Origin: Ilumatobacter coccineus YM16-304
GTDB lineage: Bacteria > Actinomycetota > Acidimicrobiia > Acidimicrobiales > Ilumatobacteraceae
Assembly: GCF_000348785.1 (NCBI RefSeq)
Contig: NC_020520.1
Coordinates: 1,054,001-1,118,000, forward strand
Reading direction: 5' to 3'
DNA length: 64,000 bases
A program made the translations under genes and the position numbers. The notes beneath the pieces were generated by a model. That model was not told where the DNA came from. It saw only the letters and a program-made list of their open reading frames with translations, and did no database searches. Below, in pieces: positions 1 to 64,000 of the stretch (position 1 is its first letter; each line of letters opens with the position of its first letter).

Positions 1-1
1 A

Positions 2-976
2 GATCGAGAGCGCCCGGACGGCGCGCTGCACGACGCCATCCGCGAGCTGCTCGCCGAGCGCGGCGCCAGCTTCTGGAACCAGTTGCGGTCGGCCGCGCCC
101 GGTTCGACCGACGACGAGTTGCTCGCCGCGCTCTGGGACCTCGTGTGGGCCGGCGAGGTCACCAACGACTCGCTCGCTCCGCTGCGCGCCGTGGTGGCCG
201 GCGCCAAGGTCAAGTCGGGTGGCTCGACGACGCGGAAGTCGAGGGCGGGTGTGCGCCCACGTCCCGGTCGGCTCAACCGCATCGGACCGCCCGCCGGTCA
301 GGGCCGCTGGAGCCTCGTCGCTCCGCTGCTCGAACCGGCACCGCACCCGACCGAGGCGGCGCACGCGCAAGCGCTGCAACTCATCGAGCGCTACGGCGTG
401 GTCACGCGTGAAGGTGTGCTCGCCGAAGGCATCGCCGGTGGATTCACCAACGTGTACGGCGTGCTCAAGGTGCTCGAAGAACGCGGGCAGGTTCGCCGCG
501 GCTACTTCGTCGACGGGTTGGGTGCTGCCCAGTTCGCGATCCCGGGCGCGGTCGATCGGCTGCGCTCGGCCCGCGACACGCCCGACCCGATCTTCCATCC
601 CGACGATCAGCCCGACCCGATCGTCCTGGCGTCGACCGACCCGGCCAACCCGTACGGCGGCACGCTCCCGTGGCCGACCACCACCGGGCGTCCGGCCCGG
701 AGCGCGTCGTCGCTCGTCGTGTTGCGCGCCGGAAAGCTGCTGGCGTGGTTCGATCGTCGAGCGCATCACCTCGTCACGTTCCCCGACACGCTGATCGACA
801 CGTCGTGGGCGACGGCGCTGATGGGCCTCGTTCGAGACGGACGCGCCAAGTCGATCGAGATCCGCAAGGTCGACGGTGAGCCGCTCACCGGCGCCGACGC
901 ACCGGAAGGGTTCGTGGAGTTGCTGCGCACCGCCGGGTTCGCCGACGGCTACCGCGGCATGACCCACCGCTCGTAG
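2..976 (+). CDS. lhr: ATP-dependent helicase Lhr, C-terminal fragment (5' truncated by window edge)
   Basis: The frame is open from the first base with no start and ends in TAG, so this is the last 324 residues of a longer protein. The stretch SFWNQL followed by LWDLVWAGEVTND is typical of the C-terminal region of bacterial Lhr, a large superfamily 2 3'-5' helicase implicated in DNA repair. The DEAD-box motor domains would lie to the left of the window. The visible part is the accessory C-terminal domain, with a basic linker (about residues 70-90) and a winged-helix-like stretch near residues 120-165 (YGVVTREGVLAEG, VYGVLKVLEERGQVRRGYF). The acyltransferase gene starts 23 bp downstream on the same strand. 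The family call is good, but it rests only on the C-terminal third or less. Confidence 0.8.
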   Translation, partial: DRERPDGALHDAIRELLAERGASFWNQLRSAAPGSTDDELLAALWDLVWAGEVTNDSLAPLRAVVAGAKVKSGGSTTRKSRAGVRPRPGRLNRIGPPAGQGRWSLVAPLLEPAPHPTEAAHAQALQLIERYGVVTREGVLAEGIAGGFTNVYGVLKVLEERGQVRRGYFVDGLGAAQFAIPGAVDRLRSARDTPDPIFHPDDQPDPIVLASTDPANPYGGTLPWPTTTGRPARSASSLVVLRAGKLLAWFDRRAHHLVTFPDTLIDTSWATALMGLVRDGRAKSIEIRKVDGEPLTGADAPEGFVELLRTAGFADGYRGMTHRS

Positions 977-999
977 CAGCACTAGGTTCGCAGGTCGCT

Positions 1000-2121
1000 G
1001 TGCTGTTCAACCCGCTTCGCAACGACACACCGCGTGTCACCGCCCGCACGATCGAGTTCCTCAATCTGCTGCGCGGCGTGGCCGTACTCCTCGTCGTGTA
1101 CGACCACCTCGGCGCGATCTGGCCCGAGTCCAACGGGCGGTCATGGGTCGCCAATCGGGTGATCCGGCGTTGGGTGAGCGAACCGCTCGGCATCATCCAG
1201 GACTTCGGCTTCTTCGGTGTGGCCGTGTTCTTCCTCATCTCGGGCTTCGTCATCACGCACGTCGCGCAACGCGAGACGCGTCTCCAGTTCGCCGTCAAAC
1301 GAGTGCTCCGGATCTATCCGCCGCTGATCGTGTCGATCCTGTTGATCATCGCGATCGCCTTCATCCAGGGCACGCAGCGTCTCTCGATCGGCGAGTACGC
1401 CCAGACGATGACGCTTGCCAACTACTTCCGTGTCCCCACGTTCGTCGCCAACGCCGTGGCGTGGACGCTCGTGATCGAGATGTTGTTCTACATCGGCGTG
1501 TTCATCACGCTGCCGCTGCTCAAGCGGTGGCCGCTCGTCGCGAACGGCTGCCTGCTTGGTGCGTGCGCACTGATCATCCTCACGGCCCGGTCGTTCGGCG
1601 CGAGCTACTTCCTGTTCGCCGCTGCGGTCGCCTATGTGCCATACCTGCTGCTCGGCCAACTCGTGTACCTGCGGTGGACGCGGCGCATCACCACCGTCGA
1701 CTACGCGGTGTTCACGCTCGCGACCTATCTCGTCGTCGTGTTCGGCATCCGGCGGATCCACACGGCGTTCTCGCCGGCCGACAACAGCTACATGATCAGC
1801 GTCGGATTCGCGTTCGCGCTGTTCGTCGTGGCGCTCCTGTTCGAGGAGTCGATTCGCGTGCCGGCAGCGATCGCTCGAACCTCCGAGATCAGCTACTCGC
1901 TGTATCTCGTGCACGGCGTGATCGGCTTCTACGTGCTCGACGTCCTGGTGGGCCGAGTGCCGTTCACGGCGGCGATCGTCGTCGCCTTCGCGGTTGCCTA
2001 TGCGGTGGCGTGGGCGTCACATCGATTCGTCGAGTTGCCGTCGCAGCGGCTCGCTCGATCCCTGCTCGCCCGCCGCACGGCGACCGACCAGTCGGTGCAT
2101 CCAGCCCGTCCGCGAACGTGA
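1000..2121 (+). CDS. Membrane acyltransferase (acyltransferase 3 family)
   Basis: The 373-residue protein is an integral membrane acyltransferase of the OafA/WecH type, which moves acetyl or other acyl groups onto cell-surface glycans or lipids. The N-terminus has the family signature: EFLNLLRGVAVLLVVYDHL, with the conserved Arg and His of the first helix. FFGVAVFFLISGFVITH follows near residue 70 and an R-rich loop (KRVLRIYPPL) near residue 105. About ten hydrophobic helices follow, and near the C-terminus is ISYSLYLVHGVIGFY, also usual in the family. The start is GTG at 1000. The acceptor substrate cannot be told from sequence. The gene is convergent with the carotenoid oxygenase gene, with a strong hairpin between them. 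Confidence 0.85.
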   Translation: MLFNPLRNDTPRVTARTIEFLNLLRGVAVLLVVYDHLGAIWPESNGRSWVANRVIRRWVSEPLGIIQDFGFFGVAVFFLISGFVITHVAQRETRLQFAVKRVLRIYPPLIVSILLIIAIAFIQGTQRLSIGEYAQTMTLANYFRVPTFVANAVAWTLVIEMLFYIGVFITLPLLKRWPLVANGCLLGACALIILTARSFGASYFLFAAAVAYVPYLLLGQLVYLRWTRRITTVDYAVFTLATYLVVVFGIRRIHTAFSPADNSYMISVGFAFALFVVALLFEESIRVPAAIARTSEISYSLYLVHGVIGFYVLDVLVGRVPFTAAIVVAFAVAYAVAWASHRFVELPSQRLARSLLARRTATDQSVHPARPRT

Positions 2122-2148
2122 CCCTCCCAAATACTCGCCCCGAGAATC

Positions 2149-2185
2149 GACAACCTGGGTTGTCAGCCCGACAACCCAGGTTGTC
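2149..2185. terminator. Perfect 16-bp inverted repeat between convergent genes
   Basis: Left arm GACAACCTGGGTTGTC (2149-2164) and right arm GACAACCCAGGTTGTC (2170-2185) are exact reverse complements around a 5-nt loop. Pairing resumes beyond one mismatch (AAT with ATT). It lies between the ends of the acyltransferase (+) and the carotenoid oxygenase (-), so a bidirectional terminator is the simplest reading. No U-tract follows. The remainder of 2122-2304 shows nothing else recognisable. Confidence 0.65.
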
Positions 2186-2304
2186 AATTCCGCGAGCGGT
2201 GATGATCTGCTCTCGACGACGGTCGTGCCGTGACCGCGCCATCGCTCGATCCCGAGCACCCGGTCGAGTGAGCCCGTGGCTCGAAGGTCGGACGGGGTGT
2301 CGAG

Positions 2305-3663
2305 TCAGGCGGGGGGAGCGACGCTGGCGTCGGGAACCCAGTTGCCGTGGAACCCGAAGGGCACTCGCTGGGGGAGTGCGATCTGTGCGACCGCGGGCCC
2401 GGTGAAGTCTTCGGCGTCGAGCACGTGGAGTTCGCTCGAGTCGGTGGTGGCGTCGTAGACGACCGTGAGGATCCAGCCGGCATCTTCCTCGTCTCGCCCC
2501 GCCTTCGGGACGAACACCGGCTCGGCGCCGCCCCGTCCGAAACCGAACTCGTGGCGCTCGACGCTGCCGTTCGCGAAGTCGTACTTGTTGACCGCCCCGT
2601 GCAGGTTGACCTCGCGCGGCTTGACCTGCGAGGTGTACCCGAAGCGGTGCTCCTCGAGCCCGACGCGCGGGTTGTGGCGCGGGAACTCCTGAGGCATGTC
2701 GTCGATGCGCGTCTCGGTGACGCGGCGAGCGACCGGATCGATGATCCACCGGTCGAGCGTCGGCGGCTTCTCGGTGAACGGGCCGTTGCGGTCGTCGACC
2801 ATGAGGTCGTCGTAGCGACACACGTCGACCGTGACTCGACCGTCGGGCATGTCGTACGCGTTGAGCGGGTGGAACACGTAGCACGGGTCGACGTCACACC
2901 ACACGATGTCGTCGGCGCTGCCGTCGCGGGGGAGCAGTCCGACGCGGCACGGGCGGTCGGGATCCCACTTGAACGGGAACGGGTAGCCCGCGGCGAGCAC
3001 GTCGAAGTTCACCGTGACCGACAGGTCGTACACGATCGCGTACTTGTCGGTGAGCGACATGTCGTGCATCATCGGCATGTCGGGGACGGGGATGGCGAGG
3101 TTCTTCGTGACCGTGCCGTCGCTGCCGACGACGGTGTAGTTGACGTGGTCGACGAGGTCGGGCCACTGGTAGTTCATCGAGTGCAGTTCACCGGTCGCCG
3201 AGTCGTACTTCGGGTGGGCGGTGAAGGGGCCGTCGAGGGTGCCGTTGAACCGGTTCTCGCCCAGTGGGGTGAGGTCGTAGGCGAGTTCGATCGGCGGGCT
3301 GCCCGCTTCGACCATGGCCCAGGTGGTGCCGGCGAACCCACCGACGTTGGTGTTGGCGCCGAACTTGCCGGCGGCGCGATCTTCGGCCGGGCTCACGTAG
3401 CGGTTGCGATACCACTCGGCCTTGCCACCGCGCAGGCGCACGCCGTGGACCATGCCGTGACCCATGAACCAGTGGTGCTTCGCCGGGTCGACCTCGAGTT
3501 CGGGGTTGGGCCCGTTGCGCAGCCAGCGGCCTTCGAGCTCGGCGGGGATCTCTCCCTCGACCGGCAGGTCGTGGGCGGTGAGCTCCTGCTCGACCGGGGC
3601 GTAGTTGCCCGAGAGATAGATGTTCTCGCTCGGTCGGCGATCAGGAAGTACAGCATCGGTCAT
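2305..3663 (-). CDS. Carotenoid oxygenase (RPE65 / carotenoid cleavage dioxygenase family)
   Basis: This non-haem Fe(II) enzyme of 452 residues is expected to cleave carotenoid, apocarotenoid or stilbene double bonds with O2. N-terminal YLSGNYAPV and LEGRWLRNGPNPE are family hallmarks. The four iron-binding histidines can be placed in FTAHPKYD, MMHDMSLT, YVFHPLNAYD and, near the C-terminus, PFGFHGNWVPD. Length is normal for the family. The frame extends upstream to a TTG at 3675, but the ATG at 3663 (MTDAVLPD) is the better start. There is no signal peptide, so it should be cytosolic. It is divergent from the PadR operon across a region rich in palindromes. The exact substrate is unknown. Confidence 0.9.
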   Translation of the reverse strand: MTDAVLPDRRPSENIYLSGNYAPVEQELTAHDLPVEGEIPAELEGRWLRNGPNPELEVDPAKHHWFMGHGMVHGVRLRGGKAEWYRNRYVSPAEDRAAGKFGANTNVGGFAGTTWAMVEAGSPPIELAYDLTPLGENRFNGTLDGPFTAHPKYDSATGELHSMNYQWPDLVDHVNYTVVGSDGTVTKNLAIPVPDMPMMHDMSLTDKYAIVYDLSVTVNFDVLAAGYPFPFKWDPDRPCRVGLLPRDGSADDIVWCDVDPCYVFHPLNAYDMPDGRVTVDVCRYDDLMVDDRNGPFTEKPPTLDRWIIDPVARRVTETRIDDMPQEFPRHNPRVGLEEHRFGYTSQVKPREVNLHGAVNKYDFANGSVERHEFGFGRGGAEPVFVPKAGRDEEDAGWILTVVYDATTDSSELHVLDAEDFTGPAVAQIALPQRVPFGFHGNWVPDASVAPPA

Positions 3664-3707
3664 GCCGACATCCAACCAGATGAGTGAACACCTGTCAACC
3701 TAAACCG

Positions 3708-3789
3708 TCAAACGGTGTCAGACACCGAATGGCGAGCGCGGTGCCGGGTCTCGTCGGTGGCCAGTCATCCGGTGTCAGACACCGTTTGA
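3708..3789. repeat. Inverted pair of GGTGTCAGACACC palindromic elements
   Basis: Two copies of a 15-bp palindrome CGGTGTCAGACACCG (3713-3727 and 3770-3784) lie in opposite orientation. Their flanks extend the match, so TCAAACGGTGTCAGACACCG at 3708-3727 is the exact reverse complement of 3770-3789, with 42 bp between. A related copy lies inside the 3' end of ccmA (19059-19089) and shares 20 identical bases with the second copy here. The site is the divergent promoter region of the carotenoid oxygenase and the PadR operon. A dispersed extragenic palindrome (REP-like) or a regulator site are both possible. Confidence 0.7.
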
Positions 3790-3805
3790 GACATCATGTG
3801 ACGAA

Positions 3806-3845
3806 ATGCATACTGGGTATTGCTTTCTGGATACCGAGTATGCAT
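3806..3845. promoter_or_regulatory. Probable PadR operator overlapping the padR operon promoter
   Basis: A near-perfect dyad lies just upstream of padR: ATGCATACTGGGTAT (3806-3820) and ATACCGAGTATGCAT (3831-3845), 14 of 15 positions pairing, spacer 10 bp. AT-rich ATAC/GTAT dyads are common among PadR operators. A possible core promoter, TTGCTT (3820-3825), 17-bp spacer, CATACT (3843-3848), falls inside it, which would allow repression by occlusion. Autoregulation is inferred, not shown. Confidence 0.65.
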
Positions 3846-3873
3846 ACTTGGTAACTATGAGATCGAGGCCGCT

Positions 3874-4413
3874 ATGGCAGTGAAGCATGGGTTGCTCGCC
3901 CTTCTCCGAGATGACCCGCACTACGGGTACCAGCTCAAGACCGAGTTCGAATCGGTCACGGGCGGCGTGTGGCCGCTCAACGTCGGCCAGGTGTACACCA
4001 CCCTCGATCGGCTCGAACGCGATGGCCTCGTCACGATGGAACTCGGCGACGACGACCAGAAGCTCTACTCGATCACGCGGGCCGGCGTCGACGAACTCGG
4101 CGACTGGTGGCAAGCGGTTCCGGCCGACGAACCGCCACCGCGCGATGAACTGATGCTCAAGGTCCTGATGGCGATCGAGCACGGCCCCGACCATGCGCTC
4201 GACGTGCTCACCCGACAGCGGTCGGCGCTCACCGCCCTGCTGCAGATGCGTCGTCGTGAACGCAGCGCGGTCCATCCGCCAGGAGCGATCTCGAACGGCG
4301 AGGGCCTCGCCGCACTGCTCGTCACCGACGCCCTCATCGTCCGTGCCGAAGCCGACCTGCGATGGCTCGAAGTCTGCGAAGCCCGTATCTCGACGCTGAA
4401 GGCCAACTCATGA
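3874..4413 (+). CDS. PadR-family transcriptional regulator
   Basis: The 179-residue protein has the PadR winged-helix domain at its N-terminus: MAVKHGLLALLRDDPHYGYQLK, then VWPLNVGQVYTTLDRLERDGLV, then a wing (DDQKLYSITRAG). The C-terminal half is a helical dimerisation domain of the VirR/PadR-s2 type. The ATG at 3874 is chosen because the PadR fold begins there. Upstream codons in the same frame run through the operator-like dyad. It overlaps the ABC ATPase gene by ATGA and so is translationally coupled to it. PadR regulators next to ABC exporters usually repress the exporter until a toxic ligand binds. The ligand is unknown. Confidence 0.9.
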   Translation: MAVKHGLLALLRDDPHYGYQLKTEFESVTGGVWPLNVGQVYTTLDRLERDGLVTMELGDDDQKLYSITRAGVDELGDWWQAVPADEPPPRDELMLKVLMAIEHGPDHALDVLTRQRSALTALLQMRRRERSAVHPPGAISNGEGLAALLVTDALIVRAEADLRWLEVCEARISTLKANS

Positions 4414-5183
4414 CCGACCAACCCCGCGACACCACCAACGCTCTCGCTACGAGCCCACCGGCTCAGAAGGTGAACACTCCCATGCTCCAGTACCTCGACG
4501 TCGTCAAGAGCTACGGCTCCGGATCGACCGAAGTGCGTGCGGTCACCGACGTCTCCCTCACGGTCCAACGCGGCGAATTCGTCGCCGTCATGGGGCCATC
4601 GGGGTGCGGCAAGTCGACCCTGCTGCACCTGGCCGGAGCGCTCGAACAACCGAGCGCCGGCCGAGTCATCGTCGACGGCAACGACCTCGCCGACCTGTCA
4701 CCCGCCCAGCAGGCAGAGCTCCGACGCAATGATGTCGGCTACGTCTTCCAATCGCTCAACCTGATTCCGGCGCTCACCGCACTCGAGAACGTGATGCTGC
4801 CGCTCGAACTCGACGGAACGCCCTCGAAACAGGCCCGCAAGATCGCCCGCGCCGCGCTCGAACAGGTCGGCCTCGACCAACACCTCGATCGCTATCCCGA
4901 CGACTTCTCCGGCGGTCAACGCCAACGCATCGCCATCGCCCGAGCGCTCATCGGCGACCGCCGCCTGCTGCTGGCCGACGAGCCGACCGGCGCACTCGAC
5001 ACCGTCAACGGCGACCAGGTCGTCGAACTGCTCGCGGGTCTCGCTCGCGACCGCGGCGTGTCGGTGGTGATGGTCACCCACGACCCGCGATTCGCCTCGT
5101 GGGCCGACCGCGTGATCTTCCTGCGTGACGGTCGCGTGGTCGACGAGTCCGCTCCCGCGTTCGACGACAGCTCGATCCGATGA
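4410..5183 (+). CDS. ABC transporter ATP-binding protein (MacB/LolD type)
   Basis: This 257-residue nucleotide-binding subunit has Walker [10 protein letters not shown] near residue 64, signature FSGGQRQR near 168 and Walker [13 protein letters not shown] near 188. The H-loop MVTHDPRFA follows. The segment [12 protein letters not shown] is typical of the LolD/MacB/FtsE-like subfamily that pairs with FtsX-fold permeases. The ATG at 4410 overlaps the padR stop as ATGA. The downstream permease overlaps in the same way, so the three genes form one coupled operon. A regulated export or cell-envelope stress role is likely. Confidence 0.93.
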
Positions 5184-7987
5184 CACTCCTCGACGATCGA
5201 CCGGCCGCTCCCGACGCATCGGCGGCCCCCGAGTCGACCCGCACGCGCTCGTCGTCTCCGACGGCGACGTGGAACTTCGCGTCGCGGCTTGCTCGACGCG
5301 AGGTGCGCCGCCGGCCCGGGCGCACGTTGCTCGTCATGCTGCTCATCGCCATCCCGGTGATGGGCATGGCCACGGCCAGCATCGTGGCGCGAACCACCGC
5401 TCCGGCGAACGGCGACACGTTCACGCAGCAGTACGGCAGCGCCGACGTCATCGTGGCGACGAGCGCGGGAAGTCCGTTCGGCTTCGACCGCAACACCGAG
5501 GTCCTCGGCGATCAGGCGCCGCCACTTCCCGACGGATCCAGCTTCGCCGAGGTCATGTCGATCTACTCGCCGATTCGCGCCGAGGTCGATGGCGCGGTCG
5601 CGACCGAGTACGTCCAGCTCAACGATGCCGATCTCGACGACCCGATGTTCGACGGAGCCGGTGCCGTGACCGACGGGCGAGTCCCCGAGGGGCCCGACGA
5701 GGCCTTCCTCAGCAGGCGCCTCGCCGACCAGTTCGGCGTCGACGTCGGCGACCGGCTGCGACTGGTGCGGCCCGACCTCACCCTCGACGTGGTCGGCATC
5801 GGTGGGGGAGCACAGTTCTACGAACAGAACCTGATCGTCATCCCGAACTTCGATCGCGATCTGGTGATCGACGACCAGCTGTCGATCGCGACCCTCATCG
5901 ATCTCCCGTCCGACCTGACACAGGAGGAACAGGCCGCGATTCTCGAGAGCTACCGGGCTCAGGGTTCCAACGCCTACGGCCGCACCGATCAGTGGACGTA
6001 CGGCGAGGAAGACGTGACCGGGCAGCAACTCGCCTGGGGGTGGGTCGCCGGCATGGTCGCCTTCGTGGCCGTCGGCATCGTCATCGCCGCGGCATTCGCC
6101 ACGTCGGCGCGGCGTCAACTCGTCACCATCGGTCAGCTCGCCGCCAACGGTGCTCCGCAACGACTCGTGCAACGCACGATGGCGTTGCAGGGTGCCTGGA
6201 CGGGAGCGCTCGGTGCCATCGTCGGCTTGGCGATCGCTCTCGTCGGTGTCGGCGTCGGCGATCACTACGGATGGCTCGACCGATTCGCCGGTCGCGAGAC
6301 CGGGTCGCTCGACATCGTCCCGATCGACATGATCGTGATCGCCCTCACGGCGGTTGTCGCCGCAACGGGCGCAGCCCTTGTGCCGGCTCGGTCTGCCGCG
6401 CGCATTCCGGTGCTGACCGCGTTGGCGGGGCGGCGCCCGGTGTCGACGCCGCCCAACTGGCTCGCCCCGACCGGTGTCGTGCTCCTGGTCGGCGGACTGC
6501 TTCTGCTGTTCGGTGCCGCCGGCACGCAAAGCGCCGACGACTTCACCGCGGCGATCGCCGTGCTCGGCTCGCTCGCCATCCTGTTCGGCATGGTTTGCGC
6601 GTCGCCGCTGATCGTGGCGGGCATCGGCGTGGTCGGCAGCCGCTTCGGAGGTGTGATCCGCCTCGCCGCTCGTTCACTCGACCGAGGGCGGGCGCGTTCC
6701 GCTGCCGTTCTCACTGCGGTCGCCACCGTCATCGCCCTCGCGGTGGCCGGAGCGACGGTCGCTCGCACGGCGGAGAACTCCGACCACGCCAGCGACTACG
6801 ACCCGGATCTCCGGACCGTGTCGGTGGCGTTCCAGGCCGACTGGTTCGGCAACCCGCCGGCGATGGACGAGATCTCGAGCACCGGCATCTTCGACCAGTC
6901 GCCACAGCCGCCGACCGAGTTGCCGACGCTGATCCGCGAGCCACTCGAGACGTTGCTGCCCGATGCGACCTGGACGCCGATCACGATGCTGGTCGTCGAT
7001 CCGCCGCCGTACAACGTCAACACCGGCCTGTACGTGGGCGACACGTTCGACGGGCAACGGCCTCGTCTGACGCAGATCGCCGTCGCCGACGAGGCATTGC
7101 TCGACCGGCTCGACTACTCCGACGAGCTCGTCGCAGCGCTCGACGAGCAGGGCATCCTCGGCGGCTGGGCGGGACACGGCGGTGAGTTTCTCGCCAGCGA
7201 CGGTCGAATCGTCGAGGTCGTCGGGTCGGAGGTGTTCGTCGAGAACGACGGCGACGGGTTCACCGACGGGGTCGACACGGTCGACGGTTCGCCCGCGACC
7301 CGTGACCCCCGAGTGCTCGGGTACGTGGCCGACTCGAACGGCAGGTACGTCGCCGAAGCGGTCGTGAGCGAGCGCTTCGTCGAGGAGAACGGACTCGACG
7401 CCGCCGTGGCCCAGTACTTCATCGACAACCCCGCCGACATCACGAAGCGGCAACGCGACGCGATCAACGAACTGCAGCCGCACTACGGACCCGACGCCTT
7501 CGTGGTCGAGGCCTCGGCGCCCGGGTTCGACGGGGTCGACGTCAACGAGGGCAACGTCTGGTACGTCTGGACCGACAGCCCGATCACCCGCACCCCGTGG
7601 GGCCTGATCCAACTCGGTGTCGCGCTGGCCTCGCTGGTGATGGTGCTGCTCGTGGTGGCGATCGGCCTGTCGCTCGCCGCGACCGAGAGCCGTGACGAAC
7701 GCGACGTGCTCCACGCGGTCGGCGCGGCGCCGAAGACGCTCCGTCGAGTCGCCGCAGCGAAGGCCTGGGTCATCACGACCGGGGCGGCGGTGGTGGCGAT
7801 TCCGACGGGCTACGCGACGATGTGGGTCATCGGCCGAGCCAACGACTCGACCGCGCCGTTCCCGGTGCTCCTGGTGCTGGCGCTGCTGTTCGCCGTGCCG
7901 GCGATCGCCGCGAGTGCGACCTTCGTCGTGTCGGCGATCGCTCAGCGAGTTCGTCCGATCACCGCGTCGACCGCGTCGGTCGTGTGA
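5180..7987 (+). CDS. FtsX-like ABC transporter permease
   Basis: The 935-residue permease has the duplicated FtsX/MacB layout. A first membrane helix lies near residues 50-70 (TLLVMLLIAIPVMG), followed by a large extracytoplasmic domain to about 280. A block of six or seven helices follows (about 285-530), then a second extracellular domain, and three C-terminal helices from about 810 (LIQLGVALASLVMVLLVV onward). ESRDERDVLHAVGAAPKTLRRV near residue 835 resembles the coupling loop that contacts the ATPase. It overlaps the ATPase gene by ATGA. This architecture serves mechanotransmission or extraction of substrates from the membrane, often antimicrobial peptides or lipoproteins. The substrate is not identifiable. 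Confidence 0.88.
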   Translation: MTLLDDRPAAPDASAAPESTRTRSSSPTATWNFASRLARREVRRRPGRTLLVMLLIAIPVMGMATASIVARTTAPANGDTFTQQYGSADVIVATSAGSPFGFDRNTEVLGDQAPPLPDGSSFAEVMSIYSPIRAEVDGAVATEYVQLNDADLDDPMFDGAGAVTDGRVPEGPDEAFLSRRLADQFGVDVGDRLRLVRPDLTLDVVGIGGGAQFYEQNLIVIPNFDRDLVIDDQLSIATLIDLPSDLTQEEQAAILESYRAQGSNAYGRTDQWTYGEEDVTGQQLAWGWVAGMVAFVAVGIVIAAAFATSARRQLVTIGQLAANGAPQRLVQRTMALQGAWTGALGAIVGLAIALVGVGVGDHYGWLDRFAGRETGSLDIVPIDMIVIALTAVVAATGAALVPARSAARIPVLTALAGRRPVSTPPNWLAPTGVVLLVGGLLLLFGAAGTQSADDFTAAIAVLGSLAILFGMVCASPLIVAGIGVVGSRFGGVIRLAARSLDRGRARSAAVLTAVATVIALAVAGATVARTAENSDHASDYDPDLRTVSVAFQADWFGNPPAMDEISSTGIFDQSPQPPTELPTLIREPLETLLPDATWTPITMLVVDPPPYNVNTGLYVGDTFDGQRPRLTQIAVADEALLDRLDYSDELVAALDEQGILGGWAGHGGEFLASDGRIVEVVGSEVFVENDGDGFTDGVDTVDGSPATRDPRVLGYVADSNGRYVAEAVVSERFVEENGLDAAVAQYFIDNPADITKRQRDAINELQPHYGPDAFVVEASAPGFDGVDVNEGNVWYVWTDSPITRTPWGLIQLGVALASLVMVLLVVAIGLSLAATESRDERDVLHAVGAAPKTLRRVAAAKAWVITTGAAVVAIPTGYATMWVIGRANDSTAPFPVLLVLALLFAVPAIAASATFVVSAIAQRVRPITASTASVV

Positions 7988-8000
7988 ACCGAGATCCGCC

Positions 8001-8049
8001 GGTCTGGTCTGGGTGTACGCCGTTCTCCGAAACTCATCCGGACCAGACC
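8001..8049. terminator. Hairpin and short direct repeat between convergent permease and TetR genes
   Basis: GGTCTGGTCTGG (8001-8012) pairs with CCGGACCAGACC (8038-8049) with one mismatch across a 25-nt loop. It lies between the 3' ends of the ABC permease and the TetR gene. A 20-bp unit starting GACCAGAGTGGCGGGA follows in two tandem copies (8046-8065, 8066-8085). Probably a bidirectional terminator, without a U-tract. Confidence 0.45.
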
Positions 8050-8087
8050 AGAGTGGCGGGAGCCGGACCAGAGTGGCGGGACGCGGT

Positions 8088-8663
8088 TCAGAGGGCTCGG
8101 AGGCCGGCCCAGGCGAGGGCGCTGACTTCCTTCGCGATGGCGTCGGGGTCGAACTCGTCGCCCAACTCGACCAGGCGGCGGCTCGCACCTTCGGCGAGGC
8201 CGACGAGGGCGTGGGCCAACGTGCGGCGATGGCTCTCGTCGATGTCGACGGCGATGAGCGGCGCGGTGGCGTTGGCCGCCTCGGACGTGATGCGAGCGAT
8301 GACCCGTGCGAACTCGTCGTCGCTCGACGTGCCCGGACCGAACAGCAGCTTGAACGCATCGTGGTCGTCGGAGACCCAGCGGAAGTAGGCCCGGAAGCCG
8401 AGTTCGGTCTGGCTCTTGCCGTCGGTGGCCTCGGCGGTCGCCTTGGCGATCGCTTCGAGGAGTTGGTTGCCGACCTCTTCGAGCAGCGCCTGATAGAGCT
8501 CGCGCTTGGAGTCGAAGTGCTGGTACAGCACCGGCTTGGTGACTCCGGCGGCCTCGGCGACATCGTTCATCGACGCCCCGTGGAACCCCGCAGCGGCGAA
8601 GACGTCGAGCGCGACCTCGAGGATCTGTTCGCGTCGTGCGTTGGCGGGGAGTCGTGGGGACAT
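8088..8663 (-). CDS. TetR/AcrR-family transcriptional regulator
   Basis: The 191-residue protein has an N-terminal TetR helix-turn-helix: RREQILEVALDVFAAAGFHG, then MNDVAEAAGVTKPVLYQHF with DSKRELYQALLEE, which is the classic pattern. The C-terminal ligand domain is helical and not assignable to a known ligand class. ATG at 8663 is supported by the position of the domain. A palindrome GTTACC-N4-GGTAAC lies 4 bp upstream of the start codon, which suggests autoregulation. The next gene upstream on the same strand encodes a small membrane protein and may be part of its regulon or operon. Confidence 0.92.
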   Translation of the reverse strand: MSPRLPANARREQILEVALDVFAAAGFHGASMNDVAEAAGVTKPVLYQHFDSKRELYQALLEEVGNQLLEAIAKATAEATDGKSQTELGFRAYFRWVSDDHDAFKLLFGPGTSSDDEFARVIARITSEAANATAPLIAVDIDESHRRTLAHALVGLAEGASRRLVELGDEFDPDAIAKEVSALAWAGLRAL

Positions 8664-8667
8664 ATGA

Positions 8668-8683
8668 GTTACCGGATGGTAAC
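8668..8683. promoter_or_regulatory. Probable TetR operator
   Basis: GTTACCGGATGGTAAC is a perfect 6-bp dyad with a 4-bp centre, 4 bp upstream of the TetR start codon. TTACC/GGTAA half-sites with short centres are common among TetR operators. It is the only such dyad seen near the gene. Confidence 0.6.
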
Positions 8684-8722
8684 CCGCCAGATCGGCGATG
8701 TCATCGGTTGCGTCATGAGCGG

Positions 8723-9001
8723 CTACAGGCCGCGTTCACGATCGTCACGCTCCGCAGCCTTGACGGCGTAGCCGAGGATGATCGTCGGGGCGAGCAGTAC
8801 GCAACCGATGACGAAGGCGATGATGACGAGCGTGGCCATGACGGCGGTGAACCCGAACGCGAACGCGATGACGAACAGCGCCATGGCGAGCGCGACGAAC
8901 AGGTAGCCGATGCGGTTCGCGAGCAACGTCCACTTCGCGATCTTCGCTCGGCGAACCCGAACCGGGTCGTCGCTGGCGTTCGTGCTCTCGTGGTTCGTCA
9001 T
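8723..9001 (-). CDS. Small two-helix membrane protein of unknown function
   Basis: The 92-residue protein has a charged N-terminus (DPVRVRRAKIAKW). Two hydrophobic helices follow (IGYLFVALAMALFVIAFAF and MATLVIIAFVIGCVLLA), then a short basic and acidic tail (KAAERDDRERGL). I do not recognise a named family. It lies upstream of the TetR gene on the same strand with a 59-bp gap that contains the operator-like palindrome, so the TetR protein could have its own promoter. Its start is divergent from the EchA-like gene, 26 bp away. Confidence 0.7.
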   Translation of the reverse strand: MTNHESTNASDDPVRVRRAKIAKWTLLANRIGYLFVALAMALFVIAFAFGFTAVMATLVIIAFVIGCVLLAPTIILGYAVKAAERDDRERGL

Positions 9002-9027
9002 ATCCGCCGCGTAGCGTACGGCGCAGT

Positions 9028-9768
9028 ATGAGCCAATCAGTCCGAGTCGAACGCAATGACCGCATCGAGTTGATCACGCTCGATCGTCCCGAGCGCCGCA
9101 ACGCGGTCGATCACGCGACGTTGCTCCAGCTCCTCGAGATCCAGCAGCGGCTCGCCTCGGAGGCACCGCGTCACGTCCGAGCCGTGGTGCTCACCGGTGC
9201 GGCGCCGGCGTTCTCGGCGGGTGCCGATCTGACCGGGGTGGAGGAGGGGCAGTTCGCCACCGATCTCAACGCCGTGCTGCGCGGATTCGGTGCGCTCCCG
9301 GTGCCTGTCGTGGCGGCGATCGACGGCCCGGCGCTCGGGGCGGGCACGCAACTCGTCGTCGCGTGCGATCTGCGCGTGGCCACACCCGACAGCGTGCTGG
9401 GCATCCCCGCCGCCAAGCTCGGGTTGGCGGTCGACCTCTGGACGCTCGAACGGGCGTCTGCGGAGTTCTCGCCGCCCATCGCTCGGGCCATGTTGATCGC
9501 CGCCGAGACCTACACCGCCGAACAGTTGCACCGCACGGGCGGCATCCACCGCCTCGGCGATCTCGACGACGCGCTGAGCTGGGCGTCGCGTCTCGCAGCG
9601 CTCGCGCCGCTCACCATCGCGGCGCACAAGCTCGGCCTCGAAGGGGTGGGTCCCGACGCGTCCGAACGCTTCGAAGCTGCACGATCGGCGGCGTGGGCCA
9701 GTGCCGACGCCGAAGAAGGCCGCACCGCATTCCTCGAGAAGCGCCGCCCCGACTTCACCGGCACCTGA
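9028..9768 (+). CDS. Enoyl-CoA hydratase/isomerase superfamily protein, EchA6-like
   Basis: The 246-residue crotonase-fold protein has the oxyanion-hole segments SAGADL (near residue 65) and GPALGAGTQLVVACDLRVA (near 100). The two catalytic glutamates of true hydratases are missing. The first position reads IPAAKLGLAVD where hydratases have PE-x-x-LG, and the second region reads RAMLIAAETYTAEQL. The same losses, and the K-x-GLA-x-D-x-W pattern, are remembered from mycobacterial EchA6, a non-catalytic acyl-CoA-binding protein. A binding or shuttling role is therefore more likely than hydration. The stop codon overlaps the first base of a dispersed palindrome. Confidence 0.82.
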   Translation: MSQSVRVERNDRIELITLDRPERRNAVDHATLLQLLEIQQRLASEAPRHVRAVVLTGAAPAFSAGADLTGVEEGQFATDLNAVLRGFGALPVPVVAAIDGPALGAGTQLVVACDLRVATPDSVLGIPAAKLGLAVDLWTLERASAEFSPPIARAMLIAAETYTAEQLHRTGGIHRLGDLDDALSWASRLAALAPLTIAAHKLGLEGVGPDASERFEAARSAAWASADAEEGRTAFLEKRRPDFTGT

Positions 9769-9812
9769 CCAACCTGGTTATTTCCATCCCGGATGGAAAT
9801 AACCAGGTTGGT
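9768..9812. repeat. 45-bp perfect palindrome, copy 1 of a dispersed family
   Basis: Arms of 22 bp (starting ACCAACCTGGTTATTTCC) are exact reverse complements around one central base. The core AACCTGGTTATTTCCATCC recurs at 16811-16855 and 28565-28613. Here it overlaps the stop codon of the EchA6-like gene and precedes another gene on the same strand, so it could terminate transcription. No U-tract follows. Confidence 0.85.
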
Positions 9813-9929
9813 GGCGTCGCTCAGCGTGGTTGGGAGTGGCTGCCATAGCCGCTGTGCAGGACGTTTAGCGAGTCGGAGGCCGATTCGGCAGCATTCGATC
9901 ATGTCACTGTCAGGATTCGTTCTGATTCG

Positions 9930-9958
9930 TTGATGTGCGGGTAGTCACGTTCTATGTT
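9930..9958 (+). promoter_or_regulatory. Candidate sigma-70-type promoter of the giant surface protein gene
   Basis: TTGATG (9930-9935), a 17-bp spacer and TATGTT (9953-9958) match the housekeeping consensus well for such GC-rich DNA. They lie 40 bp upstream of the GTG start. The direct repeat GATTCGTT (twice, around 9914-9930) lies just upstream. The stretch 9813-9929 shows nothing else. Confidence 0.5.
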
Positions 9959-9986
9959 GGCGCCCGGTCGCTCAGACAGGGCGGTC

Positions 9987-9994
9987 GGAAGGAG
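9987..9994 (+). promoter_or_regulatory. Strong Shine-Dalgarno site deciding the start at 9999
   Basis: GGAAGGAG lies 4 bp before a GTG that begins a signal peptide. This favours 9999 over the upstream in-frame start at 9954. Confidence 0.7.
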
Positions 9995-9998
9995 CGCC

Positions 9999-12900
9999 GT
10001 GAACGTACGCAGTCGATGGTCGAACCTGGTGGTCACCGCATTGGTCGGTGCCGCCGTCGTAGTGATTCCGGTGGCGTCTGCCTCCGCTGCCCCGACCGGC
10101 GTCGAGCCGTCATCATCGGCCGTGAGCGAGGCCGCTGCGCAGACCGCGGAGACGATCGTCGTCGCCGAACGCGCCCGATTCGCCGAGACCCGCACCGGCC
10201 TGACGACGTTCGACGGCGAGTCGAACGGCATCGGACGGCTGGCGGCCGGTGACACGATCGAGATCGAGGTGGCTGGACGCGGCGAGATCCCCGCCGACGC
10301 CGCTGCCGCCCTCGTCTACGTCACCGCCGTGCGCCCGGAATCGACCGGCTACCTCACCATCTTCGACTGTGCCGAGCCACGCCCGCTCGCTTCGTCGCTC
10401 AACTACGTGCCATCGCTGCCCGTCGGCAACGAGATCGTCGCGGCGCTCTCCGACACCGGGTCACTCTGCGTCTTCAGTTTCGCGTCGACCGATCTGACCA
10501 TCGACGTCGGCGGCTTCGTGCCGGCCGCGAGCCCGCTCGTGTCGTTCGCCCCGCGCCGCATCGTCGACACGCGCGACGGCTCCACCACGTACGACGGGGA
10601 GGCCCAAGGCGGCGGCCGGACCACACCGGGCGAGCCCGTCACGGTCGACATCGCCGGCCGCATCGGGATCCCCGAAGGCGTCGATTCCGTGCTGGCCAAC
10701 ATCGCGGCCGTGCGTCCCGACGGCCCGGGCAACCTCGTCGCGCACCCGTGTCTCGCCACGCCGCCGACCGCGTCGTCGCTCAACTACGTCACCGATACCA
10801 CGCGAGCCAACGAGTTGCTCCTCGACGTCGACGGCAACGGCAACGTGTGTGTCGAGACCACGACGTCGGTCGATCTCGTGATCGACGTCGTGGGGTATGT
10901 GCCGACCGGAACCAACCTGCGCAATCAGCCGCCGGTTCGGCTCGTCGACACGCGCGACATCGGTGACACGATCGACGGCACCTTCGAAGGCGAGGGACGC
11001 CGACTCGGCGACACCGAGTACCGGGTTCGAGTCGCTGGGCGCGGTGGCATTCCGGCAGGGGCCAGCGCAGCCCTGTTGAACCTCGTCGTCGTCCAGCCCG
11101 ACGGGTTCGGATACGCGACCGTGCACCCGTGCGAGGAACAGCGACCCGTGGTCGCGTCGATGAACTACAGCCCGGGCGTGACCGGCGCCAACGAGATCTT
11201 TGCCGAGTTCGATGCGGCCGGCGACGTCTGCATCTACACCTCGAGCGGCGCGCATCTCGTCGTCGACGGGTCGGGCTACGTGGCGCCGATCAACGTCGGC
11301 GTCGACGAGACCGATCTGTCGATCAGTGCGTCGAGCGCGCCCGATCCGGTCGATGCCGGCGAGCCGCTGACCTACACGGTCGCCGTCACGAACAACAGCT
11401 CGGTCGCGGCGACCGGCGTGGCCGGCTTGGTCACGCTGCCGAGCGGTGTCGTGTTCCGCACCACCACTGGCTGCATCGAAGATCCGAGCGGAGCGCCGTC
11501 GTGCACCATCGGCGAGCTCGCGGCCGGCGCGACCGTGACCTACGAGATCGATGTCGACGTCGACGCAGCAGCCGCCGGAACGCTGGTCGCGAACTTCTCG
11601 GTGCTGTCCGATCAGGTCGACTCCGAACCGTCCGACAACGCGACTGCGGTGTCGACGGCGGTCGACGCCCTCGTCGTCGACGACCCGCCGGTCATCACGG
11701 CGCCGGTGTCGTCGGCGTTGTCGGTGTCGGAGAACTCGACGTTGGTGGTCGATGTGGAGGCGTCGGATCCCGAGGGTGACGTGGAGGGTGCTGGTCTGTC
11801 GTATTCGTTGTCGGGTCCGGATCAGGGGCTGTTTGCGATCGATGGGTCGGGTGTGTTGTCGTTCGTGTCGGCTCCTGATTTCGAGGCGCCGGGTGACAGT
11901 GGTGGCGACAACGGCTACTCGGTGACCGTGACGGTGACCGACTCGGGTGCGCTGACCGACTCGCGTGCGCTGTCGGTGAACGTCACCGACGTCAACGAAG
12001 CCCCGACGGTCACGGCGCCGGTGTCGTCGACGGTGTCGGTGTCGGAGAATTCGTCGTTGGTGGTCGATGTGGAGGCGTCGGATCCCGAGGGTGACGTGGA
12101 GGGTGCTGGTCTGTCGTATTCGTTGTCGGGCCCGGATCAGGGTCTGTTCGCGATCGATGGGTCGGGTGTGTTGTCGTTCGTGTCGGCTCCTGATTTCGAG
12201 GCGCCGGGCGACAGTGGTGGCGACAACGGGTACTCGGTGACCGTGACGGTGACCGACTCGGGTGCGCTGACCGACTCGCGTGCGTTGTCGGTGAACGTCA
12301 CCGACGTCAACGAAGCCCCGATCGTCACGACGACGGCGGGGTCGACCTCGTTCACCGAGGGCGATTCGCCCACCGTGGTCGACGGCGGCGTGTCCGTCAG
12401 CGACCCCGACGGTGACCTGCTCGACGCCGCGACGGTCACCATCAGCGCCGGATTCGAGACGAGCGTCGACACGCTGTCCGCGTCGGCATCGGGTGGCATC
12501 GTCGCCGGCGACATCTCGTACGCGCCGACGACCGGGGTGCTCACGATCGACCCGGCCACCGCTCAGTCGGCGGCCGACTTCCAGGCCGTGCTCCGGACCG
12601 TCACCTTCGCCAACGCGAGTTCGACTCCGAGCACGGCGAATCGCACGATCACGTTCAGCGTCGACGACGGCGCACTCGCGTCGGCCGGCGCCGACAAGAT
12701 CGTCAACGTCAGCGGCGTGAACTTCGATCCGGTGCCCACCAACGCGACGATCAGCTACAACGCGATCGGCAACACGTTGCTGCGCGTCGACGGCGCCGAT
12801 GCCGACGACCACGACACACCGGTCGCTGGTCGCGTCGCGTCGACGACCGACACCACCGACGCACTGGCCAAGGCGGCGCCCACCGACGCCGACTCGGCGG

Positions 12901-15900
12901 TGGTCACGTACGTCGCCGGCACCTTCACCACGGTCGAAGGCGGCACGATCGTGCTCGACGACGACGGTGACTTCACCTACTTGCCGGCCGCCGGTTTCGA
13001 AGGCGCCGACAGCTACGCCGCAACGCTCACCGACGGCGACGGCGGTACGGCCAACGTGACGATCGAGCTCACGGTCGCCGACATGGTCTGGTACGTCGAA
13101 GACACCGTCCACGCGACGAAGAACCCGGCCGGCGGCGACGGCCGTTCCACCGACGCGTTCGAGACGCTCGCCGGCGCCGAGGCCGCCTCCGGGCCCGGCG
13201 ACTACATCCTGGTGTTCGAGACCGACGCGCCGCTCGACGGATCGATCGAACTCCAGGACGGCCAGAAGCTCTTCGGCCAGGCCGTCGAGGAGGAGTCGCC
13301 GAGTCGGCTCCCCGCCGGTCTGATGCTCGAGGAGATCGCCGACACCAACGCTCGGCCGTTCATCGACAACTCGGCCGGCGACGCCATCACCATCGCAGCA
13401 TCGGCGGGTGCCGTGGAGGGCGTCGAGATCCGTCACCTCCGGATCGAAGGACAGGGCGACGCGATCGATGTGCGCCCCACGGGCACGGCGAGTGTTCGCG
13501 TTGCGTTCTCCGACCTCGAACTCTCCGGCGCCACCGGCGCAGGTCTGTCGGTTTCGGGCGCAGCCACCTCGGGCATCGTCACGGTGAGCGAAGTCGAGTC
13601 GGTCGACGTCGCGTCGGCTGGAGCGGGTGGCCTGCTCTTCGACACCGTCACGTTCGACGCCGACGACGTCACCATCGGTGTCCAGACCGTCGAAGCCGGG
13701 GACTCGTCCATCGGCGACCCGGCCACGCCCGCCGACATCGTCGGCGACGGCCTGCGCCTGAACGACGTCAGCGGATCGATCGACTTCGGCACGCTCGACA
13801 TCGGCAACACCGACGGCACCGGGCTGTACGTCCGCGACGCCGGTGGCAAGGCCGGGGCGTTCCAACTCGACACCGATGCCGGCACCATCAACACGGTCAA
13901 CGGCGCCGCGGTCGACATCGACCCGGTCGCGCTGGGTCTGGGCGCCGGCGACGGCATGGTGCTCACCAGCGTCACCGCGCTCAACAGCGGGCCGGGCACC
14001 ACCGCCCACGGCATCAATCTCGACACCGTGTCGGGAGCGTTCACGGTCACGGGAGACACGAGCCTCACGCGCACGGGTGGCGAACTCACGAACGGCATCG
14101 TGATCGTCGACAGCTCGGCCGAGATCAGCTTCGACGGTGAGGTCGACGTCGTCGCCGACACCGGTGCAGCCATCTCGATCGACACCCAGACCACCGATGT
14201 CGGCTTCGGCCCGACGCAGGTGGAGGCTCAGACCGGCGTCTCGATCGTCGGCTCGCCCTCGATCACCACCACCTTCGATTCGCTCGACGTGGTCGCCGCG
14301 AATGGGACGGGAATCGTCACCGACGACGCGGGCACCCTCGAGATCCTCGGGACGGCGTCGACCGTCGCGGTCACTGCCGGTACCGCGATCGACGTGACCG
14401 ACACCGAACTCAGCGGCGCCGGGAGCAGCCCGGCGAACTTCGCAACGGTCACCTCCACCGCCGGCACGGGCTCGGCGATCGCCCTCACGCGGATGTCGGG
14501 AGCGCTTGCCATCGCCGCTGGTTCGGTGACCTCGGGCTCGGCTCCGACGGTGGACCTCGAAGCGGTGAGCGGCGACGTCTCCTACGGCGGCGACGTCACC
14601 GGCGGCACCGGTCGAGCCATCGAGATCATCAACTCGCACGCGCCGGGCGTGGCGACGTTCGACTTCAGCGGCGACATCACGACGGTCAGCGGTGCGGGCA
14701 TCTACCTGTACACGAACGAGGGGTCGGGATCGACCTCGATTGCGTCGTTCACGGGCACGCTGACGCTCTCCACCGGGGGCTCGGACGCGTTCGTTGCGGC
14801 CGCAGCGGGCTCGGTCGTCGTGACCGACCCGGCGAACGCGAACTCGATCACGACGACGGGCGGCACCGCGATCAGCATGGTCAACACCGACATCGGAGCG
14901 GCCGGCATGAAGTTCACGACCGTCTCGGCGACGAATGCGGTCAGCGGCATTCGTCTCACGAACGCGGGGACCGGTCCGTTCGTCGTGACGGGCGGCGCAA
15001 TCGTCAATGCGTCGTATCGCGGCCTCGACATCTCCGGCGGAAACGGCAACGTGACGATGGGTGCGTCGATCAACACCACGTCGACGGGGCGTTCCGTCGA
15101 GGCGACGACGCACACCGGCGGCACGATCACGCTCGCCGGGGCCATCGACGACAACGGGATCGGCATCCGTCTCGCCAGCAACATCGGCGCCACCATCACC
15201 TTCACGGGCGGCGTCGACGTCGACACCTCGCTGGCGGCCGGCACCCTGCCGGGATTGACGGCATCGTCCGGAGGCACCTTGACCATCCTCGGTCCGAACA
15301 ACTCGATCGACACGACGGCGTCGACCGGGACGGCACTCGAGGTCGTGAGCGGTACCACGATCGGCGCGGCGGGTCTCACCTTCCGCTCGGTGAGCGCGAG
15401 CGGCGGAGTTCACGGCATCGAGCTGGCTGACACCGGCACGAGCGGCGGTGTCACCATCACCGGTGACGGCTCGAATCTGGCGAACGGTTCGGGTGGCACG
15501 ATCAGCGCAACCACGGGCTCGGCCATCGAGCTCTCGGAAACTGCCGACTTCTCGGCGACATCGATGGACGTGTCCGCCGACAACGCTGCGCCAGGAGTGC
15601 AGCGCGGCGTCAACGCGTCGCAACTGACGGGCACCAACATCATCCGTGCCTCGACGTTCGGTGGGTTCGCCGAGGAGAACGCGTTCGCGGTGCGGGTCGT
15701 CAACTCGTCGGGCACGCTCGACCGGTTCACCGTCGACGCATCCTCCTTCACGGGCACCTCGACGGGAAGTCGCGGCGGGGCGGTGTCGTTCGAACTGACC
15801 GGTTCGGCGGGCGGACGCATCGAGATCGTGAACGGCACGACGTTCGACGGCATCAAGGACGAAGCGCTCGGGTTGAGCATGAACGGCACGGGCTCCACCG

Positions 15901-16802
15901 AGTTGTATGTCGCCGACTCGGTGTTCTCCGACGATTCGGGCATCGCCCAACTCGCCGGTGGCCGAGCCTCCGGAGTGTCGTTGCTGACGGGCGACTCAGC
16001 GGCACTCGACGTCGAGTTCCGATCGAACATCTTCCGTGAGATCGGAGCACAGACCGGGTTCGGCGGAACGACCTCGACGGCGATGACGCTCCGCGCAAAC
16101 GGCTCGAGCGCGATGAACACCGAGTTCTCCTCCAACACGATCCAGAACGTCGACGTCGATGGTTTGCTGGCGGTGATCGGCGCCGAATCGTCGACCGGTC
16201 GCCACCTGTTTGCCGACAACACGGTGACATCGGTGGCGCGTCATGCCCTCTGGTACTCCTTCAGCGGAACGAGCGGACCGAACGATGTCACCATCCGTGA
16301 CAACGTGATGACATCGATGGCCACCGCGTCGTCCTTCGACGCGGTGACGGTCATCACCGGATCCGACGTCGATGTCGTCGACGTGTCGCTGACGAACAAC
16401 ACGATCGAAGTCCCGAGTCAGGCCTCGATCCCCGCACGGTTGGACTTCAGCAACGCCACGGCCAACGCAACGCTGCACGGCAACACGATGCGCGCGCTCC
16501 ATGCCGTGTCGAGCGAGGCGTACCGCGTCTCGGCCAGCGGCCCGTCGACTGCCCTGTGTCTCGACATGAACGGCGCCAATGCCGGAGCCGATCGCAACAC
16601 GGCACAGGCCAACGGCGGACTCGACGGGTTCCTCGCGACGGCCAACTCGTCGTCGATCGCTCTCGTCGGGTTGTCGACACCGACCGAGGCCGCAGCCGAG
16701 GCGCACCTGCTCAACACCAACGACCACGCGAACGCAACGGTGATCGCATCCGGCACGTTCACCGCAGGGCCGACGACCTGCCCGACGCCGACGCTGCCCT
16801 GA
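9999..16802 (+). CDS. Giant secreted multidomain adhesin-like protein (RLVDTR, DUF11, cadherin-like and beta-helix domains)
   Basis: The product is 2267 residues. The GTG start has a strong ribosome site and opens a signal peptide (VVTALVGAAVVVIPVASASA). Three copies of a roughly 115-residue RLVDTR-type domain follow (about 59-430), then a DUF11-like domain (438-558, LTYTVAVTNNSSVAATGV). Two almost identical cadherin-like repeats come next (565-775), then two further cadherin/VCBS-like domains (about 784-1028, ending in a DGTANVTIEL-like strand). The rest (1029-2265) is rich in short T/G/V/I repeats with N and D turns (for example LDIGNTDGTGLYV), as in right-handed parallel beta-helix proteins. 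No LPXTG or C-terminal helix is present, so attachment may be non-covalent or the protein is released. An adhesion or matrix role is inferred. It ends convergent with a sortase gene. Confidence 0.85.
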   Translation: MNVRSRWSNLVVTALVGAAVVVIPVASASAAPTGVEPSSSAVSEAAAQTAETIVVAERARFAETRTGLTTFDGESNGIGRLAAGDTIEIEVAGRGEIPADAAAALVYVTAVRPESTGYLTIFDCAEPRPLASSLNYVPSLPVGNEIVAALSDTGSLCVFSFASTDLTIDVGGFVPAASPLVSFAPRRIVDTRDGSTTYDGEAQGGGRTTPGEPVTVDIAGRIGIPEGVDSVLANIAAVRPDGPGNLVAHPCLATPPTASSLNYVTDTTRANELLLDVDGNGNVCVETTTSVDLVIDVVGYVPTGTNLRNQPPVRLVDTRDIGDTIDGTFEGEGRRLGDTEYRVRVAGRGGIPAGASAALLNLVVVQPDGFGYATVHPCEEQRPVVASMNYSPGVTGANEIFAEFDAAGDVCIYTSSGAHLVVDGSGYVAPINVGVDETDLSISASSAPDPVDAGEPLTYTVAVTNNSSVAATGVAGLVTLPSGVVFRTTTGCIEDPSGAPSCTIGELAAGATVTYEIDVDVDAAAAGTLVANFSVLSDQVDSEPSDNATAVSTAVDALVVDDPPVITAPVSSALSVSENSTLVVDVEASDPEGDVEGAGLSYSLSGPDQGLFAIDGSGVLSFVSAPDFEAPGDSGGDNGYSVTVTVTDSGALTDSRALSVNVTDVNEAPTVTAPVSSTVSVSENSSLVVDVEASDPEGDVEGAGLSYSLSGPDQGLFAIDGSGVLSFVSAPDFEAPGDSGGDNGYSVTVTVTDSGALTDSRALSVNVTDVNEAPIVTTTAGSTSFTEGDSPTVVDGGVSVSDPDGDLLDAATVTISAGFETSVDTLSASASGGIVAGDISYAPTTGVLTIDPATAQSAADFQAVLRTVTFANASSTPSTANRTITFSVDDGALASAGADKIVNVSGVNFDPVPTNATISYNAIGNTLLRVDGADADDHDTPVAGRVASTTDTTDALAKAAPTDADSAVVTYVAGTFTTVEGGTIVLDDDGDFTYLPAAGFEGADSYAATLTDGDGGTANVTIELTVADMVWYVEDTVHATKNPAGGDGRSTDAFETLAGAEAASGPGDYILVFETDAPLDGSIELQDGQKLFGQAVEEESPSRLPAGLMLEEIADTNARPFIDNSAGDAITIAASAGAVEGVEIRHLRIEGQGDAIDVRPTGTASVRVAFSDLELSGATGAGLSVSGAATSGIVTVSEVESVDVASAGAGGLLFDTVTFDADDVTIGVQTVEAGDSSIGDPATPADIVGDGLRLNDVSGSIDFGTLDIGNTDGTGLYVRDAGGKAGAFQLDTDAGTINTVNGAAVDIDPVALGLGAGDGMVLTSVTALNSGPGTTAHGINLDTVSGAFTVTGDTSLTRTGGELTNGIVIVDSSAEISFDGEVDVVADTGAAISIDTQTTDVGFGPTQVEAQTGVSIVGSPSITTTFDSLDVVAANGTGIVTDDAGTLEILGTASTVAVTAGTAIDVTDTELSGAGSSPANFATVTSTAGTGSAIALTRMSGALAIAAGSVTSGSAPTVDLEAVSGDVSYGGDVTGGTGRAIEIINSHAPGVATFDFSGDITTVSGAGIYLYTNEGSGSTSIASFTGTLTLSTGGSDAFVAAAAGSVVVTDPANANSITTTGGTAISMVNTDIGAAGMKFTTVSATNAVSGIRLTNAGTGPFVVTGGAIVNASYRGLDISGGNGNVTMGASINTTSTGRSVEATTHTGGTITLAGAIDDNGIGIRLASNIGATITFTGGVDVDTSLAAGTLPGLTASSGGTLTILGPNNSIDTTASTGTALEVVSGTTIGAAGLTFRSVSASGGVHGIELADTGTSGGVTITGDGSNLANGSGGTISATTGSAIELSETADFSATSMDVSADNAAPGVQRGVNASQLTGTNIIRASTFGGFAEENAFAVRVVNSSGTLDRFTVDASSFTGTSTGSRGGAVSFELTGSAGGRIEIVNGTTFDGIKDEALGLSMNGTGSTELYVADSVFSDDSGIAQLAGGRASGVSLLTGDSAALDVEFRSNIFREIGAQTGFGGTTSTAMTLRANGSSAMNTEFSSNTIQNVDVDGLLAVIGAESSTGRHLFADNTVTSVARHALWYSFSGTSGPNDVTIRDNVMTSMATASSFDAVTVITGSDVDVVDVSLTNNTIEVPSQASIPARLDFSNATANATLHGNTMRALHAVSSEAYRVSASGPSTALCLDMNGANAGADRNTAQANGGLDGFLATANSSSIALVGLSTPTEAAAEAHLLNTNDHANATVIASGTFTAGPTTCPTPTLP
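11690..12320 (+). repeat. Two tandem near-identical 315-bp units inside the giant gene
   Basis: The unit beginning near 11701 recurs at 12016, a period of exactly 105 codons, with few base differences. Each unit encodes one cadherin-like domain (PVSSALSVSEN or PVSSTVSVSEN through VNVTDVNEAP). Codon choice (many GTG, GGT, TCG) differs from the GTC/GGC-rich neighbours. This suggests a recent duplication of a module that may have arrived from elsewhere. Confidence 0.9.
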
Positions 16803-16810
16803 TGCGCCCG

Positions 16811-16855
16811 ACCAACCTGGTTATTTCCATCCCGGATGGAAATAACCAGGTTGGT
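16811..16855. repeat. 45-bp perfect palindrome, copy 2 of the dispersed family
   Basis: Identical to 9768-9812 over all 45 bases. It lies between the 3' ends of the giant gene (+) and the sortase gene (-), a position that suits a bidirectional terminator. Confidence 0.85.
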
Positions 16856-16865
16856 GTGGCTCGGG

Positions 16866-18329
16866 TCAGAGGTTCGGGGGGAGCAGCCGGTTGACGTTCT
16901 GGAAGAAGAAGTAGAGCGCCACGACGAACGGGATGAAGCCGACGAGGCCGCCGATCCAGTCGCGGCGGGTGCGGCGACTCAGGAGGTAGGCGCCGATGGC
17001 GATGGCCGAGACGACGAGGCCCCAGAAGCCGACGTGCGGGTTGGCGGCCGGATCGCTGAACCAGCCGTCGGAGAAGGCGTCGGCGATGCCGTCGGTCGTC
17101 TCGTCGGAGTCGAACTGATCGAACGCGTTGGTCGCCGGGTCGGCGAGGCTGCCGCTCACGTCGTCACCAGCGTCGACCGAGTCGCCCGTGGCGAGGTTGC
17201 CGGTGACGCTGCCGCCCTCCGACGCTTGCCCGCCGGTGGTCTGCCCGTCGACGTCTTCGGCAGGCAGCGCGATGTCGGGAGTCGACACCGGCTCAGCCGG
17301 GCGGCCGTAGTTGAGGATCGGCTCGCCGACGGGAGCGGACTCGGGCGGCGCCAGTTCACCCGAGATGATGATGCGCTGCTGCGCCGTCCACTTCGGGTGG
17401 CACGACACCAGCGTGATCGTCGCCTTGGTCGGGTCGCTGGTGGAGATCACCTGGTAGTCGCTCGGCGACACGATCTGCGTGCCCGTGACCTTGTAGGTGA
17501 ACTCGCCGTTGAGCGTGGTGACGACGATGTCGTCGCCGATCTGCAGCTTGTCGACGTTGTGGAACGGTTGGCCGTAGGTGGTGCGGTGACCGGCGATGGC
17601 GGCGTTGCCGAGTTGGCCAGGGAGGGGAGTGTCGGGGAAGTGCCCCGGCCCCTTCTTCAGGTCGCCGGTGTCGATGCCTGCCACCACGATGTCGTTGACG
17701 CCGATGTCGGGGATCTCGATCCGCGCGAGCGCCTCGCCGTTCTCCAGCAGCGGAATGTTCTGATCCTCCACCGGCACGGCGGCCGGCGCGTCGACCACCG
17801 GAACCTCGCCGGAGTCGGACCCGTCGAGCGCCGGCTCGTCGGCCGCTGCGTCAGGATCCGCGGCGTCATCGGTCGCCGGCGCGTCGTTGGTCGGCGTGTC
17901 GACGATGACGAACTCGTCGTCGAACTGGACCGGCGGTGTGGCCGCGAGCAACTCCTCGAACTCGTTCTCGAGCTTGTTCTGTGCACGAGCGTTCTCGATG
18001 CCGGTGCCCCACAACTGGTAGGCGACGAAGCCGAACATCAAGATGCCCATGGCGATGAGCGTCTTGCCGAGGTTGCCGACGTACCAGCGCCAGTCGTGCG
18101 GCGGAGGCGGGCGATCCCACTTGCGGAGTCGCCCTCGACGCGTCAGGCTCGGCGCGGCGACCGGAGCCGAGGCACGGGCCGCCGATGCGCCCGGCGACGA
18201 CGAAGCAACGGTGTCGGTGACCGTGACGCCAGGAGGCGTGGCGATCGCGTCGGAACGGGACGGTGGTGCAGGCGCGGCAGGTTCTGCGGGCGTGGAGCCA
18301 TCGCTGGTCGATGTATCGATCTCGGACAC
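16866..18329 (-). CDS. Class E sortase with extended N- and C-terminal regions
   Basis: This 487-residue sortase is expected to cut a sorting signal and join surface proteins to the cell wall. A proline- and alanine-rich cytoplasmic region (1-80) precedes a membrane helix (about 87-106, GKTLIAMGILMFGFVAYQLW). An acidic linker follows, then the sortase barrel (about 200-325). Catalytic residues are His248 (AIAGHRTTYG), Cys310 (TLVSCHPKW) and Arg319 (QQR). The TL-x-x-CHPKW form is typical of actinobacterial class E enzymes. Unusually, about 160 residues follow the barrel, with an S/D/G-rich spacer and two more membrane helices (VGFWGLVVSAIAIGAYLL, GFIPFVVALYFFF). A likely substrate with LPATG is encoded at 36115-39852. 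Confidence 0.92.
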   Translation of the reverse strand: MSEIDTSTSDGSTPAEPAAPAPPSRSDAIATPPGVTVTDTVASSSPGASAARASAPVAAPSLTRRGRLRKWDRPPPPHDWRWYVGNLGKTLIAMGILMFGFVAYQLWGTGIENARAQNKLENEFEELLAATPPVQFDDEFVIVDTPTNDAPATDDAADPDAAADEPALDGSDSGEVPVVDAPAAVPVEDQNIPLLENGEALARIEIPDIGVNDIVVAGIDTGDLKKGPGHFPDTPLPGQLGNAAIAGHRTTYGQPFHNVDKLQIGDDIVVTTLNGEFTYKVTGTQIVSPSDYQVISTSDPTKATITLVSCHPKWTAQQRIIISGELAPPESAPVGEPILNYGRPAEPVSTPDIALPAEDVDGQTTGGQASEGGSVTGNLATGDSVDAGDDVSGSLADPATNAFDQFDSDETTDGIADAFSDGWFSDPAANPHVGFWGLVVSAIAIGAYLLSRRTRRDWIGGLVGFIPFVVALYFFFQNVNRLLPPNL

Positions 18330-18416
18330 TTCCGACGACGGTAGTGGTCGGGTCGGGTCGACACGCGGCGATCGACGGACAGTTTTCTGAGCCGTTCGCG
18401 GAAGTAGCGTGGCGGC

Positions 18417-19112
18417 GTGCCTGCTGGACAGACTGTCGTGTCGCTGCGCGACGTGGTCGCCGTGCTCGGTCAGTTCCCCGTGCTGGCGGGCGCATCACTC
18501 GAGGTGACCGAAGGCGAGATCCTCCTGCTGCAAGGCCCGAACGGTGCCGGCAAGACCTCGTTGCTCCGTCTGTGTGCGGGCCTGCTGCCGGTGACCCGCG
18601 GCGAGGCGACCGTGCTCGGACACGATCTGTCGTCGGATCGTGAAGGTGTGCGCCCGCACGTCGGTCTGCTGGGGCATCAGAACGGGCTCTATGGCGATCT
18701 CACCGTGGCCGAGAACGTGCGGTTCTGGGGAGCCACGGTCGGTGCGAGCGACGACGAGATCGACGCGGCGATGGAGCGCATGGGCGTGGCGGCGCGCCTC
18801 GCGGAGGTGCAGGTGCGCAAGCTCTCGGCCGGACAGAAACGGAGGACGGCGCTGGCCGGCCTGGTCGCGCGCCGGGCGCGCCTCTGGTTGCTCGACGAGC
18901 CGCACGCGGGCCTCGATGCCGCCGGGCGCGACGAACTCGACGCCACGCTGCACCAAGCCGCGTCGGCTGGTGCCACGATCCTGGTCGCGAGCCACGAACT
19001 CGAACGCGCCGGCTCCCTCGCCACGCGCGTCGTCGAGGTCGTCGCTGGCCAGATCAGCCCGTCATCCGGTGTCAGACACCAGATGACGGACGGCGAGGGA
19101 GTGGCGGAATGA
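18417..19112 (+). CDS. ccmA: Haem exporter ATP-binding protein CcmA
   Basis: This 231-residue ATPase of the CcmABC(D) complex powers release of haem-loaded CcmE during cytochrome c maturation. Walker A is GPNGAGKTS (near residue 41), the signature is KLSAGQKRRTALA (near 140) and Walker B is LWLLDEPHAGLD. The H-loop is VASHELE. The C-terminal 20 or so residues (from SSGVRHQMT) are encoded by a palindromic repeat (19059-19089) and look like an added tail. The start is GTG at 18417, and the stop overlaps ccmB by ATGA. It is the first gene of the ccm operon and divergent from the sortase gene. Confidence 0.93.
   Translation: MPAGQTVVSLRDVVAVLGQFPVLAGASLEVTEGEILLLQGPNGAGKTSLLRLCAGLLPVTRGEATVLGHDLSSDREGVRPHVGLLGHQNGLYGDLTVAENVRFWGATVGASDDEIDAAMERMGVAARLAEVQVRKLSAGQKRRTALAGLVARRARLWLLDEPHAGLDAAGRDELDATLHQAASAGATILVASHELERAGSLATRVVEVVAGQISPSSGVRHQMTDGEGVAE
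19059..19089. repeat. GGTGTCAGACACC palindrome inside the 3' end of ccmA
   Basis: CCGTCATC...GATGACGG flanks form a 31-bp imperfect palindrome around GGTGTCAGACACC (one mismatched pair). Twenty bases (GTCATCCGGTGTCAGACACC) are identical to the element at 3764-3783. Here it is translated as part of the CcmA tail, about 20 bp before the ccmB start, so it is not an ordinary intergenic terminator. Confidence 0.75.
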
Positions 19113-19795
19113 ACGCGTGGCAGGTGGCTCGCCTGATCGCACGAAAGGATCTGCGCATAGAGCGGCGGAGTCGGATCATCACCAACCAGGTGCTCCCGTT
19201 CGCCGGCGTGACGATGGTGATCTTCGCGTTCGCGCTCGACGCCAACACCGACGTGTTGCGGGTCGTGTCGCCCGGCCTCGTGTGGCTCGCCACCATGTTC
19301 AGCTTGCTCATCCTGGTGCAACGCACGTTCGCGGTCGAAGCCGACGACGGCGCGCTCGACGCCATGCGCGTGGCCGGCGTCGACGCTCGCGCCATCTTCC
19401 TGGGCAAGGCGATCGGCCTCGCGATCCAGCTCCTCGTGCTCGAAGTGTTGCTCCTGCTCACCGCCGTGGTGCTGTATGGCGAGACCGTTCGCCTCGAAGG
19501 GGCTGTGCTCCTCGTCACCACCCTGATCTCCGCGACGTGCGGGCTGGCCGCGGTCGGTACCCTGTACGGAGGCTTGGCCGCAGGGTTCAAAGGCCGCGAG
19601 ACGTTGCTCCCGCTGCTGACGCTCCCCGCGGTTGCGCCCGTCCTGATCGGAGCAACCCGAGCGGTGGAATCCGCCCTCGGCACGGCAGGCGCAGCGGTGT
19701 CGGAAGGCTGGCAGTGGGTCAGCCTGCTGACGGTCTTCGCTGTCGCCTTCGGTGTCGGCGGCGCACTGGCGTTCGGTCCGCTGATCGACGAATAG
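19109..19795 (+). CDS. ccmB: Haem exporter permease CcmB
   Basis: This 228-residue membrane subunit of the CcmABCD complex has six predicted helices. The N-terminus (ARLIARKDLRIERRSR) and the loop VEADDGALDAMRVAGVDARAIFLGK match CcmB, which typically has DLR-E-RSRE and FE-E--DGTLE segments. It starts at ATG 19109, overlapping the ccmA stop. Length is normal for the family. ccmC follows after a 48-bp gap. Confidence 0.92.
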   Translation: MNAWQVARLIARKDLRIERRSRIITNQVLPFAGVTMVIFAFALDANTDVLRVVSPGLVWLATMFSLLILVQRTFAVEADDGALDAMRVAGVDARAIFLGKAIGLAIQLLVLEVLLLLTAVVLYGETVRLEGAVLLVTTLISATCGLAAVGTLYGGLAAGFKGRETLLPLLTLPAVAPVLIGATRAVESALGTAGAAVSEGWQWVSLLTVFAVAFGVGGALAFGPLIDE

Positions 19796-19843
19796 ACACG
19801 ACGAAACAGGCAGCTCAGCGCAGAGCACAACCGACTGGATCTC

Positions 19844-20617
19844 ATGACAGCGATCGACGACCCCACCGCCACAGCGACCGCAACGGCTGGTCGCGGAACC
19901 GGCACCAACGCCACGCGAGTGCTGGGCATCGCCACGATCGTCATGATGGGGTGGCTCGTCCTGTTCGGCCTCGTCCTGTCGCCGGCCGACGTCAACCAGG
20001 GCGAATCCGTCCGCCTGCTCTACATGCACGTGCCGACGATCTGGCTCGCCTACCTGTCGTTCGTCGTCACGGCGATCGCGTCGGGCATGTACCTCTTCAC
20101 CAAGAAGCACTCGCTCGGCTGGGATCGCGCCGCCGGAGCGAGCGCCGAGATCGGCGTCGCGTTCGTCGGTGTCACACTCGTCGTCGGCGCCATGTGGGGC
20201 CGCCTCACCTGGGGCGTCTTCTGGCAGTGGGACGCCCGCCTCACCACCACGGCGCTCCTGTTCGTCACCTACATCGGCTACCTCGCCGTCCGCCGCCTCG
20301 GTGGCACGCACCAGCAGCGGGCGAAGCGGTCGGCCGTGGTCGGACTGCTCTCGGTGCTGTTGATCCCGCTCGTCCACTGGTCGGTCGTCATCTGGCGCAG
20401 CCTGCACCAGACGGCCTCGGTGCTCGACACCGACGGCGACATCGACATGGACGGTCTGATGCTGTTCACGCTGCTGGTCGGCGTCGTCGCCTTCACCTGC
20501 CTGTACGTCTGGCTCGTGTTGCACCGCACCCGTGCGATGACGATGGAAGACCTGCTCGAAGACAGTGGCCTCGACGTCGCACTCGACGCTCGCCGCGCCG
20601 AAGGAGAAGCACGATGA
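19844..20617 (+). CDS. ccmC: Haem-handling membrane protein CcmC
   Basis: The 257-residue protein presents haem to CcmE. The tryptophan-rich WWD motif reads WGVFWQWD at residues 123-130. Conserved histidines occur before it (YMHVP, His62) and after it (LVHWSVVIWRSLHQ). Six helices are predicted. The threonine/alanine-rich N-terminus (about 20 residues) is an extra. Its stop overlaps the start of the small ccmD-like gene as ATGA. Confidence 0.94.
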   Translation: MTAIDDPTATATATAGRGTGTNATRVLGIATIVMMGWLVLFGLVLSPADVNQGESVRLLYMHVPTIWLAYLSFVVTAIASGMYLFTKKHSLGWDRAAGASAEIGVAFVGVTLVVGAMWGRLTWGVFWQWDARLTTTALLFVTYIGYLAVRRLGGTHQQRAKRSAVVGLLSVLLIPLVHWSVVIWRSLHQTASVLDTDGDIDMDGLMLFTLLVGVVAFTCLYVWLVLHRTRAMTMEDLLEDSGLDVALDARRAEGEAR

Positions 20618-20760
20618 TCGCCTTCATCGAAGACGCCGGATTCATCTACGGGGGCTACGCCCTCACGTTCCTCACGGTCGGGTTCTTCGCCTGGCGCGTG
20701 GTCTCGTCGGGCAGAAGACTTGGAAAACAAGTCGCCGACGACGACAAGTACTGGACCTGA
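20614..20760 (+). CDS. ccmD: CcmD-like small membrane protein
   Basis: This 48-codon gene overlaps the ccmC stop (ATGA at 20614). The product has one membrane helix (YGGYALTFLTVGFFAWRVV) preceded by FIEDAGFIYGG and followed by a basic and charged tail (SGRRLGKQVADDDKYW). Size, topology and position between ccmC and ccmE fit CcmD, which helps release holo-CcmE from CcmABC. Sequence conservation in CcmD is weak, so the call leans on context. Confidence 0.8.
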   Translation: MIAFIEDAGFIYGGYALTFLTVGFFAWRVVSSGRRLGKQVADDDKYWT

Positions 20761-20770
20761 ACCGAGCATC

Positions 20771-21289
20771 ATGGCCGCACCCGACATGCCCGAGATGGAC
20801 CTCACCCCCCGCACCAACGCCGACGGCACCGCTGTCGGCCGCAAACGCAAGCGCAACGTCATTCCGCTGGTCGTGCTTGCGCTGGTGGTGGTCGCCGGCG
20901 GCGTCATCGTCACCCAGTTCCTCAACTCGGCCGTCGACTACTTCTGCAACGTCGACGAGATCGACCAGCGAGACGGTTGCGAGGCCGATCGCCGACTCCG
21001 CCTCCAGGGCACGGTCGACGAAGGCACCATCGAGATGGTGGGTGGGCGCACGTTGTTCACGATGTCGTTCGGTGACGCCACCATTCCGGTCGAGTACGAC
21101 GGCGAACCGGGCGGCATCTTCCAGGAGTGCATCCCCGTCGTCGTGCACGGCGAGATCGAGAACGACGTGTTCATGGGCGACCGCGTCGAGGTGAAGCACT
21201 CCGACGAGTACGAAGCCGAGAACGAGGCCAACCTCGACGCCGCCGAGGCTGAAGCCGAGGAAGCCGGATGCGAACCGGTCGACGTCTGA
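20771..21289 (+). CDS. ccmE: Cytochrome c-type biogenesis haem chaperone CcmE
   Basis: This 172-residue periplasm-side haem chaperone has a single membrane helix (about 28-50, NVIPLVVLALVVVAGGVIVTQF) and an OB-fold domain. The haem-linking motif is H143-SDE-Y147, the classical HxxxY form, not the CxxxY variant known from some archaea and bacteria. Three cysteines (Cys59, Cys70, Cys120) sit in the folded domain, which is more than usual, and an acidic tail ends in CEPVDV. ATG at 20771 is chosen over an upstream frame extension that overlaps ccmD. Confidence 0.92.
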   Translation: MAAPDMPEMDLTPRTNADGTAVGRKRKRNVIPLVVLALVVVAGGVIVTQFLNSAVDYFCNVDEIDQRDGCEADRRLRLQGTVDEGTIEMVGGRTLFTMSFGDATIPVEYDGEPGGIFQECIPVVVHGEIENDVFMGDRVEVKHSDEYEAENEANLDAAEAEAEEAGCEPVDV

Positions 21290-21353
21290 ACGATCTGGAT
21301 CACCCCGTGGCCGCTGCCCCCACCCCCGTCGACGCCGGTACGGTCGCGCCACG

Positions 21354-23444
21354 ATGATCGCTGCTTCCGTCAACGGCGCATTCGGCCGAGCCGGACTGCT
21401 GCTGATGCTCGCCGCGTGCGTGTTCGGCGCACTGTCGGTCGGCCTCGGCATCATCCAGAAAGATCAGCGTCTGCTCCGCCAGGCGCAGCGCTACGCCTGG
21501 CTGTCGCTCGCCGGCTGCGTGCTCGCCGTCGTGATGATGCAGCGAGCGCTCATCACCCGTGACTTCTCGCTGGCCTACATCCAGCAGGTCGGCTCGGCCG
21601 ACACGCCGCCGCTGTACAACTTCGCCGCCATGTGGTCGGCGCTCGAAGGCTCGATCCTGCTGTGGGCGCTGACGCTCGCCGGGTTCACCGGTGCGGTCGC
21701 CTGGCGCTTCCGCAAACGGACCGGCGACGAGCTCGTCGGGTGGGCGCTCGTGGTGATGTTCGTCGTCACCGCGTTCTTCGCCATGCTGAGCTTCGGGCCG
21801 GCCGACGCGTTCGCCAACGGCGCTCCGGGCGTCACGTCGGGCCCGGGCCCGAACCCGCTGCTGCAGAACCACATCCTGGTCCTGTTCCACCCGCCGATCC
21901 TCTACCTCGGCTACGTCGGGTTCACCGTGCCGTTCGCGTTCGCGATCGCGGCCCTCATCACCGGCAGGCTCGGCGAGGGGTGGCTGCTCGAGACGCGCCG
22001 CTGGGCGCTGTTCTCGTGGGCGTTCCTCACGATCGGCATCCTGCTCGGGGGTTGGTGGAGCTACGAGGTGCTCGGCTGGTCGGGCGTGTGGGCCTGGGAC
22101 CCGGTCGAGAACGCGTCGTTGCTGCCCTGGCTGACCGGCACGGCGTACATCCACTCGGTGCTCGTACAAGAGCGTCGAGGGATGCTGCGGGTGTGGAACC
22201 TGAGCCTGCTCATCTCGACGTTCGCGCTCACGATCCTCGGCACGTTCCTCACTCGCTCGGGGGTCATCAACTCGGTGCACGCGTTCGGCGACGGTCCGGT
22301 CGGCAGTTGGCTCCTGGCCGGATTCGCCGTGATCGTGGTCGTGTCGCTCGGCCTCATCGCCTGGCGCGGTGACCGGCTGCGTTCGCCCGGAGCGATCGAC
22401 TCGCCGCTGTCACGCGAGGGCGCATTCCTCGCCAACAACGTGTTGTTCACGGTGTTCGCGTTCGTCGTGCTGCTCGGCACGATCTTCCCGTTGCTCGTCG
22501 AGGCGTTCCAAGACCGCCGCACCGTCGTCGGTGCCCCGTACTTCGACCGCCTCTCGATGCCGATCGGCCTCGTGTTGCTGTTTCTCATGGCCGTCGCCCC
22601 GGTGCTGCCGTGGCGCAAGGCCTCGACCGAGCTCCTGTCGACCCGGCTGTTCTGGCCGGCGTGGGTCGGCGTGGGCGCGCTGGCCACCGCGGTGCTCGTC
22701 GGCGCCGACGGTTGGGCGCCGCTCGTCGCGTTCGCGCTCGCCGGATTCGCGGCCGGTGCGGCACTGCGCCAGGTGGTGCTCGCCACGCGTCGCCAGGGTT
22801 GGCGCGGGTTGGTCGGACGCGCCAACGGCGGCATGATCGTCCACCTCGGCGTCATCATGATCGCCGTCGCGCTGGCCGCGTCGAACAGCTTCACGCACTC
22901 GGCCAACCTCGAGGTCGAGGTCGGCGACGTCGTGTCGTGGGGCGGCCACACGTTCGAACTCGAATCGGTCACCGACGAACTCAACGGCGCCGGCAGCGAG
23001 CGTGCGCTCAAGGCCAACGTGCTGCTCGACGGCGAGCAGGTCTACAGCCCGGCCATCACCACCTACCTGGCGAACGGCCAGGCGATCGGCACCCCGTCCG
23101 TGCGCACCGGCCTGACCAAAGACGTGTACCTCACCCTCGAACCCGGTGCGGTCGCCGGCGACACCAGCGCCACGATCCGTGTGTTCGTCAAGCCGATGAT
23201 CCTGTGGCTCTGGCTCGGCGGACTGGTCATGGCGATCGGCACGCTGCTCGCCGCATTCCCCGGCTCGCGCCGCCGCAATCCGCTGTCGCCCGTATCGGCG
23301 CCTGTCGGTGACGGCAACGACGCCGACCTGGCCCGAATCGGCTCGTCGTCCGACGAGATCGACGACGTCGACGTCGACCGCTTCGACCCCGCCGACTTCA
23401 GCGACGACGACGAACCCGAGTCCGAGACGATCGGGGCGTCATGA
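21354..23444 (+). CDS. ccmF: Cytochrome c haem lyase subunit CcmF
   Basis: The 696-residue multi-helix protein joins haem from CcmE to apocytochrome c. The signature WWD region lies near residues 230-260 (GGWWSYEVLGWSGVWAWDPVENAS). It continues into LPWLTGTAYIHSVLVQERRGM and LGTFLTRSGVINSVHAF, all strongly typical. About 14 helices are predicted, with a periplasmic domain before the last helix. The C-terminus adds an acidic, D-rich tail of about 40 residues that I do not recognise from the family. The stop overlaps ccmG by ATGA. Confidence 0.95.
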   Translation: MIAASVNGAFGRAGLLLMLAACVFGALSVGLGIIQKDQRLLRQAQRYAWLSLAGCVLAVVMMQRALITRDFSLAYIQQVGSADTPPLYNFAAMWSALEGSILLWALTLAGFTGAVAWRFRKRTGDELVGWALVVMFVVTAFFAMLSFGPADAFANGAPGVTSGPGPNPLLQNHILVLFHPPILYLGYVGFTVPFAFAIAALITGRLGEGWLLETRRWALFSWAFLTIGILLGGWWSYEVLGWSGVWAWDPVENASLLPWLTGTAYIHSVLVQERRGMLRVWNLSLLISTFALTILGTFLTRSGVINSVHAFGDGPVGSWLLAGFAVIVVVSLGLIAWRGDRLRSPGAIDSPLSREGAFLANNVLFTVFAFVVLLGTIFPLLVEAFQDRRTVVGAPYFDRLSMPIGLVLLFLMAVAPVLPWRKASTELLSTRLFWPAWVGVGALATAVLVGADGWAPLVAFALAGFAAGAALRQVVLATRRQGWRGLVGRANGGMIVHLGVIMIAVALAASNSFTHSANLEVEVGDVVSWGGHTFELESVTDELNGAGSERALKANVLLDGEQVYSPAITTYLANGQAIGTPSVRTGLTKDVYLTLEPGAVAGDTSATIRVFVKPMILWLWLGGLVMAIGTLLAAFPGSRRRNPLSPVSAPVGDGNDADLARIGSSSDEIDDVDVDRFDPADFSDDDEPESETIGAS

Positions 23445-24058
23445 CCGACGAAGCCACCACCACTACGACCGCCAGCACCACCCAGGCGCCCGAGTCGGCC
23501 TCGTCGTCGACCTCGGGATCGTCGCGTCTCGCACCGTTCATCGCCCTCGGCATCGCCGTGGTCATGATCGGGTTGCTCGTATTGCTCGTGGGCGCCGAAC
23601 CCGACTCCGGCCCCACCGCCGACTTCGAGGTGCGCCCGGCTCCCGAAGCCGTCGGCACGCTCGACGACGGCACCCCGTTCGACCTGTCTCGACGCAAGGG
23701 CAGCTACGTGGTGCTCAACTTCTTCACGTCCGACTGCGTGCCGTGCATCCAAGAGCACCCCGAGTTGATCGAGTTCGTCGACCAGCAGGCACAACTCGGT
23801 ACCGACGGCGCCGAGTTCTACTCGGTCGTCGTTGGTGACACCCCCGAACGCGTCGAGCGCTTCTTCGACGAGCGTGGCGGCGACTGGCCGATCATCTACT
23901 CCGAGGCCGACGAGTTCTCGGTGGCGTTCGGCGTGGCCGCCGTGCCCGAGACCTGGGTGATCGACAAGGAGGGCATCATCCGTGCCCGGTTCATCTCGCG
24001 GGTCACCGCCGAAGGGCTCAGCGTCACGGTGCAGCAACTCCGCGAGGCGTTCGGATGA
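23441..24058 (+). CDS. ccmG: Membrane-anchored thioredoxin-like protein CcmG/DsbE
   Basis: The 205-residue protein reduces the apocytochrome CXXCH thiols before haem attachment. A threonine/serine-rich N-terminus leads to a membrane helix (about 30-51). The thioredoxin fold carries the redox motif C99-V-P-C102 in FFTSDCVPCIQEHPEL and the cis-proline segment GVAAVPETWVIDKEG. Overlaps with ccmF and ccmH show translational coupling on both sides. Confidence 0.93.
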   Translation: MTDEATTTTTASTTQAPESASSSTSGSSRLAPFIALGIAVVMIGLLVLLVGAEPDSGPTADFEVRPAPEAVGTLDDGTPFDLSRRKGSYVVLNFFTSDCVPCIQEHPELIEFVDQQAQLGTDGAEFYSVVVGDTPERVERFFDERGGDWPIIYSEADEFSVAFGVAAVPETWVIDKEGIIRARFISRVTAEGLSVTVQQLREAFG

Positions 24059-24573
24059 GCGCATCGTCGCTGAACCGGCGGCTCAAGTCGTGGCCCGGCT
24101 GGCTGTTCATGCTCGTCATCGTCGTGGTCCTCGTGGTGGTCGGTGCCACGCGTGACGCCGGCCCGCAGACACCGCAAGACCGTGTCGACGACGTGACCCG
24201 CCGCCTGGCGTGCCCGATCTGCGATGGCGAGAGCGTGTTCGAATCGCAGAACAACGCATCGCGAGCGATCCGCAACGAAGTGGCCGACCTCGTCCGCGAG
24301 AACGAACTCACCGACGATCAGATCCTCGCCTACTTCGAGGCCCGCAACAGCGAGATCCTCCTGGTGCCGAAGGCGTCCGGGTTCGATGCGCTCGTGTGGG
24401 TGCTCCCGGTGATGGGGTTCGTGATCGGCGTCGTGATGCTCGGCTTCGCGTTCCGGCGCTGGCGCCTCGAAGCGCTCGGGAGCGCCGGTGCCACGCAGGA
24501 AGATCGCGATCTCGTCGCGGCGGCGATGGCCGACGAGCACGACGCCGAACGCGCCGAGGCAGGCGACGCGTGA
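24055..24573 (+). CDS. ccmH: Cytochrome c maturation thiol protein CcmH
   Basis: The 172-residue protein has an N-terminal helix (about 14-31), then the redox motif LACPICDGESVFES with Cys53 and Cys56. This matches the LRCP-x-C-x-GQS-x-x-S motif of CcmH/CycL. NEVADLVRENELTDDQILAYFEARNSEILLVP follows the family pattern, and a second helix is near 117-136. It is one membrane-anchored module, with the TPR part supplied by the next gene. Starts and stops overlap neighbours by 4 bp. Confidence 0.94.
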   Translation: MSASSLNRRLKSWPGWLFMLVIVVVLVVVGATRDAGPQTPQDRVDDVTRRLACPICDGESVFESQNNASRAIRNEVADLVRENELTDDQILAYFEARNSEILLVPKASGFDALVWVLPVMGFVIGVVMLGFAFRRWRLEALGSAGATQEDRDLVAAAMADEHDAERAEAGDA

Positions 24574-25352
24574 GTTCGACGATCCGCTCCGGACGCGACC
24601 TCGACCAACTCGCCGAACTCGAAGAAGAGCGTCGCTTCCTGCTGCGGTCGCTGCGCGATCTCGAGAAAGAACACGACGCGGGCGACGTCGACGACGCCGA
24701 CTACGAGACGCTCAAAGACGGCTACACCTCGCGCGCCGCCGACGTGCTGCGCCAGATCGAAGCCGGCCAGCGCAAGCTCGCCCCGAAGCAGCCGCGTCGC
24801 TGGTCGCGAACGATCGCCGTCGTCGCAGCCGTCGCCCTCGGCTCGGCCGGCATCGGCATCGCCCTCGCCCAGGCGTGGGGCGAACGCGGCGCCAACCAGG
24901 AGATCACCGGGTTCACGCCGGGCGACGACGTGCGGGCCGTGCTGGCGAGCGCTCGCGCCGCGCTCAACGACGGCAACTTCCCGGCGGCCAACGAACTGTT
25001 CTTCCGCGTCGTCGAATCGGAGCAGGAGCGCGGTGTCGACAACCCGGAGGCGCTCGCCTACTACGGGTGGACGCTGGCGCTCGGCACGCGAGACAACCTC
25101 GACGCAGCGTCGTCAGCGCAGCAGCTCGAGCTCGCGCTGCTCGCCCTCGACCGTGCCATCGACATGGACGAGACGTACGCCGACCCGTACTGCTTCATCG
25201 CGATCATCGAGTCGAGCTTCCGTGACGACCCGGTGCGAGCGCTGCCGTTCGTCGAGGACTGCGAGTCACGCAATCCTCCGGCCGACATGGCCGACCTGAT
25301 CGGTGCCTTCGCCGACGAGATTCGCGCCGACGCGGCCGCCGCCGACTCCTGA
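24570..25352 (+). CDS. ccmI: CcmI-like TPR protein of the cytochrome c maturation complex
   Basis: The 260-residue protein starts at GTG 24570 overlapping the ccmH stop. Residues 1-65 are a charged coiled-coil-like segment (LEEERRFLLRSLRDLEKEHDAGDVDDADYETLKDGY), as found at the start of CcmI where D--Y--L is conserved. A membrane helix lies near 74-95. The outer part has TPR-like helices (VLASARAALNDGNFPAANELFFRVVE, PEALAYYGWTLALG). CcmI binds apocytochrome tails and passes them to CcmH/CcmF. It is the last gene of the operon. Confidence 0.85.
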   Translation: MSSTIRSGRDLDQLAELEEERRFLLRSLRDLEKEHDAGDVDDADYETLKDGYTSRAADVLRQIEAGQRKLAPKQPRRWSRTIAVVAAVALGSAGIGIALAQAWGERGANQEITGFTPGDDVRAVLASARAALNDGNFPAANELFFRVVESEQERGVDNPEALAYYGWTLALGTRDNLDAASSAQQLELALLALDRAIDMDETYADPYCFIAIIESSFRDDPVRALPFVEDCESRNPPADMADLIGAFADEIRADAAAADS

Positions 25353-25416
25353 GTCCGGCCGAGCGCGCTGTCCGACCGATGGCCGGTCCGCCGAACGTCG
25401 ACCAGCCGACCGCTGA

Positions 25417-25890
25417 TCAGGCGATGGCGGGAGGCCAGACCTTGCCGTGGGTGATGCGACCCTTCTTGCGTCGCAGCACCCAGATGCTCGACTTGCGCCA
25501 GTCGGCGGGGGTGTGGATCTCCATGCCCCGCCGCTGCAGCGCGGCGATGACATCGGGGATGATGTCGCCGTGGCTGCACAGCACTGCGCGGTTCTCGACT
25601 TCGGCGAGCAGGTCGAGTACCGGTTCGAACGGCTCGTACTCGAAGAGCCGTGGCTCCTCCTGGACCGGCTGACCGATCAGCTTGCCGAGCGGTTCGAGCG
25701 TCTGCATGCAGCGCACGTAGGCGCTCGAGTAGAGCGCGCTGGCCCCGTGCTTCTGGAGGCGCTTGGCCACCGCCTCCGACTGTCGCCACCCCTTCTTGCT
25801 GAGCGGGCGGTCGACGTCGTCACCCTCCCAGACGCGACGCTCGCCCGCCTTGGCGTGGCGGACGAGATAGATCGTGTCGCCGGAACTCAT
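25417..25890 (-). CDS. SixA-like histidine phosphatase
   Basis: The 157-residue member of the histidine phosphatase superfamily has the phospho-acceptor motif LVRHAKAGERR near residue 10. The second catalytic histidine lies in VLCSHGDIIPDV near residue 107. The short length and RHA (not RHG) form fit the SixA/CobC-like branch that acts on phosphoproteins or small phosphoesters. ATG at 25890 is chosen because the fold begins there, and it overlaps the upstream gene's stop as ATGA. The substrate is unknown. Confidence 0.85.
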   Translation of the reverse strand: MSSGDTIYLVRHAKAGERRVWEGDDVDRPLSKKGWRQSEAVAKRLQKHGASALYSSAYVRCMQTLEPLGKLIGQPVQEEPRLFEYEPFEPVLDLLAEVENRAVLCSHGDIIPDVIAALQRRGMEIHTPADWRKSSIWVLRRKKGRITHGKVWPPAIA

Positions 25891-26681
25891 CGTTCGTTGG
25901 TGAGTTCGACGTGGCGAGCGGTCAGCTGACGCACGACCAGAATCCACACGATCGCGGCCACGACGCTGACACCGGCGCTCACCATCTGCAGCGTGCCGAA
26001 GTCGTCGAGCGTCTCGGCGATCTCGTCGGCCTCCTGGCTGAAGCCGGCGCCGAGGAACGACTCGAACGAGATGGCAGCGATGATCGTCGGCACGATGCCG
26101 TAGACCACGAACCACACCCAGATCAGCGGGTTGTCGGGGCTCTGCTTCCAACTCGTGGCGTCGTGTGGTGCCGATGGATCGCTCGCCTTCCAGACCTCGC
26201 GCACCATCAGGAACGGGATGATGATCAGGACCGGCGGAAGGATCCATGCGAACACGGCCCAGATCGGTGCCCACGTGGTGGCCCGGCCGAACGATCGGAC
26301 GTTGCCCGCCATGCGGTAGAGCCAGATCATGGTGAGCACGGCGGTGGCGATGGTGCCGAGACTCTGCAGCGACTGCGTCAGGCCGAAGGCGGTGTAGTCG
26401 TCGAGGAAGTCGTCTTCGCTGAGTCGGCCGGCGAGGAAGTCGTTGGCGCTGTCGACGGCGCTCGGGGTGGTGATCGCCGTGATGACGCCGCCGAGTCCGG
26501 CGATGCCGGTGAGGATCATCGTCGCCGTGGCGAGGCCCTTGACCCTCGACAACGGCTTCGCCGGCGTAGGGGCCGCGCTGTAGGCCATGTACCCCGGCGG
26601 CGGGGTCAGATTCGCCGGTGGTGGCGGTGGCGCTCCTCCCGGCGGAGGTGGGGGTGTGCCGGGCTGGTTCGGGGGCGGCAT
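25887..26681 (-). CDS. DUF4328-type multi-helix membrane protein
   Basis: The 264-residue protein has a proline-rich, glycine-poor cytoplasmic N-terminus (PPPNQPGTPPPPPGG) and four to five membrane helices. The pattern ATMILTGIAGL, then TAVLTMIWLYRMAGNVRSFG, then WAPIWAVFAWILPPVLIIIPFLMVREVWKAS is that of DUF4328 proteins. Their function is unknown. ATG at 26681 is used, and GTG at 26690 is equally possible. It is translationally coupled to the SixA-like gene. Confidence 0.8.
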   Translation of the reverse strand: MPPPNQPGTPPPPPGGAPPPPPANLTPPPGYMAYSAAPTPAKPLSRVKGLATATMILTGIAGLGGVITAITTPSAVDSANDFLAGRLSEDDFLDDYTAFGLTQSLQSLGTIATAVLTMIWLYRMAGNVRSFGRATTWAPIWAVFAWILPPVLIIIPFLMVREVWKASDPSAPHDATSWKQSPDNPLIWVWFVVYGIVPTIIAAISFESFLGAGFSQEADEIAETLDDFGTLQMVSAGVSVVAAIVWILVVRQLTARHVELTNER

Positions 26682-26747
26682 GTCGCTCACGGCCGAAACG
26701 CTACATGCGATCGGCGCGCCGAGCATCGGATTCGGTCGCGCCGACGC

Positions 26748-28532
26748 TCACTTCGCCTCCGACCAGCGGCGGATCACGCTCGTGTCGGCCACGAATCGAA
26801 CGGCCGGGTCGGCGGCCGGCGCCCACCGATGCGCCGTCTCCTGCAGGCATCGTTCGAGCACCTCGGCCACGTCGTCGCCGTGTTGCTCGGGGGCGTGCAC
26901 GACGAGTTCGTCGTGCAAGCAGAGCACCACGTGGGCGCCCAGAGCTGCACCGCGAGCCCGAACGAGCACGGCCCACATCTTGAAGAACTCGGCGGCCGCG
27001 CCCTGCACCATGGCGTTGCGCCCGTACCGACCGCGAGCCGCGGCACGCGACCGGACGTCGCTGTCGGTCATCTGGTCGCTGACCGACCCCGACATGCGCA
27101 CCCGTCGGCCTCCGAAGGTGGTGAGGTCGTTGCCGCCCTGCGCGGCCTCGTCGGCGGCGCGGAGGTAGCCCATGGCCACGGGGTACTCGCGCTCGAGGCC
27201 GGCGAGCGCTTCGGCGCCCTTTCCGGTCGTCTGGCCGTACATGGCGCCGAGCACGGCGACCTTGGCGATGTCACGCTCCACGCGCAGGCGTGTCGCGACG
27301 GTCAGGTACATGTCGTCCTCGTGCGTCGCCCGGGCGAGAGCCGCGTCGCCCGACACGGCGGCAAGGATGCGCGGCTCGATCTGACCGAGGTCGGCACGAA
27401 CGAACACGTGACCCGGCTCGGCCGCGATCGCCGGTCGGAGCTCGGCGGGCATGTTGTGGAGCCCGGCCGTGGCGGTCATCCGTCCGGCGGCACCGTCGGA
27501 CCCCGACCAGTGGCCGCGCAAGCGATCGTCGGCGCCGACGTGCTCGTCGACCCACGCGAAGCCGAAGGTCGTGCGGATGCGTTCCGCTCGTCGCCAGTCG
27601 AGCAGCGGCGAAACGATCGGGTGCGCGTCGACGAGGCGTTCGAGTCGCCAGGCGCGGGTGTCGGGGACCTCGATGCCGACGCGTCGGAGCAGCGATTTCA
27701 CCTGGTCGGGGCTGCGCAGGTCGAAGTCGATCCCGGGCGGCAGGTGCTGCAGCACCTCGGCGTCTCGGCGCTCGAGTTGCTCGCGTTCTTCGAGCACGTT
27801 CGCCGGTCGCGGGCCGACGAATCCGGCGATGATCGACTCGCCCGTCGCACGGTCGAAGGGGAGCCCGTCTCGTTCGAGTTCGGCGCACAGCATCTCGGCC
27901 GCCGACTCCGACCAGACGGTCCGCTCCCGACGCGCCGGGTCGGGCGTGGGGCCGAGGGTGTCATCGGCAGGGGAGCGGATGGTGGAATGGTGCAGGTCGT
28001 ACACCTGCATGGCCAGGCGGGCCCACGCCTCGAGACGTTGCGGTGCGCTCGCCCATCCGCCCTGTACCCAGTCGGGCCGAAGGTAGCCGTCGGCGCGGAC
28101 CGGCTGGTCGGGGTCGCCCTCGTCGAGGTCGTGTGTGAACAGGTCGACGGGAGCGTCGGTCGGGATGGATGCGATGTCGAGGCGATGGGCCGCGGCCCAG
28201 ATGCGGTCGGAGTCGCTCTGCCATCCACCGTTGATCAACCGATGCGACGCAACGAGGTCCCAGCACTTGGCGACTCGAACGTGGAGGTCGAGGAGGTGCC
28301 GGGCCGTGTCTTTCGACCACCACACCCAGCGGGGCGAGTGCGCAGCGTCGAGATGCTCGATGGCGGCGGCGATGTCGGCGGGCTCGACGAACAGCGCGTC
28401 GCCTCGGGCGGTGACGATCGCGGCGCCCGTATCGGTGGCGATCGCGAGGGCGAGCGGTGCGCCGTGGTCGACCGGGAGGTCGGCCAGTCCGGCGATGTCG
28501 GGGAGGCTGCCCGTGTCGTCGCCCTCGTCCAC
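26748..28532 (-). CDS. Family A DNA polymerase (actinobacterial PolA-related, degenerate exonuclease)
   Basis: The 594-residue protein has a C-terminal family A polymerase domain. Motif A is FVRADLGQIEPRILA near residue 376, where classical Pol I has DYSQIELR. Motif B is KVAVLGAMYGQ near 425 and motif C is LCLHDELVVHAP near 540. The metal-binding aspartates of motifs A and C are present. The N-terminal part resembles a 3'-5' exonuclease fold but its acidic motif I is not evident. There is no 5' nuclease domain. The start is set at GTG 28532, because a longer frame would begin inside a palindromic repeat. It is an accessory, repair-type polymerase paralogue rather than the main PolA. Confidence 0.85.
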   Translation of the reverse strand: MDEGDDTGSLPDIAGLADLPVDHGAPLALAIATDTGAAIVTARGDALFVEPADIAAAIEHLDAAHSPRWVWWSKDTARHLLDLHVRVAKCWDLVASHRLINGGWQSDSDRIWAAAHRLDIASIPTDAPVDLFTHDLDEGDPDQPVRADGYLRPDWVQGGWASAPQRLEAWARLAMQVYDLHHSTIRSPADDTLGPTPDPARRERTVWSESAAEMLCAELERDGLPFDRATGESIIAGFVGPRPANVLEEREQLERRDAEVLQHLPPGIDFDLRSPDQVKSLLRRVGIEVPDTRAWRLERLVDAHPIVSPLLDWRRAERIRTTFGFAWVDEHVGADDRLRGHWSGSDGAAGRMTATAGLHNMPAELRPAIAAEPGHVFVRADLGQIEPRILAAVSGDAALARATHEDDMYLTVATRLRVERDIAKVAVLGAMYGQTTGKGAEALAGLEREYPVAMGYLRAADEAAQGGNDLTTFGGRRVRMSGSVSDQMTDSDVRSRAAARGRYGRNAMVQGAAAEFFKMWAVLVRARGAALGAHVVLCLHDELVVHAPEQHGDDVAEVLERCLQETAHRWAPAADPAVRFVADTSVIRRWSEAK

Positions 28533-28564
28533 TGTCGGCAGGTTACGTCGACCACAGACCCCCA

Positions 28565-28613
28565 CCGCCAACCTGGTTATTTCCATCCCGGATGGAAATA
28601 ACCAGGTCGGCGG
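28565..28613. repeat. 49-bp palindrome, copy 3 of the dispersed family
   Basis: Arms of 24 bp (CCGCCAACCTGGTTATTTCC onward) pair with one mismatch around a single central base, sharing the core with 9768-9812 and 16811-16855. This copy lies between the divergent starts of the polymerase gene and the NERD gene, so it cannot be a terminator for either. Its flanking bases differ but remain self-complementary. Confidence 0.85.
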
Positions 28614-28649
28614 CTCAAGGCGGGCGGATCGCGTGCCGATGCGGGCGGT

Positions 28650-29306
28650 GTGAGTGCTGCGTCGTTTCCTCCACCGAGGCCGGATGAGCGGGCGCGGCTC
28701 GACGCGCCACCCGCACCGGCGTGGTCGGCGCCCGATCGACGCGTGGCCGACCGTCGTCGCTCACAGCCCTCGAAGCGATTCTCGTGGGGACGCACGACGA
28801 TCCGCGAGCGCCGACTCGGTGCTCGTCTCGATCGAGAACTCGCGCCGATCGGCGCGGTGCTGCACGGGTGTCGGATTCCCGATGCCACGCATCGAATCGA
28901 CCATCTCATCGTCGCTCCGACCGGTGTCTGGACGGTGGTGGCCGAGCACTCGTCGGGGGCGGTGTCGGTCACCGGCCCGAAGGGCGATCAGCGCCTGCAT
29001 CTCGGTGATCAGGACCAGCAGGGGCGGATCACGACGGCGTCGTTCGCCGCGGAGCGGGTGCGTCAGTTGCTCGTGCCGGTCGGGTTCGACTGGGTCGATG
29101 TGTCGGCGACCTTGTGCTTTACCAACGCGAAGTGGGGAATGATCGCCAAGGAGGTCGAGATCGGCGGGGTGTGCGTCACCTGGGGCAAGGCGTTGGTCGA
29201 TCGTGTGGGCACACCGGGCCCGATCTCGGTCAAGGACGCGAAGTCGATCGCCGAGGTGCTCGGGCAGCAGGTGATCGTCGACGACGTGTCGACTCGACGG
29301 ACGTAG
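28650..29306 (+). CDS. NERD-domain protein
   Basis: The 218-residue protein has a basic N-terminal region (about 1-60). A NERD-like (nuclease-related) domain follows: LDRELAPIGAVLHGCRIPD, then RIDHLIVAPTGVWTVVAEHSSGAVSV. The usual D-x-D/E-V-K active-site region is weak here (VVAEHSSG in place of VVDAK), so nuclease activity is uncertain. ATLCFTNAKWGMIAKEVEIGGV and VTWGKALVDRV match the C-terminal strands of NERD proteins. GTG at 28650 is the start. The promoter region toward the polymerase gene contains a dispersed palindrome. Confidence 0.72.
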   Translation: MSAASFPPPRPDERARLDAPPAPAWSAPDRRVADRRRSQPSKRFSWGRTTIRERRLGARLDRELAPIGAVLHGCRIPDATHRIDHLIVAPTGVWTVVAEHSSGAVSVTGPKGDQRLHLGDQDQQGRITTASFAAERVRQLLVPVGFDWVDVSATLCFTNAKWGMIAKEVEIGGVCVTWGKALVDRVGTPGPISVKDAKSIAEVLGQQVIVDDVSTRRT

Positions 29307-29307
29307 C

Positions 29308-29646
29308 TCAGCCCCAGCCGAGTTGGTGGAGTCGTTCGTCGTCGATGCCGGCGGCGTGCGCGACTTCGTGGATGACGGTGACGTACACCTCGTCGACGAG
29401 TTCGTCCATGGTCTCGCACATCTCGCACAGGGCGTGTCGGTAGATCGACACGACGTCGGGGCCTTCTTGCCCGGTGCGTTCGGTGTGCGGTACGCCTTCG
29501 TAGAGGCCGAGGAGGTCGTGCTCGACGGGGTGTCGATCGTGGATCTGGACGACGACGTTGTCGAGCACGTGCTGCAGTTCGTCGGGCAGATCGTCGAGCG
29601 CATCAGCCACCAACCGATCAAACCGATACTTCGGAACGATCTCCAC
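29308..29646 (-). CDS. Zinicin-like metallopeptidase
   Basis: The 112-residue protein carries HEVAHAAGIDDERLH near residue 93, an HExxHxxGxxD zinc site typical of the small metallopeptidase (minigluzincin/COG3824) family. The N-terminal segment FDRLVADALDDLPDELQHVLDNVVVQIHDRP-type and the middle GLYEGVPHTERTG match that family. It follows mrp with a 25-bp gap on the same strand, so the two are probably co-transcribed. The target is unknown. Confidence 0.88.
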   Translation of the reverse strand: MEIVPKYRFDRLVADALDDLPDELQHVLDNVVVQIHDRHPVEHDLLGLYEGVPHTERTGQEGPDVVSIYRHALCEMCETMDELVDEVYVTVIHEVAHAAGIDDERLHQLGWG

Positions 29647-29671
29647 GACTACGACGCAACCAGGGCCAGAA

Positions 29672-30829
29672 TCAGATGACTTTGAGGGCGTCGGAGTAGA
29701 CCTTCTTGGGCTTCATGTCGACGGCGATCTGGCGGGCGATCTCGTGGAACGCCTGCGCCGTCTCCGACTCGGGGTCGACCGCGGTGATCGGCTTGCCGTC
29801 GTCGCCGCCTTCGCGCAGCGCTTCGACCAACGGCAGCTTGCCGAGCAGCGGTACACCGATCTCGTCGGCGAGTTCCTGGCCGCCGCCCGATCCGAAGATC
29901 TCGTAGCGCTTGCCGTCGTCGCCGGTGAACCACGACATGTTCTCGATCACGCCGCGCACGGGGAGGTTGACCTTCTCGGCCATGGCGGCCGACATGGCGG
30001 CGACCTTCTGTGCGGCGGGCTGCGGCGTGGTGACGACGAACACCTCACCGCGCGGCAGGTATTGGGCGAGCGAGAGGGCGATGTCGCCGGTGCCGGGCGG
30101 CATGTCGATGAGGAGGAAGTCGGGCTCGTCCCAGAACACGTCGGTGAGGAACTGCTCGAGCGCCTTGTGCAGCATTGGGCCACGCCAGATGACGGCTTGG
30201 CCCGGCGGGACGAAGTAGCCCATCGAGATGCAGCGAACGCCCCACATCTCCGGCGGCACGAGCATCTCGTCGATCACGACCGGTTCGCGGTCGGTGCCGA
30301 GCATGCGGGGGATGGAGTAGCCGTAGATGTCGGCGTCGACGACGCCGACCGAGTAACCCTGCGCGGCGAGGGCCACGGCGAGGTTGGTGGTGACCGACGA
30401 CTTGCCCACACCGCCCTTGCCGGACGAGATGAGCAGTGGGCGGGTCTTGGAGCCGTTCTTGGCGAAGGGGATCTCGCGTCCTTCGGCGTGGCCGTGTGCC
30501 TGGTTGGATCCGGCCGAGGCCGCTCCGCCGCCACCGTGTACGAGCTTGCGGACGTTCTCACGTTCCTCGTCGGTCATGACGGTGAACTCGAGGTCGATCG
30601 ACTCGACGCCGTCGAGTTCGGTGGCTGCTTCGGACACCCGCTTGGTGATCTCGCCCTTCAGCGGGCAGCCGGGAACGGTGAGGGCGACGAGCACGCCCAC
30701 GACACCGTTGTCGCGGATCTGGACGGCCTTGAGCATGCCGAGGTCGACGATCGATCGATGGAGTTCCGGGTCTTCGACCGGTCGGAGGGCCTCGATGACC
30801 TGATCTTCGGTGACGGGAGTCTGAGCCAT
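29672..30829 (-). CDS. mrp: Mrp/ApbC-type iron-sulfur cluster carrier ATPase
   Basis: The 385-residue protein has an N-terminal MIP18/DUF59 domain (1-75, including VPGCPLKGEI with a cysteine). An A/G/H-rich linker and a deviant Walker A P-loop, SSGKGGVGKSSV, follow near residue 133. VDADIYGYSIPRMLG, LLIDMPPGTGD and GVIENMSWF are all Mrp hallmarks. The CxxC that usually follows ENMS to hold the cluster reads GDDG here. Cluster binding would have to use other residues, or the protein acts differently. ATG at 30829 is chosen, since the frame's upstream extension runs into the neighbouring terminator. Confidence 0.92.
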   Translation of the reverse strand: MAQTPVTEDQVIEALRPVEDPELHRSIVDLGMLKAVQIRDNGVVGVLVALTVPGCPLKGEITKRVSEAATELDGVESIDLEFTVMTDEERENVRKLVHGGGGAASAGSNQAHGHAEGREIPFAKNGSKTRPLLISSGKGGVGKSSVTTNLAVALAAQGYSVGVVDADIYGYSIPRMLGTDREPVVIDEMLVPPEMWGVRCISMGYFVPPGQAVIWRGPMLHKALEQFLTDVFWDEPDFLLIDMPPGTGDIALSLAQYLPRGEVFVVTTPQPAAQKVAAMSAAMAEKVNLPVRGVIENMSWFTGDDGKRYEIFGSGGGQELADEIGVPLLGKLPLVEALREGGDDGKPITAVDPESETAQAFHEIARQIAVDMKPKKVYSDALKVI

Positions 30830-30885
30830 GTGTCCAGTGTGGCGACACGGCGTCGAATTCCCACGGGATGGCCCGTGGAAACCCA

Positions 30886-30920
30886 CCCGGACGGTTTGTC
30901 TCAGAGACAAACCGTCCGGG
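30886..30920. terminator. Hairpin terminator of the first beta-propeller gene
   Basis: CCCGGACGGTTTGTCT (30886-30901) and AGACAAACCGTCCGGG (30905-30920) are exact complements around a 3-nt loop. They lie 6 bp beyond the stop of the propeller gene read on the minus strand and upstream of mrp. No clear U-tract. Confidence 0.7.
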
Positions 30921-30925
30921 GTGGC

Positions 30926-32428
30926 TCAGAAGGGCAGGACCTTGGTGACGGTGTCGTCGCTCCCGTCGATGACGAAGAGGTTCGTGCCGTTGAACATGAT
31001 TCGGCCCGGGTTCGACCCGAGTTCGATGGTGCTCACCGCGGCTCGATTGCGCGGGTCGACGACGTGGGCCACGTCGTCGGTCGAGTCGGTCACGTACAGG
31101 AAGTTGCCGTCGTAGGCGATGTGGCCGGCGCTGCTGCCCACGGTGAAGGTGTCGATCACCGTCAGCGTGACCGGGTCGATGACGGTGACGACGTTGGTGA
31201 AGAAGCCGCTCGCGACGTAGACGTACTGGCCGTCGTGGACGATGGAGTTGGGGCCCGGGTCGACGGCGATCTCCGACCCGACGAGCGTGTCGGTCGCCGT
31301 GTCGATCACGTACACGTCGTTGTTCTGCCCGTCGGTGACGTACATGTACTCACCGTCGGTCGCAAAACCAGCGTGGGACGCGGTGACCGAGGTCGTGATC
31401 GTCGCGACGACGGCGTTGGTCGCGGTGCTGATCACCGAGACCGATCCCTGGTTGCCGACGTAGATCTTCCCGTTGGCGAATCCAATGCCTCTCGGGCTGA
31501 CGCCGACGGGTATCGGGCTGCCGACGATGGTCTCGGTCGCCGGGTCGACGACGATGACGGTGTTCGAGTCGGTCGTCACGTACATGTGTGTGCCGTCGTA
31601 CGCGATCCCGCGGGGGCTCGTGCCGAGCGGGAGCGTGCCGGTGACGATGTTGGCGACCGGGTCGACGATCGACAGATCGTCGTCGTCGTGGTTGGCCACG
31701 AAAACTCTGGTCCCGTCGCTGGCGATGCCCTGTGGCAGGTCGCCCACGTCGATGACGGCCGGACGCCCGGGGTCGTCGTACCACTGCCCGAGCAGAATCT
31801 GCTCGTCGCTGATGCGATTGGGCGCGCCGTCTGCACCGTCTGCGCCGGGCGCTCCGGCCGGACCAGGGGTGCCGTTCGATCCGGCGGGCCCAGCGGGTCC
31901 TGCGGGGCCGGTGCTCCCGACGTTCGACGACGGCTGGTAGTAGCCGTTCACGTCCATGACGACGTGGACCTCGCCGAACGCGTTGTACACGTTGAATTCG
32001 CCGGACGGCGACAGGGGGACGTTCGCGGCGTTGGGTGTGGGCGCTTGGCCGGCGACGTAGTTGAGGTTGGCGGTACCGGGGTTGTCGACGTCGCCCGGGA
32101 AGAGCGTCATGAAGCTTCGGGCTGTCGGCGCGATGGCGACGGTGTTCGTCGCGATCGCTGTCGCCGATGCCGGGATCTCGCAGGTGCTGTCGGCGTCGGT
32201 GCCGTCGTGGGCTCCGAAGGTTGCGGTGTCGTCGGCCGCGATCTTGGTCGATCGCGGCCCGACGTTGACGTCGCCGGGTCGGGTGTCGATCAATCGACAC
32301 GGGGTGATGGGGACGAAGACGGTCTCGTCGACCGCGTCGGCACCGCGAACGAAGTGCGTACCGACTCCGATCGATCCCAGTGCCAGCGCGCCGGCGGTTC
32401 CTACGGTGACAGCTCGTGAGTGTTTCAT
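30926..32428 (-). CDS. Secreted RLVDTR-head, collagen-linker, beta-propeller protein (paralogue 1)
   Basis: The 500-residue secreted protein has a signal peptide (VGTAGALALGSIGVGTHFVRGA). An RLVDTR-type head (about 38-168) starts at ITPCRLIDTRPG and ends at DVNGYYQPS. A collagen-like linker of G-x-y triplets (GPAGPAGPAGSNGTPGPAG) and the conserved hinge NRISDEQI follow. The rest is a YVTN-type propeller of about seven blades (IVDPVANIVTGTLPLG, YDGTHMYVTTDSN, VIDTATDTLVG). No wall anchor is visible. Binding to a ligand or matrix is inferred from the architecture. Four paralogues lie within 14 kb, the nearest (32558-34048) just upstream on the same strand. Confidence 0.85.
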   Translation of the reverse strand: MKHSRAVTVGTAGALALGSIGVGTHFVRGADAVDETVFVPITPCRLIDTRPGDVNVGPRSTKIAADDTATFGAHDGTDADSTCEIPASATAIATNTVAIAPTARSFMTLFPGDVDNPGTANLNYVAGQAPTPNAANVPLSPSGEFNVYNAFGEVHVVMDVNGYYQPSSNVGSTGPAGPAGPAGSNGTPGPAGAPGADGADGAPNRISDEQILLGQWYDDPGRPAVIDVGDLPQGIASDGTRVFVANHDDDDLSIVDPVANIVTGTLPLGTSPRGIAYDGTHMYVTTDSNTVIVVDPATETIVGSPIPVGVSPRGIGFANGKIYVGNQGSVSVISTATNAVVATITTSVTASHAGFATDGEYMYVTDGQNNDVYVIDTATDTLVGSEIAVDPGPNSIVHDGQYVYVASGFFTNVVTVIDPVTLTVIDTFTVGSSAGHIAYDGNFLYVTDSTDDVAHVVDPRNRAAVSTIELGSNPGRIMFNGTNLFVIDGSDDTVTKVLPF

Positions 32429-32502
32429 GGGTGACAGTGATGCACGGGACCGTCAACCGAGTGTCAAACGCCTGCTCGCGTGGCCTGAACGGACCGGAAC
32501 GC

Positions 32503-32566
32503 CACGGTGTCAGTGCGTCACGGTGTCAGTGCGTCACGGTGTCAGCGCGCCACGGTGTCAGCGCGT
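32503..32566. repeat. Four tandem copies of a 16-bp unit
   Basis: CACGGTGTCAGTGCGT occurs twice exactly, followed by two copies with one or two changes (ending AGCGCGC and AGCGCGT). The last copy overlaps the stop codon of paralogue 2. The unit contains GGTGTCAG, half of the GGTGTCAGACACC palindrome seen at 3.7 and 19.1 kb. It is a simple tandem repeat in the gap between two surface-protein genes, and copy number may vary between strains. Confidence 0.9.
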
Positions 32567-34048
32567 CAGGAGTTTTCTCAGTGTGTCGTCGGCGAGCGAC
32601 GAGACGTAGAGGTTGGTTCCGTCGAACATGACGTCGTATGCGCCGGGGATGTCGATCGGCGCCCCGACCACCTCGTCGATGGTCGGGTCGATCGCCAGGA
32701 CGGTGCCGTCGTTGTTGTTGGCGACGTGGAGCAGCGAACCGTCGTAGGCGAGGGTCACGGGGGCATCGCCGACGGCGATGGTGTCGATGATCGTGTGACT
32801 CGTCGTGTCGACGACCGAGACGTCGTCGCCCTGCACGTTCGCGACGTAGACGTGTCTGCCGGTGAAAGCGATTCCGGAGGGGTCGTCGCCGGCGGGAATC
32901 GTTGCGACGATCGCGTTCGACGTGGTGTCGACGACCTGGATCGAGTCGGCCGACTGGTTGGCGATGTAGAGCTCGTCGCCGGTGAAGGCGAGTCCGTTCG
33001 GTCCGTTGTCGGTGTCGATCGGCGTTCCGGTGAGTGCGTTCGAGGTGGGGTCGATCATCATGACGCGGTCGAGGCTCTGGGCCGTGACGTAGACGAGGTC
33101 GTCGCCGGTCGTGACGGCCGACGGGTTCGATCCGCCGGGGAGTGTGATGGTGGTGACGACGCTCAGTTCGTCGGCATCGATCACGGTCACCGAGGCGTCG
33201 AGTTGGTTGACGACGTAGATCATCCCGAAGCCGTAGGCGATGCCGAACGGGCCGTCGCCGACTGCGATCGTCGCGACGACATCGGCCGAGTCCGGATCGA
33301 CGACGCTGACGTCGTCGGACTCGTAGTTCGCTGCGAACACGTGGTCCGGGCTCGCTGCGGTGTCGAAGGGGAGGTGTCCCACGGCAACGACGCCCTCTCG
33401 CCCGGGGTCGAGGTCCCATCGCAACGAGGCGATCGCTTCGTCGTCGATCCGGTTCACCGGACCGGGTGGGCCGTCGGCGCCCGCCGGACCTGCGGGGCCG
33501 GCCGGGCCCGGGCTGCCGATCGACGACGACGGCTGGAAGTAGCCGCTGACGTCGACCACGACGTTCACGTCACCGAACGCGTTGTACACGCTGAAGCGAC
33601 CGTCGCTCGACAGCGGGATCGTCGCAGCGTTGGGTGTCGGCGCCTGGCCGGCGACGTAGTTGAGGTTGGCCGTGCCGGGGTTGTCGACGTCGGCGGGGTG
33701 CAACGTCATGAACGACCGGGCGGTGGGCGCGATCGCGACGACGTTGGCGACGATGGCCGTGGCGTCGGTCGGCAGTTCGCAGTCGCTGTTGCCGTCTCCC
33801 GTCGCCCACGCGGTGAACGTCGCGGTGTCGTCCGCGCCGATGGGTGTCGCCCGCGGGCCGACGTTGGTCGACGGCCCTGGCCGCGTGTCGACCAGACGGC
33901 ACGGCGTGACCGGCACGAACACGGTCTCCGCCTGGTCGGCGCCGGCGCCTGTGCCGGTTGCACCGAGCACGCCTCCGAGGGCAGACGCTCCCAGCGCCGC
34001 GGTGGCAAAGCCGAGTGTGGTCAGCGCGATGCGTGTTCGTCGTGGCAT
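32558..34048 (-). CDS. Secreted RLVDTR-head, collagen-linker, beta-propeller protein (paralogue 2)
   Basis: The 496-residue product has a basic N-terminus (MPRRTRIALTT) and a hydrophobic signal segment (FATAALGASALGGVLGA). The head domain runs VTPCRLVDTRPG to DVSGYFQPS. Short G-x-y triplets (GSPGPAGPAGPAGADGPPG) and hinge NRIDDEAI lead into a YVTN propeller with repeats of VVDTTSNAIVATIPAGDDPSG type. ATG at 34048 is preferred over an upstream TTG. The tandem 16-bp repeat overlaps its stop. Confidence 0.85.
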   Translation of the reverse strand: MPRRTRIALTTLGFATAALGASALGGVLGATGTGAGADQAETVFVPVTPCRLVDTRPGPSTNVGPRATPIGADDTATFTAWATGDGNSDCELPTDATAIVANVVAIAPTARSFMTLHPADVDNPGTANLNYVAGQAPTPNAATIPLSSDGRFSVYNAFGDVNVVVDVSGYFQPSSSIGSPGPAGPAGPAGADGPPGPVNRIDDEAIASLRWDLDPGREGVVAVGHLPFDTAASPDHVFAANYESDDVSVVDPDSADVVATIAVGDGPFGIAYGFGMIYVVNQLDASVTVIDADELSVVTTITLPGGSNPSAVTTGDDLVYVTAQSLDRVMMIDPTSNALTGTPIDTDNGPNGLAFTGDELYIANQSADSIQVVDTTSNAIVATIPAGDDPSGIAFTGRHVYVANVQGDDVSVVDTTSHTIIDTIAVGDAPVTLAYDGSLLHVANNNDGTVLAIDPTIDEVVGAPIDIPGAYDVMFDGTNLYVSSLADDTLRKLLTR

Positions 34049-34125
34049 GTGTCGAGGATCGACGAGGTCACTCAAGACCCACTCAATCCTCGGCGCACGT
34101 GCGTCGACGCGGCGCGTCGAAACGA

Positions 34126-34770
34126 TCAGTCGCGGTGCTGCGCGTACTCGATCACTCGTGTCATCACGGTGTCGTTCGACTTCTCGAGCGATCCCATGTC
34201 GAAGGGTGGCTGGGGGTCGTACTCGATCATCAGTTGCGCGGCTTCGGCGGCGGTGCGGTCGTAGAGCAACTCGACGAGGCGGAGCGCCATGTCGATTCCC
34301 GACGACACGCCGGCAGCGGTGATGATCCGTCGATCGAGGTGCTCGACCACGCGGTCGGGTACCGGCGTCGAACCGTGCTGGGTCAACACGTCACGCGCTC
34401 CCCAGTGCGTCGTCGCCGTCAGCCCCTCGAGCAGCCCGGCGGCGGCGAGCACGAGCGAACCGGTGCACACCGAGGTGGTGTACGTGGTGGTCGGATGCAC
34501 CGAGCGCACCCAGTCGAGCACCTGCTCGTCGGTCAGGAGGGCGCGGGTGCCGTGCCCGCCGGGGAAGACGACGATGTCAGGAGTGGGGAAGTCGTCGAAC
34601 GTGCCGTCGGCCTCGATGCCGAGCATGCCGTTCTCCGAGCGGACCACCCCTCGCTCCGCGGCGATGAACGTGATGTCGATGTCGGGGATGCGTTGGAGCA
34701 CTTCGTACGGGCCGATGCCGTCGAGTGCGGTGAACTTCGGGAACAGTGGGATGACGGCCTGGAGGCTCAT
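34126..34770 (-). CDS. DJ-1/PfpI family protein
   Basis: The 214-residue protein has the DJ-1/PfpI glutamine-amidotransferase-like fold. The nucleophile elbow is TTSVCTGSLVLAAAG, with the reactive Cys near residue 103, preceded by PDIVVFPGGHGTRAL and followed by ATTHWGARDVL. The CTGS and THW patterns are those of isonitrile hydratase / GlxA-type amidase domains. The start ATG overlaps the stop of the GlxA-like gene as ATGA. The pair probably forms a regulator-enzyme unit. Hydration of an isonitrile is one possible activity. Confidence 0.87.
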   Translation of the reverse strand: MSLQAVIPLFPKFTALDGIGPYEVLQRIPDIDITFIAAERGVVRSENGMLGIEADGTFDDFPTPDIVVFPGGHGTRALLTDEQVLDWVRSVHPTTTYTTSVCTGSLVLAAAGLLEGLTATTHWGARDVLTQHGSTPVPDRVVEHLDRRIITAAGVSSGIDMALRLVELLYDRTAAEAAQLMIEYDPQPPFDMGSLEKSNDTVMTRVIEYAQHRD

Positions 34771-35807
34771 GCGGAACTGCTTTCTGTGTGTGGTGGATGC
34801 TGGATGAGAGTGCGCGAATCGGCAGCGTGGGAGAAGCGCTGCCGGTATGCCTCGGGGCTGACGCCGAGGTGACGGTGCAGCGATCGGCGCAGCGTCTCGG
34901 CGGTACCGAATCCGCACCGTGCGGCGATGGAGGCGACCGTGTCGTCGGAGCGCTCGAGCTCGTGGCGCGCTGCGTCGATGCGGATGCGCGACACGAACTT
35001 CGCCGGCGACAGTCCGACCTCGTCGGTGAACCTGCGGACGAAGTGCCGTTCACTCATCGCCACCCGGGCGGCGAGCGCGGCCACTCGATGGTCGCCACCG
35101 GGGTCGTCGATCACCGACTCCTGCGCCTGCTGGATCGGCCCGACCGGAGCCTGACGGATCCAGGTGGGTGAGGCGAACTGTGACTGCCCGCCGGGCCGGC
35201 GGAGGTACATGACGAGCCAGCGGCCGACCTCCTGCGCGATCTCGGTCGAGTGATCGTGTTCGACGATGGCCAGACACAGATCGATGCCCGCGGTCACGCC
35301 GGCAGACGACCACACGTCGTGACGCCCGGGCAGATCGGAGCGGATGAAGATGGGATCGGCGTCGACCGTGACCGCCGGGTGCGCCTCGGCGAGCCGGTTC
35401 GCACGGGCCCAGTGGGTGGTGACGCGATGACCGTCGAGCGCGCCGGTGACCGCGGCGAGCGTGGCGCCCGTGCACACGGTGACCAGACGGGTCGATCGAG
35501 CGATGAGATCGTCGAGTGCAGCGACGAAACGAGGGTCGGATCGATGACGCCAGACGGCGAACCCGCCGGCGACCACGAGGGTGTCGATCGGTTCCAAAAT
35601 CGAGGCAAAGGATTCGGTGTCGAGACGGACCGCGCTCTCCGTGGTGACCACACCACCGTCGAGTGAAGCAATCGTCACGTGGTAGCCCGCCGCCCGGTCG
35701 GCACCGGTCGCGTTCATCACGCTGTTCGCCCCGGCGAACACCTCGGCCGGTCCGGCGACGTCGAGCGACTGGACTCCGGGGAAGGCGACCACGACCACTC
35801 GATGCAT
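34767..35807 (-). CDS. GlxA-family AraC-type transcriptional regulator
   Basis: The 346-residue regulator has an N-terminal DJ-1/PfpI domain (about 1-190; VAFPGVQSLDVAGPAEVF, VTVCTGATLAAVTGALDG, VTTHWARANRL). The C-terminal AraC DNA-binding domain (about 225-325) includes VAMSERHFVRRFTDEVGLSPAKFVSRIRIDAARHEL-type helices and IAARCGFGTAETLRRSLHRHLGVSPEAYRQRF. The sensor keeps the Cys-containing elbow. It is coupled by ATGA to a free-standing DJ-1 protein of the same fold, which suggests that both see the same metabolite. ATG at 35807 fits the start of the fold. Confidence 0.92.
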   Translation of the reverse strand: MHRVVVVAFPGVQSLDVAGPAEVFAGANSVMNATGADRAAGYHVTIASLDGGVVTTESAVRLDTESFASILEPIDTLVVAGGFAVWRHRSDPRFVAALDDLIARSTRLVTVCTGATLAAVTGALDGHRVTTHWARANRLAEAHPAVTVDADPIFIRSDLPGRHDVWSSAGVTAGIDLCLAIVEHDHSTEIAQEVGRWLVMYLRRPGGQSQFASPTWIRQAPVGPIQQAQESVIDDPGGDHRVAALAARVAMSERHFVRRFTDEVGLSPAKFVSRIRIDAARHELERSDDTVASIAARCGFGTAETLRRSLHRHLGVSPEAYRQRFSHAADSRTLIQHPPHTESSSA

Positions 35808-36114
35808 GACGCAATCCTGCGGGAAATCGGAGCTGGCGTCAATGACACGATCCCAACAAATCACGCCACGATGGCCGGCGGCGAGGCAACACCTGTTTCG
35901 GTTGGCGAGGCGGCATTCTCGTCGTGCGAGAACGACAAAAGTGGCATATACGCTGGCGTTTTGTCGCTGCCACGGAGCGTGAAAGAACGCTCAAAAGTTC
36001 GTCATTCGCGTTGTTCTCGAAACCGCGTTAAGTATCTTTCGACGCACGCAAAGCGACTGCATCGGGGGCAATCGTCGTCGAGAGCACCGCTGAATTCGGG
36101 AGGATTCGGACCAG
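35808..36114. other. 307-bp divergent intergenic region with hairpins, AT-richer than its surroundings
   Basis: This gap separates the GlxA operon from the HYR gene. It holds three small perfect hairpins: TTCTCG/CGAGAA (35916-35932), GTGGCA/TGCCAC (35941-35973) and GAGCGT/ACGCTC (35975-35992). It also has a possible promoter and the string ACGCAAAGC at 36046-36054. A ribosome-site-like GGGAGGA lies about 10 bp before the ATG. No further gene is seen in it. Confidence 0.6.
36011..36038 (+). promoter_or_regulatory. Candidate promoter of the HYR surface protein gene
   Basis: TTGTTC (36011-36016), 16-bp spacer, TATCTT (36033-36038). This is a moderate match to a housekeeping promoter, with the expected transcript start about 70 nt before the ATG. 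The assignment is tentative. Confidence 0.35.
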
Positions 36115-39100
36115 ATGAAACGACTGTCACGACGCTCGCGAGTGCTCGCTCCGGCACTCGCACTTCTCGCCGCGGTGGGCGGACTCGCCATCGCTCCGGA
36201 CCGACCTGTCGCCGCCCTGACGTCGGCCGAGAACCTCCCGGTGTCGGTCAACGTCTCGCGAACCAACCAGTCGAGCGCGGGCGACCGGACCCTCCACGAT
36301 GCACCGATCTCGTTCGCCCAGTTCGACGACTCGGCCAACACGCTCAACAGCGCCACCCTGTCGTGGAACCTGAGCATCACCGGCGAGCGAAGCGGCGGAT
36401 CGAGGGGCACCCTCAGGCTCTCGTACGGCGGCGACCTCGCGGCCGAGGCCCTGACCTACGACACACCGCAGAAGACGTTCACCCTCGTCGGGAGTGCCCC
36501 GGTCACATCGGGTCACCTCGGCACCGGGACGTTCTCGCCGAGCAACCTCCTCATCAGGTACACCGGCATCAGCGGAACCTTCCCCTGGGGCGTCGAGGCA
36601 GCCGTCACCGGCACGGTCACGATGACCTACGACTACACCGCCGGGGTCGCCGACACCACGCCGCCGGTCGTCACCGTTCCGTCCAACGTGGTCGCCGAGC
36701 AGACGAGTATGGCCGGGGCCGTCGTGACCTACAGCGGCCAGACGTTCACCGACAACGTGGGGGTGACCTCGTCGGGTTGCACGCCGGCATCCGGTTCGAC
36801 ATTCGGGCCCGGCCCGACGACGGTCACCTGCACCGCCTCCGACGCCGCCGGGAACACGGCGAGCGACACGTTCACCGTCCTCGTCCAGGACACCACCGAC
36901 CCGGTGGTGGGGATCATCGTCTCCTCGCCCGTCGAGGCGACCGGTCCGGGCGGAGCGCCGGTCCCGTTCTGGGTGTCGGTCGCCGACGATTCGGCAACAG
37001 CATCGTTGGACTCGTGTTCGCCGGCCTCCGGGGAGACGTTCCCGATCGGCTCGACCACGATCTCGTGCACGGCGAGCGACGCCTCGTCCAACACCGGCGG
37101 CGACACGGCGACCGTGGTCGTTCAAGACACGACCGACCCGACCGTCGTCGTGCCGAGCAACATCGTTTCCGAAGCGACCGGTCCGTCGGGTGCCACCGTC
37201 TCGTACCCCGCTGCGACCTACAGCGATGCGGTCGGCGTGGTCAGCTCCGGTTGTAGCCCGGCGAGCAACACGTCCTTCTCGATCGGCGCCAACACGGTGA
37301 CCTGCTCCGCCACCGACAACGCGGGCAACACCGGTTCCGACAGCTTCCTCATCACGGTGGAGGACACGACCGACCCGGTCGTCGTGGCGCCGAGCAACAT
37401 GGTTCGCGAAGCGACGAGTTCGGCAGGCGCGGTGGTCACGTATCCCGCTGCCACGTACAGCGACGCGGTCGGCGTGGTGAGCTCGGGGTGCAGCCCGACA
37501 TCGGGATCCACCTTCTCGATCGGTGTGAACACCGTCGTGTGCAACGCGGCCGACGCCGCCGGCAACACGGGAACCGACACGTTCACCATCACGGTGAGCG
37601 ACACCACGCCGCCCGTCGCCTCGGTGATCGTGAGCTCGCCGGTCGAAGCCACCGGCTCATCCGGAGCCACGGTGACCTACACCGTCGACGCCACCGATGA
37701 CGACAGCATCGACTCGGTCGTGTGCAACCCGCCGTCGGGCTCGACGTTCGGTATCGGCACGACCACGATCAACTGCACGGTCACCGATCCGTCGTCGAAC
37801 TCGACGTCGGCGAGCGGCTCCGTCACCGTGGTCGACACGACCGCTCCGACGATCGCCGTTCCTGCCGACTTCGGCGTGGAGCAGCAATCTGCCGCGGGTT
37901 CGGTGGTGACGTACAGCGCGACGTTCACCGATGCGGTCGGCGTGACGAGTTCGTCGTGTGTGCCGGCGTCGGGGTCGGCGTTCGGGCCTGGAGCGACGAC
38001 GGTGACGTGTGAGGCCGAGGATGCTGCGGGCAACGATGCGAGTGATTCATTCGTCGTCACCGTCTCCGATTCGGTCGCCCCTGCGATCGTGGTGCCGAGC
38101 GATTTCGGTGTGGAGCAGGAATCTGCTGCTGGTTCGGTGGTGACGTACAGCGCGACGTTCACCGATGCGGTCGGCGTGACGAGTTCGTCGTGTGTGCCGG
38201 CGTCGGGGTCGGCGTTCGGGCCTGGAGCGACGACGGTGACGTGTGAGGCCGAGGATGCTGCGGGCAACGATGCGAGTGATTCATTCGTCGTCACGGTCTC
38301 GGACTCGGTCGCTCCGACGATCGTGGTGCCGAGTGACTTCGAGGTGGAGCAGGACTCGGCCGCCGGTTCGGTGGTGACGTACAGCGCGACGTTCGCCGAT
38401 GCGGTCGGCGTGACGAGCTCGAGCTGTGCTCCGGCATCGGGTTTGACGTTTTCTCCTGGCCCGACCCTCGTGACGTGCGTGGCCGAGGATGCCGCGGGCA
38501 ACGACGCCAACGACTCGTTCGTCGTGACCGTCCGTGACACGACCGCTCCGGCTGCGTCGATCGTCGTCGACGACACGTTCGAGGCCACCGGCCCGAGCGG
38601 TGCGACGGTGACCTACACCGTCGACGCCACCGATGTCGACGGGATCGACTCGGTCGTGTGCACTCCCTTGTCGGGCAGTGTGTTCCCGATCGGTTCCACC
38701 GCCATCGACTGCACCATCACCGACGCATCGTCGAACGAGACCAGGGCCATGGCGACCGTGACGGTCGAAGACACCACCGAGCCGACCGTGACCGTCCCGA
38801 CCGACGTGGTGGCCGAGGCGGCAGGCCCCGACGGGGCTGTCGCCGACTACAGCGGACAGAGCTTCGTCGACGTCGTCGGCGTCGAGTCGTCGGGGTGCAC
38901 CCCGGCTTCGGGGACGACGTTCGCGATCGGTGCGACCACGGTGACGTGCAGTGCCTCCGATGCCGCGGGCAACACCGGATCGGCAACGTTCACCGTCACG
39001 GTGAGCGACACCACCGCTCCGACTGCGACCACTCCCGATGACGTGGTGGCCGAGGCGGCGGGCCCAGACGGCGCGACCGTCGCGTTCGCCGTGCCGGCCG

Positions 39101-39852
39101 ACGATGCCGTCGGCGTCGATGCCATCGTCTGCGACCACGAGCCGGGGTCGACGTTCGCCGTGGGCACCACCGAGGTGACCTGCTCGGTCGCTGACGCGGC
39201 GGGCAACAGCACCGCCGTGAGCTTCTCGATCACGATCGTCGACACCACGCCGCCGGCTGTCGTCGACGCGCCGACGATCGTCGCCGAAGCGACCGGCCTC
39301 GACGGGGCGCCGGTCACCTTCGACCTCGACGTCTCCGACGTCGTCGGTGTGGCGACGGTGGAGTGCGATCCGCCTTCGGGTTCGACCATGGGCATCGGCA
39401 CACACGCGGTGACCTGCACGATCACCGATGCGGCCGGCAACTCGACGTCGACGACCTTCGACGTCACCGTGGCCGACACGACCGCTCCGGCCGTCCCGTC
39501 GGACGCGCCTGAACTGAGCCAGTCGTTCGTGTTGCCGGCGGGTGCGCAGAGTGGCGTGATCAACTACGAACTGCCCGACATCGTGGAGGCAGCGGGCGCC
39601 GTCGAGGTGGCCTGCACCCCGGCGTCGGGGAGCACGTTCGGCGTCGGTGTGCACGACATCGAGTGCACGGCGACCGATGGTGCCGGCAACTCGACGCCGT
39701 TCACGATCGAGATGGTCGTCGCCGGTGCGTCCGGCGGTCCGTCGCTCCCGGCCACGGGTCGCGGGGTCCACCCGTGGCTGCTCCTCGGAGCATTCGCCAT
39801 CGCCCTCGGCACGTTCCTCTCGGGGTCGAGCCGGCGGGTCCGCCGCAGCTGA
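36115..39852 (+). CDS. LPATG-anchored surface protein with 13 HYR repeats
   Basis: The 1245-residue product has a signal peptide (MKRLSRRSRVLAPALALLAAVGGLAIAP). A unique N-terminal beta-rich domain follows (about 35-178), then 13 HYR repeats of roughly 75-80 residues (about 179-1204). Each begins D-T-T-x-P or a variant, and most carry a pair of cysteines (for example SSGCTPASG and TVTCTASDAAGN). The C-terminus is a classic sorting signal: LPATG (1211-1215), a hydrophobic helix (WLLLGAFAIALGTFL) and a basic tail (RRVRRS). It should therefore be joined to the cell wall by a sortase, and a class E sortase gene lies 18 kb upstream. HYR domains are Ig-like and linked to adhesion. Confidence 0.92.
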   Translation: MKRLSRRSRVLAPALALLAAVGGLAIAPDRPVAALTSAENLPVSVNVSRTNQSSAGDRTLHDAPISFAQFDDSANTLNSATLSWNLSITGERSGGSRGTLRLSYGGDLAAEALTYDTPQKTFTLVGSAPVTSGHLGTGTFSPSNLLIRYTGISGTFPWGVEAAVTGTVTMTYDYTAGVADTTPPVVTVPSNVVAEQTSMAGAVVTYSGQTFTDNVGVTSSGCTPASGSTFGPGPTTVTCTASDAAGNTASDTFTVLVQDTTDPVVGIIVSSPVEATGPGGAPVPFWVSVADDSATASLDSCSPASGETFPIGSTTISCTASDASSNTGGDTATVVVQDTTDPTVVVPSNIVSEATGPSGATVSYPAATYSDAVGVVSSGCSPASNTSFSIGANTVTCSATDNAGNTGSDSFLITVEDTTDPVVVAPSNMVREATSSAGAVVTYPAATYSDAVGVVSSGCSPTSGSTFSIGVNTVVCNAADAAGNTGTDTFTITVSDTTPPVASVIVSSPVEATGSSGATVTYTVDATDDDSIDSVVCNPPSGSTFGIGTTTINCTVTDPSSNSTSASGSVTVVDTTAPTIAVPADFGVEQQSAAGSVVTYSATFTDAVGVTSSSCVPASGSAFGPGATTVTCEAEDAAGNDASDSFVVTVSDSVAPAIVVPSDFGVEQESAAGSVVTYSATFTDAVGVTSSSCVPASGSAFGPGATTVTCEAEDAAGNDASDSFVVTVSDSVAPTIVVPSDFEVEQDSAAGSVVTYSATFADAVGVTSSSCAPASGLTFSPGPTLVTCVAEDAAGNDANDSFVVTVRDTTAPAASIVVDDTFEATGPSGATVTYTVDATDVDGIDSVVCTPLSGSVFPIGSTAIDCTITDASSNETRAMATVTVEDTTEPTVTVPTDVVAEAAGPDGAVADYSGQSFVDVVGVESSGCTPASGTTFAIGATTVTCSASDAAGNTGSATFTVTVSDTTAPTATTPDDVVAEAAGPDGATVAFAVPADDAVGVDAIVCDHEPGSTFAVGTTEVTCSVADAAGNSTAVSFSITIVDTTPPAVVDAPTIVAEATGLDGAPVTFDLDVSDVVGVATVECDPPSGSTMGIGTHAVTCTITDAAGNSTSTTFDVTVADTTAPAVPSDAPELSQSFVLPAGAQSGVINYELPDIVEAAGAVEVACTPASGSTFGVGVHDIECTATDGAGNSTPFTIEMVVAGASGGPSLPATGRGVHPWLLLGAFAIALGTFLSGSSRRVRRS
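37858..38560 (+). repeat. Tandem 234-bp units in the HYR gene
   Basis: The unit at 37867 recurs at 38101, a period of 78 codons, with a stretch of roughly 160 bases essentially identical (37900-38060 versus 38134-38294). A third, diverging copy begins near 38335. They encode HYR repeats 6, 7 and 8. The near-identity at silent positions points to recent duplication or gene conversion. Confidence 0.88.
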
Positions 39853-39859
39853 TCGAGGC

Positions 39860-39907
39860 GGGCAACGCCGACACGACGGGGAGTCCTCGACGTGTCGGCG
39901 ATGCCGC
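39860..39907. terminator. Bidirectional hairpin between the HYR gene and the propeller operon
   Basis: GGCAACGCCGACACG (39861-39875) pairs with CGTGTCGGCGATGCC (39891-39905) with one mismatch around a 15-nt loop, and pairing continues outward. It sits between two convergent 3' ends. The rest of 39908-40029 is featureless. Confidence 0.65.
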
Positions 39908-40029
39908 CCAGCGGGAACCTGGCCCGCTCCGGCAAGCGAACGGGCGCGGAGACCGGTCAGCGAAGGGGTCAGGAATGGCCGGTCAGCAGCACATCGCAAC
40001 GCTCGCCGACGTTGCGCCGACCCCAGCGA

Positions 40030-41574
40030 TCAGAGTGGGAGGTGTCGTGCGACGACGTATCCGGCCGACCAGAGGGATGCGCCGTCGAAGTGCATGGACC
40101 GCGGAGAGATGTCCGGGATGGCGCCGACCTTGCTCCGAGTGGTGGGGTCGACGATGATGATTTCGGCTTCGGTCGGGTTGCCGACGTAGAGCCAGCGCCC
40201 GTCGTACTCGATCGGTCCGACGTCGACGCTCGCCCCGATCGCGAACGCGGAGCCGACCTCCAGACCCGTGGTCGGGTCCATCGTGCGCATCACCTGGTCA
40301 TCGATGTCCCAGCCGTAGAGCAACGTGCCGTCGGAGGCCAGGTGGTGGAAATCCTCGGCGATGCCGGTCAGGGTCTGCACGTCGAGATCGGCATCGATCT
40401 CGACCATCTGATCGGCGGCGCTGTTGATCGCGACGAAGACGTCGGTTCCGACCGCAGCGATGCCGCGGGTGGGGGCCGCCAAGCCGATGTCGTCGACGAC
40501 ACCAGGCGTCGACGGGTTGGCGTCGACCTGCTGACCCGTCGCGAGATCGACGACGGTGACGAACGAGTCGACGGAACCGCCGACGTACAGCCGACCGTTG
40601 GCCACGGCCGCGTACTCGGCACCGGTGGGCGCCGCGATCGGCGCGCCGATGGGTGCCAGCGTGGCCAGGTCGAAGCGTTGGATCGAACCGGGCGACGAGA
40701 ACGGACTCGACGGATCGAACGCCGTGACGTAGACGTCGTCACCGAACACGGTGATGTCACGTGCACGGCCCTGTGCGGGGCTCGCGCTGCCCGCCGCGAG
40801 CGTCGCTCCGGTGTCGATGGCGAGTCGCTCGATGCCGCCGTTGAAGCCGATCAGGAGGTCGGTGCCGTCGGACCACACGGCCTCCGACTGCAACCCTGTC
40901 ACGTCGTATGTTCGGAATCGGCCGGGGTCGCGATCCCAGCGGCCTTCGAGGATGTCGTCGAGCGGCATCCGGTTCGGGTCGGGAGCGTCACCGGGAGGGC
41001 CTTGTGCGCCGGTGGCTCCCGGTTGCCCAGGGTCGCCCTTCGGGCCCGGGTCGCCGGCGGGAGCGTCGCTCGTCGCCGGCTGGTAGTAGCCGTTGATGTC
41101 GATGACGACGTGGACGTCGCCGAACGCGTTGAACACGTTGAACGTGCCCGTCGGTGACAGCGGAACGTTGGCGGCGTTGGGTGTGGGGGCTTGGCCCGCG
41201 GTGTAGTTCAGGTTGGCGGTGCCGGGGTTGTCGACATCGCCTGGGTACAGCGTCATGAAGCTGCGCGCCGTGGGAGCGATCGCAACGGTGTTGGTGGCGA
41301 TCGCGGTGGCGGTTGCCGGGATGTCGCAGGGGGAGTCGGCGTCGCCGGTGCCCCACGCGGTGAAGGTGGCGGTTTCGTCGGGGCCGATCTTGGTGTCGCG
41401 TGGGCCGACGTTGATGTCGCCGGGGCGGGTGTCGACGAGTCGGCACGGGGTGATCGAGACGAAGATCGATTCCGACGATTCACCGGCACCCGACACGAAC
41501 TGGGTACCGATCACGGCACCGGTCACGGCGAGTGCGGCGACCGTGGTGAGTTGAGCAAGGCGGGTCGACATCAT
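40030..41574 (-). CDS. Secreted RLVDTR-head, collagen-linker, beta-propeller protein (paralogue 3)
   Basis: The 514-residue product starts at ATG 41574 (ATG-ATG tandem; 41571 also possible). The start overlaps the stop of the next paralogue. A signal segment (LTTVAALAVTGAVIGTQFVSGA) precedes the head domain ITPCRLVDTRPG to DINGYYQPA. The head is nearly identical to that of paralogue 4: four differences in about 133 residues. The linker is charged collagen-like (GPKGDPGQPGATGAQGPPG). The propeller is clearly different from its neighbours, with blades such as LDIATLAPIG-like and VVDLATGQQVDANPS. It is the last gene of a three-gene coupled operon. Confidence 0.85.
   Translation of the reverse strand: MMSTRLAQLTTVAALAVTGAVIGTQFVSGAGESSESIFVSITPCRLVDTRPGDINVGPRDTKIGPDETATFTAWGTGDADSPCDIPATATAIATNTVAIAPTARSFMTLYPGDVDNPGTANLNYTAGQAPTPNAANVPLSPTGTFNVFNAFGDVHVVIDINGYYQPATSDAPAGDPGPKGDPGQPGATGAQGPPGDAPDPNRMPLDDILEGRWDRDPGRFRTYDVTGLQSEAVWSDGTDLLIGFNGGIERLAIDTGATLAAGSASPAQGRARDITVFGDDVYVTAFDPSSPFSSPGSIQRFDLATLAPIGAPIAAPTGAEYAAVANGRLYVGGSVDSFVTVVDLATGQQVDANPSTPGVVDDIGLAAPTRGIAAVGTDVFVAINSAADQMVEIDADLDVQTLTGIAEDFHHLASDGTLLYGWDIDDQVMRTMDPTTGLEVGSAFAIGASVDVGPIEYDGRWLYVGNPTEAEIIIVDPTTRSKVGAIPDISPRSMHFDGASLWSAGYVVARHLPL
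41150..41490. repeat. Head-domain DNA repeated at 42685-43025
   Basis: The DNA encoding the head of paralogue 3 matches that of paralogue 4 at an offset of 1535 bp. Matches include a run of 62 identical bases (41297-41358) and another of over 50 bases (around 41368-41423). The propeller-coding parts do not align in this way. This is strong local homogenisation. Confidence 0.88.
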
Positions 41575-43109
41575 CGTGGCAACAATCGTTGGATCGTGTT
41601 GGCTGCAGGGTTGGACACCCACACGCTGGTGCCGTCGAAGTAGATGTCTTCAGGGTCATCGACGGGAACCGACCCGACGACGGTGTGTGTGACCGGGTCG
41701 ATCACCATGACCGTGTCCGCGGTGGCCTCCGTGAGGTACAGCCACCGACCGTCGTAGGCGAGTTCTCGTGGAGCGGGCGAGGCGGGAATCCCGGTACCGA
41801 TGCCAGGGTCGATGTCGACGACCTGACGGCTTGCGACCTCGACCTTGTTCACCGAGCCCTCGCCTCCGTTCGTTGCCCAGACGTAGTCGCCTGTGCCGAT
41901 CATTCCGGTGATGCTGGTGCCGACCGACACGAAGCCGGCGGGGGTCGAGAGCGAATCCAGTTCGACGATCGCGATGTTGCCGTCATAGCCCGACACCCAG
42001 GCCTCGTTGCCGACGATGACGACCTGCTCGGGTTCGGTGCCGACGGAGACCAACTCGACGGCGCGCGTCGCGAGGTCGATGACGGCGACCTGGTCGCTGG
42101 CGTTGAGTGAGACGACCAACTGCGTGTCGCCGACGGCGAGATCCGCAGGGAGGGTCGATGGATCCAGCACGATGTCTGCGCCGTCGCGCTGCAGCGTTGT
42201 CGGGTCGATGACGCTGACGGTGTGGAAGTTGATGTTCGCCGTGTACAGCCGGCCGTTGCCGTAGGCGATCCCGAGCGGTCCGGATCCGGGATCGAGGGCG
42301 ATGGGTTGGGTCCCCGGCGTCGTCGGGTCGGCATCGACCTGCTCGTTCGTGGACGGGTCGATCACGATCACGCCGTCGGTTGTGGTGACGAACAGGTACG
42401 TCCCGTCGGACGCGAAGGCTTTCGGTCGAGATTCGACAGCGATAGTGACGGGGTCGGCGGGATCCTCGAACCAGCGCAGTTCGGCGATCTGCTCGTCGCT
42501 GATGCGGTTCGAGACGCCATCCCTGGCGTCGGGGCCGACGGAGCCGTTGACGCCGTTTCGTCCGGCATTGCCCTGCGGTCCGGTCGGACCCTGCGGCCCG
42601 ACGTTCGACGACGGTTGGTAGTAGCCGTTGACGTCGATGACGACATGGACCTCGCCGAAGGCGTTGAAGACGTTGAACGTGCCGGTGGCCGACAGGGGGA
42701 CGTTGGCGGCGTTGGGAGTAGGCGCTTGGCCGGCGGTGTAGTTGAGGTTGGCGGTGCCGGGGTTGTCGACGTCTGCCGGGTAGAGCGTCATGAAGCTGCG
42801 TGCGGTGGGGGCGATGGCAACGGTGTTGGTCGCGATCGCGGTGGCGGTTGCCGGGATGTCGCAGGGGGAGTCGGCGTCGCCGGTGCCCCACGCTGTGAAG
42901 GTCGCGGTTTCGTCGGGGCCGATCTTGGTGTCGCGTGGGCCGACGTTGATGTCGCCGGGTCGGGTGTCGACGAGTCGGCACGGGGTGATCGAGACGAAGA
43001 TCGATTCCGATGATTCACCGGCGCCCGAGGCGAACTGCGTGCCGACGGCGACACCCGACGCGGCCAGGGTCACAGCGACCGTTGCGGAGATGAGTGTGCG
43101 GCGACTCAT
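41571..43109 (-). CDS. Secreted RLVDTR-head, collagen-linker, beta-propeller protein (paralogue 4)
   Basis: The 512-residue product starts at ATG 43109, overlapping the stop of paralogue 5 by 4 bp. A signal segment (VAVTLAASGVAVGTQFASGA) is followed by ITPCRLVDTRPGDINVG and the rest of the head, ending DVNGYYQPS. The linker GPQGPTGPQGNAGRNGVNG and hinge NRISDEQIAELRW follow. The propeller has repeats such as VIDPSTNEQVDADP, IDLATRAVELVSVG and YDGRWLYLTEATADTVMVID. It is the middle gene of the coupled trio. Confidence 0.85.
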   Translation of the reverse strand: MSRRTLISATVAVTLAASGVAVGTQFASGAGESSESIFVSITPCRLVDTRPGDINVGPRDTKIGPDETATFTAWGTGDADSPCDIPATATAIATNTVAIAPTARSFMTLYPADVDNPGTANLNYTAGQAPTPNAANVPLSATGTFNVFNAFGEVHVVIDVNGYYQPSSNVGPQGPTGPQGNAGRNGVNGSVGPDARDGVSNRISDEQIAELRWFEDPADPVTIAVESRPKAFASDGTYLFVTTTDGVIVIDPSTNEQVDADPTTPGTQPIALDPGSGPLGIAYGNGRLYTANINFHTVSVIDPTTLQRDGADIVLDPSTLPADLAVGDTQLVVSLNASDQVAVIDLATRAVELVSVGTEPEQVVIVGNEAWVSGYDGNIAIVELDSLSTPAGFVSVGTSITGMIGTGDYVWATNGGEGSVNKVEVASRQVVDIDPGIGTGIPASPAPRELAYDGRWLYLTEATADTVMVIDPVTHTVVGSVPVDDPEDIYFDGTSVWVSNPAANTIQRLLPR

Positions 43110-44662
43110 CGCGGAAGAATCCTCTGCACCGTGTTGTCCAAGGAGTTCGACACCCAGACACTGGTGCCGTCGAACATGGCTCCCCACGGCCCAGCGCCGA
43201 CGGGAATCGTTCCGACGACGGTCTGGAACAGCGGATCGATCACATCGACCGTGTTGGAGTAGTAGTTGGCGAGGTAGACCGACGTGCCGTCGAAGGCAAC
43301 GGCGGTCGGCGAGGTCGGTTCTCCGAGGAGGATCGTGTTCGTCACGGTGTTCGTCGAAGGGTCGATGACCGACACGCTGCTCTCGCCCGAGGTGTTGGCG
43401 AAGTTGGTGTTGGCGACCCAGATCTGGCCGGCGCCGTAGGCGACATCGTTGGGACCGAGGCCGACCGTGATCGACGTCGCTCCCGATCCGAGGTCGTTCG
43501 GGTCGATCACCGACACGGTGTTGCCGAGCGCGTTCGCCACGTAGACGTCGGTCGCCGAGCGGGCGACACCGCGTGGCGACGCGCCGACCGAGATCGTTGC
43601 GACGACCGTCCCGCTGGCGAGGTCGACCACGCTCACCGAGTTGCTGGCGGCGTTGGCGACGAACAGCACGTCGTCGACCACCGTCATGCCGGCCGGGATG
43701 ACCCCGACGGTGACCGACGTGCCGGTGAACGCCCGCGTCGCCGGATCGATCGTGCGCACCGTTCCGGGCGAGACGCCATCCGGGTGACCGACAGCGACGT
43801 AGACGAGTCCGTCGTGCACGTGGAGATCATTGGTGTAACCGTCGACCGGCACTCGGGCGACCACGGAGTTCGTGCCGGGGTCGATCACCGTCACCTCGCT
43901 GCTACCGGTGTTGCTGAAGTTGGCCACGTAGACCACGTCGCCATCGGTGACCATCGCATGCGGGACGTCGCCGGTGGGCCCGATGGTGGCCGGCTTGGCG
44001 GGGTCGAGTTCCCACCGTTCGTCGCGCATGTCAGCCGGGTCGAATCGGTAGGGGTCGCCAGAGGCACCAGCGGGTCCGACCGCACCATCGGTTCCGTCGG
44101 GCCCGGTGGGACCCTGGTCTCCCTGCGGGCCCTTCGCGCCGACGTCGTCGCTCGGTTGGAAGAACCCGTTGACGTCGATCACGACGTGGACCGTGCCGAA
44201 CGCGTTGAACACGTTGAACTCACCGCTCGCCGACAGCGGCACGTTCGCGGCGTTGGGAGTGGGAGCCTGGCCGGCGGTGTAGTTGAGGTTGGCGGTGCCG
44301 GGGTTGTCGACGCCGGCCGGGTAGAGCGTCATGAAGCTGCGTGCGGTGGGGGCGATGGCGACGGTGTTGGTGGCGATCGCCGTCGCGGTCGCGGGGATGT
44401 CGCAGGGCGAGTCGGCGTCGCCGGAACCCCACGCCGTGAAGGTGGCCGTCTCCTCGGCGCCGATGGCGGTTGCACGCGGGCCGACGTTGACATCGTCACC
44501 AGGTCGGGTGTCGATGAGGCGGCAGGGGGTGATCGACACGAACACCGACTCGGCCGACTCGCCGGCACCCGAGGCGATCTGCGTGCCGACGACAGCGCAG
44601 GCAGCGAAGATCGACGCGGCCGCCGCGATGTTCCACCCCCGTCCCTGCACGCGGCCGACCAT
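43106..44662 (-). CDS. Secreted RLVDTR-head, collagen-linker, beta-propeller protein (paralogue 5)
   Basis: This 518-residue protein is the first gene of the trio. ATG at 44662 (MVGRVQGRGWN) is preferred over an upstream TTG. A signal segment (AAAASIFAACAVVGTQIASGA) leads to ITPCRLIDTRPG and a head ending DVNGFFQPS. The linker is GAKGPQGDQGPTGPDGTDG. The propeller carries clear YVTN blades (VVDLASGTVVATISVGASPRGVARSA-type, VYVANALGNTVSVID). The promoter must lie in the 96-bp gap shared with the divergent DUF3107 gene. Confidence 0.85.
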   Translation of the reverse strand: MVGRVQGRGWNIAAAASIFAACAVVGTQIASGAGESAESVFVSITPCRLIDTRPGDDVNVGPRATAIGAEETATFTAWGSGDADSPCDIPATATAIATNTVAIAPTARSFMTLYPAGVDNPGTANLNYTAGQAPTPNAANVPLSASGEFNVFNAFGTVHVVIDVNGFFQPSDDVGAKGPQGDQGPTGPDGTDGAVGPAGASGDPYRFDPADMRDERWELDPAKPATIGPTGDVPHAMVTDGDVVYVANFSNTGSSEVTVIDPGTNSVVARVPVDGYTNDLHVHDGLVYVAVGHPDGVSPGTVRTIDPATRAFTGTSVTVGVIPAGMTVVDDVLFVANAASNSVSVVDLASGTVVATISVGASPRGVARSATDVYVANALGNTVSVIDPNDLGSGATSITVGLGPNDVAYGAGQIWVANTNFANTSGESSVSVIDPSTNTVTNTILLGEPTSPTAVAFDGTSVYLANYYSNTVDVIDPLFQTVVGTIPVGAGPWGAMFDGTSVWVSNSLDNTVQRILPR

Positions 44663-44758
44663 AGCCCATGGCAATCGGCGGCCGTCCAGAGTTCTGCGCG
44701 GGAGCAGATCGGCGAGCGGCGCGGCAGTCGAAGCGGCGTCGACCGGTAGCGTGGAGGC

Positions 44759-44992
44759 GTGGACGTACGCATCGGAGTGACCCAGGCCCCTCGTGAGATC
44801 AGCATCGAACTCGGCGACGACGCCGATCGTGCCGATCTGAAGGCTCGCATCGAAGCGGCGCTGTCGGGAGCCTCCGACGTGCTGGCCATCACCGACAAGC
44901 GTGGCAACGAGTCGTTCGTCCCGTCGGCGAAGATCGCCTACGTCGAACTCGGCTCCCAGGAGGGCGGCCGTTCCATCGGCTTCGGTAGCTGA
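44759..44992 (+). CDS. DUF3107 family protein
   Basis: The 77-residue protein starts at GTG 44759. VRIGVTQAPREISIEL and ALSGASDVLAITDKRGNESFVPSAKIAYVELG are the conserved core of DUF3107, a small protein family widespread in Actinobacteria and of unknown function. The last part (GRSIGFGS) is also typical. It precedes the ArsA-like gene pair on the same strand with a 60-bp gap. Confidence 0.9.
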   Translation: MDVRIGVTQAPREISIELGDDADRADLKARIEAALSGASDVLAITDKRGNESFVPSAKIAYVELGSQEGGRSIGFGS

Positions 44993-45052
44993 CGCGGCTC
45001 ACCCACGACCCGCTGTGGTGACGAGCCCGTCGCAGCAGCACCCCATCACAAC

Positions 45053-46018
45053 ATGAACTCGCTTCTCGACCTCGACCTTCTCTGGGTGACCGGGAAGGGC
45101 GGCGTGGGCAAGACCACCGTGGCGGCCGCCATCGCCGAGGTCGCCGCGTCGTCGGGGCGACGCGTGCTCGTCTGTGAGATGGACGCGAAGGGCGCCCTCG
45201 CCACGGCCTTCGAAGTCGGCGAGCTCGAGTTCGACCCGACCGAAGTGCAGCCGAACCTGCACGCCATGACGATGAGCACCGAGGACTCCCTGCGCGAGTA
45301 CCTCCGACTCTTCGTCAAGATCCCGTTCCTCGGACGCATCGGCCCCCTCGCCTCCACGTTCGACTTCGTCGCCGACGCCGCTCCAGGCGTCAAGGAGATC
45401 CTGGCCGTCGGCAAGCTCTGCTACGAGGTGCGAGAGCGGCACTACGACCTCGTCATCGTCGACGCCGAAGCCTCCGGCCACGTCGTCAGCCAGATCGGTG
45501 CGCCGAAGGTCATCGCCGATCTCGTGCAGGTCGGCCTCGTCAAAGACCAGACCCAGTGGATGCTCGACATCCTCGAAGACCCCACCCGTACGGGTGTCGC
45601 CGTGGTCACCACGCCGGAGGAGATGCCGGTGACCGAGTCGATCGAGCTGCTCGAGAAGCTGACCGCCGAAACCGGCAGTCATCCTCGAGTCGTCGTCGCC
45701 AACCGCGTGTTGCCGGCCATGTTCAACCGCCGCGAGCAGCCGATCGCCCAGCGGCTCGGCGAGGTGCTGCCGATCCTCACCGACGCGATCGGGCCGGGCG
45801 TCGACGCGGTGGTCGAGGCGGGCACGATCGTCGAGGCTCGGCGGACCATCGGCGCCGGACACCTCGATCGTCTCCGCACCGCGATCGCCGAGTTCGACCT
45901 CACCGTCGACGACGCGCCACTGCCGATCCTCACCGTCCCCGAACTCTTTGGACGATCACACGGTCGTCGCGTCGTGTCGCTCGTCGCCGACTCCCTGAGT
46001 GACGAGCTCGACGTATGA
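45053..46018 (+). CDS. ArsA/Get3-like ATPase, first of a pair
   Basis: The 321-residue protein has a deviant Walker A (VTGKGGVGKTTVAAA, near residue 12), VCEMDAKGALATAF, and a switch region VIVDAEASGHVV where classical ArsA has DTAPTGH. It pairs with the next gene, overlapping by ATGA. The arrangement matches the mycobacterial Rv3679-Rv3680 pair, described as a heteromeric, Get3-like ATPase. There is no sign of arsenite genes nearby. A role in membrane-protein or metabolite handling is more likely than arsenic efflux. Confidence 0.85.
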   Translation: MNSLLDLDLLWVTGKGGVGKTTVAAAIAEVAASSGRRVLVCEMDAKGALATAFEVGELEFDPTEVQPNLHAMTMSTEDSLREYLRLFVKIPFLGRIGPLASTFDFVADAAPGVKEILAVGKLCYEVRERHYDLVIVDAEASGHVVSQIGAPKVIADLVQVGLVKDQTQWMLDILEDPTRTGVAVVTTPEEMPVTESIELLEKLTAETGSHPRVVVANRVLPAMFNRREQPIAQRLGEVLPILTDAIGPGVDAVVEAGTIVEARRTIGAGHLDRLRTAIAEFDLTVDDAPLPILTVPELFGRSHGRRVVSLVADSLSDELDV

Positions 46019-47199
46019 GCCAGCGCGACCTCGACTCCCTGCTCGCCAGCCGCGAGATGATCCTGGTGGCCGGGTCGGGCGGCGTCGGCAAGACCACCGT
46101 CGCCGCCGCGATGGGCATCGCCGCGGTACAACGCCATGCCGGCAAGGTGCTCGTCCTCACCGTCGACCCGGCACGTCGCTTGGCCACGGCACTCGGTCTC
46201 GAAGCTTTCGGCAACACGCCCGTACGCATCGACCCCAAGGCGCTGAAGCGGGCCGGCATCACCGCCCGCGGTGAGCTCCACGTGGCGATGCTCGACACGA
46301 AGGCCGGGTGGGACGAACTCATCGAGCGGCATGCCCCCGATCACGCCACGCGCGACGCGGTACTCGCCAATCCGCTCTACCAGAACATCACCGGTCGCTT
46401 CGTGCGCAGTCACGACTACCTGGCGATGGAGCAGCTGCACGATCTGCACGCCACCGGCGAGTACGACCTCGTCATCGTCGACACGCCGCCGTCGCGCAAC
46501 GCGCTCACGATCCTCGATGCTCCGAGTCAGATGGCCGAGTTCTTCGGGAGTCGCTTGCTTCGTTGGCTCACGGTGCCGTACCGCTCGCGGCTGTTCACCG
46601 TCGCTTCCAAGCCGTTCTACAAGGTCGCCGACGGCGTGCTCGGCTCCCGCTTCCTGCAAGACATCGCCGACTTCTTCATCCTGTTCCAGGCGATGGAGAA
46701 GGGGTTCGTCACACGCGCCCGAATGGTCGAGGCGCTGCTCGTCGATCCGCGTACCGCGTTCGTCATCGTGTCGACCCTCGAAACGGCGCCGAGCCACGAA
46801 GCGGCATTCCTCGCCCGCGAACTCGAAGACCGCCACATGCCGCTGGGGGCGATCATCGCCAACCGCGTCCTCCCGTCCGATCTGGCCGAGTCGCAGTCGC
46901 GCCGTGCCGCCGAAGCACTGCTCGCCGCCGTCGCCGACAACGACTCCACGCTCGCCCACGACGTGGCCGACGCATTCGTCGACGGAGCGCCGGCCGACGC
47001 CGACGTCAAGCGCGTGCGGCGGGTGTTGCGCCAGCTCGCGACGCGCTTCGACGACCTGTCGATGGTGGCGGCACGCGAAGCCGACCGGCGGGCAGAACTG
47101 GCCGAGATCGCCCCGCTGATGCTCGACATCCCGTGGCTGTCGGGCGACATCCACGACCTCGCCGGACTCCAGAATTTGGCGGAGTACCTGCGCGACTGA
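46015..47199 (+). CDS. ArsA/Get3-like ATPase, second of a pair
   Basis: The 394-residue partner has Walker A VAGSGGVGKTTVAAA near residue 17, VDPARRLATALGL and VIVDTPPSRNALTILDAP, which is the more typical ArsA switch. A helical insertion (about 170-230, SRLFTVASKPFYKVADGVLG) may form a hydrophobic surface. It should dimerise with the preceding product. The PdtaS-like kinase gene follows after 25 bp, so the three may share a transcript. Confidence 0.87.
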   Translation: MSQRDLDSLLASREMILVAGSGGVGKTTVAAAMGIAAVQRHAGKVLVLTVDPARRLATALGLEAFGNTPVRIDPKALKRAGITARGELHVAMLDTKAGWDELIERHAPDHATRDAVLANPLYQNITGRFVRSHDYLAMEQLHDLHATGEYDLVIVDTPPSRNALTILDAPSQMAEFFGSRLLRWLTVPYRSRLFTVASKPFYKVADGVLGSRFLQDIADFFILFQAMEKGFVTRARMVEALLVDPRTAFVIVSTLETAPSHEAAFLARELEDRHMPLGAIIANRVLPSDLAESQSRRAAEALLAAVADNDSTLAHDVADAFVDGAPADADVKRVRRVLRQLATRFDDLSMVAAREADRRAELAEIAPLMLDIPWLSGDIHDLAGLQNLAEYLRD

Positions 47200-47224
47200 C
47201 TCCGATGCGGCAGACTCACCAGTG

Positions 47225-48739
47225 ATGACGTCGCTTGCAGACCTCTCCCGCGAACACTCCCTTCTCGATCGCGAAGACATCGACCACCTGAATCGGCTGT
47301 CGGCCGAGTGGGCTTTTCTCGCCGATCTGTGCTTCGCCGACCTGTTCTTACACATCCGGGCACAGTCCGGTCGGTGGATGGTGGTCGACCAGGTTCGACC
47401 CGCCACCAACCAGACGATGTACGTCACCGACCACGTCGGCAAGTGGGCGACGGCGGGCGAAGACCAGATCAACGCGTCGTTCGAGACCGGCATGCGCATC
47501 GAAGGCGAGATCGAACCCGTCGACGGTGACACGGCCGACTCGTCGTCGATCGCCCGCATCGTGGCGATCCCGGTCCGACGTGCCGGACGGGTCATCGCGG
47601 TGCTGACCAAGGAGTGGATCGTGCGCGCCGGCCGGCTTCCGGGCGAGCTCGAACACCACTACTCGCTGATCTTCGAGAAGTTCGTCGAGATGATCGAACA
47701 CGGCACGTTCCCGTTCGAAGGTCGTGTGGCCGACTCCAGCGCGGCGCCGCGCGTGGGCGACGGCGTGCTCATGCTCGACGGTGATGGTGCGGTCACGTAC
47801 GTGTCGCCGAACGCGACGACCGCGCTGCACCGAGTCGGCATCCACGCCAACCCGGTCGGCATGCGGTTGGCCGAACTCGGCTTCCACGACGGCGCAGCGC
47901 GTCAGGCGTTCGAGCGGCGCGAACCGGTCATCGAAGAGTTCGAGCAAGGGTCCGACGTGGCGTTGCTCGCACGCTGCGTTCCGTTGCTCCGCGGTGAACC
48001 CGACTCCGCCACGGTGGCCGGCGGCCTGCTGCTGCTCCGTGACGTCACCGAGCTACGCAAGCGTGACCGACTCCTCTTGTCGAAAGACGCCACGATCCGC
48101 GAGATCCATCACCGGGTCAAGAACAACCTGCAGACGATCTCGTCGCTGCTCCGCCTGCAGGCCCGTCGACTCGAGAGCGACGAAGCCAAAGCGGCCGTGG
48201 GCGAATCGGTGCGCCGTATCCGCACGATCGCCCTCGTGCACGAGTCGCTCTCTCGCGAGGCCGGTGACGACATCGCGTTCATCGAGATCGTTCGTCCGCT
48301 GCTGCGTCTCGCCGAGGAAGGGCTGCAGTCGCCCGATCGCCCGGTGCGGTTCTCGGTCACGGGCTCGGGCGGACGCATTCCGGCCGACACGGCCACACCG
48401 CTCTCGGTGGTGCTCACCGAACTGCTGCAGAACGCCGTCGACCACGGGTTCCCCGAAGGCAGCGGCGGGGGAGAGGTCGCCGTTGTGCTCGGTCGTGAAG
48501 GCGAGCATCTCGAACTGCGCGTGATCGACAACGGGCGCGGACTCGACCCGGGCTTCGAGATCGATCAGGCCACCGGACTCGGCCTCTCGATCGTGCGCAC
48601 GCTCGTGACGACCGAACTCAACGGCACGATCGTGATGCGCCCGGCCACGCAGGCCGACCTCGAAGCCGTGTCGCTCGAAGGCGTCGGAAACGCCCGCGGC
48701 ACCGTCGTAGAACTCCGCGTCCACACCCGCGACGACTGA
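47225..48739 (+). CDS. pdtaS: PdtaS-like sensor histidine kinase (HisKA_2 family)
   Basis: This soluble 504-residue kinase has an N-terminal GAF-like sensor (about 1-165; WMVVDQVRPATNQTMYVTD and ARIVAIPVRRAGRVIAVL). A PAS-like domain follows (about 175-280; GVLMLDGDGAVTYVSPNAT). The HisKA_2 phosphoacceptor is IREIHHRVKNNLQTISSLL near residue 295, and the ATPase domain has N-box LLQNAVDHG and G-box DNGRGLDPG and GLGLSIVRTL. No membrane helix is present. In mycobacteria PdtaS signals to PdtaR, an ANTAR RNA-binding regulator; no such partner is encoded in this window. ATG 47225 is used; GTG 47222 is equally possible. Confidence 0.9.
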   Translation: MTSLADLSREHSLLDREDIDHLNRLSAEWAFLADLCFADLFLHIRAQSGRWMVVDQVRPATNQTMYVTDHVGKWATAGEDQINASFETGMRIEGEIEPVDGDTADSSSIARIVAIPVRRAGRVIAVLTKEWIVRAGRLPGELEHHYSLIFEKFVEMIEHGTFPFEGRVADSSAAPRVGDGVLMLDGDGAVTYVSPNATTALHRVGIHANPVGMRLAELGFHDGAARQAFERREPVIEEFEQGSDVALLARCVPLLRGEPDSATVAGGLLLLRDVTELRKRDRLLLSKDATIREIHHRVKNNLQTISSLLRLQARRLESDEAKAAVGESVRRIRTIALVHESLSREAGDDIAFIEIVRPLLRLAEEGLQSPDRPVRFSVTGSGGRIPADTATPLSVVLTELLQNAVDHGFPEGSGGGEVAVVLGREGEHLELRVIDNGRGLDPGFEIDQATGLGLSIVRTLVTTELNGTIVMRPATQADLEAVSLEGVGNARGTVVELRVHTRDD

Positions 48740-48781
48740 CGACGCGCAGGAACACCGCTCGCCCCGCCCCCTCCCAGTCGG

Positions 48782-48828
48782 TTTGTGTGACCGATTCTGA
48801 CGGCGGGGCGCGCTTTTGGTCACACAGA
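48782..48828. repeat. GTGTGACCGA hairpin element, copy A
   Basis: GTGTGACC (48785-48792) pairs with GGTCACAC (48818-48825) around a 25-nt loop that starts GATTCTGACGG and ends CGCTTTT. Five copies of this element occur: A and B upstream of the sigma-factor gene, and C, D and E downstream of its partner gene. The remainder of 48740-48937 has no other feature apart from the unlocated sigma promoter. Confidence 0.85.
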
Positions 48829-48841
48829 CTGCGAGCTTCGG

Positions 48842-48890
48842 GTTTGTGTGACCGATTCTGACGGTGGCACGCGCTTTCGCTCACGCAGAT
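48842..48890. repeat. GTGTGACCGA hairpin element, copy B
   Basis: Shares GTTTGTGTGACCGATTCTGA with copy A, then diverges. The right arm is degenerate (TCGCTCACGC), so the hairpin is weaker. It lies 48 bp upstream of the sigma factor start. Confidence 0.8.
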
Positions 48891-48937
48891 CGGTGGGTGT
48901 GTCATCGTTTGGTGAGGCTGGCGCGTTGTAGGGGTGT

Positions 48938-49483
48938 ATGTCGTTCGAAGAGCAGTTCGCAGAGTTGGCGCCGTTGGCGTATCGCACTGCGTTCCGGATC
49001 GTCGGCGTGCGTTCCGAAGCGGAGGAGATCGCACAGGACACGATGGCGAAGGCCTTGCAACGCTGGTCGAAGATCAGCGGCCACGCCCGCCCCTGGGTCT
49101 GCCGTGTCGCCGCGAACGACGCGATCGGAGCCGTTCGCAAACGCAACCGACGACGGTCGATCGACCGGCAGACGTTCACCCCTGACCCGACCGACGGCGG
49201 TGCAGCGGCGGTGCAACGGCTCGATCTGCAGCGCGTGCTGCTCGATCTCCCGAAGCGACAGCGAGAGGTGGTGGCCCTTCGCTACGTCGCCGATCTCACC
49301 GAAGCCGACGTGGCCGCCGAGCTGAAGCTGTCGCTCGGCACCGTGAAGACCCACGCGCGGCGCGCCCTCGAGGCGCTCCGCACCGCGCTGGGCGACGACG
49401 AATCATCGGCGACCACTCACACCACATCACCGACCGACTCGACCGCACACACGGAGGCGACGACCGATGCTCGAACAACTTGA
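48938..49483 (+). CDS. ECF-type RNA polymerase sigma factor
   Basis: This 181-residue group 4 sigma factor has region 2 from about residue 5 to 75 (LAYRTAFRIVGVRSEAEEIAQDTMAKALQRW, then HARPWVCRVAANDAIG). Region 4 is about 95-150 (LLDLPKRQREVVALRYVADLTEADVAAELKLSLGTVKTHARRALEAL). The last 30 residues are a T/S/D-rich tail. Its 3' end overlaps the next gene by 17 bp, and that gene encodes a membrane protein that could control it. Two hairpin repeats lie immediately upstream. Confidence 0.92.
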   Translation: MSFEEQFAELAPLAYRTAFRIVGVRSEAEEIAQDTMAKALQRWSKISGHARPWVCRVAANDAIGAVRKRNRRRSIDRQTFTPDPTDGGAAAVQRLDLQRVLLDLPKRQREVVALRYVADLTEADVAAELKLSLGTVKTHARRALEALRTALGDDESSATTHTTSPTDSTAHTEATTDARTT

Positions 49484-50810
49484 CGATCCCAACCCGCCGG
49501 AGTTCGGCACGCTCGAACTGGGCAACGCGCTGCGCCGAGGCGCCGCTCGTCAGCGGAGAACGCGCCTGGGCGCCGTCTCGGTGGTCACCGTGTCGAGCCT
49601 CGTGCTCGGCGGTGTGCTGATCGGCCGGGCCACGGCCGATGCTCCCGACCGTGTGGTCACCTCGCAGCCCGAGGCGACCGTGACGCCAACGGTCCCCGAC
49701 GACACGCTGCCGCTCACCGTCGACACGACCGTGCCGGCCATCACCGAGCCCGCCACGACGACCACCGTCGACCCACTCGAAGCAACCGAGTTCCCGCTGC
49801 TGGGAGATCGGGAGACCTCGCTCGGCGTCGACGAGTGGCTCCTCCCGCGCGACCTGCCCGACGGCTTCGAACAGCGCGGGGCATCGATCAACTACCAACT
49901 CGGGGTCGGTCCCGACGGCGAGCCGGATGTCAGTGGCGAGAGCAGAGTGCGCGTTCGGGCCATGTCCATCGTCGACGTCGGAGCCGACGACGCGAGCGTC
50001 GAGCTTCCCGCGACACCAGCCGGGCTGAGTCAGATCGACATCGAGATCAACGAGCGCCCGCTCGGAATCACTTCGTTCAACGGGTCTGCGCTTGCCACCA
50101 TGGAGATCGGCGGAGTCGAATGGCAACTCTCCACCTCCGACGGTCAGTCTCTCGGATACGACCATCTTGCTGAGCGCCGGGTGGGTGAGGGGTCGGTCGT
50201 GGTGCGAGGGTTCGGCAACGCGATCGGCGAGGAACAGTTTCTGCGAGTCGTCGAGAGCCTGGCGATCGTGCCGCGGTCGGAGGTCAGCGAGCCCGTGATC
50301 GACCCGTGGAGCCCCGACACCATCGAGATCGCGGAGGTCGAGGCCTTCGGCGAGTCGTACAGCGTGCGGCTCCAGACCTTCGACGGCGTGGAGGGGCACG
50401 ACGGGCCCTGGACGTGCCGGTACGAGCTGGCCGATCTCGGCTACTCCACCATCTGCGGCGACGACAACGTTGTTGACGGTGTGATGACCGGCGTCGAATT
50501 CCACAACGCGCACCACAACCAGGAGACGAACGAACTCGAAGTGTCGGCCTACGGCCTCGTGAGCCACGACGTCGATCGCATCGAACTGCTGATGTTCAAC
50601 GACGAGGTCGTCACCGTCCGCCCGGAGTCGACCGTGGAGGCACTCGACCGCGACGCGTGGGTGATGGTCGGATCGTTCCCGATCGGGCAGCGACTCGACC
50701 TCGGCGAGTTCCCGGTCTTCCTGCCCCCGACGATCCAGTCGATGACGGCCTACGACATCGACGGCAACGTGCTCGCCACCGACGTGGCCGACGACTGGCG
50801 CGACGAGTGA
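49467..50810 (+). CDS. Single-pass membrane protein encoded with the ECF sigma factor
   Basis: The 447-residue protein has a short cytoplasmic part (1-33; FGTLELGNALRRGAARQRRTR), one membrane helix (about 35-55, GAVSVVTVSSLVLGGVLIG), a T/P/V-rich stretch (about 60-110) and a large extracellular domain of no family I recognise. No zinc-binding anti-sigma motif (HxxxCxxC) is visible, so anti-sigma function is only suggested by the 17-bp overlap and topology. ATG at 49467 lies within the sigma gene's end. Three hairpin repeats follow its stop. Confidence 0.75.
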   Translation: MLEQLDDPNPPEFGTLELGNALRRGAARQRRTRLGAVSVVTVSSLVLGGVLIGRATADAPDRVVTSQPEATVTPTVPDDTLPLTVDTTVPAITEPATTTTVDPLEATEFPLLGDRETSLGVDEWLLPRDLPDGFEQRGASINYQLGVGPDGEPDVSGESRVRVRAMSIVDVGADDASVELPATPAGLSQIDIEINERPLGITSFNGSALATMEIGGVEWQLSTSDGQSLGYDHLAERRVGEGSVVVRGFGNAIGEEQFLRVVESLAIVPRSEVSEPVIDPWSPDTIEIAEVEAFGESYSVRLQTFDGVEGHDGPWTCRYELADLGYSTICGDDNVVDGVMTGVEFHNAHHNQETNELEVSAYGLVSHDVDRIELLMFNDEVVTVRPESTVEALDRDAWVMVGSFPIGQRLDLGEFPVFLPPTIQSMTAYDIDGNVLATDVADDWRDE

Positions 50811-50831
50811 TCACCCGGCAAGCGTCCCCGT

Positions 50832-50888
50832 CGCAGTTCGTGTGACCGATTCCGCGCGAGGCACGCGCTTTCGGTCGCACAAACTGCG
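50832..50888. repeat. GTGTGACCGA hairpin element, copy C (longest arms)
   Basis: CGCAGTTCGTGTGACCGA pairs with TCGGTCGCACAAACTGCG, 16 of 18 positions. The loop is changed (CCGCGCGAGGCACGCGC), but the stem is kept, as expected if structure is under selection or recently spread. Confidence 0.85.
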
Positions 50889-50899
50889 AGCTTCGAGGT

Positions 50900-50945
50900 C
50901 TGTGTGACCGATTCTGACGGTGGGGAGCGCTTTCGGTCACACAAA
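50900..50945. repeat. GTGTGACCGA hairpin element, copy D
   Basis: GTGTGACCGA (50902-50911) and TCGGTCACAC (50933-50942) are exact complements, with a loop close to that of copies A and B. Copies C and D are 11 bp apart. Confidence 0.85.
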
Positions 50946-50975
50946 CAACCCACTACGCAGACCGGGAACGCCGAA

Positions 50976-51023
50976 TTCTGCGTGACCGATTCCGCGACGG
51001 GCTCGCGCTTTCGGTGACGCGAA
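50976..51023. repeat. GTGTGACCGA hairpin element, copy E
   Basis: TTCTGCGTGACCGATTCCGC through GCGCTTTCGGTGACGCGAA resembles copy C in its loop. It ends 6 bp before the whiB stop on the other strand, so copies C-E fill the gap between two convergent genes. Confidence 0.8.
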
Positions 51024-51028
51024 CGGGG

Positions 51029-51346
51029 TCAGGCGGTGGCTGCGGCGGCGGCTTGGCGCTCGGCGCGGGCGGCGGCGACGCGCTTGCGGCGGATGACGCG
51101 GCGCTCTTCTTCGGTGAGTCCGCCCCAGATGCCCGAGTCCTGGTTGGTGTCGAGGGCGAAGTCGAGGCAGTCGCTCGCGGCGGTGCACTCGGCACACGTC
51201 GCCTTCGCGTGATCGATCTGCACCAGCGCGTTGCCTGTGGTTCCGACGGGGAAGAAGAGTGCCGGATCGGTGTCTCGGCAGAGGGCGTCGTCTCGCCAGT
51301 CGTAGTCGGCAGCTCCAAGAGCAAGGCTGGACGCAAGAATCGTCAC
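51029..51346 (-). CDS. WhiB-family iron-sulfur transcriptional regulator
   Basis: The 105-residue protein has the four [4Fe-4S] cysteines Cys23 (DDALCRDTDPALFFP), Cys51 and Cys54 (TCAEC) and Cys60 (SDCLDFAL). The turn GIWGGLTEEERR and a basic C-terminus (RRKRVAAARAERQ) follow. WhiB proteins bind the main sigma factor and respond to redox or NO. GTG at 51346 is chosen, since the frame is open far upstream but the WhiB fold starts here. A GAGGGGA ribosome site lies about 8 bp upstream. It is divergent from the glycerophosphodiesterase gene. Confidence 0.93.
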   Translation of the reverse strand: MTILASSLALGAADYDWRDDALCRDTDPALFFPVGTTGNALVQIDHAKATCAECTAASDCLDFALDTNQDSGIWGGLTEEERRVIRRKRVAAARAERQAAAAATA

Positions 51347-51443
51347 GTTTCTGTGGTTCCCCTCAGTAGTTGCGCGGTTGCTCCGACGTGCCCCAACTGA
51401 GCGCCCCGGCCCGCCGCGCTGTGTGCGGTGCTTGCAGAACACA

Positions 51444-51467
51444 ACTTTGCTCTGCGCTCTGCAAAGT
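51444..51467. promoter_or_regulatory. Dyad in the whiB divergent promoter region
   Basis: ACTTTGC (51444-51450) and GCAAAGT (51461-51467) form a perfect 7-bp dyad with a 10-bp centre, about 100 bp upstream of whiB. It could be a regulator site or a leader hairpin. The rest of the 249-bp gap shows nothing clear. Confidence 0.35.
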
Positions 51468-51595
51468 AGGCGCGACCTTCCGTCCCCGCAAGGGCCACTT
51501 TGTGTGACGCATGACCGCCCAGCCTTCTTCGGTCGCGAGTTGTCAACTGGCGTCGCTCGCGCGGTCGCGTCCGCGGTCTGGGCCATACTCCGAGG

Positions 51596-52309
51596 GTGAA
51601 CATCGTCGGACACCGTGGCGCGTCGGTCGCCGAACCAGAGAACACCCCGGCGGCCTTTGCCACCGCCGATCGGATGGGCGCCGACGGAGTCGAACTCGAC
51701 GTTCGTTCGGCGCCCGACGGGCACGGCGCCCAGCGGCTCGTCGTGTTCCACAACCCGCTGCCCGACGAGCAGGACGCGCTCGACGCGATGCCGTCGTTCG
51801 ACGACGTGCTCGAGGCGTGCGGCGAGCGGATGCTGATCAACGTCGAGATCAAGAACTCGGTGGACGACGGCGGGTTCGATCCGACGATGTCGATGGTGGC
51901 GCCGATCATCGAGGCCATGCGCCGCCACGACGGCGATCGCCTCGACCGCTGGCTGATCTCGTCGTTCTCGATCGAGACGGTCGATCACTGCCGCCTGGTC
52001 GCACCCGAGTTCGCCACGGCGTACCTCGTCGAAGTGCTGACCGACGAGGTGATCCAGACCGCCGCAGACCGAGGTCACCGGGCGGTGCACCCGTGGCACG
52101 GACTCCTCGATGCCGAGCGCGTCGCTACGGCACATGACGCGGGGCTGGCGGTCAACGTCTGGACCTGCAATGAACCCGCTCGACTGATCGAGCTCAGCGA
52201 CATGGGCGTCGACGGTGTGTGCACCGACGTTCCCGACGTCGCCCGAACCGCGCTCGGACGGGTCGCCGACGACTTCGTCCAGCCGACCTGGAACCTCCGC
52301 ACCGATTGA
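51596..52309 (+). CDS. Glycerophosphodiester phosphodiesterase
   Basis: The 237-residue TIM-barrel enzyme should split glycerophosphodiesters to glycerol-3-phosphate and an alcohol. IVGHRGASVAEPENTPAAF holds the catalytic His and the metal-binding Glu, GADGVELDVR the next acidic pair, and INVEIKN another metal ligand. Later VNVWTCN and GVDGVCTDVPD match the family. The usual HD pair reads FHNP here, a small departure. It has no signal peptide, so it acts in the cytosol. GTG at 51596 is the start. Confidence 0.9.
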   Translation: MNIVGHRGASVAEPENTPAAFATADRMGADGVELDVRSAPDGHGAQRLVVFHNPLPDEQDALDAMPSFDDVLEACGERMLINVEIKNSVDDGGFDPTMSMVAPIIEAMRRHDGDRLDRWLISSFSIETVDHCRLVAPEFATAYLVEVLTDEVIQTAADRGHRAVHPWHGLLDAERVATAHDAGLAVNVWTCNEPARLIELSDMGVDGVCTDVPDVARTALGRVADDFVQPTWNLRTD

Positions 52310-52369
52310 GGAGCCAGGCTCGCCGCCCGCGGCCTGAGTGGCGGTCGGGCCCGCCCGGTGTCCGCGGCG

Positions 52370-53332
52370 CTACGCCTGGCCGCCGGGTGTCGCCGGGAAC
52401 ACGAGTCGCACGGCGTCGGGAACGTGCTGGAACTCGAGTCGAGTCGTCTCGCCGAGCGCGTCACCGTCGAGTTGGTACGGAAACGGTTCGTCGTGTTCGA
52501 GCACCAGTCGCTCGACGTTGGTGCGAACGTCGAGGTGGTCGGAGGGTTTGACGCCGCCACCCTTCAACGCGCCGGCGAGCGAACTCAGGATGGCCGTTGC
52601 CTTCATGGTGGTGAACGAGATCGCCACGAGACCCGGCTGGTCGAGTCCGGCGTCGGGGGAGAGGTCGAGCGGTCGGTTGCCGAGGTAGGTGTACGGGTTC
52701 GTGTTGAGCACGATCGTGAAGTAGCCGTTCGGCTCGTCGGGCGCGTCACCACCGCTGATCGAGAAGTGGGGGCGCTTGCGGTCGTAGCCCGTGAGCCACG
52801 TCGACAGGCCCGCGTAGATGAACAGCGGGTGACCGAGCCAACGCTTGAGTGAGCCGTGCGTCTCGACCTTCTGGACGACCGCTGCGTCGTACCCGACGCC
52901 GGTGTGGAAGCAGAAGTAGCGACCGTTGACCTGACCGAGACCGATGGGGCGAACGTCGTTGGCGTCGATGCCGGCGACGAGGTGTTCGACGGCTTCGACC
53001 GGGTCGTTGGGCAACCCGAGCGTGCGTGCGAACACGTTGGTCGAGCCACCTGGCAACACGCCGAGTGCCGTGTCGGTCCCGGCGATTCCGGTCGCCACTT
53101 CGTTGAGCGTGCCGTCGCCGCCGTATCCGATCACCACGTCGAAGCCGCGGCGGGCCGCGTCGTGGGCGAACCGAGTCGCGTGCCCGCGTCGGTTGGTCTC
53201 GACCACTTCGACCTCGTGCTTCGCCCGTCGTCGACCGGCGTGTGGCTCGAGCACGCCTTCGCTCAGGCGCCGATGCACCACCACGGTGTTGCGCGCGGTC
53301 ACCGACGAGGCGAACGAGTTGACGATGAGCAT
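52370..53332 (-). CDS. Diacylglycerol kinase catalytic-domain lipid kinase
   Basis: The 320-residue protein is of the DagK/YegS/LCB5 family, which phosphorylates diacylglycerol or related lipids. The nucleotide-binding motif is VIGYGGDGTLNEVATG near residue 70, followed by LGVLPGGSTNVFARTLG and later FHTGVGYDAAVV. The C-terminal half is the beta-sandwich domain with QLDGDALGET-like ending. ATG at 53332 (MLIVNSFAS) is chosen over an upstream GTG. Convergent with the phosphodiesterase gene, which also deals with lipid head groups. Confidence 0.9.
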   Translation of the reverse strand: MLIVNSFASSVTARNTVVVHRRLSEGVLEPHAGRRRAKHEVEVVETNRRGHATRFAHDAARRGFDVVIGYGGDGTLNEVATGIAGTDTALGVLPGGSTNVFARTLGLPNDPVEAVEHLVAGIDANDVRPIGLGQVNGRYFCFHTGVGYDAAVVQKVETHGSLKRWLGHPLFIYAGLSTWLTGYDRKRPHFSISGGDAPDEPNGYFTIVLNTNPYTYLGNRPLDLSPDAGLDQPGLVAISFTTMKATAILSSLAGALKGGGVKPSDHLDVRTNVERLVLEHDEPFPYQLDGDALGETTRLEFQHVPDAVRLVFPATPGGQA

Positions 53333-53451
53333 GATCCGCAAGCTGGCAACGGTACTCGCCGCCACCCCGACCCGTGAGGCGTGTGTAGGACGCGTGTCAC
53401 CTGCGCACGATTTGGGGGACGTAGTTGACCGGGCGGTAACTTGGTGCCCTT

Positions 53452-54219
53452 ATGAACGTGATCGTGTGTGTGAAACAGATCCCTGATCCGGCGCTGCCGG
53501 GTGAGCTGGATCCCTCGACCAACACGCTGAAGCGCGACGGCAAGCTCATCCTCGATGAGTCCGACAGCTACGGCGTTGAAATGGCGCTGCAGCTCGTCGG
53601 TGCTGCGGGCGACGGCTCCGTGACGCTGGTCTCGATGGCCCCGAACGATGAAGTGTCGGGTCTCCGCACCGCTCTCGCGATGGGCGCCGAGAAGGCTGTG
53701 CTCGTCTCCGACCCCTCGCTGTCCGGTGCCGATGCACTGACCACGGCGAAGGTGCTCGCCGGCGCCGTCGGCAAGGCCGGCGACTACGACCTCATCATCG
53801 CCGGTACCGAGTCGTCCGACGGCTACACCGGCACCGTGCCCGAGCAGATGGCCGAAGTCCTCGGTCTCCCGTCGGTCACGTTCGCCAAGACGATCGCCGT
53901 CGACGGCTCGACCGTCAAGGTCGACCGTCAGACCGAGTCGGGCTACGACGAAGTCACCTGCCCGCTCCCCGCCGTGGTCTCGGTGACCGCTGGCGTCGTC
54001 GAGCCCCGCTACCCGAGCTTCAAGGGCATCATGGCCGCGAAGTCGAAGCCGGTCGACACCGTCACCGCTGCCGACCTCGGTATCGAGTCGGTCAGCTGGG
54101 CACAGTCCATCACCAACGTCGAAGATGCCCCGGCCCGCGAGGCCGGCGAGATCATCGAAGACGATGGCGAGTCGTTCAACAAGATCGTCGAGTTCCTCGA
54201 CAACCTGAAGGTGATCTGA
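53452..54219 (+). CDS. etfB: Electron transfer flavoprotein beta subunit
   Basis: The 255-residue subunit has the N-terminal [26 protein letters not shown] and the AMP-binding [23 protein letters not shown] segment. It forms a heterodimer with EtfA that takes electrons from acyl-CoA dehydrogenases and passes them to the membrane quinone pool. Only 2 bp separate it from etfA. Codon use is more GCT/GGT-mixed than in neighbours, as in highly expressed genes. Confidence 0.96.
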
Positions 54220-54221
54220 TC

Positions 54222-55187
54222 ATGGCTATCGACAACATCTGGGTGTTTGCTCAGGCCGACGGCGGAACCGCCTCGACCGGCACGCTCGAACTCCTCACCA
54301 AGGCGAACTCGCTCGGTGGAACCGTGACGGCATTCGTCGCCGGTTCGGCCGGTGACGCCGCCGCTTCCCTCGCCGATCACGGCGCGGCGAAGATCTACGA
54401 GACCGGCGACCTCGCCGGCGCCCTTCCGGGTGCCGCGGTGTCGGCTGCGATGAAGGCCGTCATCGACGGCGGCGATTCGCCCGACCTCATCATGTTCCCG
54501 CAGAACTACGAAGGCCGTGACGTCATGTCGCGTCTCTCGGTCAAGCTCGACCGCACCGTGCTCACCAACTCGACCGACATCTCGGTCGACGGCGACTCGG
54601 TCAGCGTGCAGACGCCGATCTTCGGTGGCGCCAAGATCGTCACCTCCACCTTCACCGGTGAAGGCCCGTTCATCGCTGCGTTCCGCCCGAAGAGCTTCGA
54701 GCCCGCAGGCGGCGTCGGCGCTGCCGGCGAAGTCGTGTCGGCTCCGGTTCCCGATCTGGGTGCCACGGGCGGCGCAACCGTCACCGCGGTGCACGTCGAA
54801 GAGACCTCCGGACCGAAGCTCGACGAGGCCGCTGTGGTCGTGTCGGGTGGTCGTGGTCTCGGCGAGTCGGAGAAGTTCGAGATGATCGAGACGCTGGCGT
54901 CGGTCCTGAAGGGTGCCCCTGGCGCCTCTCGTGCGATCGTCGACGCCGGTTGGGTTCCGTACAGCTACCAGGTCGGTCAGACCGGCAAGGTCGTCAAGCC
55001 GACCGTGTACATCGCTGCCGGTATCTCCGGTGCGACGCAGCACATGGTGGGCATGAAGGGCTCGAAGAACATCATCGCGATCAACAAGGACAAGGAAGCA
55101 CCGATCTTCGGTGTTGCCGACCTCGGCATCGTCGGTGACGTGCACAAGGTCCTCCCGCAACTGTTGGAGGCTTTGGCCGCCCGCTGA
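54222..55187 (+). CDS. etfA: Electron transfer flavoprotein alpha subunit
   Basis: The 321-residue FAD-binding subunit has the C-terminal domain [38 protein letters not shown], and [28 protein letters not shown] near residue 270. These contact FAD. The N-terminal domain is the usual Rossmann-like fold. It ends before a strong intrinsic terminator, which closes the etfBA operon. Confidence 0.96.
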
Positions 55188-55235
55188 GTCGTTCCAGCCT
55201 CAGCAATTGCTGAGCACTGAACCACCGAACAACCG

Positions 55236-55276
55236 AGGAGCCAGGCCCGTGCAGCGGGTCTGGCTCCTTGCTTTTT
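55236..55276 (+). terminator. Intrinsic terminator of etfBA
   Basis: AGGAGCCAGGCCCG pairs with GCGGGTCTGGCTCCT through a mostly unbroken stem with a short loop, followed by TTGCTTTTT. It is the only hairpin noted in the window with a clear T-tract, matching a highly expressed operon. Confidence 0.92.
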
Positions 55277-55284
55277 CGGCTCAG

Positions 55285-56286
55285 TCAGTGGGTGTCTTGG
55301 GCGGTGATTGCCCAGGCGACGCCTTCTTCGGGATCTTCGATCGCGAGTTGCAGCGTCCAGCCGACGTCGGGCTCGTAGGCGTTCCAGCGGTACCAGCGCA
55401 GGTCGTCGGCGAGTTCGCCCAGTTCGTCGGGGTCGGGCGGCCAGTCGTCGAGGAGGTCACCGAACGCAGCGAGCAGCCACCACGCCCCGAAGCGTCCGGA
55501 GGCAGCACCACGGCGGCGTCCGTGGGCACCCCCGCTCGCTCCGGCCCAGGCGATCCAGGCGATCGCCTCCTGCGCCGAGAGTTCGGCCATGCGGGCGCGC
55601 CGCACGCCGAGGGCTCCGATCGCGGCGCCGGCGTCGCCGTCGACGCACACCACTTCTGCTCGCCCGTTCGAACTCGTCGTCCACGGTTCGAGGAGTTGGC
55701 GCACTGCGAGTTCGACGTCGTCGTCGAGCACTTCGGCGTCGGCGGTGACCTCGACGTCCGACCAGTCGTCCGGCAGCTCCGGCATGGGGAACTCGGCGTC
55801 GTTGTCGCCGTACACGGCGAGTTCGTAGGTCGGCTCCCACGAGTGCAGTAGGAGCGGGATGTCGAGGACGTCGGGGAGATCGAGGTCGTCGACGGGTTCG
55901 CCCCGGATGACGCGTTCGTGGGCGACGAACGCCGCTCGTGGTCCGCGTTCGAGGAGCGGCCCGAGGTCGCCCCAGCTGTGGCGTTGCGCGGCCACCTCGG
56001 TGAGCGGTCCGATCGTGAAGCGTCCGGACAGACCGTCGGCTTCGTCGAGCACCTCGGCGACGAACTCGGGAGTGGCGAGCAACGCGAGGCGGTACTCGGC
56101 GAGCGTGGCGGCGGGCCAGAGTTGCCGGCCGGTGTCGACGGCCTGGCGGGCACGGTCGCGCAGGCGGAGCAGGCCCGCCCAGTCGCGGCTCGAGCAGCGG
56201 TCGTCGATCATGCGGACGAGGCCGTCGAGATCGCCTCGGTGGACGAGCATGTCGAGGCGCTCGTCGGGCCCGTGCGGCTCGTCCAT
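55285..56286 (-). CDS. Protein of unknown function
   Basis: The 333-residue soluble protein is rich in Asp, Glu and Trp. The first 130 residues are helical ([42 protein letters not shown]). Later parts have strand-helix alternation and a Trp-rich end ([32 protein letters not shown]). I do not recognise a family. It is clean as a coding frame, starts at ATG 56286 and is followed upstream by a lipoprotein gene on the same strand with a 45-bp gap. Confidence 0.75.
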
Positions 56287-56331
56287 TCCCGCAGTGTGCC
56301 ACGGTGTGACCCTGCGGGAGCGACGCGATGA

Positions 56332-56907
56332 TCACTCGACGACGAGCACCTCGGCGAACATCCCGCTCGCGATGTGCGGTGGCCCGCCGTCGACCTGCGG
56401 CGGCTCACCATCGGCGGCCGCAGCTGCCGCCAGGTAGTCGTCGGGAACCGCTCCGGTCGGGATGACGCAGAGCAGCGCGTAGCGGCCCGGCTCGGCGAGC
56501 ACGCCCGTGCCCTCCACGGGGAAGCCGGCCTCGCCCGGCGGAGCGACGAGCACGGTCTCGACGAGCGGAAAGAAGGCAGCCAGTTCGTCGGGCGCAAGGG
56601 CGACGAGTTCGTCGACCGGGCGAGTCTCGTCGTCGGGAAGCCGAATGGCCACGATCTCGTGGACTTCCGTCGCGCTCGCGTTGTCGAGCGTGAGCGTCGT
56701 TCCGGCCCGGACGCGATCGACCACGCCGGTGTAGGCGTAGTCGATCGCAGTGACCGGCAGCGGGCCGTCGTGCACAGCATCGGTGACGGTCGCAGCGCTG
56801 CCGTCCTCGCCGTCCGAGGCGCAGCCGACGAGTGCGAGGGCCACGCCGAGCAGGCCGATCGCCGTGCCGGTGTGTCGTGTGGTCGAGCGGTGTCGTGAGG
56901 AGATCAT
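56332..56907 (-). CDS. Secreted lipoprotein with cupredoxin-like domain
   Basis: The 191-residue protein has a signal sequence ending in a lipobox, GVALALVGC, so it should be lipid-anchored outside the membrane. The mature part resembles a small beta-barrel of the cupredoxin type: VRAGTTLTLDNASATEVHEIVAIRL, then FPVEGTGVLAEPGRYALLCVIPTGA, with a His and a Cys in roughly copper-ligand positions. Copper binding is not assured because the usual H-x-x-x-M end is not visible. ATG at 56907 is chosen; divergent from the hydrolase-SARP fusion. Confidence 0.75.
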   Translation of the reverse strand: MISSRHRSTTRHTGTAIGLLGVALALVGCASDGEDGSAATVTDAVHDGPLPVTAIDYAYTGVVDRVRAGTTLTLDNASATEVHEIVAIRLPDDETRPVDELVALAPDELAAFFPLVETVLVAPPGEAGFPVEGTGVLAEPGRYALLCVIPTGAVPDDYLAAAAAADGEPPQVDGGPPHIASGMFAEVLVVE

Positions 56908-56965
56908 GCCGCGATCATCGGCGGCGACCCTTCGGGAATCCTTTCGGCCGGGCCTTCTACACTCG

Positions 56966-58480
56966 ATGTGCATGGCAGCCATGCCCGTTCCGGCGGTGCG
57001 TTTCGCGAAGGTCGCAGGCGGCCGCTTGGCGTGGCAGGCCTGGGGTGATGGCGACGAGACGATCGTGGCGATCCCGCCTGCGGCGCAGAACATCGAGACG
57101 GCCTGGGAGTGGCACGAGATCCGGGCGATGCTCGAGCGCTTCGGATCGTTCGCGCACTACGTGCACTTCGACAAGCGAGGCACCGGTGCCTCCGATCGCG
57201 GCGACGAGGTTCCGGGTCTCGACACGCGCGTCGACGATCTGCGAGCGGTGATGGACGACGCCGGTGTCGCACAGGCCCACCTGTTCGCGCAGAGTGAAGG
57301 CGGACCGACGGCGTTGCTGTTCGCCGCCACGTATCCGCACCGTGTGAAGAGCTTGATCCTCCACGGCACCGGCGCGTGCGTCGTGCCGAGCGAGCTCGCG
57401 GCCGACCCGGAGGTCCGGCGAGATCAGATCGAGAAGCGACGGAAATTCGCCGACGCGTGGGGGACCCCCGACACGTCGTCGATCGGGTTGTTCGCTCCAT
57501 CGAAGGTCGGCGACCGCGCGTTCATCGAGTGGTTCGTGCGCTACGAACGCACCGCAGCGTCGGCGCAGGGCGTGTTCGACCTGATGACCCAGATGCTCGA
57601 CATGGACGTCCGCGACGTGGTCGGCGAGATCGAGGCGCCCATGCTGGTGCTGCACCGGTCCGACGAGACGGCCATGCCGGTCGAGTACGCCCACGAGTTG
57701 GTCGGCCTCGCTCGCGACGCGACGCTCGTCGAACTCGACGGTGCCGACCACTTCGCGTTCGTGGGCGACATCGACACGTGGATGACCGAGGTCGAACGAT
57801 GGGTGACCGGCACCGTTCGCGAGCGACCGGTCGACGAGGGGCCGCGCTCGCCGAAGGTGACGACGCTCGGTCGCTTCGCCGTGGAGGTCGGGGGCGTCGA
57901 GGTCGATGCTGCGTCGTGGGGATCGAGGCGGGCACGAGTGCTCCTCAAGCGACTGGTCGTCGCCGAGGGGGCGCCGGTGACACGTGACGAACTGTTCGAT
58001 CTGCTGTGGCCCGACGAGACGGATCGGACCAGGCTCGGGGCGCGTCTGTCGGTGCAATTGTCGGCCGTTCGCAAGGTCTTGGGCGGTGGCGTGCGGGCCG
58101 ACCGTGACTCCGTGGCGCTCGATCGTGACCAGGTACGCGTCGACCTGTTCGACTACCTCGATGCCGCTGCAGCCGGCTCCGACGCCACGGTGGTCGAGCA
58201 CTACGGCGAGTTCCTGCCCGAGCAGCGCTACGACGACTGGGCGGCACCGATGCGTGAACGGGTGCGATCGATCTTCACGACGGCCGCGCACCGTCGGATC
58301 ACGGCAGCGATCGACGCCGATGACACGTCGGAGGCCATCGACCTCGCTCGACGCGTGCTCGTCGCCGACCCCACCGACGAACTCGCACACGCGTCCCTCG
58401 TCGACGCGCTCCAGGCCGCCGGCGATGACGCGGCCGCACGACGGGCGCGCGACGAGTGGCGCGCAGCCGCTCCCGGCTGA
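56966..58480 (+). CDS. Alpha/beta-hydrolase fused to a SARP-type (winged helix plus BTAD) regulator
   Basis: The 504-residue protein joins two parts. Residues about 10-275 form an alpha/beta hydrolase: HFDKRGTGASD, nucleophile elbow FAQSEGGPTALL, acid in VLHRSDETAMPVE and His in LDGADHFAFVGD. Residues about 290-380 form an OmpR-like winged helix (VTTLGRFAVEVGGVEVDAASWGSRRARVLLKRLV, ELFDLLWPDE). Residues about 390-500 form a BTAD-like helical domain (VDLFDYLDAAAAG, ALQAAGDDAAARRARDEW). So it may bind a small ester or acyl ligand and regulate transcription. The start could be ATG 56966, 56972 or 56981. The cupin gene downstream (53 bp) is a likely target. Confidence 0.88.
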   Translation: MCMAAMPVPAVRFAKVAGGRLAWQAWGDGDETIVAIPPAAQNIETAWEWHEIRAMLERFGSFAHYVHFDKRGTGASDRGDEVPGLDTRVDDLRAVMDDAGVAQAHLFAQSEGGPTALLFAATYPHRVKSLILHGTGACVVPSELAADPEVRRDQIEKRRKFADAWGTPDTSSIGLFAPSKVGDRAFIEWFVRYERTAASAQGVFDLMTQMLDMDVRDVVGEIEAPMLVLHRSDETAMPVEYAHELVGLARDATLVELDGADHFAFVGDIDTWMTEVERWVTGTVRERPVDEGPRSPKVTTLGRFAVEVGGVEVDAASWGSRRARVLLKRLVVAEGAPVTRDELFDLLWPDETDRTRLGARLSVQLSAVRKVLGGGVRADRDSVALDRDQVRVDLFDYLDAAAAGSDATVVEHYGEFLPEQRYDDWAAPMRERVRSIFTTAAHRRITAAIDADDTSEAIDLARRVLVADPTDELAHASLVDALQAAGDDAAARRARDEWRAAAPG

Positions 58481-58533
58481 CCGTCCAGCGCCGTCGGAAG
58501 GATTTCGAAAGAGTCGGCCTGGATGATCAGGCC

Positions 58534-59094
58534 ATGAGCAACAGCAACGACACCACTCAGACGGCCCAGACGACCCACACGACCACGGCGCACGTGCTGC
58601 CCGATCCGTCCCGCCCGTACGTCTTGCAGCGCGACGAGGGCGTCCATCATCACTTCCTCGACAATCTGGCCACGACGAAGATCGGCGCGACGGCTGGGGG
58701 AGCGATGAGCGCCGTCGAGTTCGTGGCGCCGAAGGGGTTCGGTCCGCCGCTGCACCAGCACGACGACGAAGACGAGATGATGGTGATCCTCGACGGCGAG
58801 ATCGTGTTCCGATCGGGCGACATCGAGACGGTCGCTCGGCCCGGTGCCACGGTGCACCTGCCCCACGGGGTGCCGCACACGTTCCAGGTGCTGTCCGACA
58901 CGGCCCGCATGGTGTCGATCACTGCGTCACGCAGCACCCCGCCGAAGTTCGCCCAGATGGTCGCTGCGCTCGGCGATCACACCGACGAGCCGGTCCTGCC
59001 GGCGCCGATGGACATCGACCCGGTGGAGGTCGCCGCGGTGTGCGCAGCGCACGGCATCGAGGTGCTCGGCCCGCCACCGGCGCCGCTCGACTGA
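58534..59094 (+). CDS. Cupin-domain protein
   Basis: The 186-residue protein has a Thr-rich N-terminal tail and one cupin barrel. Motif 1 is PPLHQHDDEDEMMVILDGEIVF and motif 2 is PGATVHLPHGVPHTFQV, with the usual His and Glu metal ligands. It resembles quercetin dioxygenase-like cupins, but the substrate cannot be told. ATG at 58534 fits the likely start. It follows the hydrolase-SARP fusion gene closely on the same strand. Confidence 0.85.
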   Translation: MSNSNDTTQTAQTTHTTTAHVLPDPSRPYVLQRDEGVHHHFLDNLATTKIGATAGGAMSAVEFVAPKGFGPPLHQHDDEDEMMVILDGEIVFRSGDIETVARPGATVHLPHGVPHTFQVLSDTARMVSITASRSTPPKFAQMVAALGDHTDEPVLPAPMDIDPVEVAAVCAAHGIEVLGPPPAPLD

Positions 59095-59098
59095 CCGG

Positions 59099-60013
59099 TC
59101 AGGGGTGCGTGAGGCGGATCGTGATCCACCCGTCGCGGACGACCGACTGCGACGGCGCGAGTGGAGCGAGCGCCGCGAGGACATGATCGTGGCGCTCCTC
59201 GAGAATGCCGCTGATGATCAACGAACCTCCCGGTGCCGTGAGGCGCACGAGGTCGTCGGCGAGCGACACCAGTACCGGGGCGAGGATGTTCGCCACGACG
59301 AGGTCGTAGGTGCGCTCGAGTGCCGCGATCGGTGTGGTGTCGACGTCGATGCGGCCGGCCACGTCGTTGAGGTCGGCGTTGTGCAGCGTGGCGTCGACGG
59401 CGGCGATCGCCACGTCGATCGCCCTGATGGTCGGGACCCCCATCTGCGCGGCGAGGATCGCGAGCGCGCCCGTCCCGCAGCCGACATCGAGCACGCTCTC
59501 GACCGCTGACTCGTCGTCACGTGCCGCACCGCTGAGCACGTCGGCGACCAACTGCATCGAACCGGTGGTGGTCGGATGGTCGCCCAGCCCGAACGCGCTG
59601 CCCGGCTCGATGACGGTGACACGCTCGACGTGTGGCTCGGTGGGCGTGGGGTTCCAGGAGGGCACGATGAACGCGCCCGGTGCGTACTCGACGGGTCGCG
59701 CGAACTGCTTCCAGTCGTCGGCCCCGGCCACGGGTGCAGAGGTGACGCGCACCGACCAGTCGGCATCGAACGTGGCGATCGCGCGGTCGACCGAGGCCTG
59801 CTCGTTGCCGACCGACGACGAGACCTCGACGAGGCCATCGCCGACGTCGACCTCGCTCACGGCTCGGACTCCGAGCTGCCAGAAGCGATCCGCAACGATG
59901 TCGCCGAGCGCGCTCGGCACGGTGACGCCGATGATCGTCTCGGTACCGCCGAGGTCGAGCCCGTCGGTGTTGAGCCCGTCGAGCGGCGGCTGATCGCCGG
60001 AAGCCGTCGTCAT
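59099..60013 (-). CDS. prmA: Ribosomal protein L11 methyltransferase-like protein
   Basis: This 304-residue SAM-dependent methyltransferase has EPGSAFGLGDHPTT near residue 145, the PrmA substrate-loop signature (classically DPG-x-AFGTG-x-H-x-TT). SAM-binding VLDVGCGTGALAILAA and catalytic-site VVANILAPVLV follow. The N-terminal domain is less conserved, as is usual. ATG at 60013 is taken from the position of the fold; the gene follows the SCO1664-type gene with 2 bp between, so they are probably co-transcribed. Confidence 0.87.
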   Translation of the reverse strand: MTTASGDQPPLDGLNTDGLDLGGTETIIGVTVPSALGDIVADRFWQLGVRAVSEVDVGDGLVEVSSSVGNEQASVDRAIATFDADWSVRVTSAPVAGADDWKQFARPVEYAPGAFIVPSWNPTPTEPHVERVTVIEPGSAFGLGDHPTTTGSMQLVADVLSGAARDDESAVESVLDVGCGTGALAILAAQMGVPTIRAIDVAIAAVDATLHNADLNDVAGRIDVDTTPIAALERTYDLVVANILAPVLVSLADDLVRLTAPGGSLIISGILEERHDHVLAALAPLAPSQSVVRDGWITIRLTHP

Positions 60014-60015
60014 CG

Positions 60016-60933
60016 TCAGACCAGTGGCCACGGGTAGCGGCGGCCAGTGGGGTCGGTGGGGAACCGTCGTTCCTTCACCATCCACGCAGCGCGCCCTTGG
60101 ATCGCTTCGACCTCGCTGTCGCTCAGCAGCGCGGCCACGTCGAGCGGCACCCGGCTGACGAGCCGGTTCGCGGCGTCGATGATGTGGTCGGGGAGCGGCT
60201 CGTCGCCGAATTCCCAGATGACCGTGCGGACCTTGAACTCGGCCGCGAAGCACAGACCATGGTCGATGCCCCAGACGTTGGCCGGCGTGTCGCCGTGCTC
60301 GGGGATCAGCAGACAGTGCCCGCTCTTGCGGTCGGTGTTGTTCGCGAGCACGTCGAACGCCGCGAAGTCGCGGAGCCGGTCGTGCAGCTCGGGCATGCTC
60401 TCGTAGATGGTGAAGTAGTGCTCGGAGTGGTCGGCGACCGCAAACCACTGCACCGAGCCTTCGCCCATCGGCCCGTCGCGCAGCACCGTCGTCGGCACGA
60501 TGCCGATGCCCATCGCTTCGCTCAACCGGTACGCCGCGACCTCGCGCCGGTGCAAGCCGGGCTCGAAGTCCCAGAGCGGCCGCTCCATCTTCGTCGGCTT
60601 GTAGATGGCCGGGTGCGACTTGCCGTCGTGCACGACGTGGACGAGAAACGTGCCGTTGGAGCTGTAGGGCATCCGGCCCTCGACCTCGATCTCGCCCCGG
60701 AGAAGATGCTCCACCTGGTCGTCGACGTCGTCGACGCGCAGCTCCACGCCGCGCGGCTCCTCGTCGGCATCGTCTTCGTCGTCGAACTCGTCGAACTCGT
60801 CGAACTCGCCGTCATCGACATCGGGCGGCGCGTCGTGGTCGGTCGGGCCGGGGTCGTCGGCGGGCACGGTGCTCAGTTCATCCGCGGGCACGGGTGGCCG
60901 TCGGGATCGATCGGGTTTCCGCACCAGCGACAC
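60016..60933 (-). CDS. SCO1664-family protein (kinase-like fold)
   Basis: The 305-residue protein belongs to a conserved actinobacterial family of unknown function (TIGR03843-type) with remote similarity to PI3/PI4-kinase folds. Typical segments are LLRGEIEVEGRMPYSSNGTFLV, AIYKPTKMERPLWDFEPGLHRREVAAYRLSEAMG-like and DVLANNTDRKSGHCLL, then VWGIDHGLCF. The first 60 residues are a very acidic low-complexity tail. The start is uncertain: GTG at 60933 overlaps DUF3090 by 61 bp, whereas GTG at 60891 or 60867 would reduce or remove the overlap. It always seems to travel with DUF3090 and a phosphatase. Confidence 0.88.
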   Translation of the reverse strand: MSLVRKPDRSRRPPVPADELSTVPADDPGPTDHDAPPDVDDGEFDEFDEFDDEDDADEEPRGVELRVDDVDDQVEHLLRGEIEVEGRMPYSSNGTFLVHVVHDGKSHPAIYKPTKMERPLWDFEPGLHRREVAAYRLSEAMGIGIVPTTVLRDGPMGEGSVQWFAVADHSEHYFTIYESMPELHDRLRDFAAFDVLANNTDRKSGHCLLIPEHGDTPANVWGIDHGLCFAAEFKVRTVIWEFGDEPLPDHIIDAANRLVSRVPLDVAALLSDSEVEAIQGRAAWMVKERRFPTDPTGRRYPWPLV

Positions 60934-61379
60934 TCGGGGCGACCCGACTCGATCACGTTGCCGGCATGCGCGGCGAACGCGGCGGCCTGCCCGCGGGTGA
61001 TGTAGATCCGGACGTGCCCGCGGTTCTCGTCGTCGATGACCTCGCCGTCGTCGTCGAGTTCACCCATCTCTTCGAGCTGCAGCAGCACCTTGTCGTTGGA
61101 GCGGTCGTAGCCGAGCCCGATCGGACCGAGCACGAACAGGGTCTCGCCGGGATCGTTCAGTTCCATCGCACCGGAGATCGGGCGGTCTTCGACGGGCGGC
61201 AGGTCGCTCAGCACCTTCTCGAGGTACTGCGAGATCGCCGCCGCCTGCTGCTTCTCGCACTTGACCGCCATGCGCTTCCCGTCGGCGCGCACGTGCAGGA
61301 AGAACGTGCGCGAGCCGGGCTGGCCGATCGTGCCCACGGTGAACATGTCGACTTCGTCGAACTCGTAGAAAACGGTCAT
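60873..61379 (-). CDS. DUF3090 family protein
   Basis: The 168-residue protein of unknown function has FTVGTIGQPGSRTFFLHVRADGK-like start, VKCEKQQAAAISQYLEKVL, and a C-terminal zinc-ribbon-like motif CRWCGNPIDPDGHPCPRMN, where CxxC and a later His/Cys could bind a metal. This pattern is that of TIGR03847/DUF3090 proteins, which sit next to the phosphatase and SCO1664 genes in many actinobacteria. Confidence 0.92.
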   Translation of the reverse strand: MTVFYEFDEVDMFTVGTIGQPGSRTFFLHVRADGKRMAVKCEKQQAAAISQYLEKVLSDLPPVEDRPISGAMELNDPGETLFVLGPIGLGYDRSNDKVLLQLEEMGELDDDGEVIDDENRGHVRIYITRGQAAAFAAHAGNVIESGRPECRWCGNPIDPDGHPCPRMN

Positions 61380-61404
61380 CGGTCGCCTTTCGCCAGTGCT
61401 CCGG

Positions 61405-62145
61405 TCACGCGGGACGGAGTTCGGTCAGAGGTCGGCCCGTCGAGTTGACGGCCAGCACGATCGGTCCACCGGCATGCCAGGTGAGTGCGCTGACCGAGGC
61501 CGGGCTGATGACGATGCGTTGGAACAGATCGATGTGCGTGCCGAGGGCGTGAGCAACGGCTGCCTTGATCGTGTCGGCGTGGCTGACGCACACGATCGTG
61601 CCGCCGGGGTGAGCGAGCCGCAGCCGGTCGAGCGTGGTGACCATGCGGGTCTGCATCTCGGTGAAGCTCTCGCCGTTGGGGAACCGGAACGTGGACGGGG
61701 CACGCTGCACGGTCTGCCACTCGGGCAGCTTCATCAGCTTCTTCAACTCGGCACCGGTCCAGTCGCCGAAGTCGCATTCGAACAGGCCGCGATCGACCTT
61801 CGTCCGCAGGCCGAGTGCCTTCGAGATCGGAGCTGCGGTCTCCTTCGCCCGCTCCAGTGGCGACGAGTACACGGCGTCGACCTTGCCCAGCGCGCCGATG
61901 CGTTCGGCGGCGATCTCGGCCTGCTTGCGACCTTCGTCGGCGAGATGCAGGCCCTTGGCGCGGCCGGGGAGCACCTTGCCCGTCGTGGGCGTCTGGCCGT
62001 GTCGAACGAGGAGAATGGTGGTCGCTCCCGGCGCGGCCTGCTTCGCAGCGGCCGCCTTCGGCGCCGCTTTCTTGCGTGCCGAGGCGGGCTTGGCGGCGGC
62101 CTTCTTGCGTGCCGGAGCCTGCTTGCGTGCGTTGTTTGTCGTCAT
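61405..62145 (-). CDS. Histidine phosphatase (MSMEG_4193-type)
   Basis: The 246-residue protein has a K/A-rich tail (about 1-40, KKAAAKPASARKKAAPKAA). A histidine phosphatase domain follows, with LLVRHGQTPTTGKVLPG near residue 45, YSSPLERAKETA, the acid GLFECDFGDWTG and second His in VCVSHADTIKAAV. Tail-like K/A repeats are known from DNA-binding proteins, but their meaning here is unknown. It is the first gene of the DUF3090 operon. ATG at 62145 is 8 bp from the divergent start of the glycosylase gene. Confidence 0.9.
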   Translation of the reverse strand: MTTNNARKQAPARKKAAAKPASARKKAAPKAAAAKQAAPGATTILLVRHGQTPTTGKVLPGRAKGLHLADEGRKQAEIAAERIGALGKVDAVYSSPLERAKETAAPISKALGLRTKVDRGLFECDFGDWTGAELKKLMKLPEWQTVQRAPSTFRFPNGESFTEMQTRMVTTLDRLRLAHPGGTIVCVSHADTIKAAVAHALGTHIDLFQRIVISPASVSALTWHAGGPIVLAVNSTGRPLTELRPA

Positions 62146-62153
62146 GAGCACCA

Positions 62154-62843
62154 ATGAATCTACTGTCGAGTGCCGTGGCTCCGCTCGTCGTCCTCCAACG
62201 TGACATTCACGATTGCCGTGCGTGTCCTCGTCTCGTCGAGTGGCGCGAGCGGGTGGCGGTCGAGAAGCGAGCCGCGTTTCGCGACGACCACTACTGGGGC
62301 AAACCGATCTCGGGGTTCGGTGATCCCGCCGCCCGGATCGTGATTCTCGGCCTCGCTCCGGCCGCTCACGGAGCGAACCGAACGGGCCGGATGTTCACCG
62401 GCGATCGCAGCGGCGACTGGCTGTTTCGCGCCATGCATCGAGCCGGTCTCGCCAATCAGGCGGAGTCGGTGTCGGCCGACGACGGCCTCGCGCTGACCGA
62501 CGCATGGGTGACCTCGGCGGTCAAGTGCGCCCCACCGCTCAACAAGCCCACCATCGACGAGCGCGACGCCTGCCAGCCCTTTCTCGTGCGCGAACTCGGC
62601 GCGTTGACCGAAGCGAAGGTCATCATCTGCCTGGGCACCTTCGGTTTCGACGCTGCGCTCCGGCACTTCGGCATCCGCCCGAAGCCGAAGTTCGGTCACG
62701 GCGTCGAGGTGCAGGTTCCCGACGGGCCGATGTTGCTCGGCTGCTATCACGTGAGCCAGCAGAACACGTTCACGAAGCGTCTCACCGAACCGATGCTCGA
62801 CGACGTGTTCGCCCGAGCCCGCACCATCGCCGACGGCGTCTGA
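62154..62843 (+). CDS. Family 5 uracil-DNA glycosylase (UdgB-like)
   Basis: This 229-residue iron-sulfur glycosylase removes deaminated bases. The active-site segment GLAPAAHGANRTGRMFTGDRS near residue 62 and CYHVSQQNTFTKRLTEPM near residue 197 are the signatures of family 5. Cysteines in CRACPRL, at VKCAPP and in later positions are fit for a [4Fe-4S] cluster. ATG at 62154. Divergent from the phosphatase operon with only 8 bp between start codons, so promoters must overlap coding sequence. Confidence 0.92.
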   Translation: MNLLSSAVAPLVVLQRDIHDCRACPRLVEWRERVAVEKRAAFRDDHYWGKPISGFGDPAARIVILGLAPAAHGANRTGRMFTGDRSGDWLFRAMHRAGLANQAESVSADDGLALTDAWVTSAVKCAPPLNKPTIDERDACQPFLVRELGALTEAKVIICLGTFGFDAALRHFGIRPKPKFGHGVEVQVPDGPMLLGCYHVSQQNTFTKRLTEPMLDDVFARARTIADGV

Positions 62844-62877
62844 GCGCTCCGCCGCCGGGTGATGCGCGTTCGGTGTG

Positions 62878-63999
62878 TCAGGTGATGTGGGCGACGATGT
62901 CGACGGTGAGGTGGGTGTTGCTGCTCGTGTAGAGGCAGATCGTGCCGGCGGAGGAGAGCCGGGCGATGATTTCGTTGCCGCCGTTGACGCCGGTGATGTG
63001 GTTGAGCGACGACGCAGTGGGCAGCGTGGGTTCGCAGGGGTGGACGGTGACGAAACCGGTGCTTTCGGGCGCGATGGCGGTGATGTTGAGCACGGCGGCG
63101 GTTGCGTCGGTCGGGACGTTCGAGCGTCCGCTGATCTGGAGCGTGTATTCGTCGTCGGCCGTGCGTTTGCCGATGGCTTGGTGCTCGCTGTCGATGGTGA
63201 CGCCGGAGGGTCGGGTGTCGAGAAGTCGGGCTGGGCCGTTCGGGGTCACGGTCGTGCCGGCGGGGAGGTAGCCGACGACGTCGGCTGACAGATGGGTGGT
63301 GGTGGAGGTGAAGAGGCAGAGGTCGCCGGATTCGTCGAGGGTGGCGATGAGCTCGTTGCCTCGGTTGGTGCCGGCGACGTAGTTGAGTGACGCCGCGTTG
63401 GGTGGGGTGTCGAGGCAGGGGTGGGCGGTGATGTAGCCGGTGCCTTCGGCGCCGATGGCGGTGATGTTGACGATGACGGCTGCTGCGTCGGTCGGCACGT
63501 CGCCGCGTCCGGCGATCGGGATGGTGGTGGTGGAACCGGCGGCGGGCTTCGTGCCGCCGACGGCGGTGTCGTCGATGGTGGTGCCGGAGGGTCGGGTGTC
63601 GAGGAACCGGCCAGGAGTGATGGGCGTGACCGGGGAGCCGTTGGCGACGTAGCCGGTGACGTCGACGGCCAGGTGCGATGCCGCCGAGGTGAACAGGCAG
63701 ATGGTTCCGGTTGCCGAGAGCGGGGCGATGATCTCGTTGCCGAGGTTGACGCCGGCGGTGTAGTTGAGCGACGACGCGGTGGGGAGCGGTGTGACGCAGG
63801 GGTGGACCGTGACGTAGCCGACGCTCTCGGGGAAGATGGCGGTGACGTTGATGATGACGGCTTCGGCGCCGTCGGGGACGTCGCCGCGTCCGGTGATCTG
63901 GACGGTGTACTCGGATCCGGCGTCGCGTTTGCCGGCGGCTTCGAACTGGCCGTCGAGGGTGGTGCCGGAGGGTCGGGTGTCGACGAACCGTGACGGCGA
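62878..63999 (-). CDS. RLVDTR-repeat surface protein, C-terminal part (5' end beyond window)
   Basis: The frame is open without stop from the right edge to TGA at 62878, giving the last 373 residues of a larger protein. It consists of three tandem RLVDTR-type domains, each starting RFVDTRPSGTTLDG, RFLDTRPSGTTIDD or RLLDTRPSGVTIDS. Each carries HPC, a SLNY/SLNH-x-x-G element, a GTICLFTS-like or GDLCLFTS element and an ending such as VDVTGYVAN. The last one ends directly in TVDIVAHIT, so there is no sorting signal. The same domain forms the N-terminus of the giant protein at 9999 and the heads of the five propeller proteins. Confidence 0.85.
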   Translation of the reverse strand, partial: SPSRFVDTRPSGTTLDGQFEAAGKRDAGSEYTVQITGRGDVPDGAEAVIINVTAIFPESVGYVTVHPCVTPLPTASSLNYTAGVNLGNEIIAPLSATGTICLFTSAASHLAVDVTGYVANGSPVTPITPGRFLDTRPSGTTIDDTAVGGTKPAAGSTTTIPIAGRGDVPTDAAAVIVNITAIGAEGTGYITAHPCLDTPPNAASLNYVAGTNRGNELIATLDESGDLCLFTSTTTHLSADVVGYLPAGTTVTPNGPARLLDTRPSGVTIDSEHQAIGKRTADDEYTLQISGRSNVPTDATAAVLNITAIAPESTGFVTVHPCEPTLPTASSLNHITGVNGGNEIIARLSSAGTICLYTSSNTHLTVDIVAHIT

Positions 64000-64000
64000 C

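Follow-up and report, generated by a model that had tools for sequence, protein, structure and literature searches.

Probable short-patch gene conversion among neighbouring genes that encode a candidate trimer-forming head domain in Ilumatobacter coccineus

We consider it likely that two statements hold together for a group of neighbouring genes, E, D and C, in Ilumatobacter coccineus YM16-304: that they have exchanged short patches of DNA within the region encoding their N-terminal heads, and that this head is a trimer-forming beta-sandwich. The first layer of this reading is drawn from the nucleotide sequence itself. The second, which we infer from strong indirect support, had been set down before any structure was predicted.

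Five paralogues share a head domain

The stretch of DNA that we analysed, hereafter the window, spans 64,000 nucleotides of a genome that consists of one contig of 4,830,181 bases. It includes five paralogues (A to E), all on the minus strand, each of which encodes, after a signal-like N-terminal stretch, a head of 137 residues, a run of 7 to 11 GXY triplets and a tail that resembles a propeller (Table 1; the start codons of C, D and E are inferred). With YVTN beta-propeller repeats called at a TIGR02276 score above 27.85 bits, the tails of A, B, D and E carry such repeats and the tail of C does not; this likeness concerns those four tails and gives no information on the head. The head is a secreted domain for which no Pfam model was found. 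Neither Pfam nor NCBIfam gave a match inside the heads of A to E, 47 single heads searched against Pfam yielded no match at E 0.01, and family matches within proteins bearing three heads were isolated, no Pfam family being hit in more than 1 of 33 members and no NCBIfam family in more than 3 of 33.

Table 1. Positions of the features discussed, numbered from the first letter of the window
Feature	Position	Strand	Basis and remarks
Paralogue A	30926..32428	-	ORF and translation; signal peptide, head, 11 GXY triplets, YVTN propeller; TIGR02276 138 bits
Paralogue B	32558..34048	-	head, 7 GXY triplets, YVTN propeller; TIGR02276 126.9 bits
Paralogue C	40030..41574	-	head, 8 GXY triplets, propeller-like tail; TIGR02276 21.5 bits, below cut-off
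Paralogue D	41571..43109	-	head, 8 GXY triplets, YVTN propeller; TIGR02276 50.2 bits
Paralogue E	43106..44662	-	head, 10 GXY triplets, YVTN propeller; start inferred; TIGR02276 126.1 bits
ATGA overlap, D stop and C start	41571..41574	-	sequence
ATGA overlap, E stop and D start	43106..43109	-	sequence
Head of A	31931..32329	-	alignment A1
Head of B	33530..33937	-	alignment A1
Head of C	41077..41487	-	alignment A1; AlphaFold model of 41074-41487
Head of D	42612..43022	-	alignment A1
Head of E	44153..44566	-	alignment A1
Collagen-like stalk of C, 8 GXY	40984..41055	-	translation
Collagen-like stalk of D, 8 GXY	42528..42599	-	translation
Collagen-like stalk of E, 10 GXY	44051..44140	-	translation
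C-D tract, C side	41299..41484	-	4 mismatches in 186 positions, 0 amino acid differences
C-D tract, D side	42834..43019	-	partner of C 41299..41484
D-E tract, D side	42726..42833	-	5 mismatches in 108; same columns C-E 13, C-D 12
D-E tract, E side	44267..44374	-	partner of D 42726..42833
Three tandem heads, N-terminal region of ORF 9954-16802	10146..11282	+	AlphaFold of 10122-11285; VIA-align
Second triple-head region, cut by the right end of the window	62884..64000	-	genome 1116884-1118020

Tracts of silent identity in the heads of C, D and E

A preliminary description of this DNA, in which C and D were the third and fourth paralogues, had reported nearly identical heads joined to clearly different propeller parts, and both observations stand. 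The two heads differ at 4 amino acids over 136 aligned codons (97% identity), their DNA is identical in runs of 62, 56, 50 and 26 bases, and the two tails are 25% identical in amino acid sequence across 324 aligned codons. When synonymous codons were drawn at random with the usage of these genes, a run of at least 62 bases arose in 3 of 20,000 simulations. Moreover, at shared amino acids C and D use the same codon at 105 of 130 positions in the head as compared to 45 of 78 outside it (Fisher p 4e-4). Silent divergence is therefore not uniform along the genes, uniformity being the outcome that had been named in advance as speaking against conversion.

The preliminary description had further proposed that the heads were homogenised, likely by gene conversion, and here our results give a narrower picture. 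Same-codon usage between C and D reaches 57/61 (0.93) in a 5′ tract of the head, where saturation would give 0.55, and then falls to 24/34 in the middle (0.71 against 0.57 expected, some excess), 24/35 in the last third (0.69 against 0.63, little excess) and 45/78 in the tail (0.58 against 0.52, near saturation). The 5′ tract thus forms a patch of silent identity above its flanks in the same pair of genes, and it stands apart from the remaining head both in same codons (57/61 versus 48/69; Fisher 6e-4) and in mismatches (4 of 186 positions versus 27 of 222; Fisher 1e-4). Since the silent excess lies in the 5′ part, what has been homogenised at silent sites is a patch of the head and not the whole of it. 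Conversion is upheld as short patches, of 186 bp between C and D and 108 bp between D and E, and whole-head homogenisation is not.

Could selection alone, acting on the head protein, its codons, the RNA or an antisense frame, have produced this likeness without any exchange of DNA? It accounts well for the data over most of the head sequence that flanks the tracts: same-codon rates there are near saturation, and in the last third, where C and D differ at 3 of 38 amino acids, the likeness would be kept by selection and not by conversion. The 5′ tract is another matter, because under the same constraint C and D show 93% silent identity there as compared to 58% for D and E and 60% for C and E. 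Indeed, D and E differ at 36 of the 186 positions and C and E at 35, so these sites are free to vary. Codon constraint, RNA constraint and open antisense frames were accordingly set aside as causes of the silent identity of C and D, since these are sites at which E differs, and we regard selection alone as very improbable.

The head of D is a mosaic with different partners along a single gene, being C-like for 186 bp and then E-like for the next 108 bp. Same codons between D and E number 30/52, 30/34 and 21/33 in the first, middle and last parts of the head, which is the complement of the C-D pattern. At informative sites D matches C and E in a ratio of 33:1 over the 5′ stretch of the head and of 14:17 beyond it (p 2e-6 for the split, with a break point picked after inspection of the data). 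Run tests in four gene sets gave 0 to 12 of 5000 shuffles for D-E at silent sites and 25 to 187 of 5000 for C-D at all sites; for C-D at silent sites alone the value never fell below 0.05 in the four sets, and a 3SEQ-like permutation gave a p of only 0.048. By comparison F and G, a control pair of tandem genes elsewhere in the genome, show even silent divergence (pS 0.32 in the head and 0.35 in the rest), as expected for plain duplication.

Descent without conversion would also make two heads alike, if C and D shared a recent duplication of the head and the tail of one of them was then replaced. The tail of C does stand apart, with a branch of 3.0 in the tail tree and 23-29% amino acid identity to its four counterparts, and heads of this subfamily do bear dissimilar tails. 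However, under such a history silent divergence should be even from one end of the head to the other. The same-codon counts are instead 57/61 at the start and 24/35 in the final third, and D switches to E-like sequence in mid-head. We therefore judge it improbable. Taken at the level of sequence, the data support gene conversion as short patches between the tandem neighbours E, D and C.

Like heads are found across the genome. Among 181 heads, 22 pairs reach 80% DNA identity across at least 250 aligned bases, 10 of them within one gene and 12 between genes that lie 1.5 to 10.6 kb apart. One gene has three heads that are mutually identical over 285 to 351 aligned bases, and in several of the between-gene pairs the rest of the protein is strongly diverged.

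Tails and trees

Over longer times the tips carried by this head subfamily do change: the same subfamily bears YVTN propellers (A to E and the outside locus L031), another repeat tail (F and G) and a further unlike tail (locus L032). Among nine other genomes of the genus, a head of the A-E subfamily was present only in G009 and G004, one in each. The ratio of tail to head tree distance ranges from 0.5 to 5.8 in 35 between-genome pairs and from 5.4 to 144.8 in 10 within-genome pairs, with C-D at the top, a ratio that mixes slow or like heads with fast tails because the tails of A to E have long branches. Along the trees each A-E tail is nearest to L031 and each A-E head is nearest to a paralogue of its own genome. 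Grouping A with L031 is rejected for heads, with a p of only 0.034, and is compatible with the tail data (AU p 0.28); support for uniting the five tails of this genome is 63/75, and the tail trees discriminate nothing. Cross-species conflict between heads and tails was dropped as proof of conversion, because the tail branch of L031 is short and AU tests leave the tails undecided.

Heads occur singly or in threes

The genome encodes at least 79 head proteins, of which 51 have exactly three tandem heads and 28 exactly one; proteins with two or four heads were absent among the 79. This count, from which one truncated duplicate ORF was removed beforehand, comes from a search that listed 149 matches and scored 150 of 213 candidates, so some heads may be absent from it. 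In all, at least 181 head copies are present in this one finished genome, and the linkers that join tandem heads are mostly of 8 residues. In a permissive search the weakest of the 181 heads had an E value of 1.7e-10 and the next match one of 0.066; that match, like two further weak ones, is an end strand from the permuted triples described below.

Using a triple as query, we found 42 further loci in a collection of 84,980 species and two genus relatives, the named relatives including Ilumatobacter and Acidimicrobiia assemblies. At these loci 38 complete ORFs comprised 31 threes, 6 ones and 1 two, and 8 more that ran off an end comprised 6 threes, 1 one and 1 two. Similarly, with a mixed single-head profile we counted 17 threes, 11 ones and 1 two in another genus and 7 threes, 9 ones and no twos in a second, and a search with single-type heads (44 loci in 31 other genomes, some overlapping, so that a few ORFs were counted twice) gave one head in 49 of 50 ORFs. 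These proportions carry the bias of their queries, which differed by scan (triple, single-type heads or mixed single-head profile). Genome G001 gave no head match at E 1e-5. As for the alignments, A4 leaves out 5 of 37 triple references (L104, L116, L125, L127 and L129; partial, broken or weak), and A5 comprises 41 of 114 listed heads plus six window heads.

Individual two-head cases have features of their own. L112, from a metagenome assembly, has two perfectly identical tandem heads and is perhaps a collapsed repeat; the two-head frame of G022 C166 contains a TGA; and L123 and L195, with two heads each, are fragments at contig or locus edges.

Stalks and permuted triples

Stalks were scored as at least 6 GXY triplets or an HxHDD motif. 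A collagen or fibre-type stalk directly follows the head in 21 of the 28 single-head proteins and in none of the 51 triples (Fisher p 1.6e-13). Twelve of the singles have at least 6 GXY triplets and nine have HxHDD directly after the head; the other seven have neither motif, some of them being heads at the C-terminus. In 49 single-head ORFs from outside the genome there were 12 collagen stalks, 12 HxHDD stalks and 25 others, some of which appear coiled-coil-like by eye. HDDRY-type motifs are a mark of trimeric phage fibres, and one weak tail-fibre family match (E 0.047) overlaps the HDDRY-type motif.

Four triples (genome positions 1640564, 1642929, 3312161 and 3322724) are circularly permuted, lacking the P-x-R-L-x-D-T-R strand in head 1 and having one after head 3; the end strands were flagged automatically by motif in two of the four and recognised by eye in the other two. 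Each permuted triple thereby keeps three such strands, as expected for a closed three-part ring.

Predicted structure

AlphaFold modelled the window triple with a pLDDT of 94.4 and a pTM of 0.90. When the whole triple model was compared by VIA-align, the five best matches were C1q/TNF-type trimers held in one chain (4zch, Z 15.0; 5hzf, 13.5; 5kca, 12.9; 5hkj, 12.8; 4dou, 11.2), aligned over 298 to 315 residues at an rmsd of 4.8 to 5.3. The next was the tip of Bd2133, matched to one head at Z 9.8, and all other rows were below 8. In Foldseek's own ranking the first single-chain trimer, 4zch, came 33rd with a TM of 0.43. Three beta-sandwiches packed as a trimer are thus seen for the tandem triple, as an AlphaFold prediction only. 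The single head of C (pLDDT 90.6, pTM 0.85) best matches the Bd2133 fibre tip (Z 9.0, rmsd 2.8-3.2 over 105-111 residues; next row 7.3), and TNF or C1q chains were absent among the 50 matches listed for it. Against predicted viral structures it matched phage proteins, some of them named tail fibres. Before folding, a two-bladed propeller piece that trimerises, by analogy with RSL and AAL, had been considered for the head; it was abandoned once the model turned out to be a beta-sandwich trimer. These are all models of single chains, and trimer assembly from single heads is a prediction. Taken with the counts, the stalks and the permuted triples, they make it most likely that the head serves as a trimer module and that the triples are natural single-chain trimers.

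A head that only binds, for example to cell wall or glycans, with three copies giving avidity and no closed trimer, seems to us a poor prospect. Carbohydrate-binding modules do appear among the lower-ranked single-head matches at Z about 6, and bacterial TNF-like domains can be lectins, according to excerpts of PMC12914763 and PMC10769870. Avidity alone, however, predicts twos and fours, of which we found none among 79 proteins, and does not sit well with stalks on single heads and none on triples; furthermore, the circular permutation that keeps three DTR strands points to ring closure, and the pTM of 0.90 to a fixed arrangement of the three copies in the predicted triple. Binding and trimerisation of the head are mutually compatible.

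Comparison with known trimeric proteins

The whole predicted triple aligns with C1q, adiponectin and TNF-type trimers, including recombinant single-chain forms, and one of these, PDB 5kca, is a single chain of 807 residues. As in C1q, a collagen-like stretch adjoins the head, and adiponectin likewise has a collagen-like stretch beside its head. Unlike in C1q/TNF proteins, the head lies on the N-terminal side of the collagen part, the triples of these bacteria are encoded naturally, and the predicted protomer finds its best match in another fold entry, the Bd2133 tip. C1q/TNF sequence models were absent among the Pfam matches. We propose that the head works like a member of the C1q/TNF superfamily, and we do not file it as one.

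In excerpts of PMC10769870, the Bdellovibrio Bd2133 fibre tip (PDB 8ond, 8ok3) is described as a trimeric beta-sandwich and the fibres as having like N-terminal parts and exchanged tips; tandem triples are not among the features described in those excerpts. The Bd2133 tip differs from our head in being C-terminal on a beta-helix fibre and is 12-13% identical to it in sequence. A PDB sequence search at E 1 gave no Bd2133 match and three other chains at E 0.41-0.75. PLTL and the N-terminal domain of BC2L-C, bacterial trimeric beta-sandwich lectins of TNF-like type, resemble the head in architecture, its own trimer being predicted; PLTL is a hexamer of two trimers (excerpts of PMC12914763). Neither was recovered by our fold search with this head. 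Among the open-licence PMC papers listed by our searches, no title or abstract opening described this head or a natural bacterial single-chain C1q/TNF-type trimer. To our knowledge, single-chain C1q/TNF-type trimers have existed only as engineered molecules.

Discussion

In the mechanism that we propose, E, D and C would have exchanged short head-coding stretches, with D taking a C-type patch and then an E-type patch. Outside these tracts the heads would be kept alike mainly by selection on the protein, and the tails would have diverged to silent saturation. Single-head proteins would assemble a trimer out of three chains and mostly carry a stalk, whether collagen-like, of the HDDRY fibre type or a coiled coil, and three-head proteins would be natural single-chain trimers. 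In proteins A to E, three propeller tails would be borne by a collagen-like stalk and a trimer of N-terminal heads. We propose that the need for matching trimer interfaces holds the heads alike and leaves the propellers free to change. Sequence patterns, head counts and predicted models are the observations here, from which trimer formation, heterotrimers and the role of the propellers are deduced. The preliminary description had attributed the constant heads to a fixed binding partner; a trimer module has more support as the reason.

At both junctions of the trio, E-D and D-C, the stop and the next start overlap as ATGA. C1q is composed of three chains, A, B and C, and an overlapping trio with trimer-type heads and collagen-like stalks invites comparison with them, so that E-D-C is perhaps a C1q-like three-chain operon. 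The fuller proposal likens E, D and C to the C1q trio as its counterpart in bacteria: overlapping genes, probably coupled in translation, would yield heterotrimers with three different propellers, and conversion would keep the heads interchangeable as the tails diversify. This is speculative, and we think it rather unlikely. If it were true, at least 51 other proteins of this genome would have fixed their stoichiometry by three-head fusion.

From counts of heads per gene, and nothing else, the one-or-three rule predicts a trimer structure. Should the trimer reading be correct, bacteria would possess C1q/TNF-type single-chain trimers that are natural and abundant, and there would be a reason for conserved, patch-converted heads to stand beside varying tips.

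Single and tandem heads in the genome

Four proteins of this genome, at genome positions 177285, 420928, 423906 and 2400736, carry a single head (the predicted trimer module) at the C-terminus, and all share an 'LWYC...GTPGxW' stretch before it. Some also contain GVYG-type repeats and are perhaps fibre-like. Four proteins with three tandem heads (genome 1640564, 1642929, 3312161 and 3322724) are circularly permuted, such that in each the P-x-R-L-x-D-T-R strand lies behind head 3 instead of in head 1.

Genes in the window

The window also holds an ORF with a triple head, followed by DUF11-like repeats recognized by eye. The gene with HYR-like repeats is sited between B and C, two of the five head-stalk-propeller paralogues A-E, and the P-loop ATPase-like pair adjoins E-D-C; a sensor-kinase-like gene and a sigma-factor-like gene then follow.

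Triple-head ORF and neighbours of paralogues A-E (window coordinates)
Feature	Position	Strand	Assignment
2282-aa ORF, triple head near N-terminus	9954-16802	+	
Two overlapping genes: DJ-1/PfpI-type-like protein, GlxA-type AraC regulator-like	34126-35864	-	by eye
1245-aa protein, HYR-like repeats, C-terminal LPATG-like sorting signal	36115-39852	+	by eye
Two adjacent P-loop ATPase-like genes, ArsA/ParA-like	45053-47199	+	by eye

Identical tandem heads

Among loci from other genomes, one contig (L096) that binning assigns to Candidatus Saccharibacteria, perhaps wrongly, bears a triple head, and only one of 38 complete ORFs has two heads. This ORF (L112), from a Chloroflexi metagenome assembly, carries perfectly identical tandem heads, and its count of two is perhaps a collapsed repeat of the assembly. 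Within I. coccineus itself, the permuted triple at genome 1642929-1644926 (L063) has three tandem heads whose DNA is identical across 285-351 aligned bases, a sequence pattern that we read as very recent intragenic conversion or expansion.
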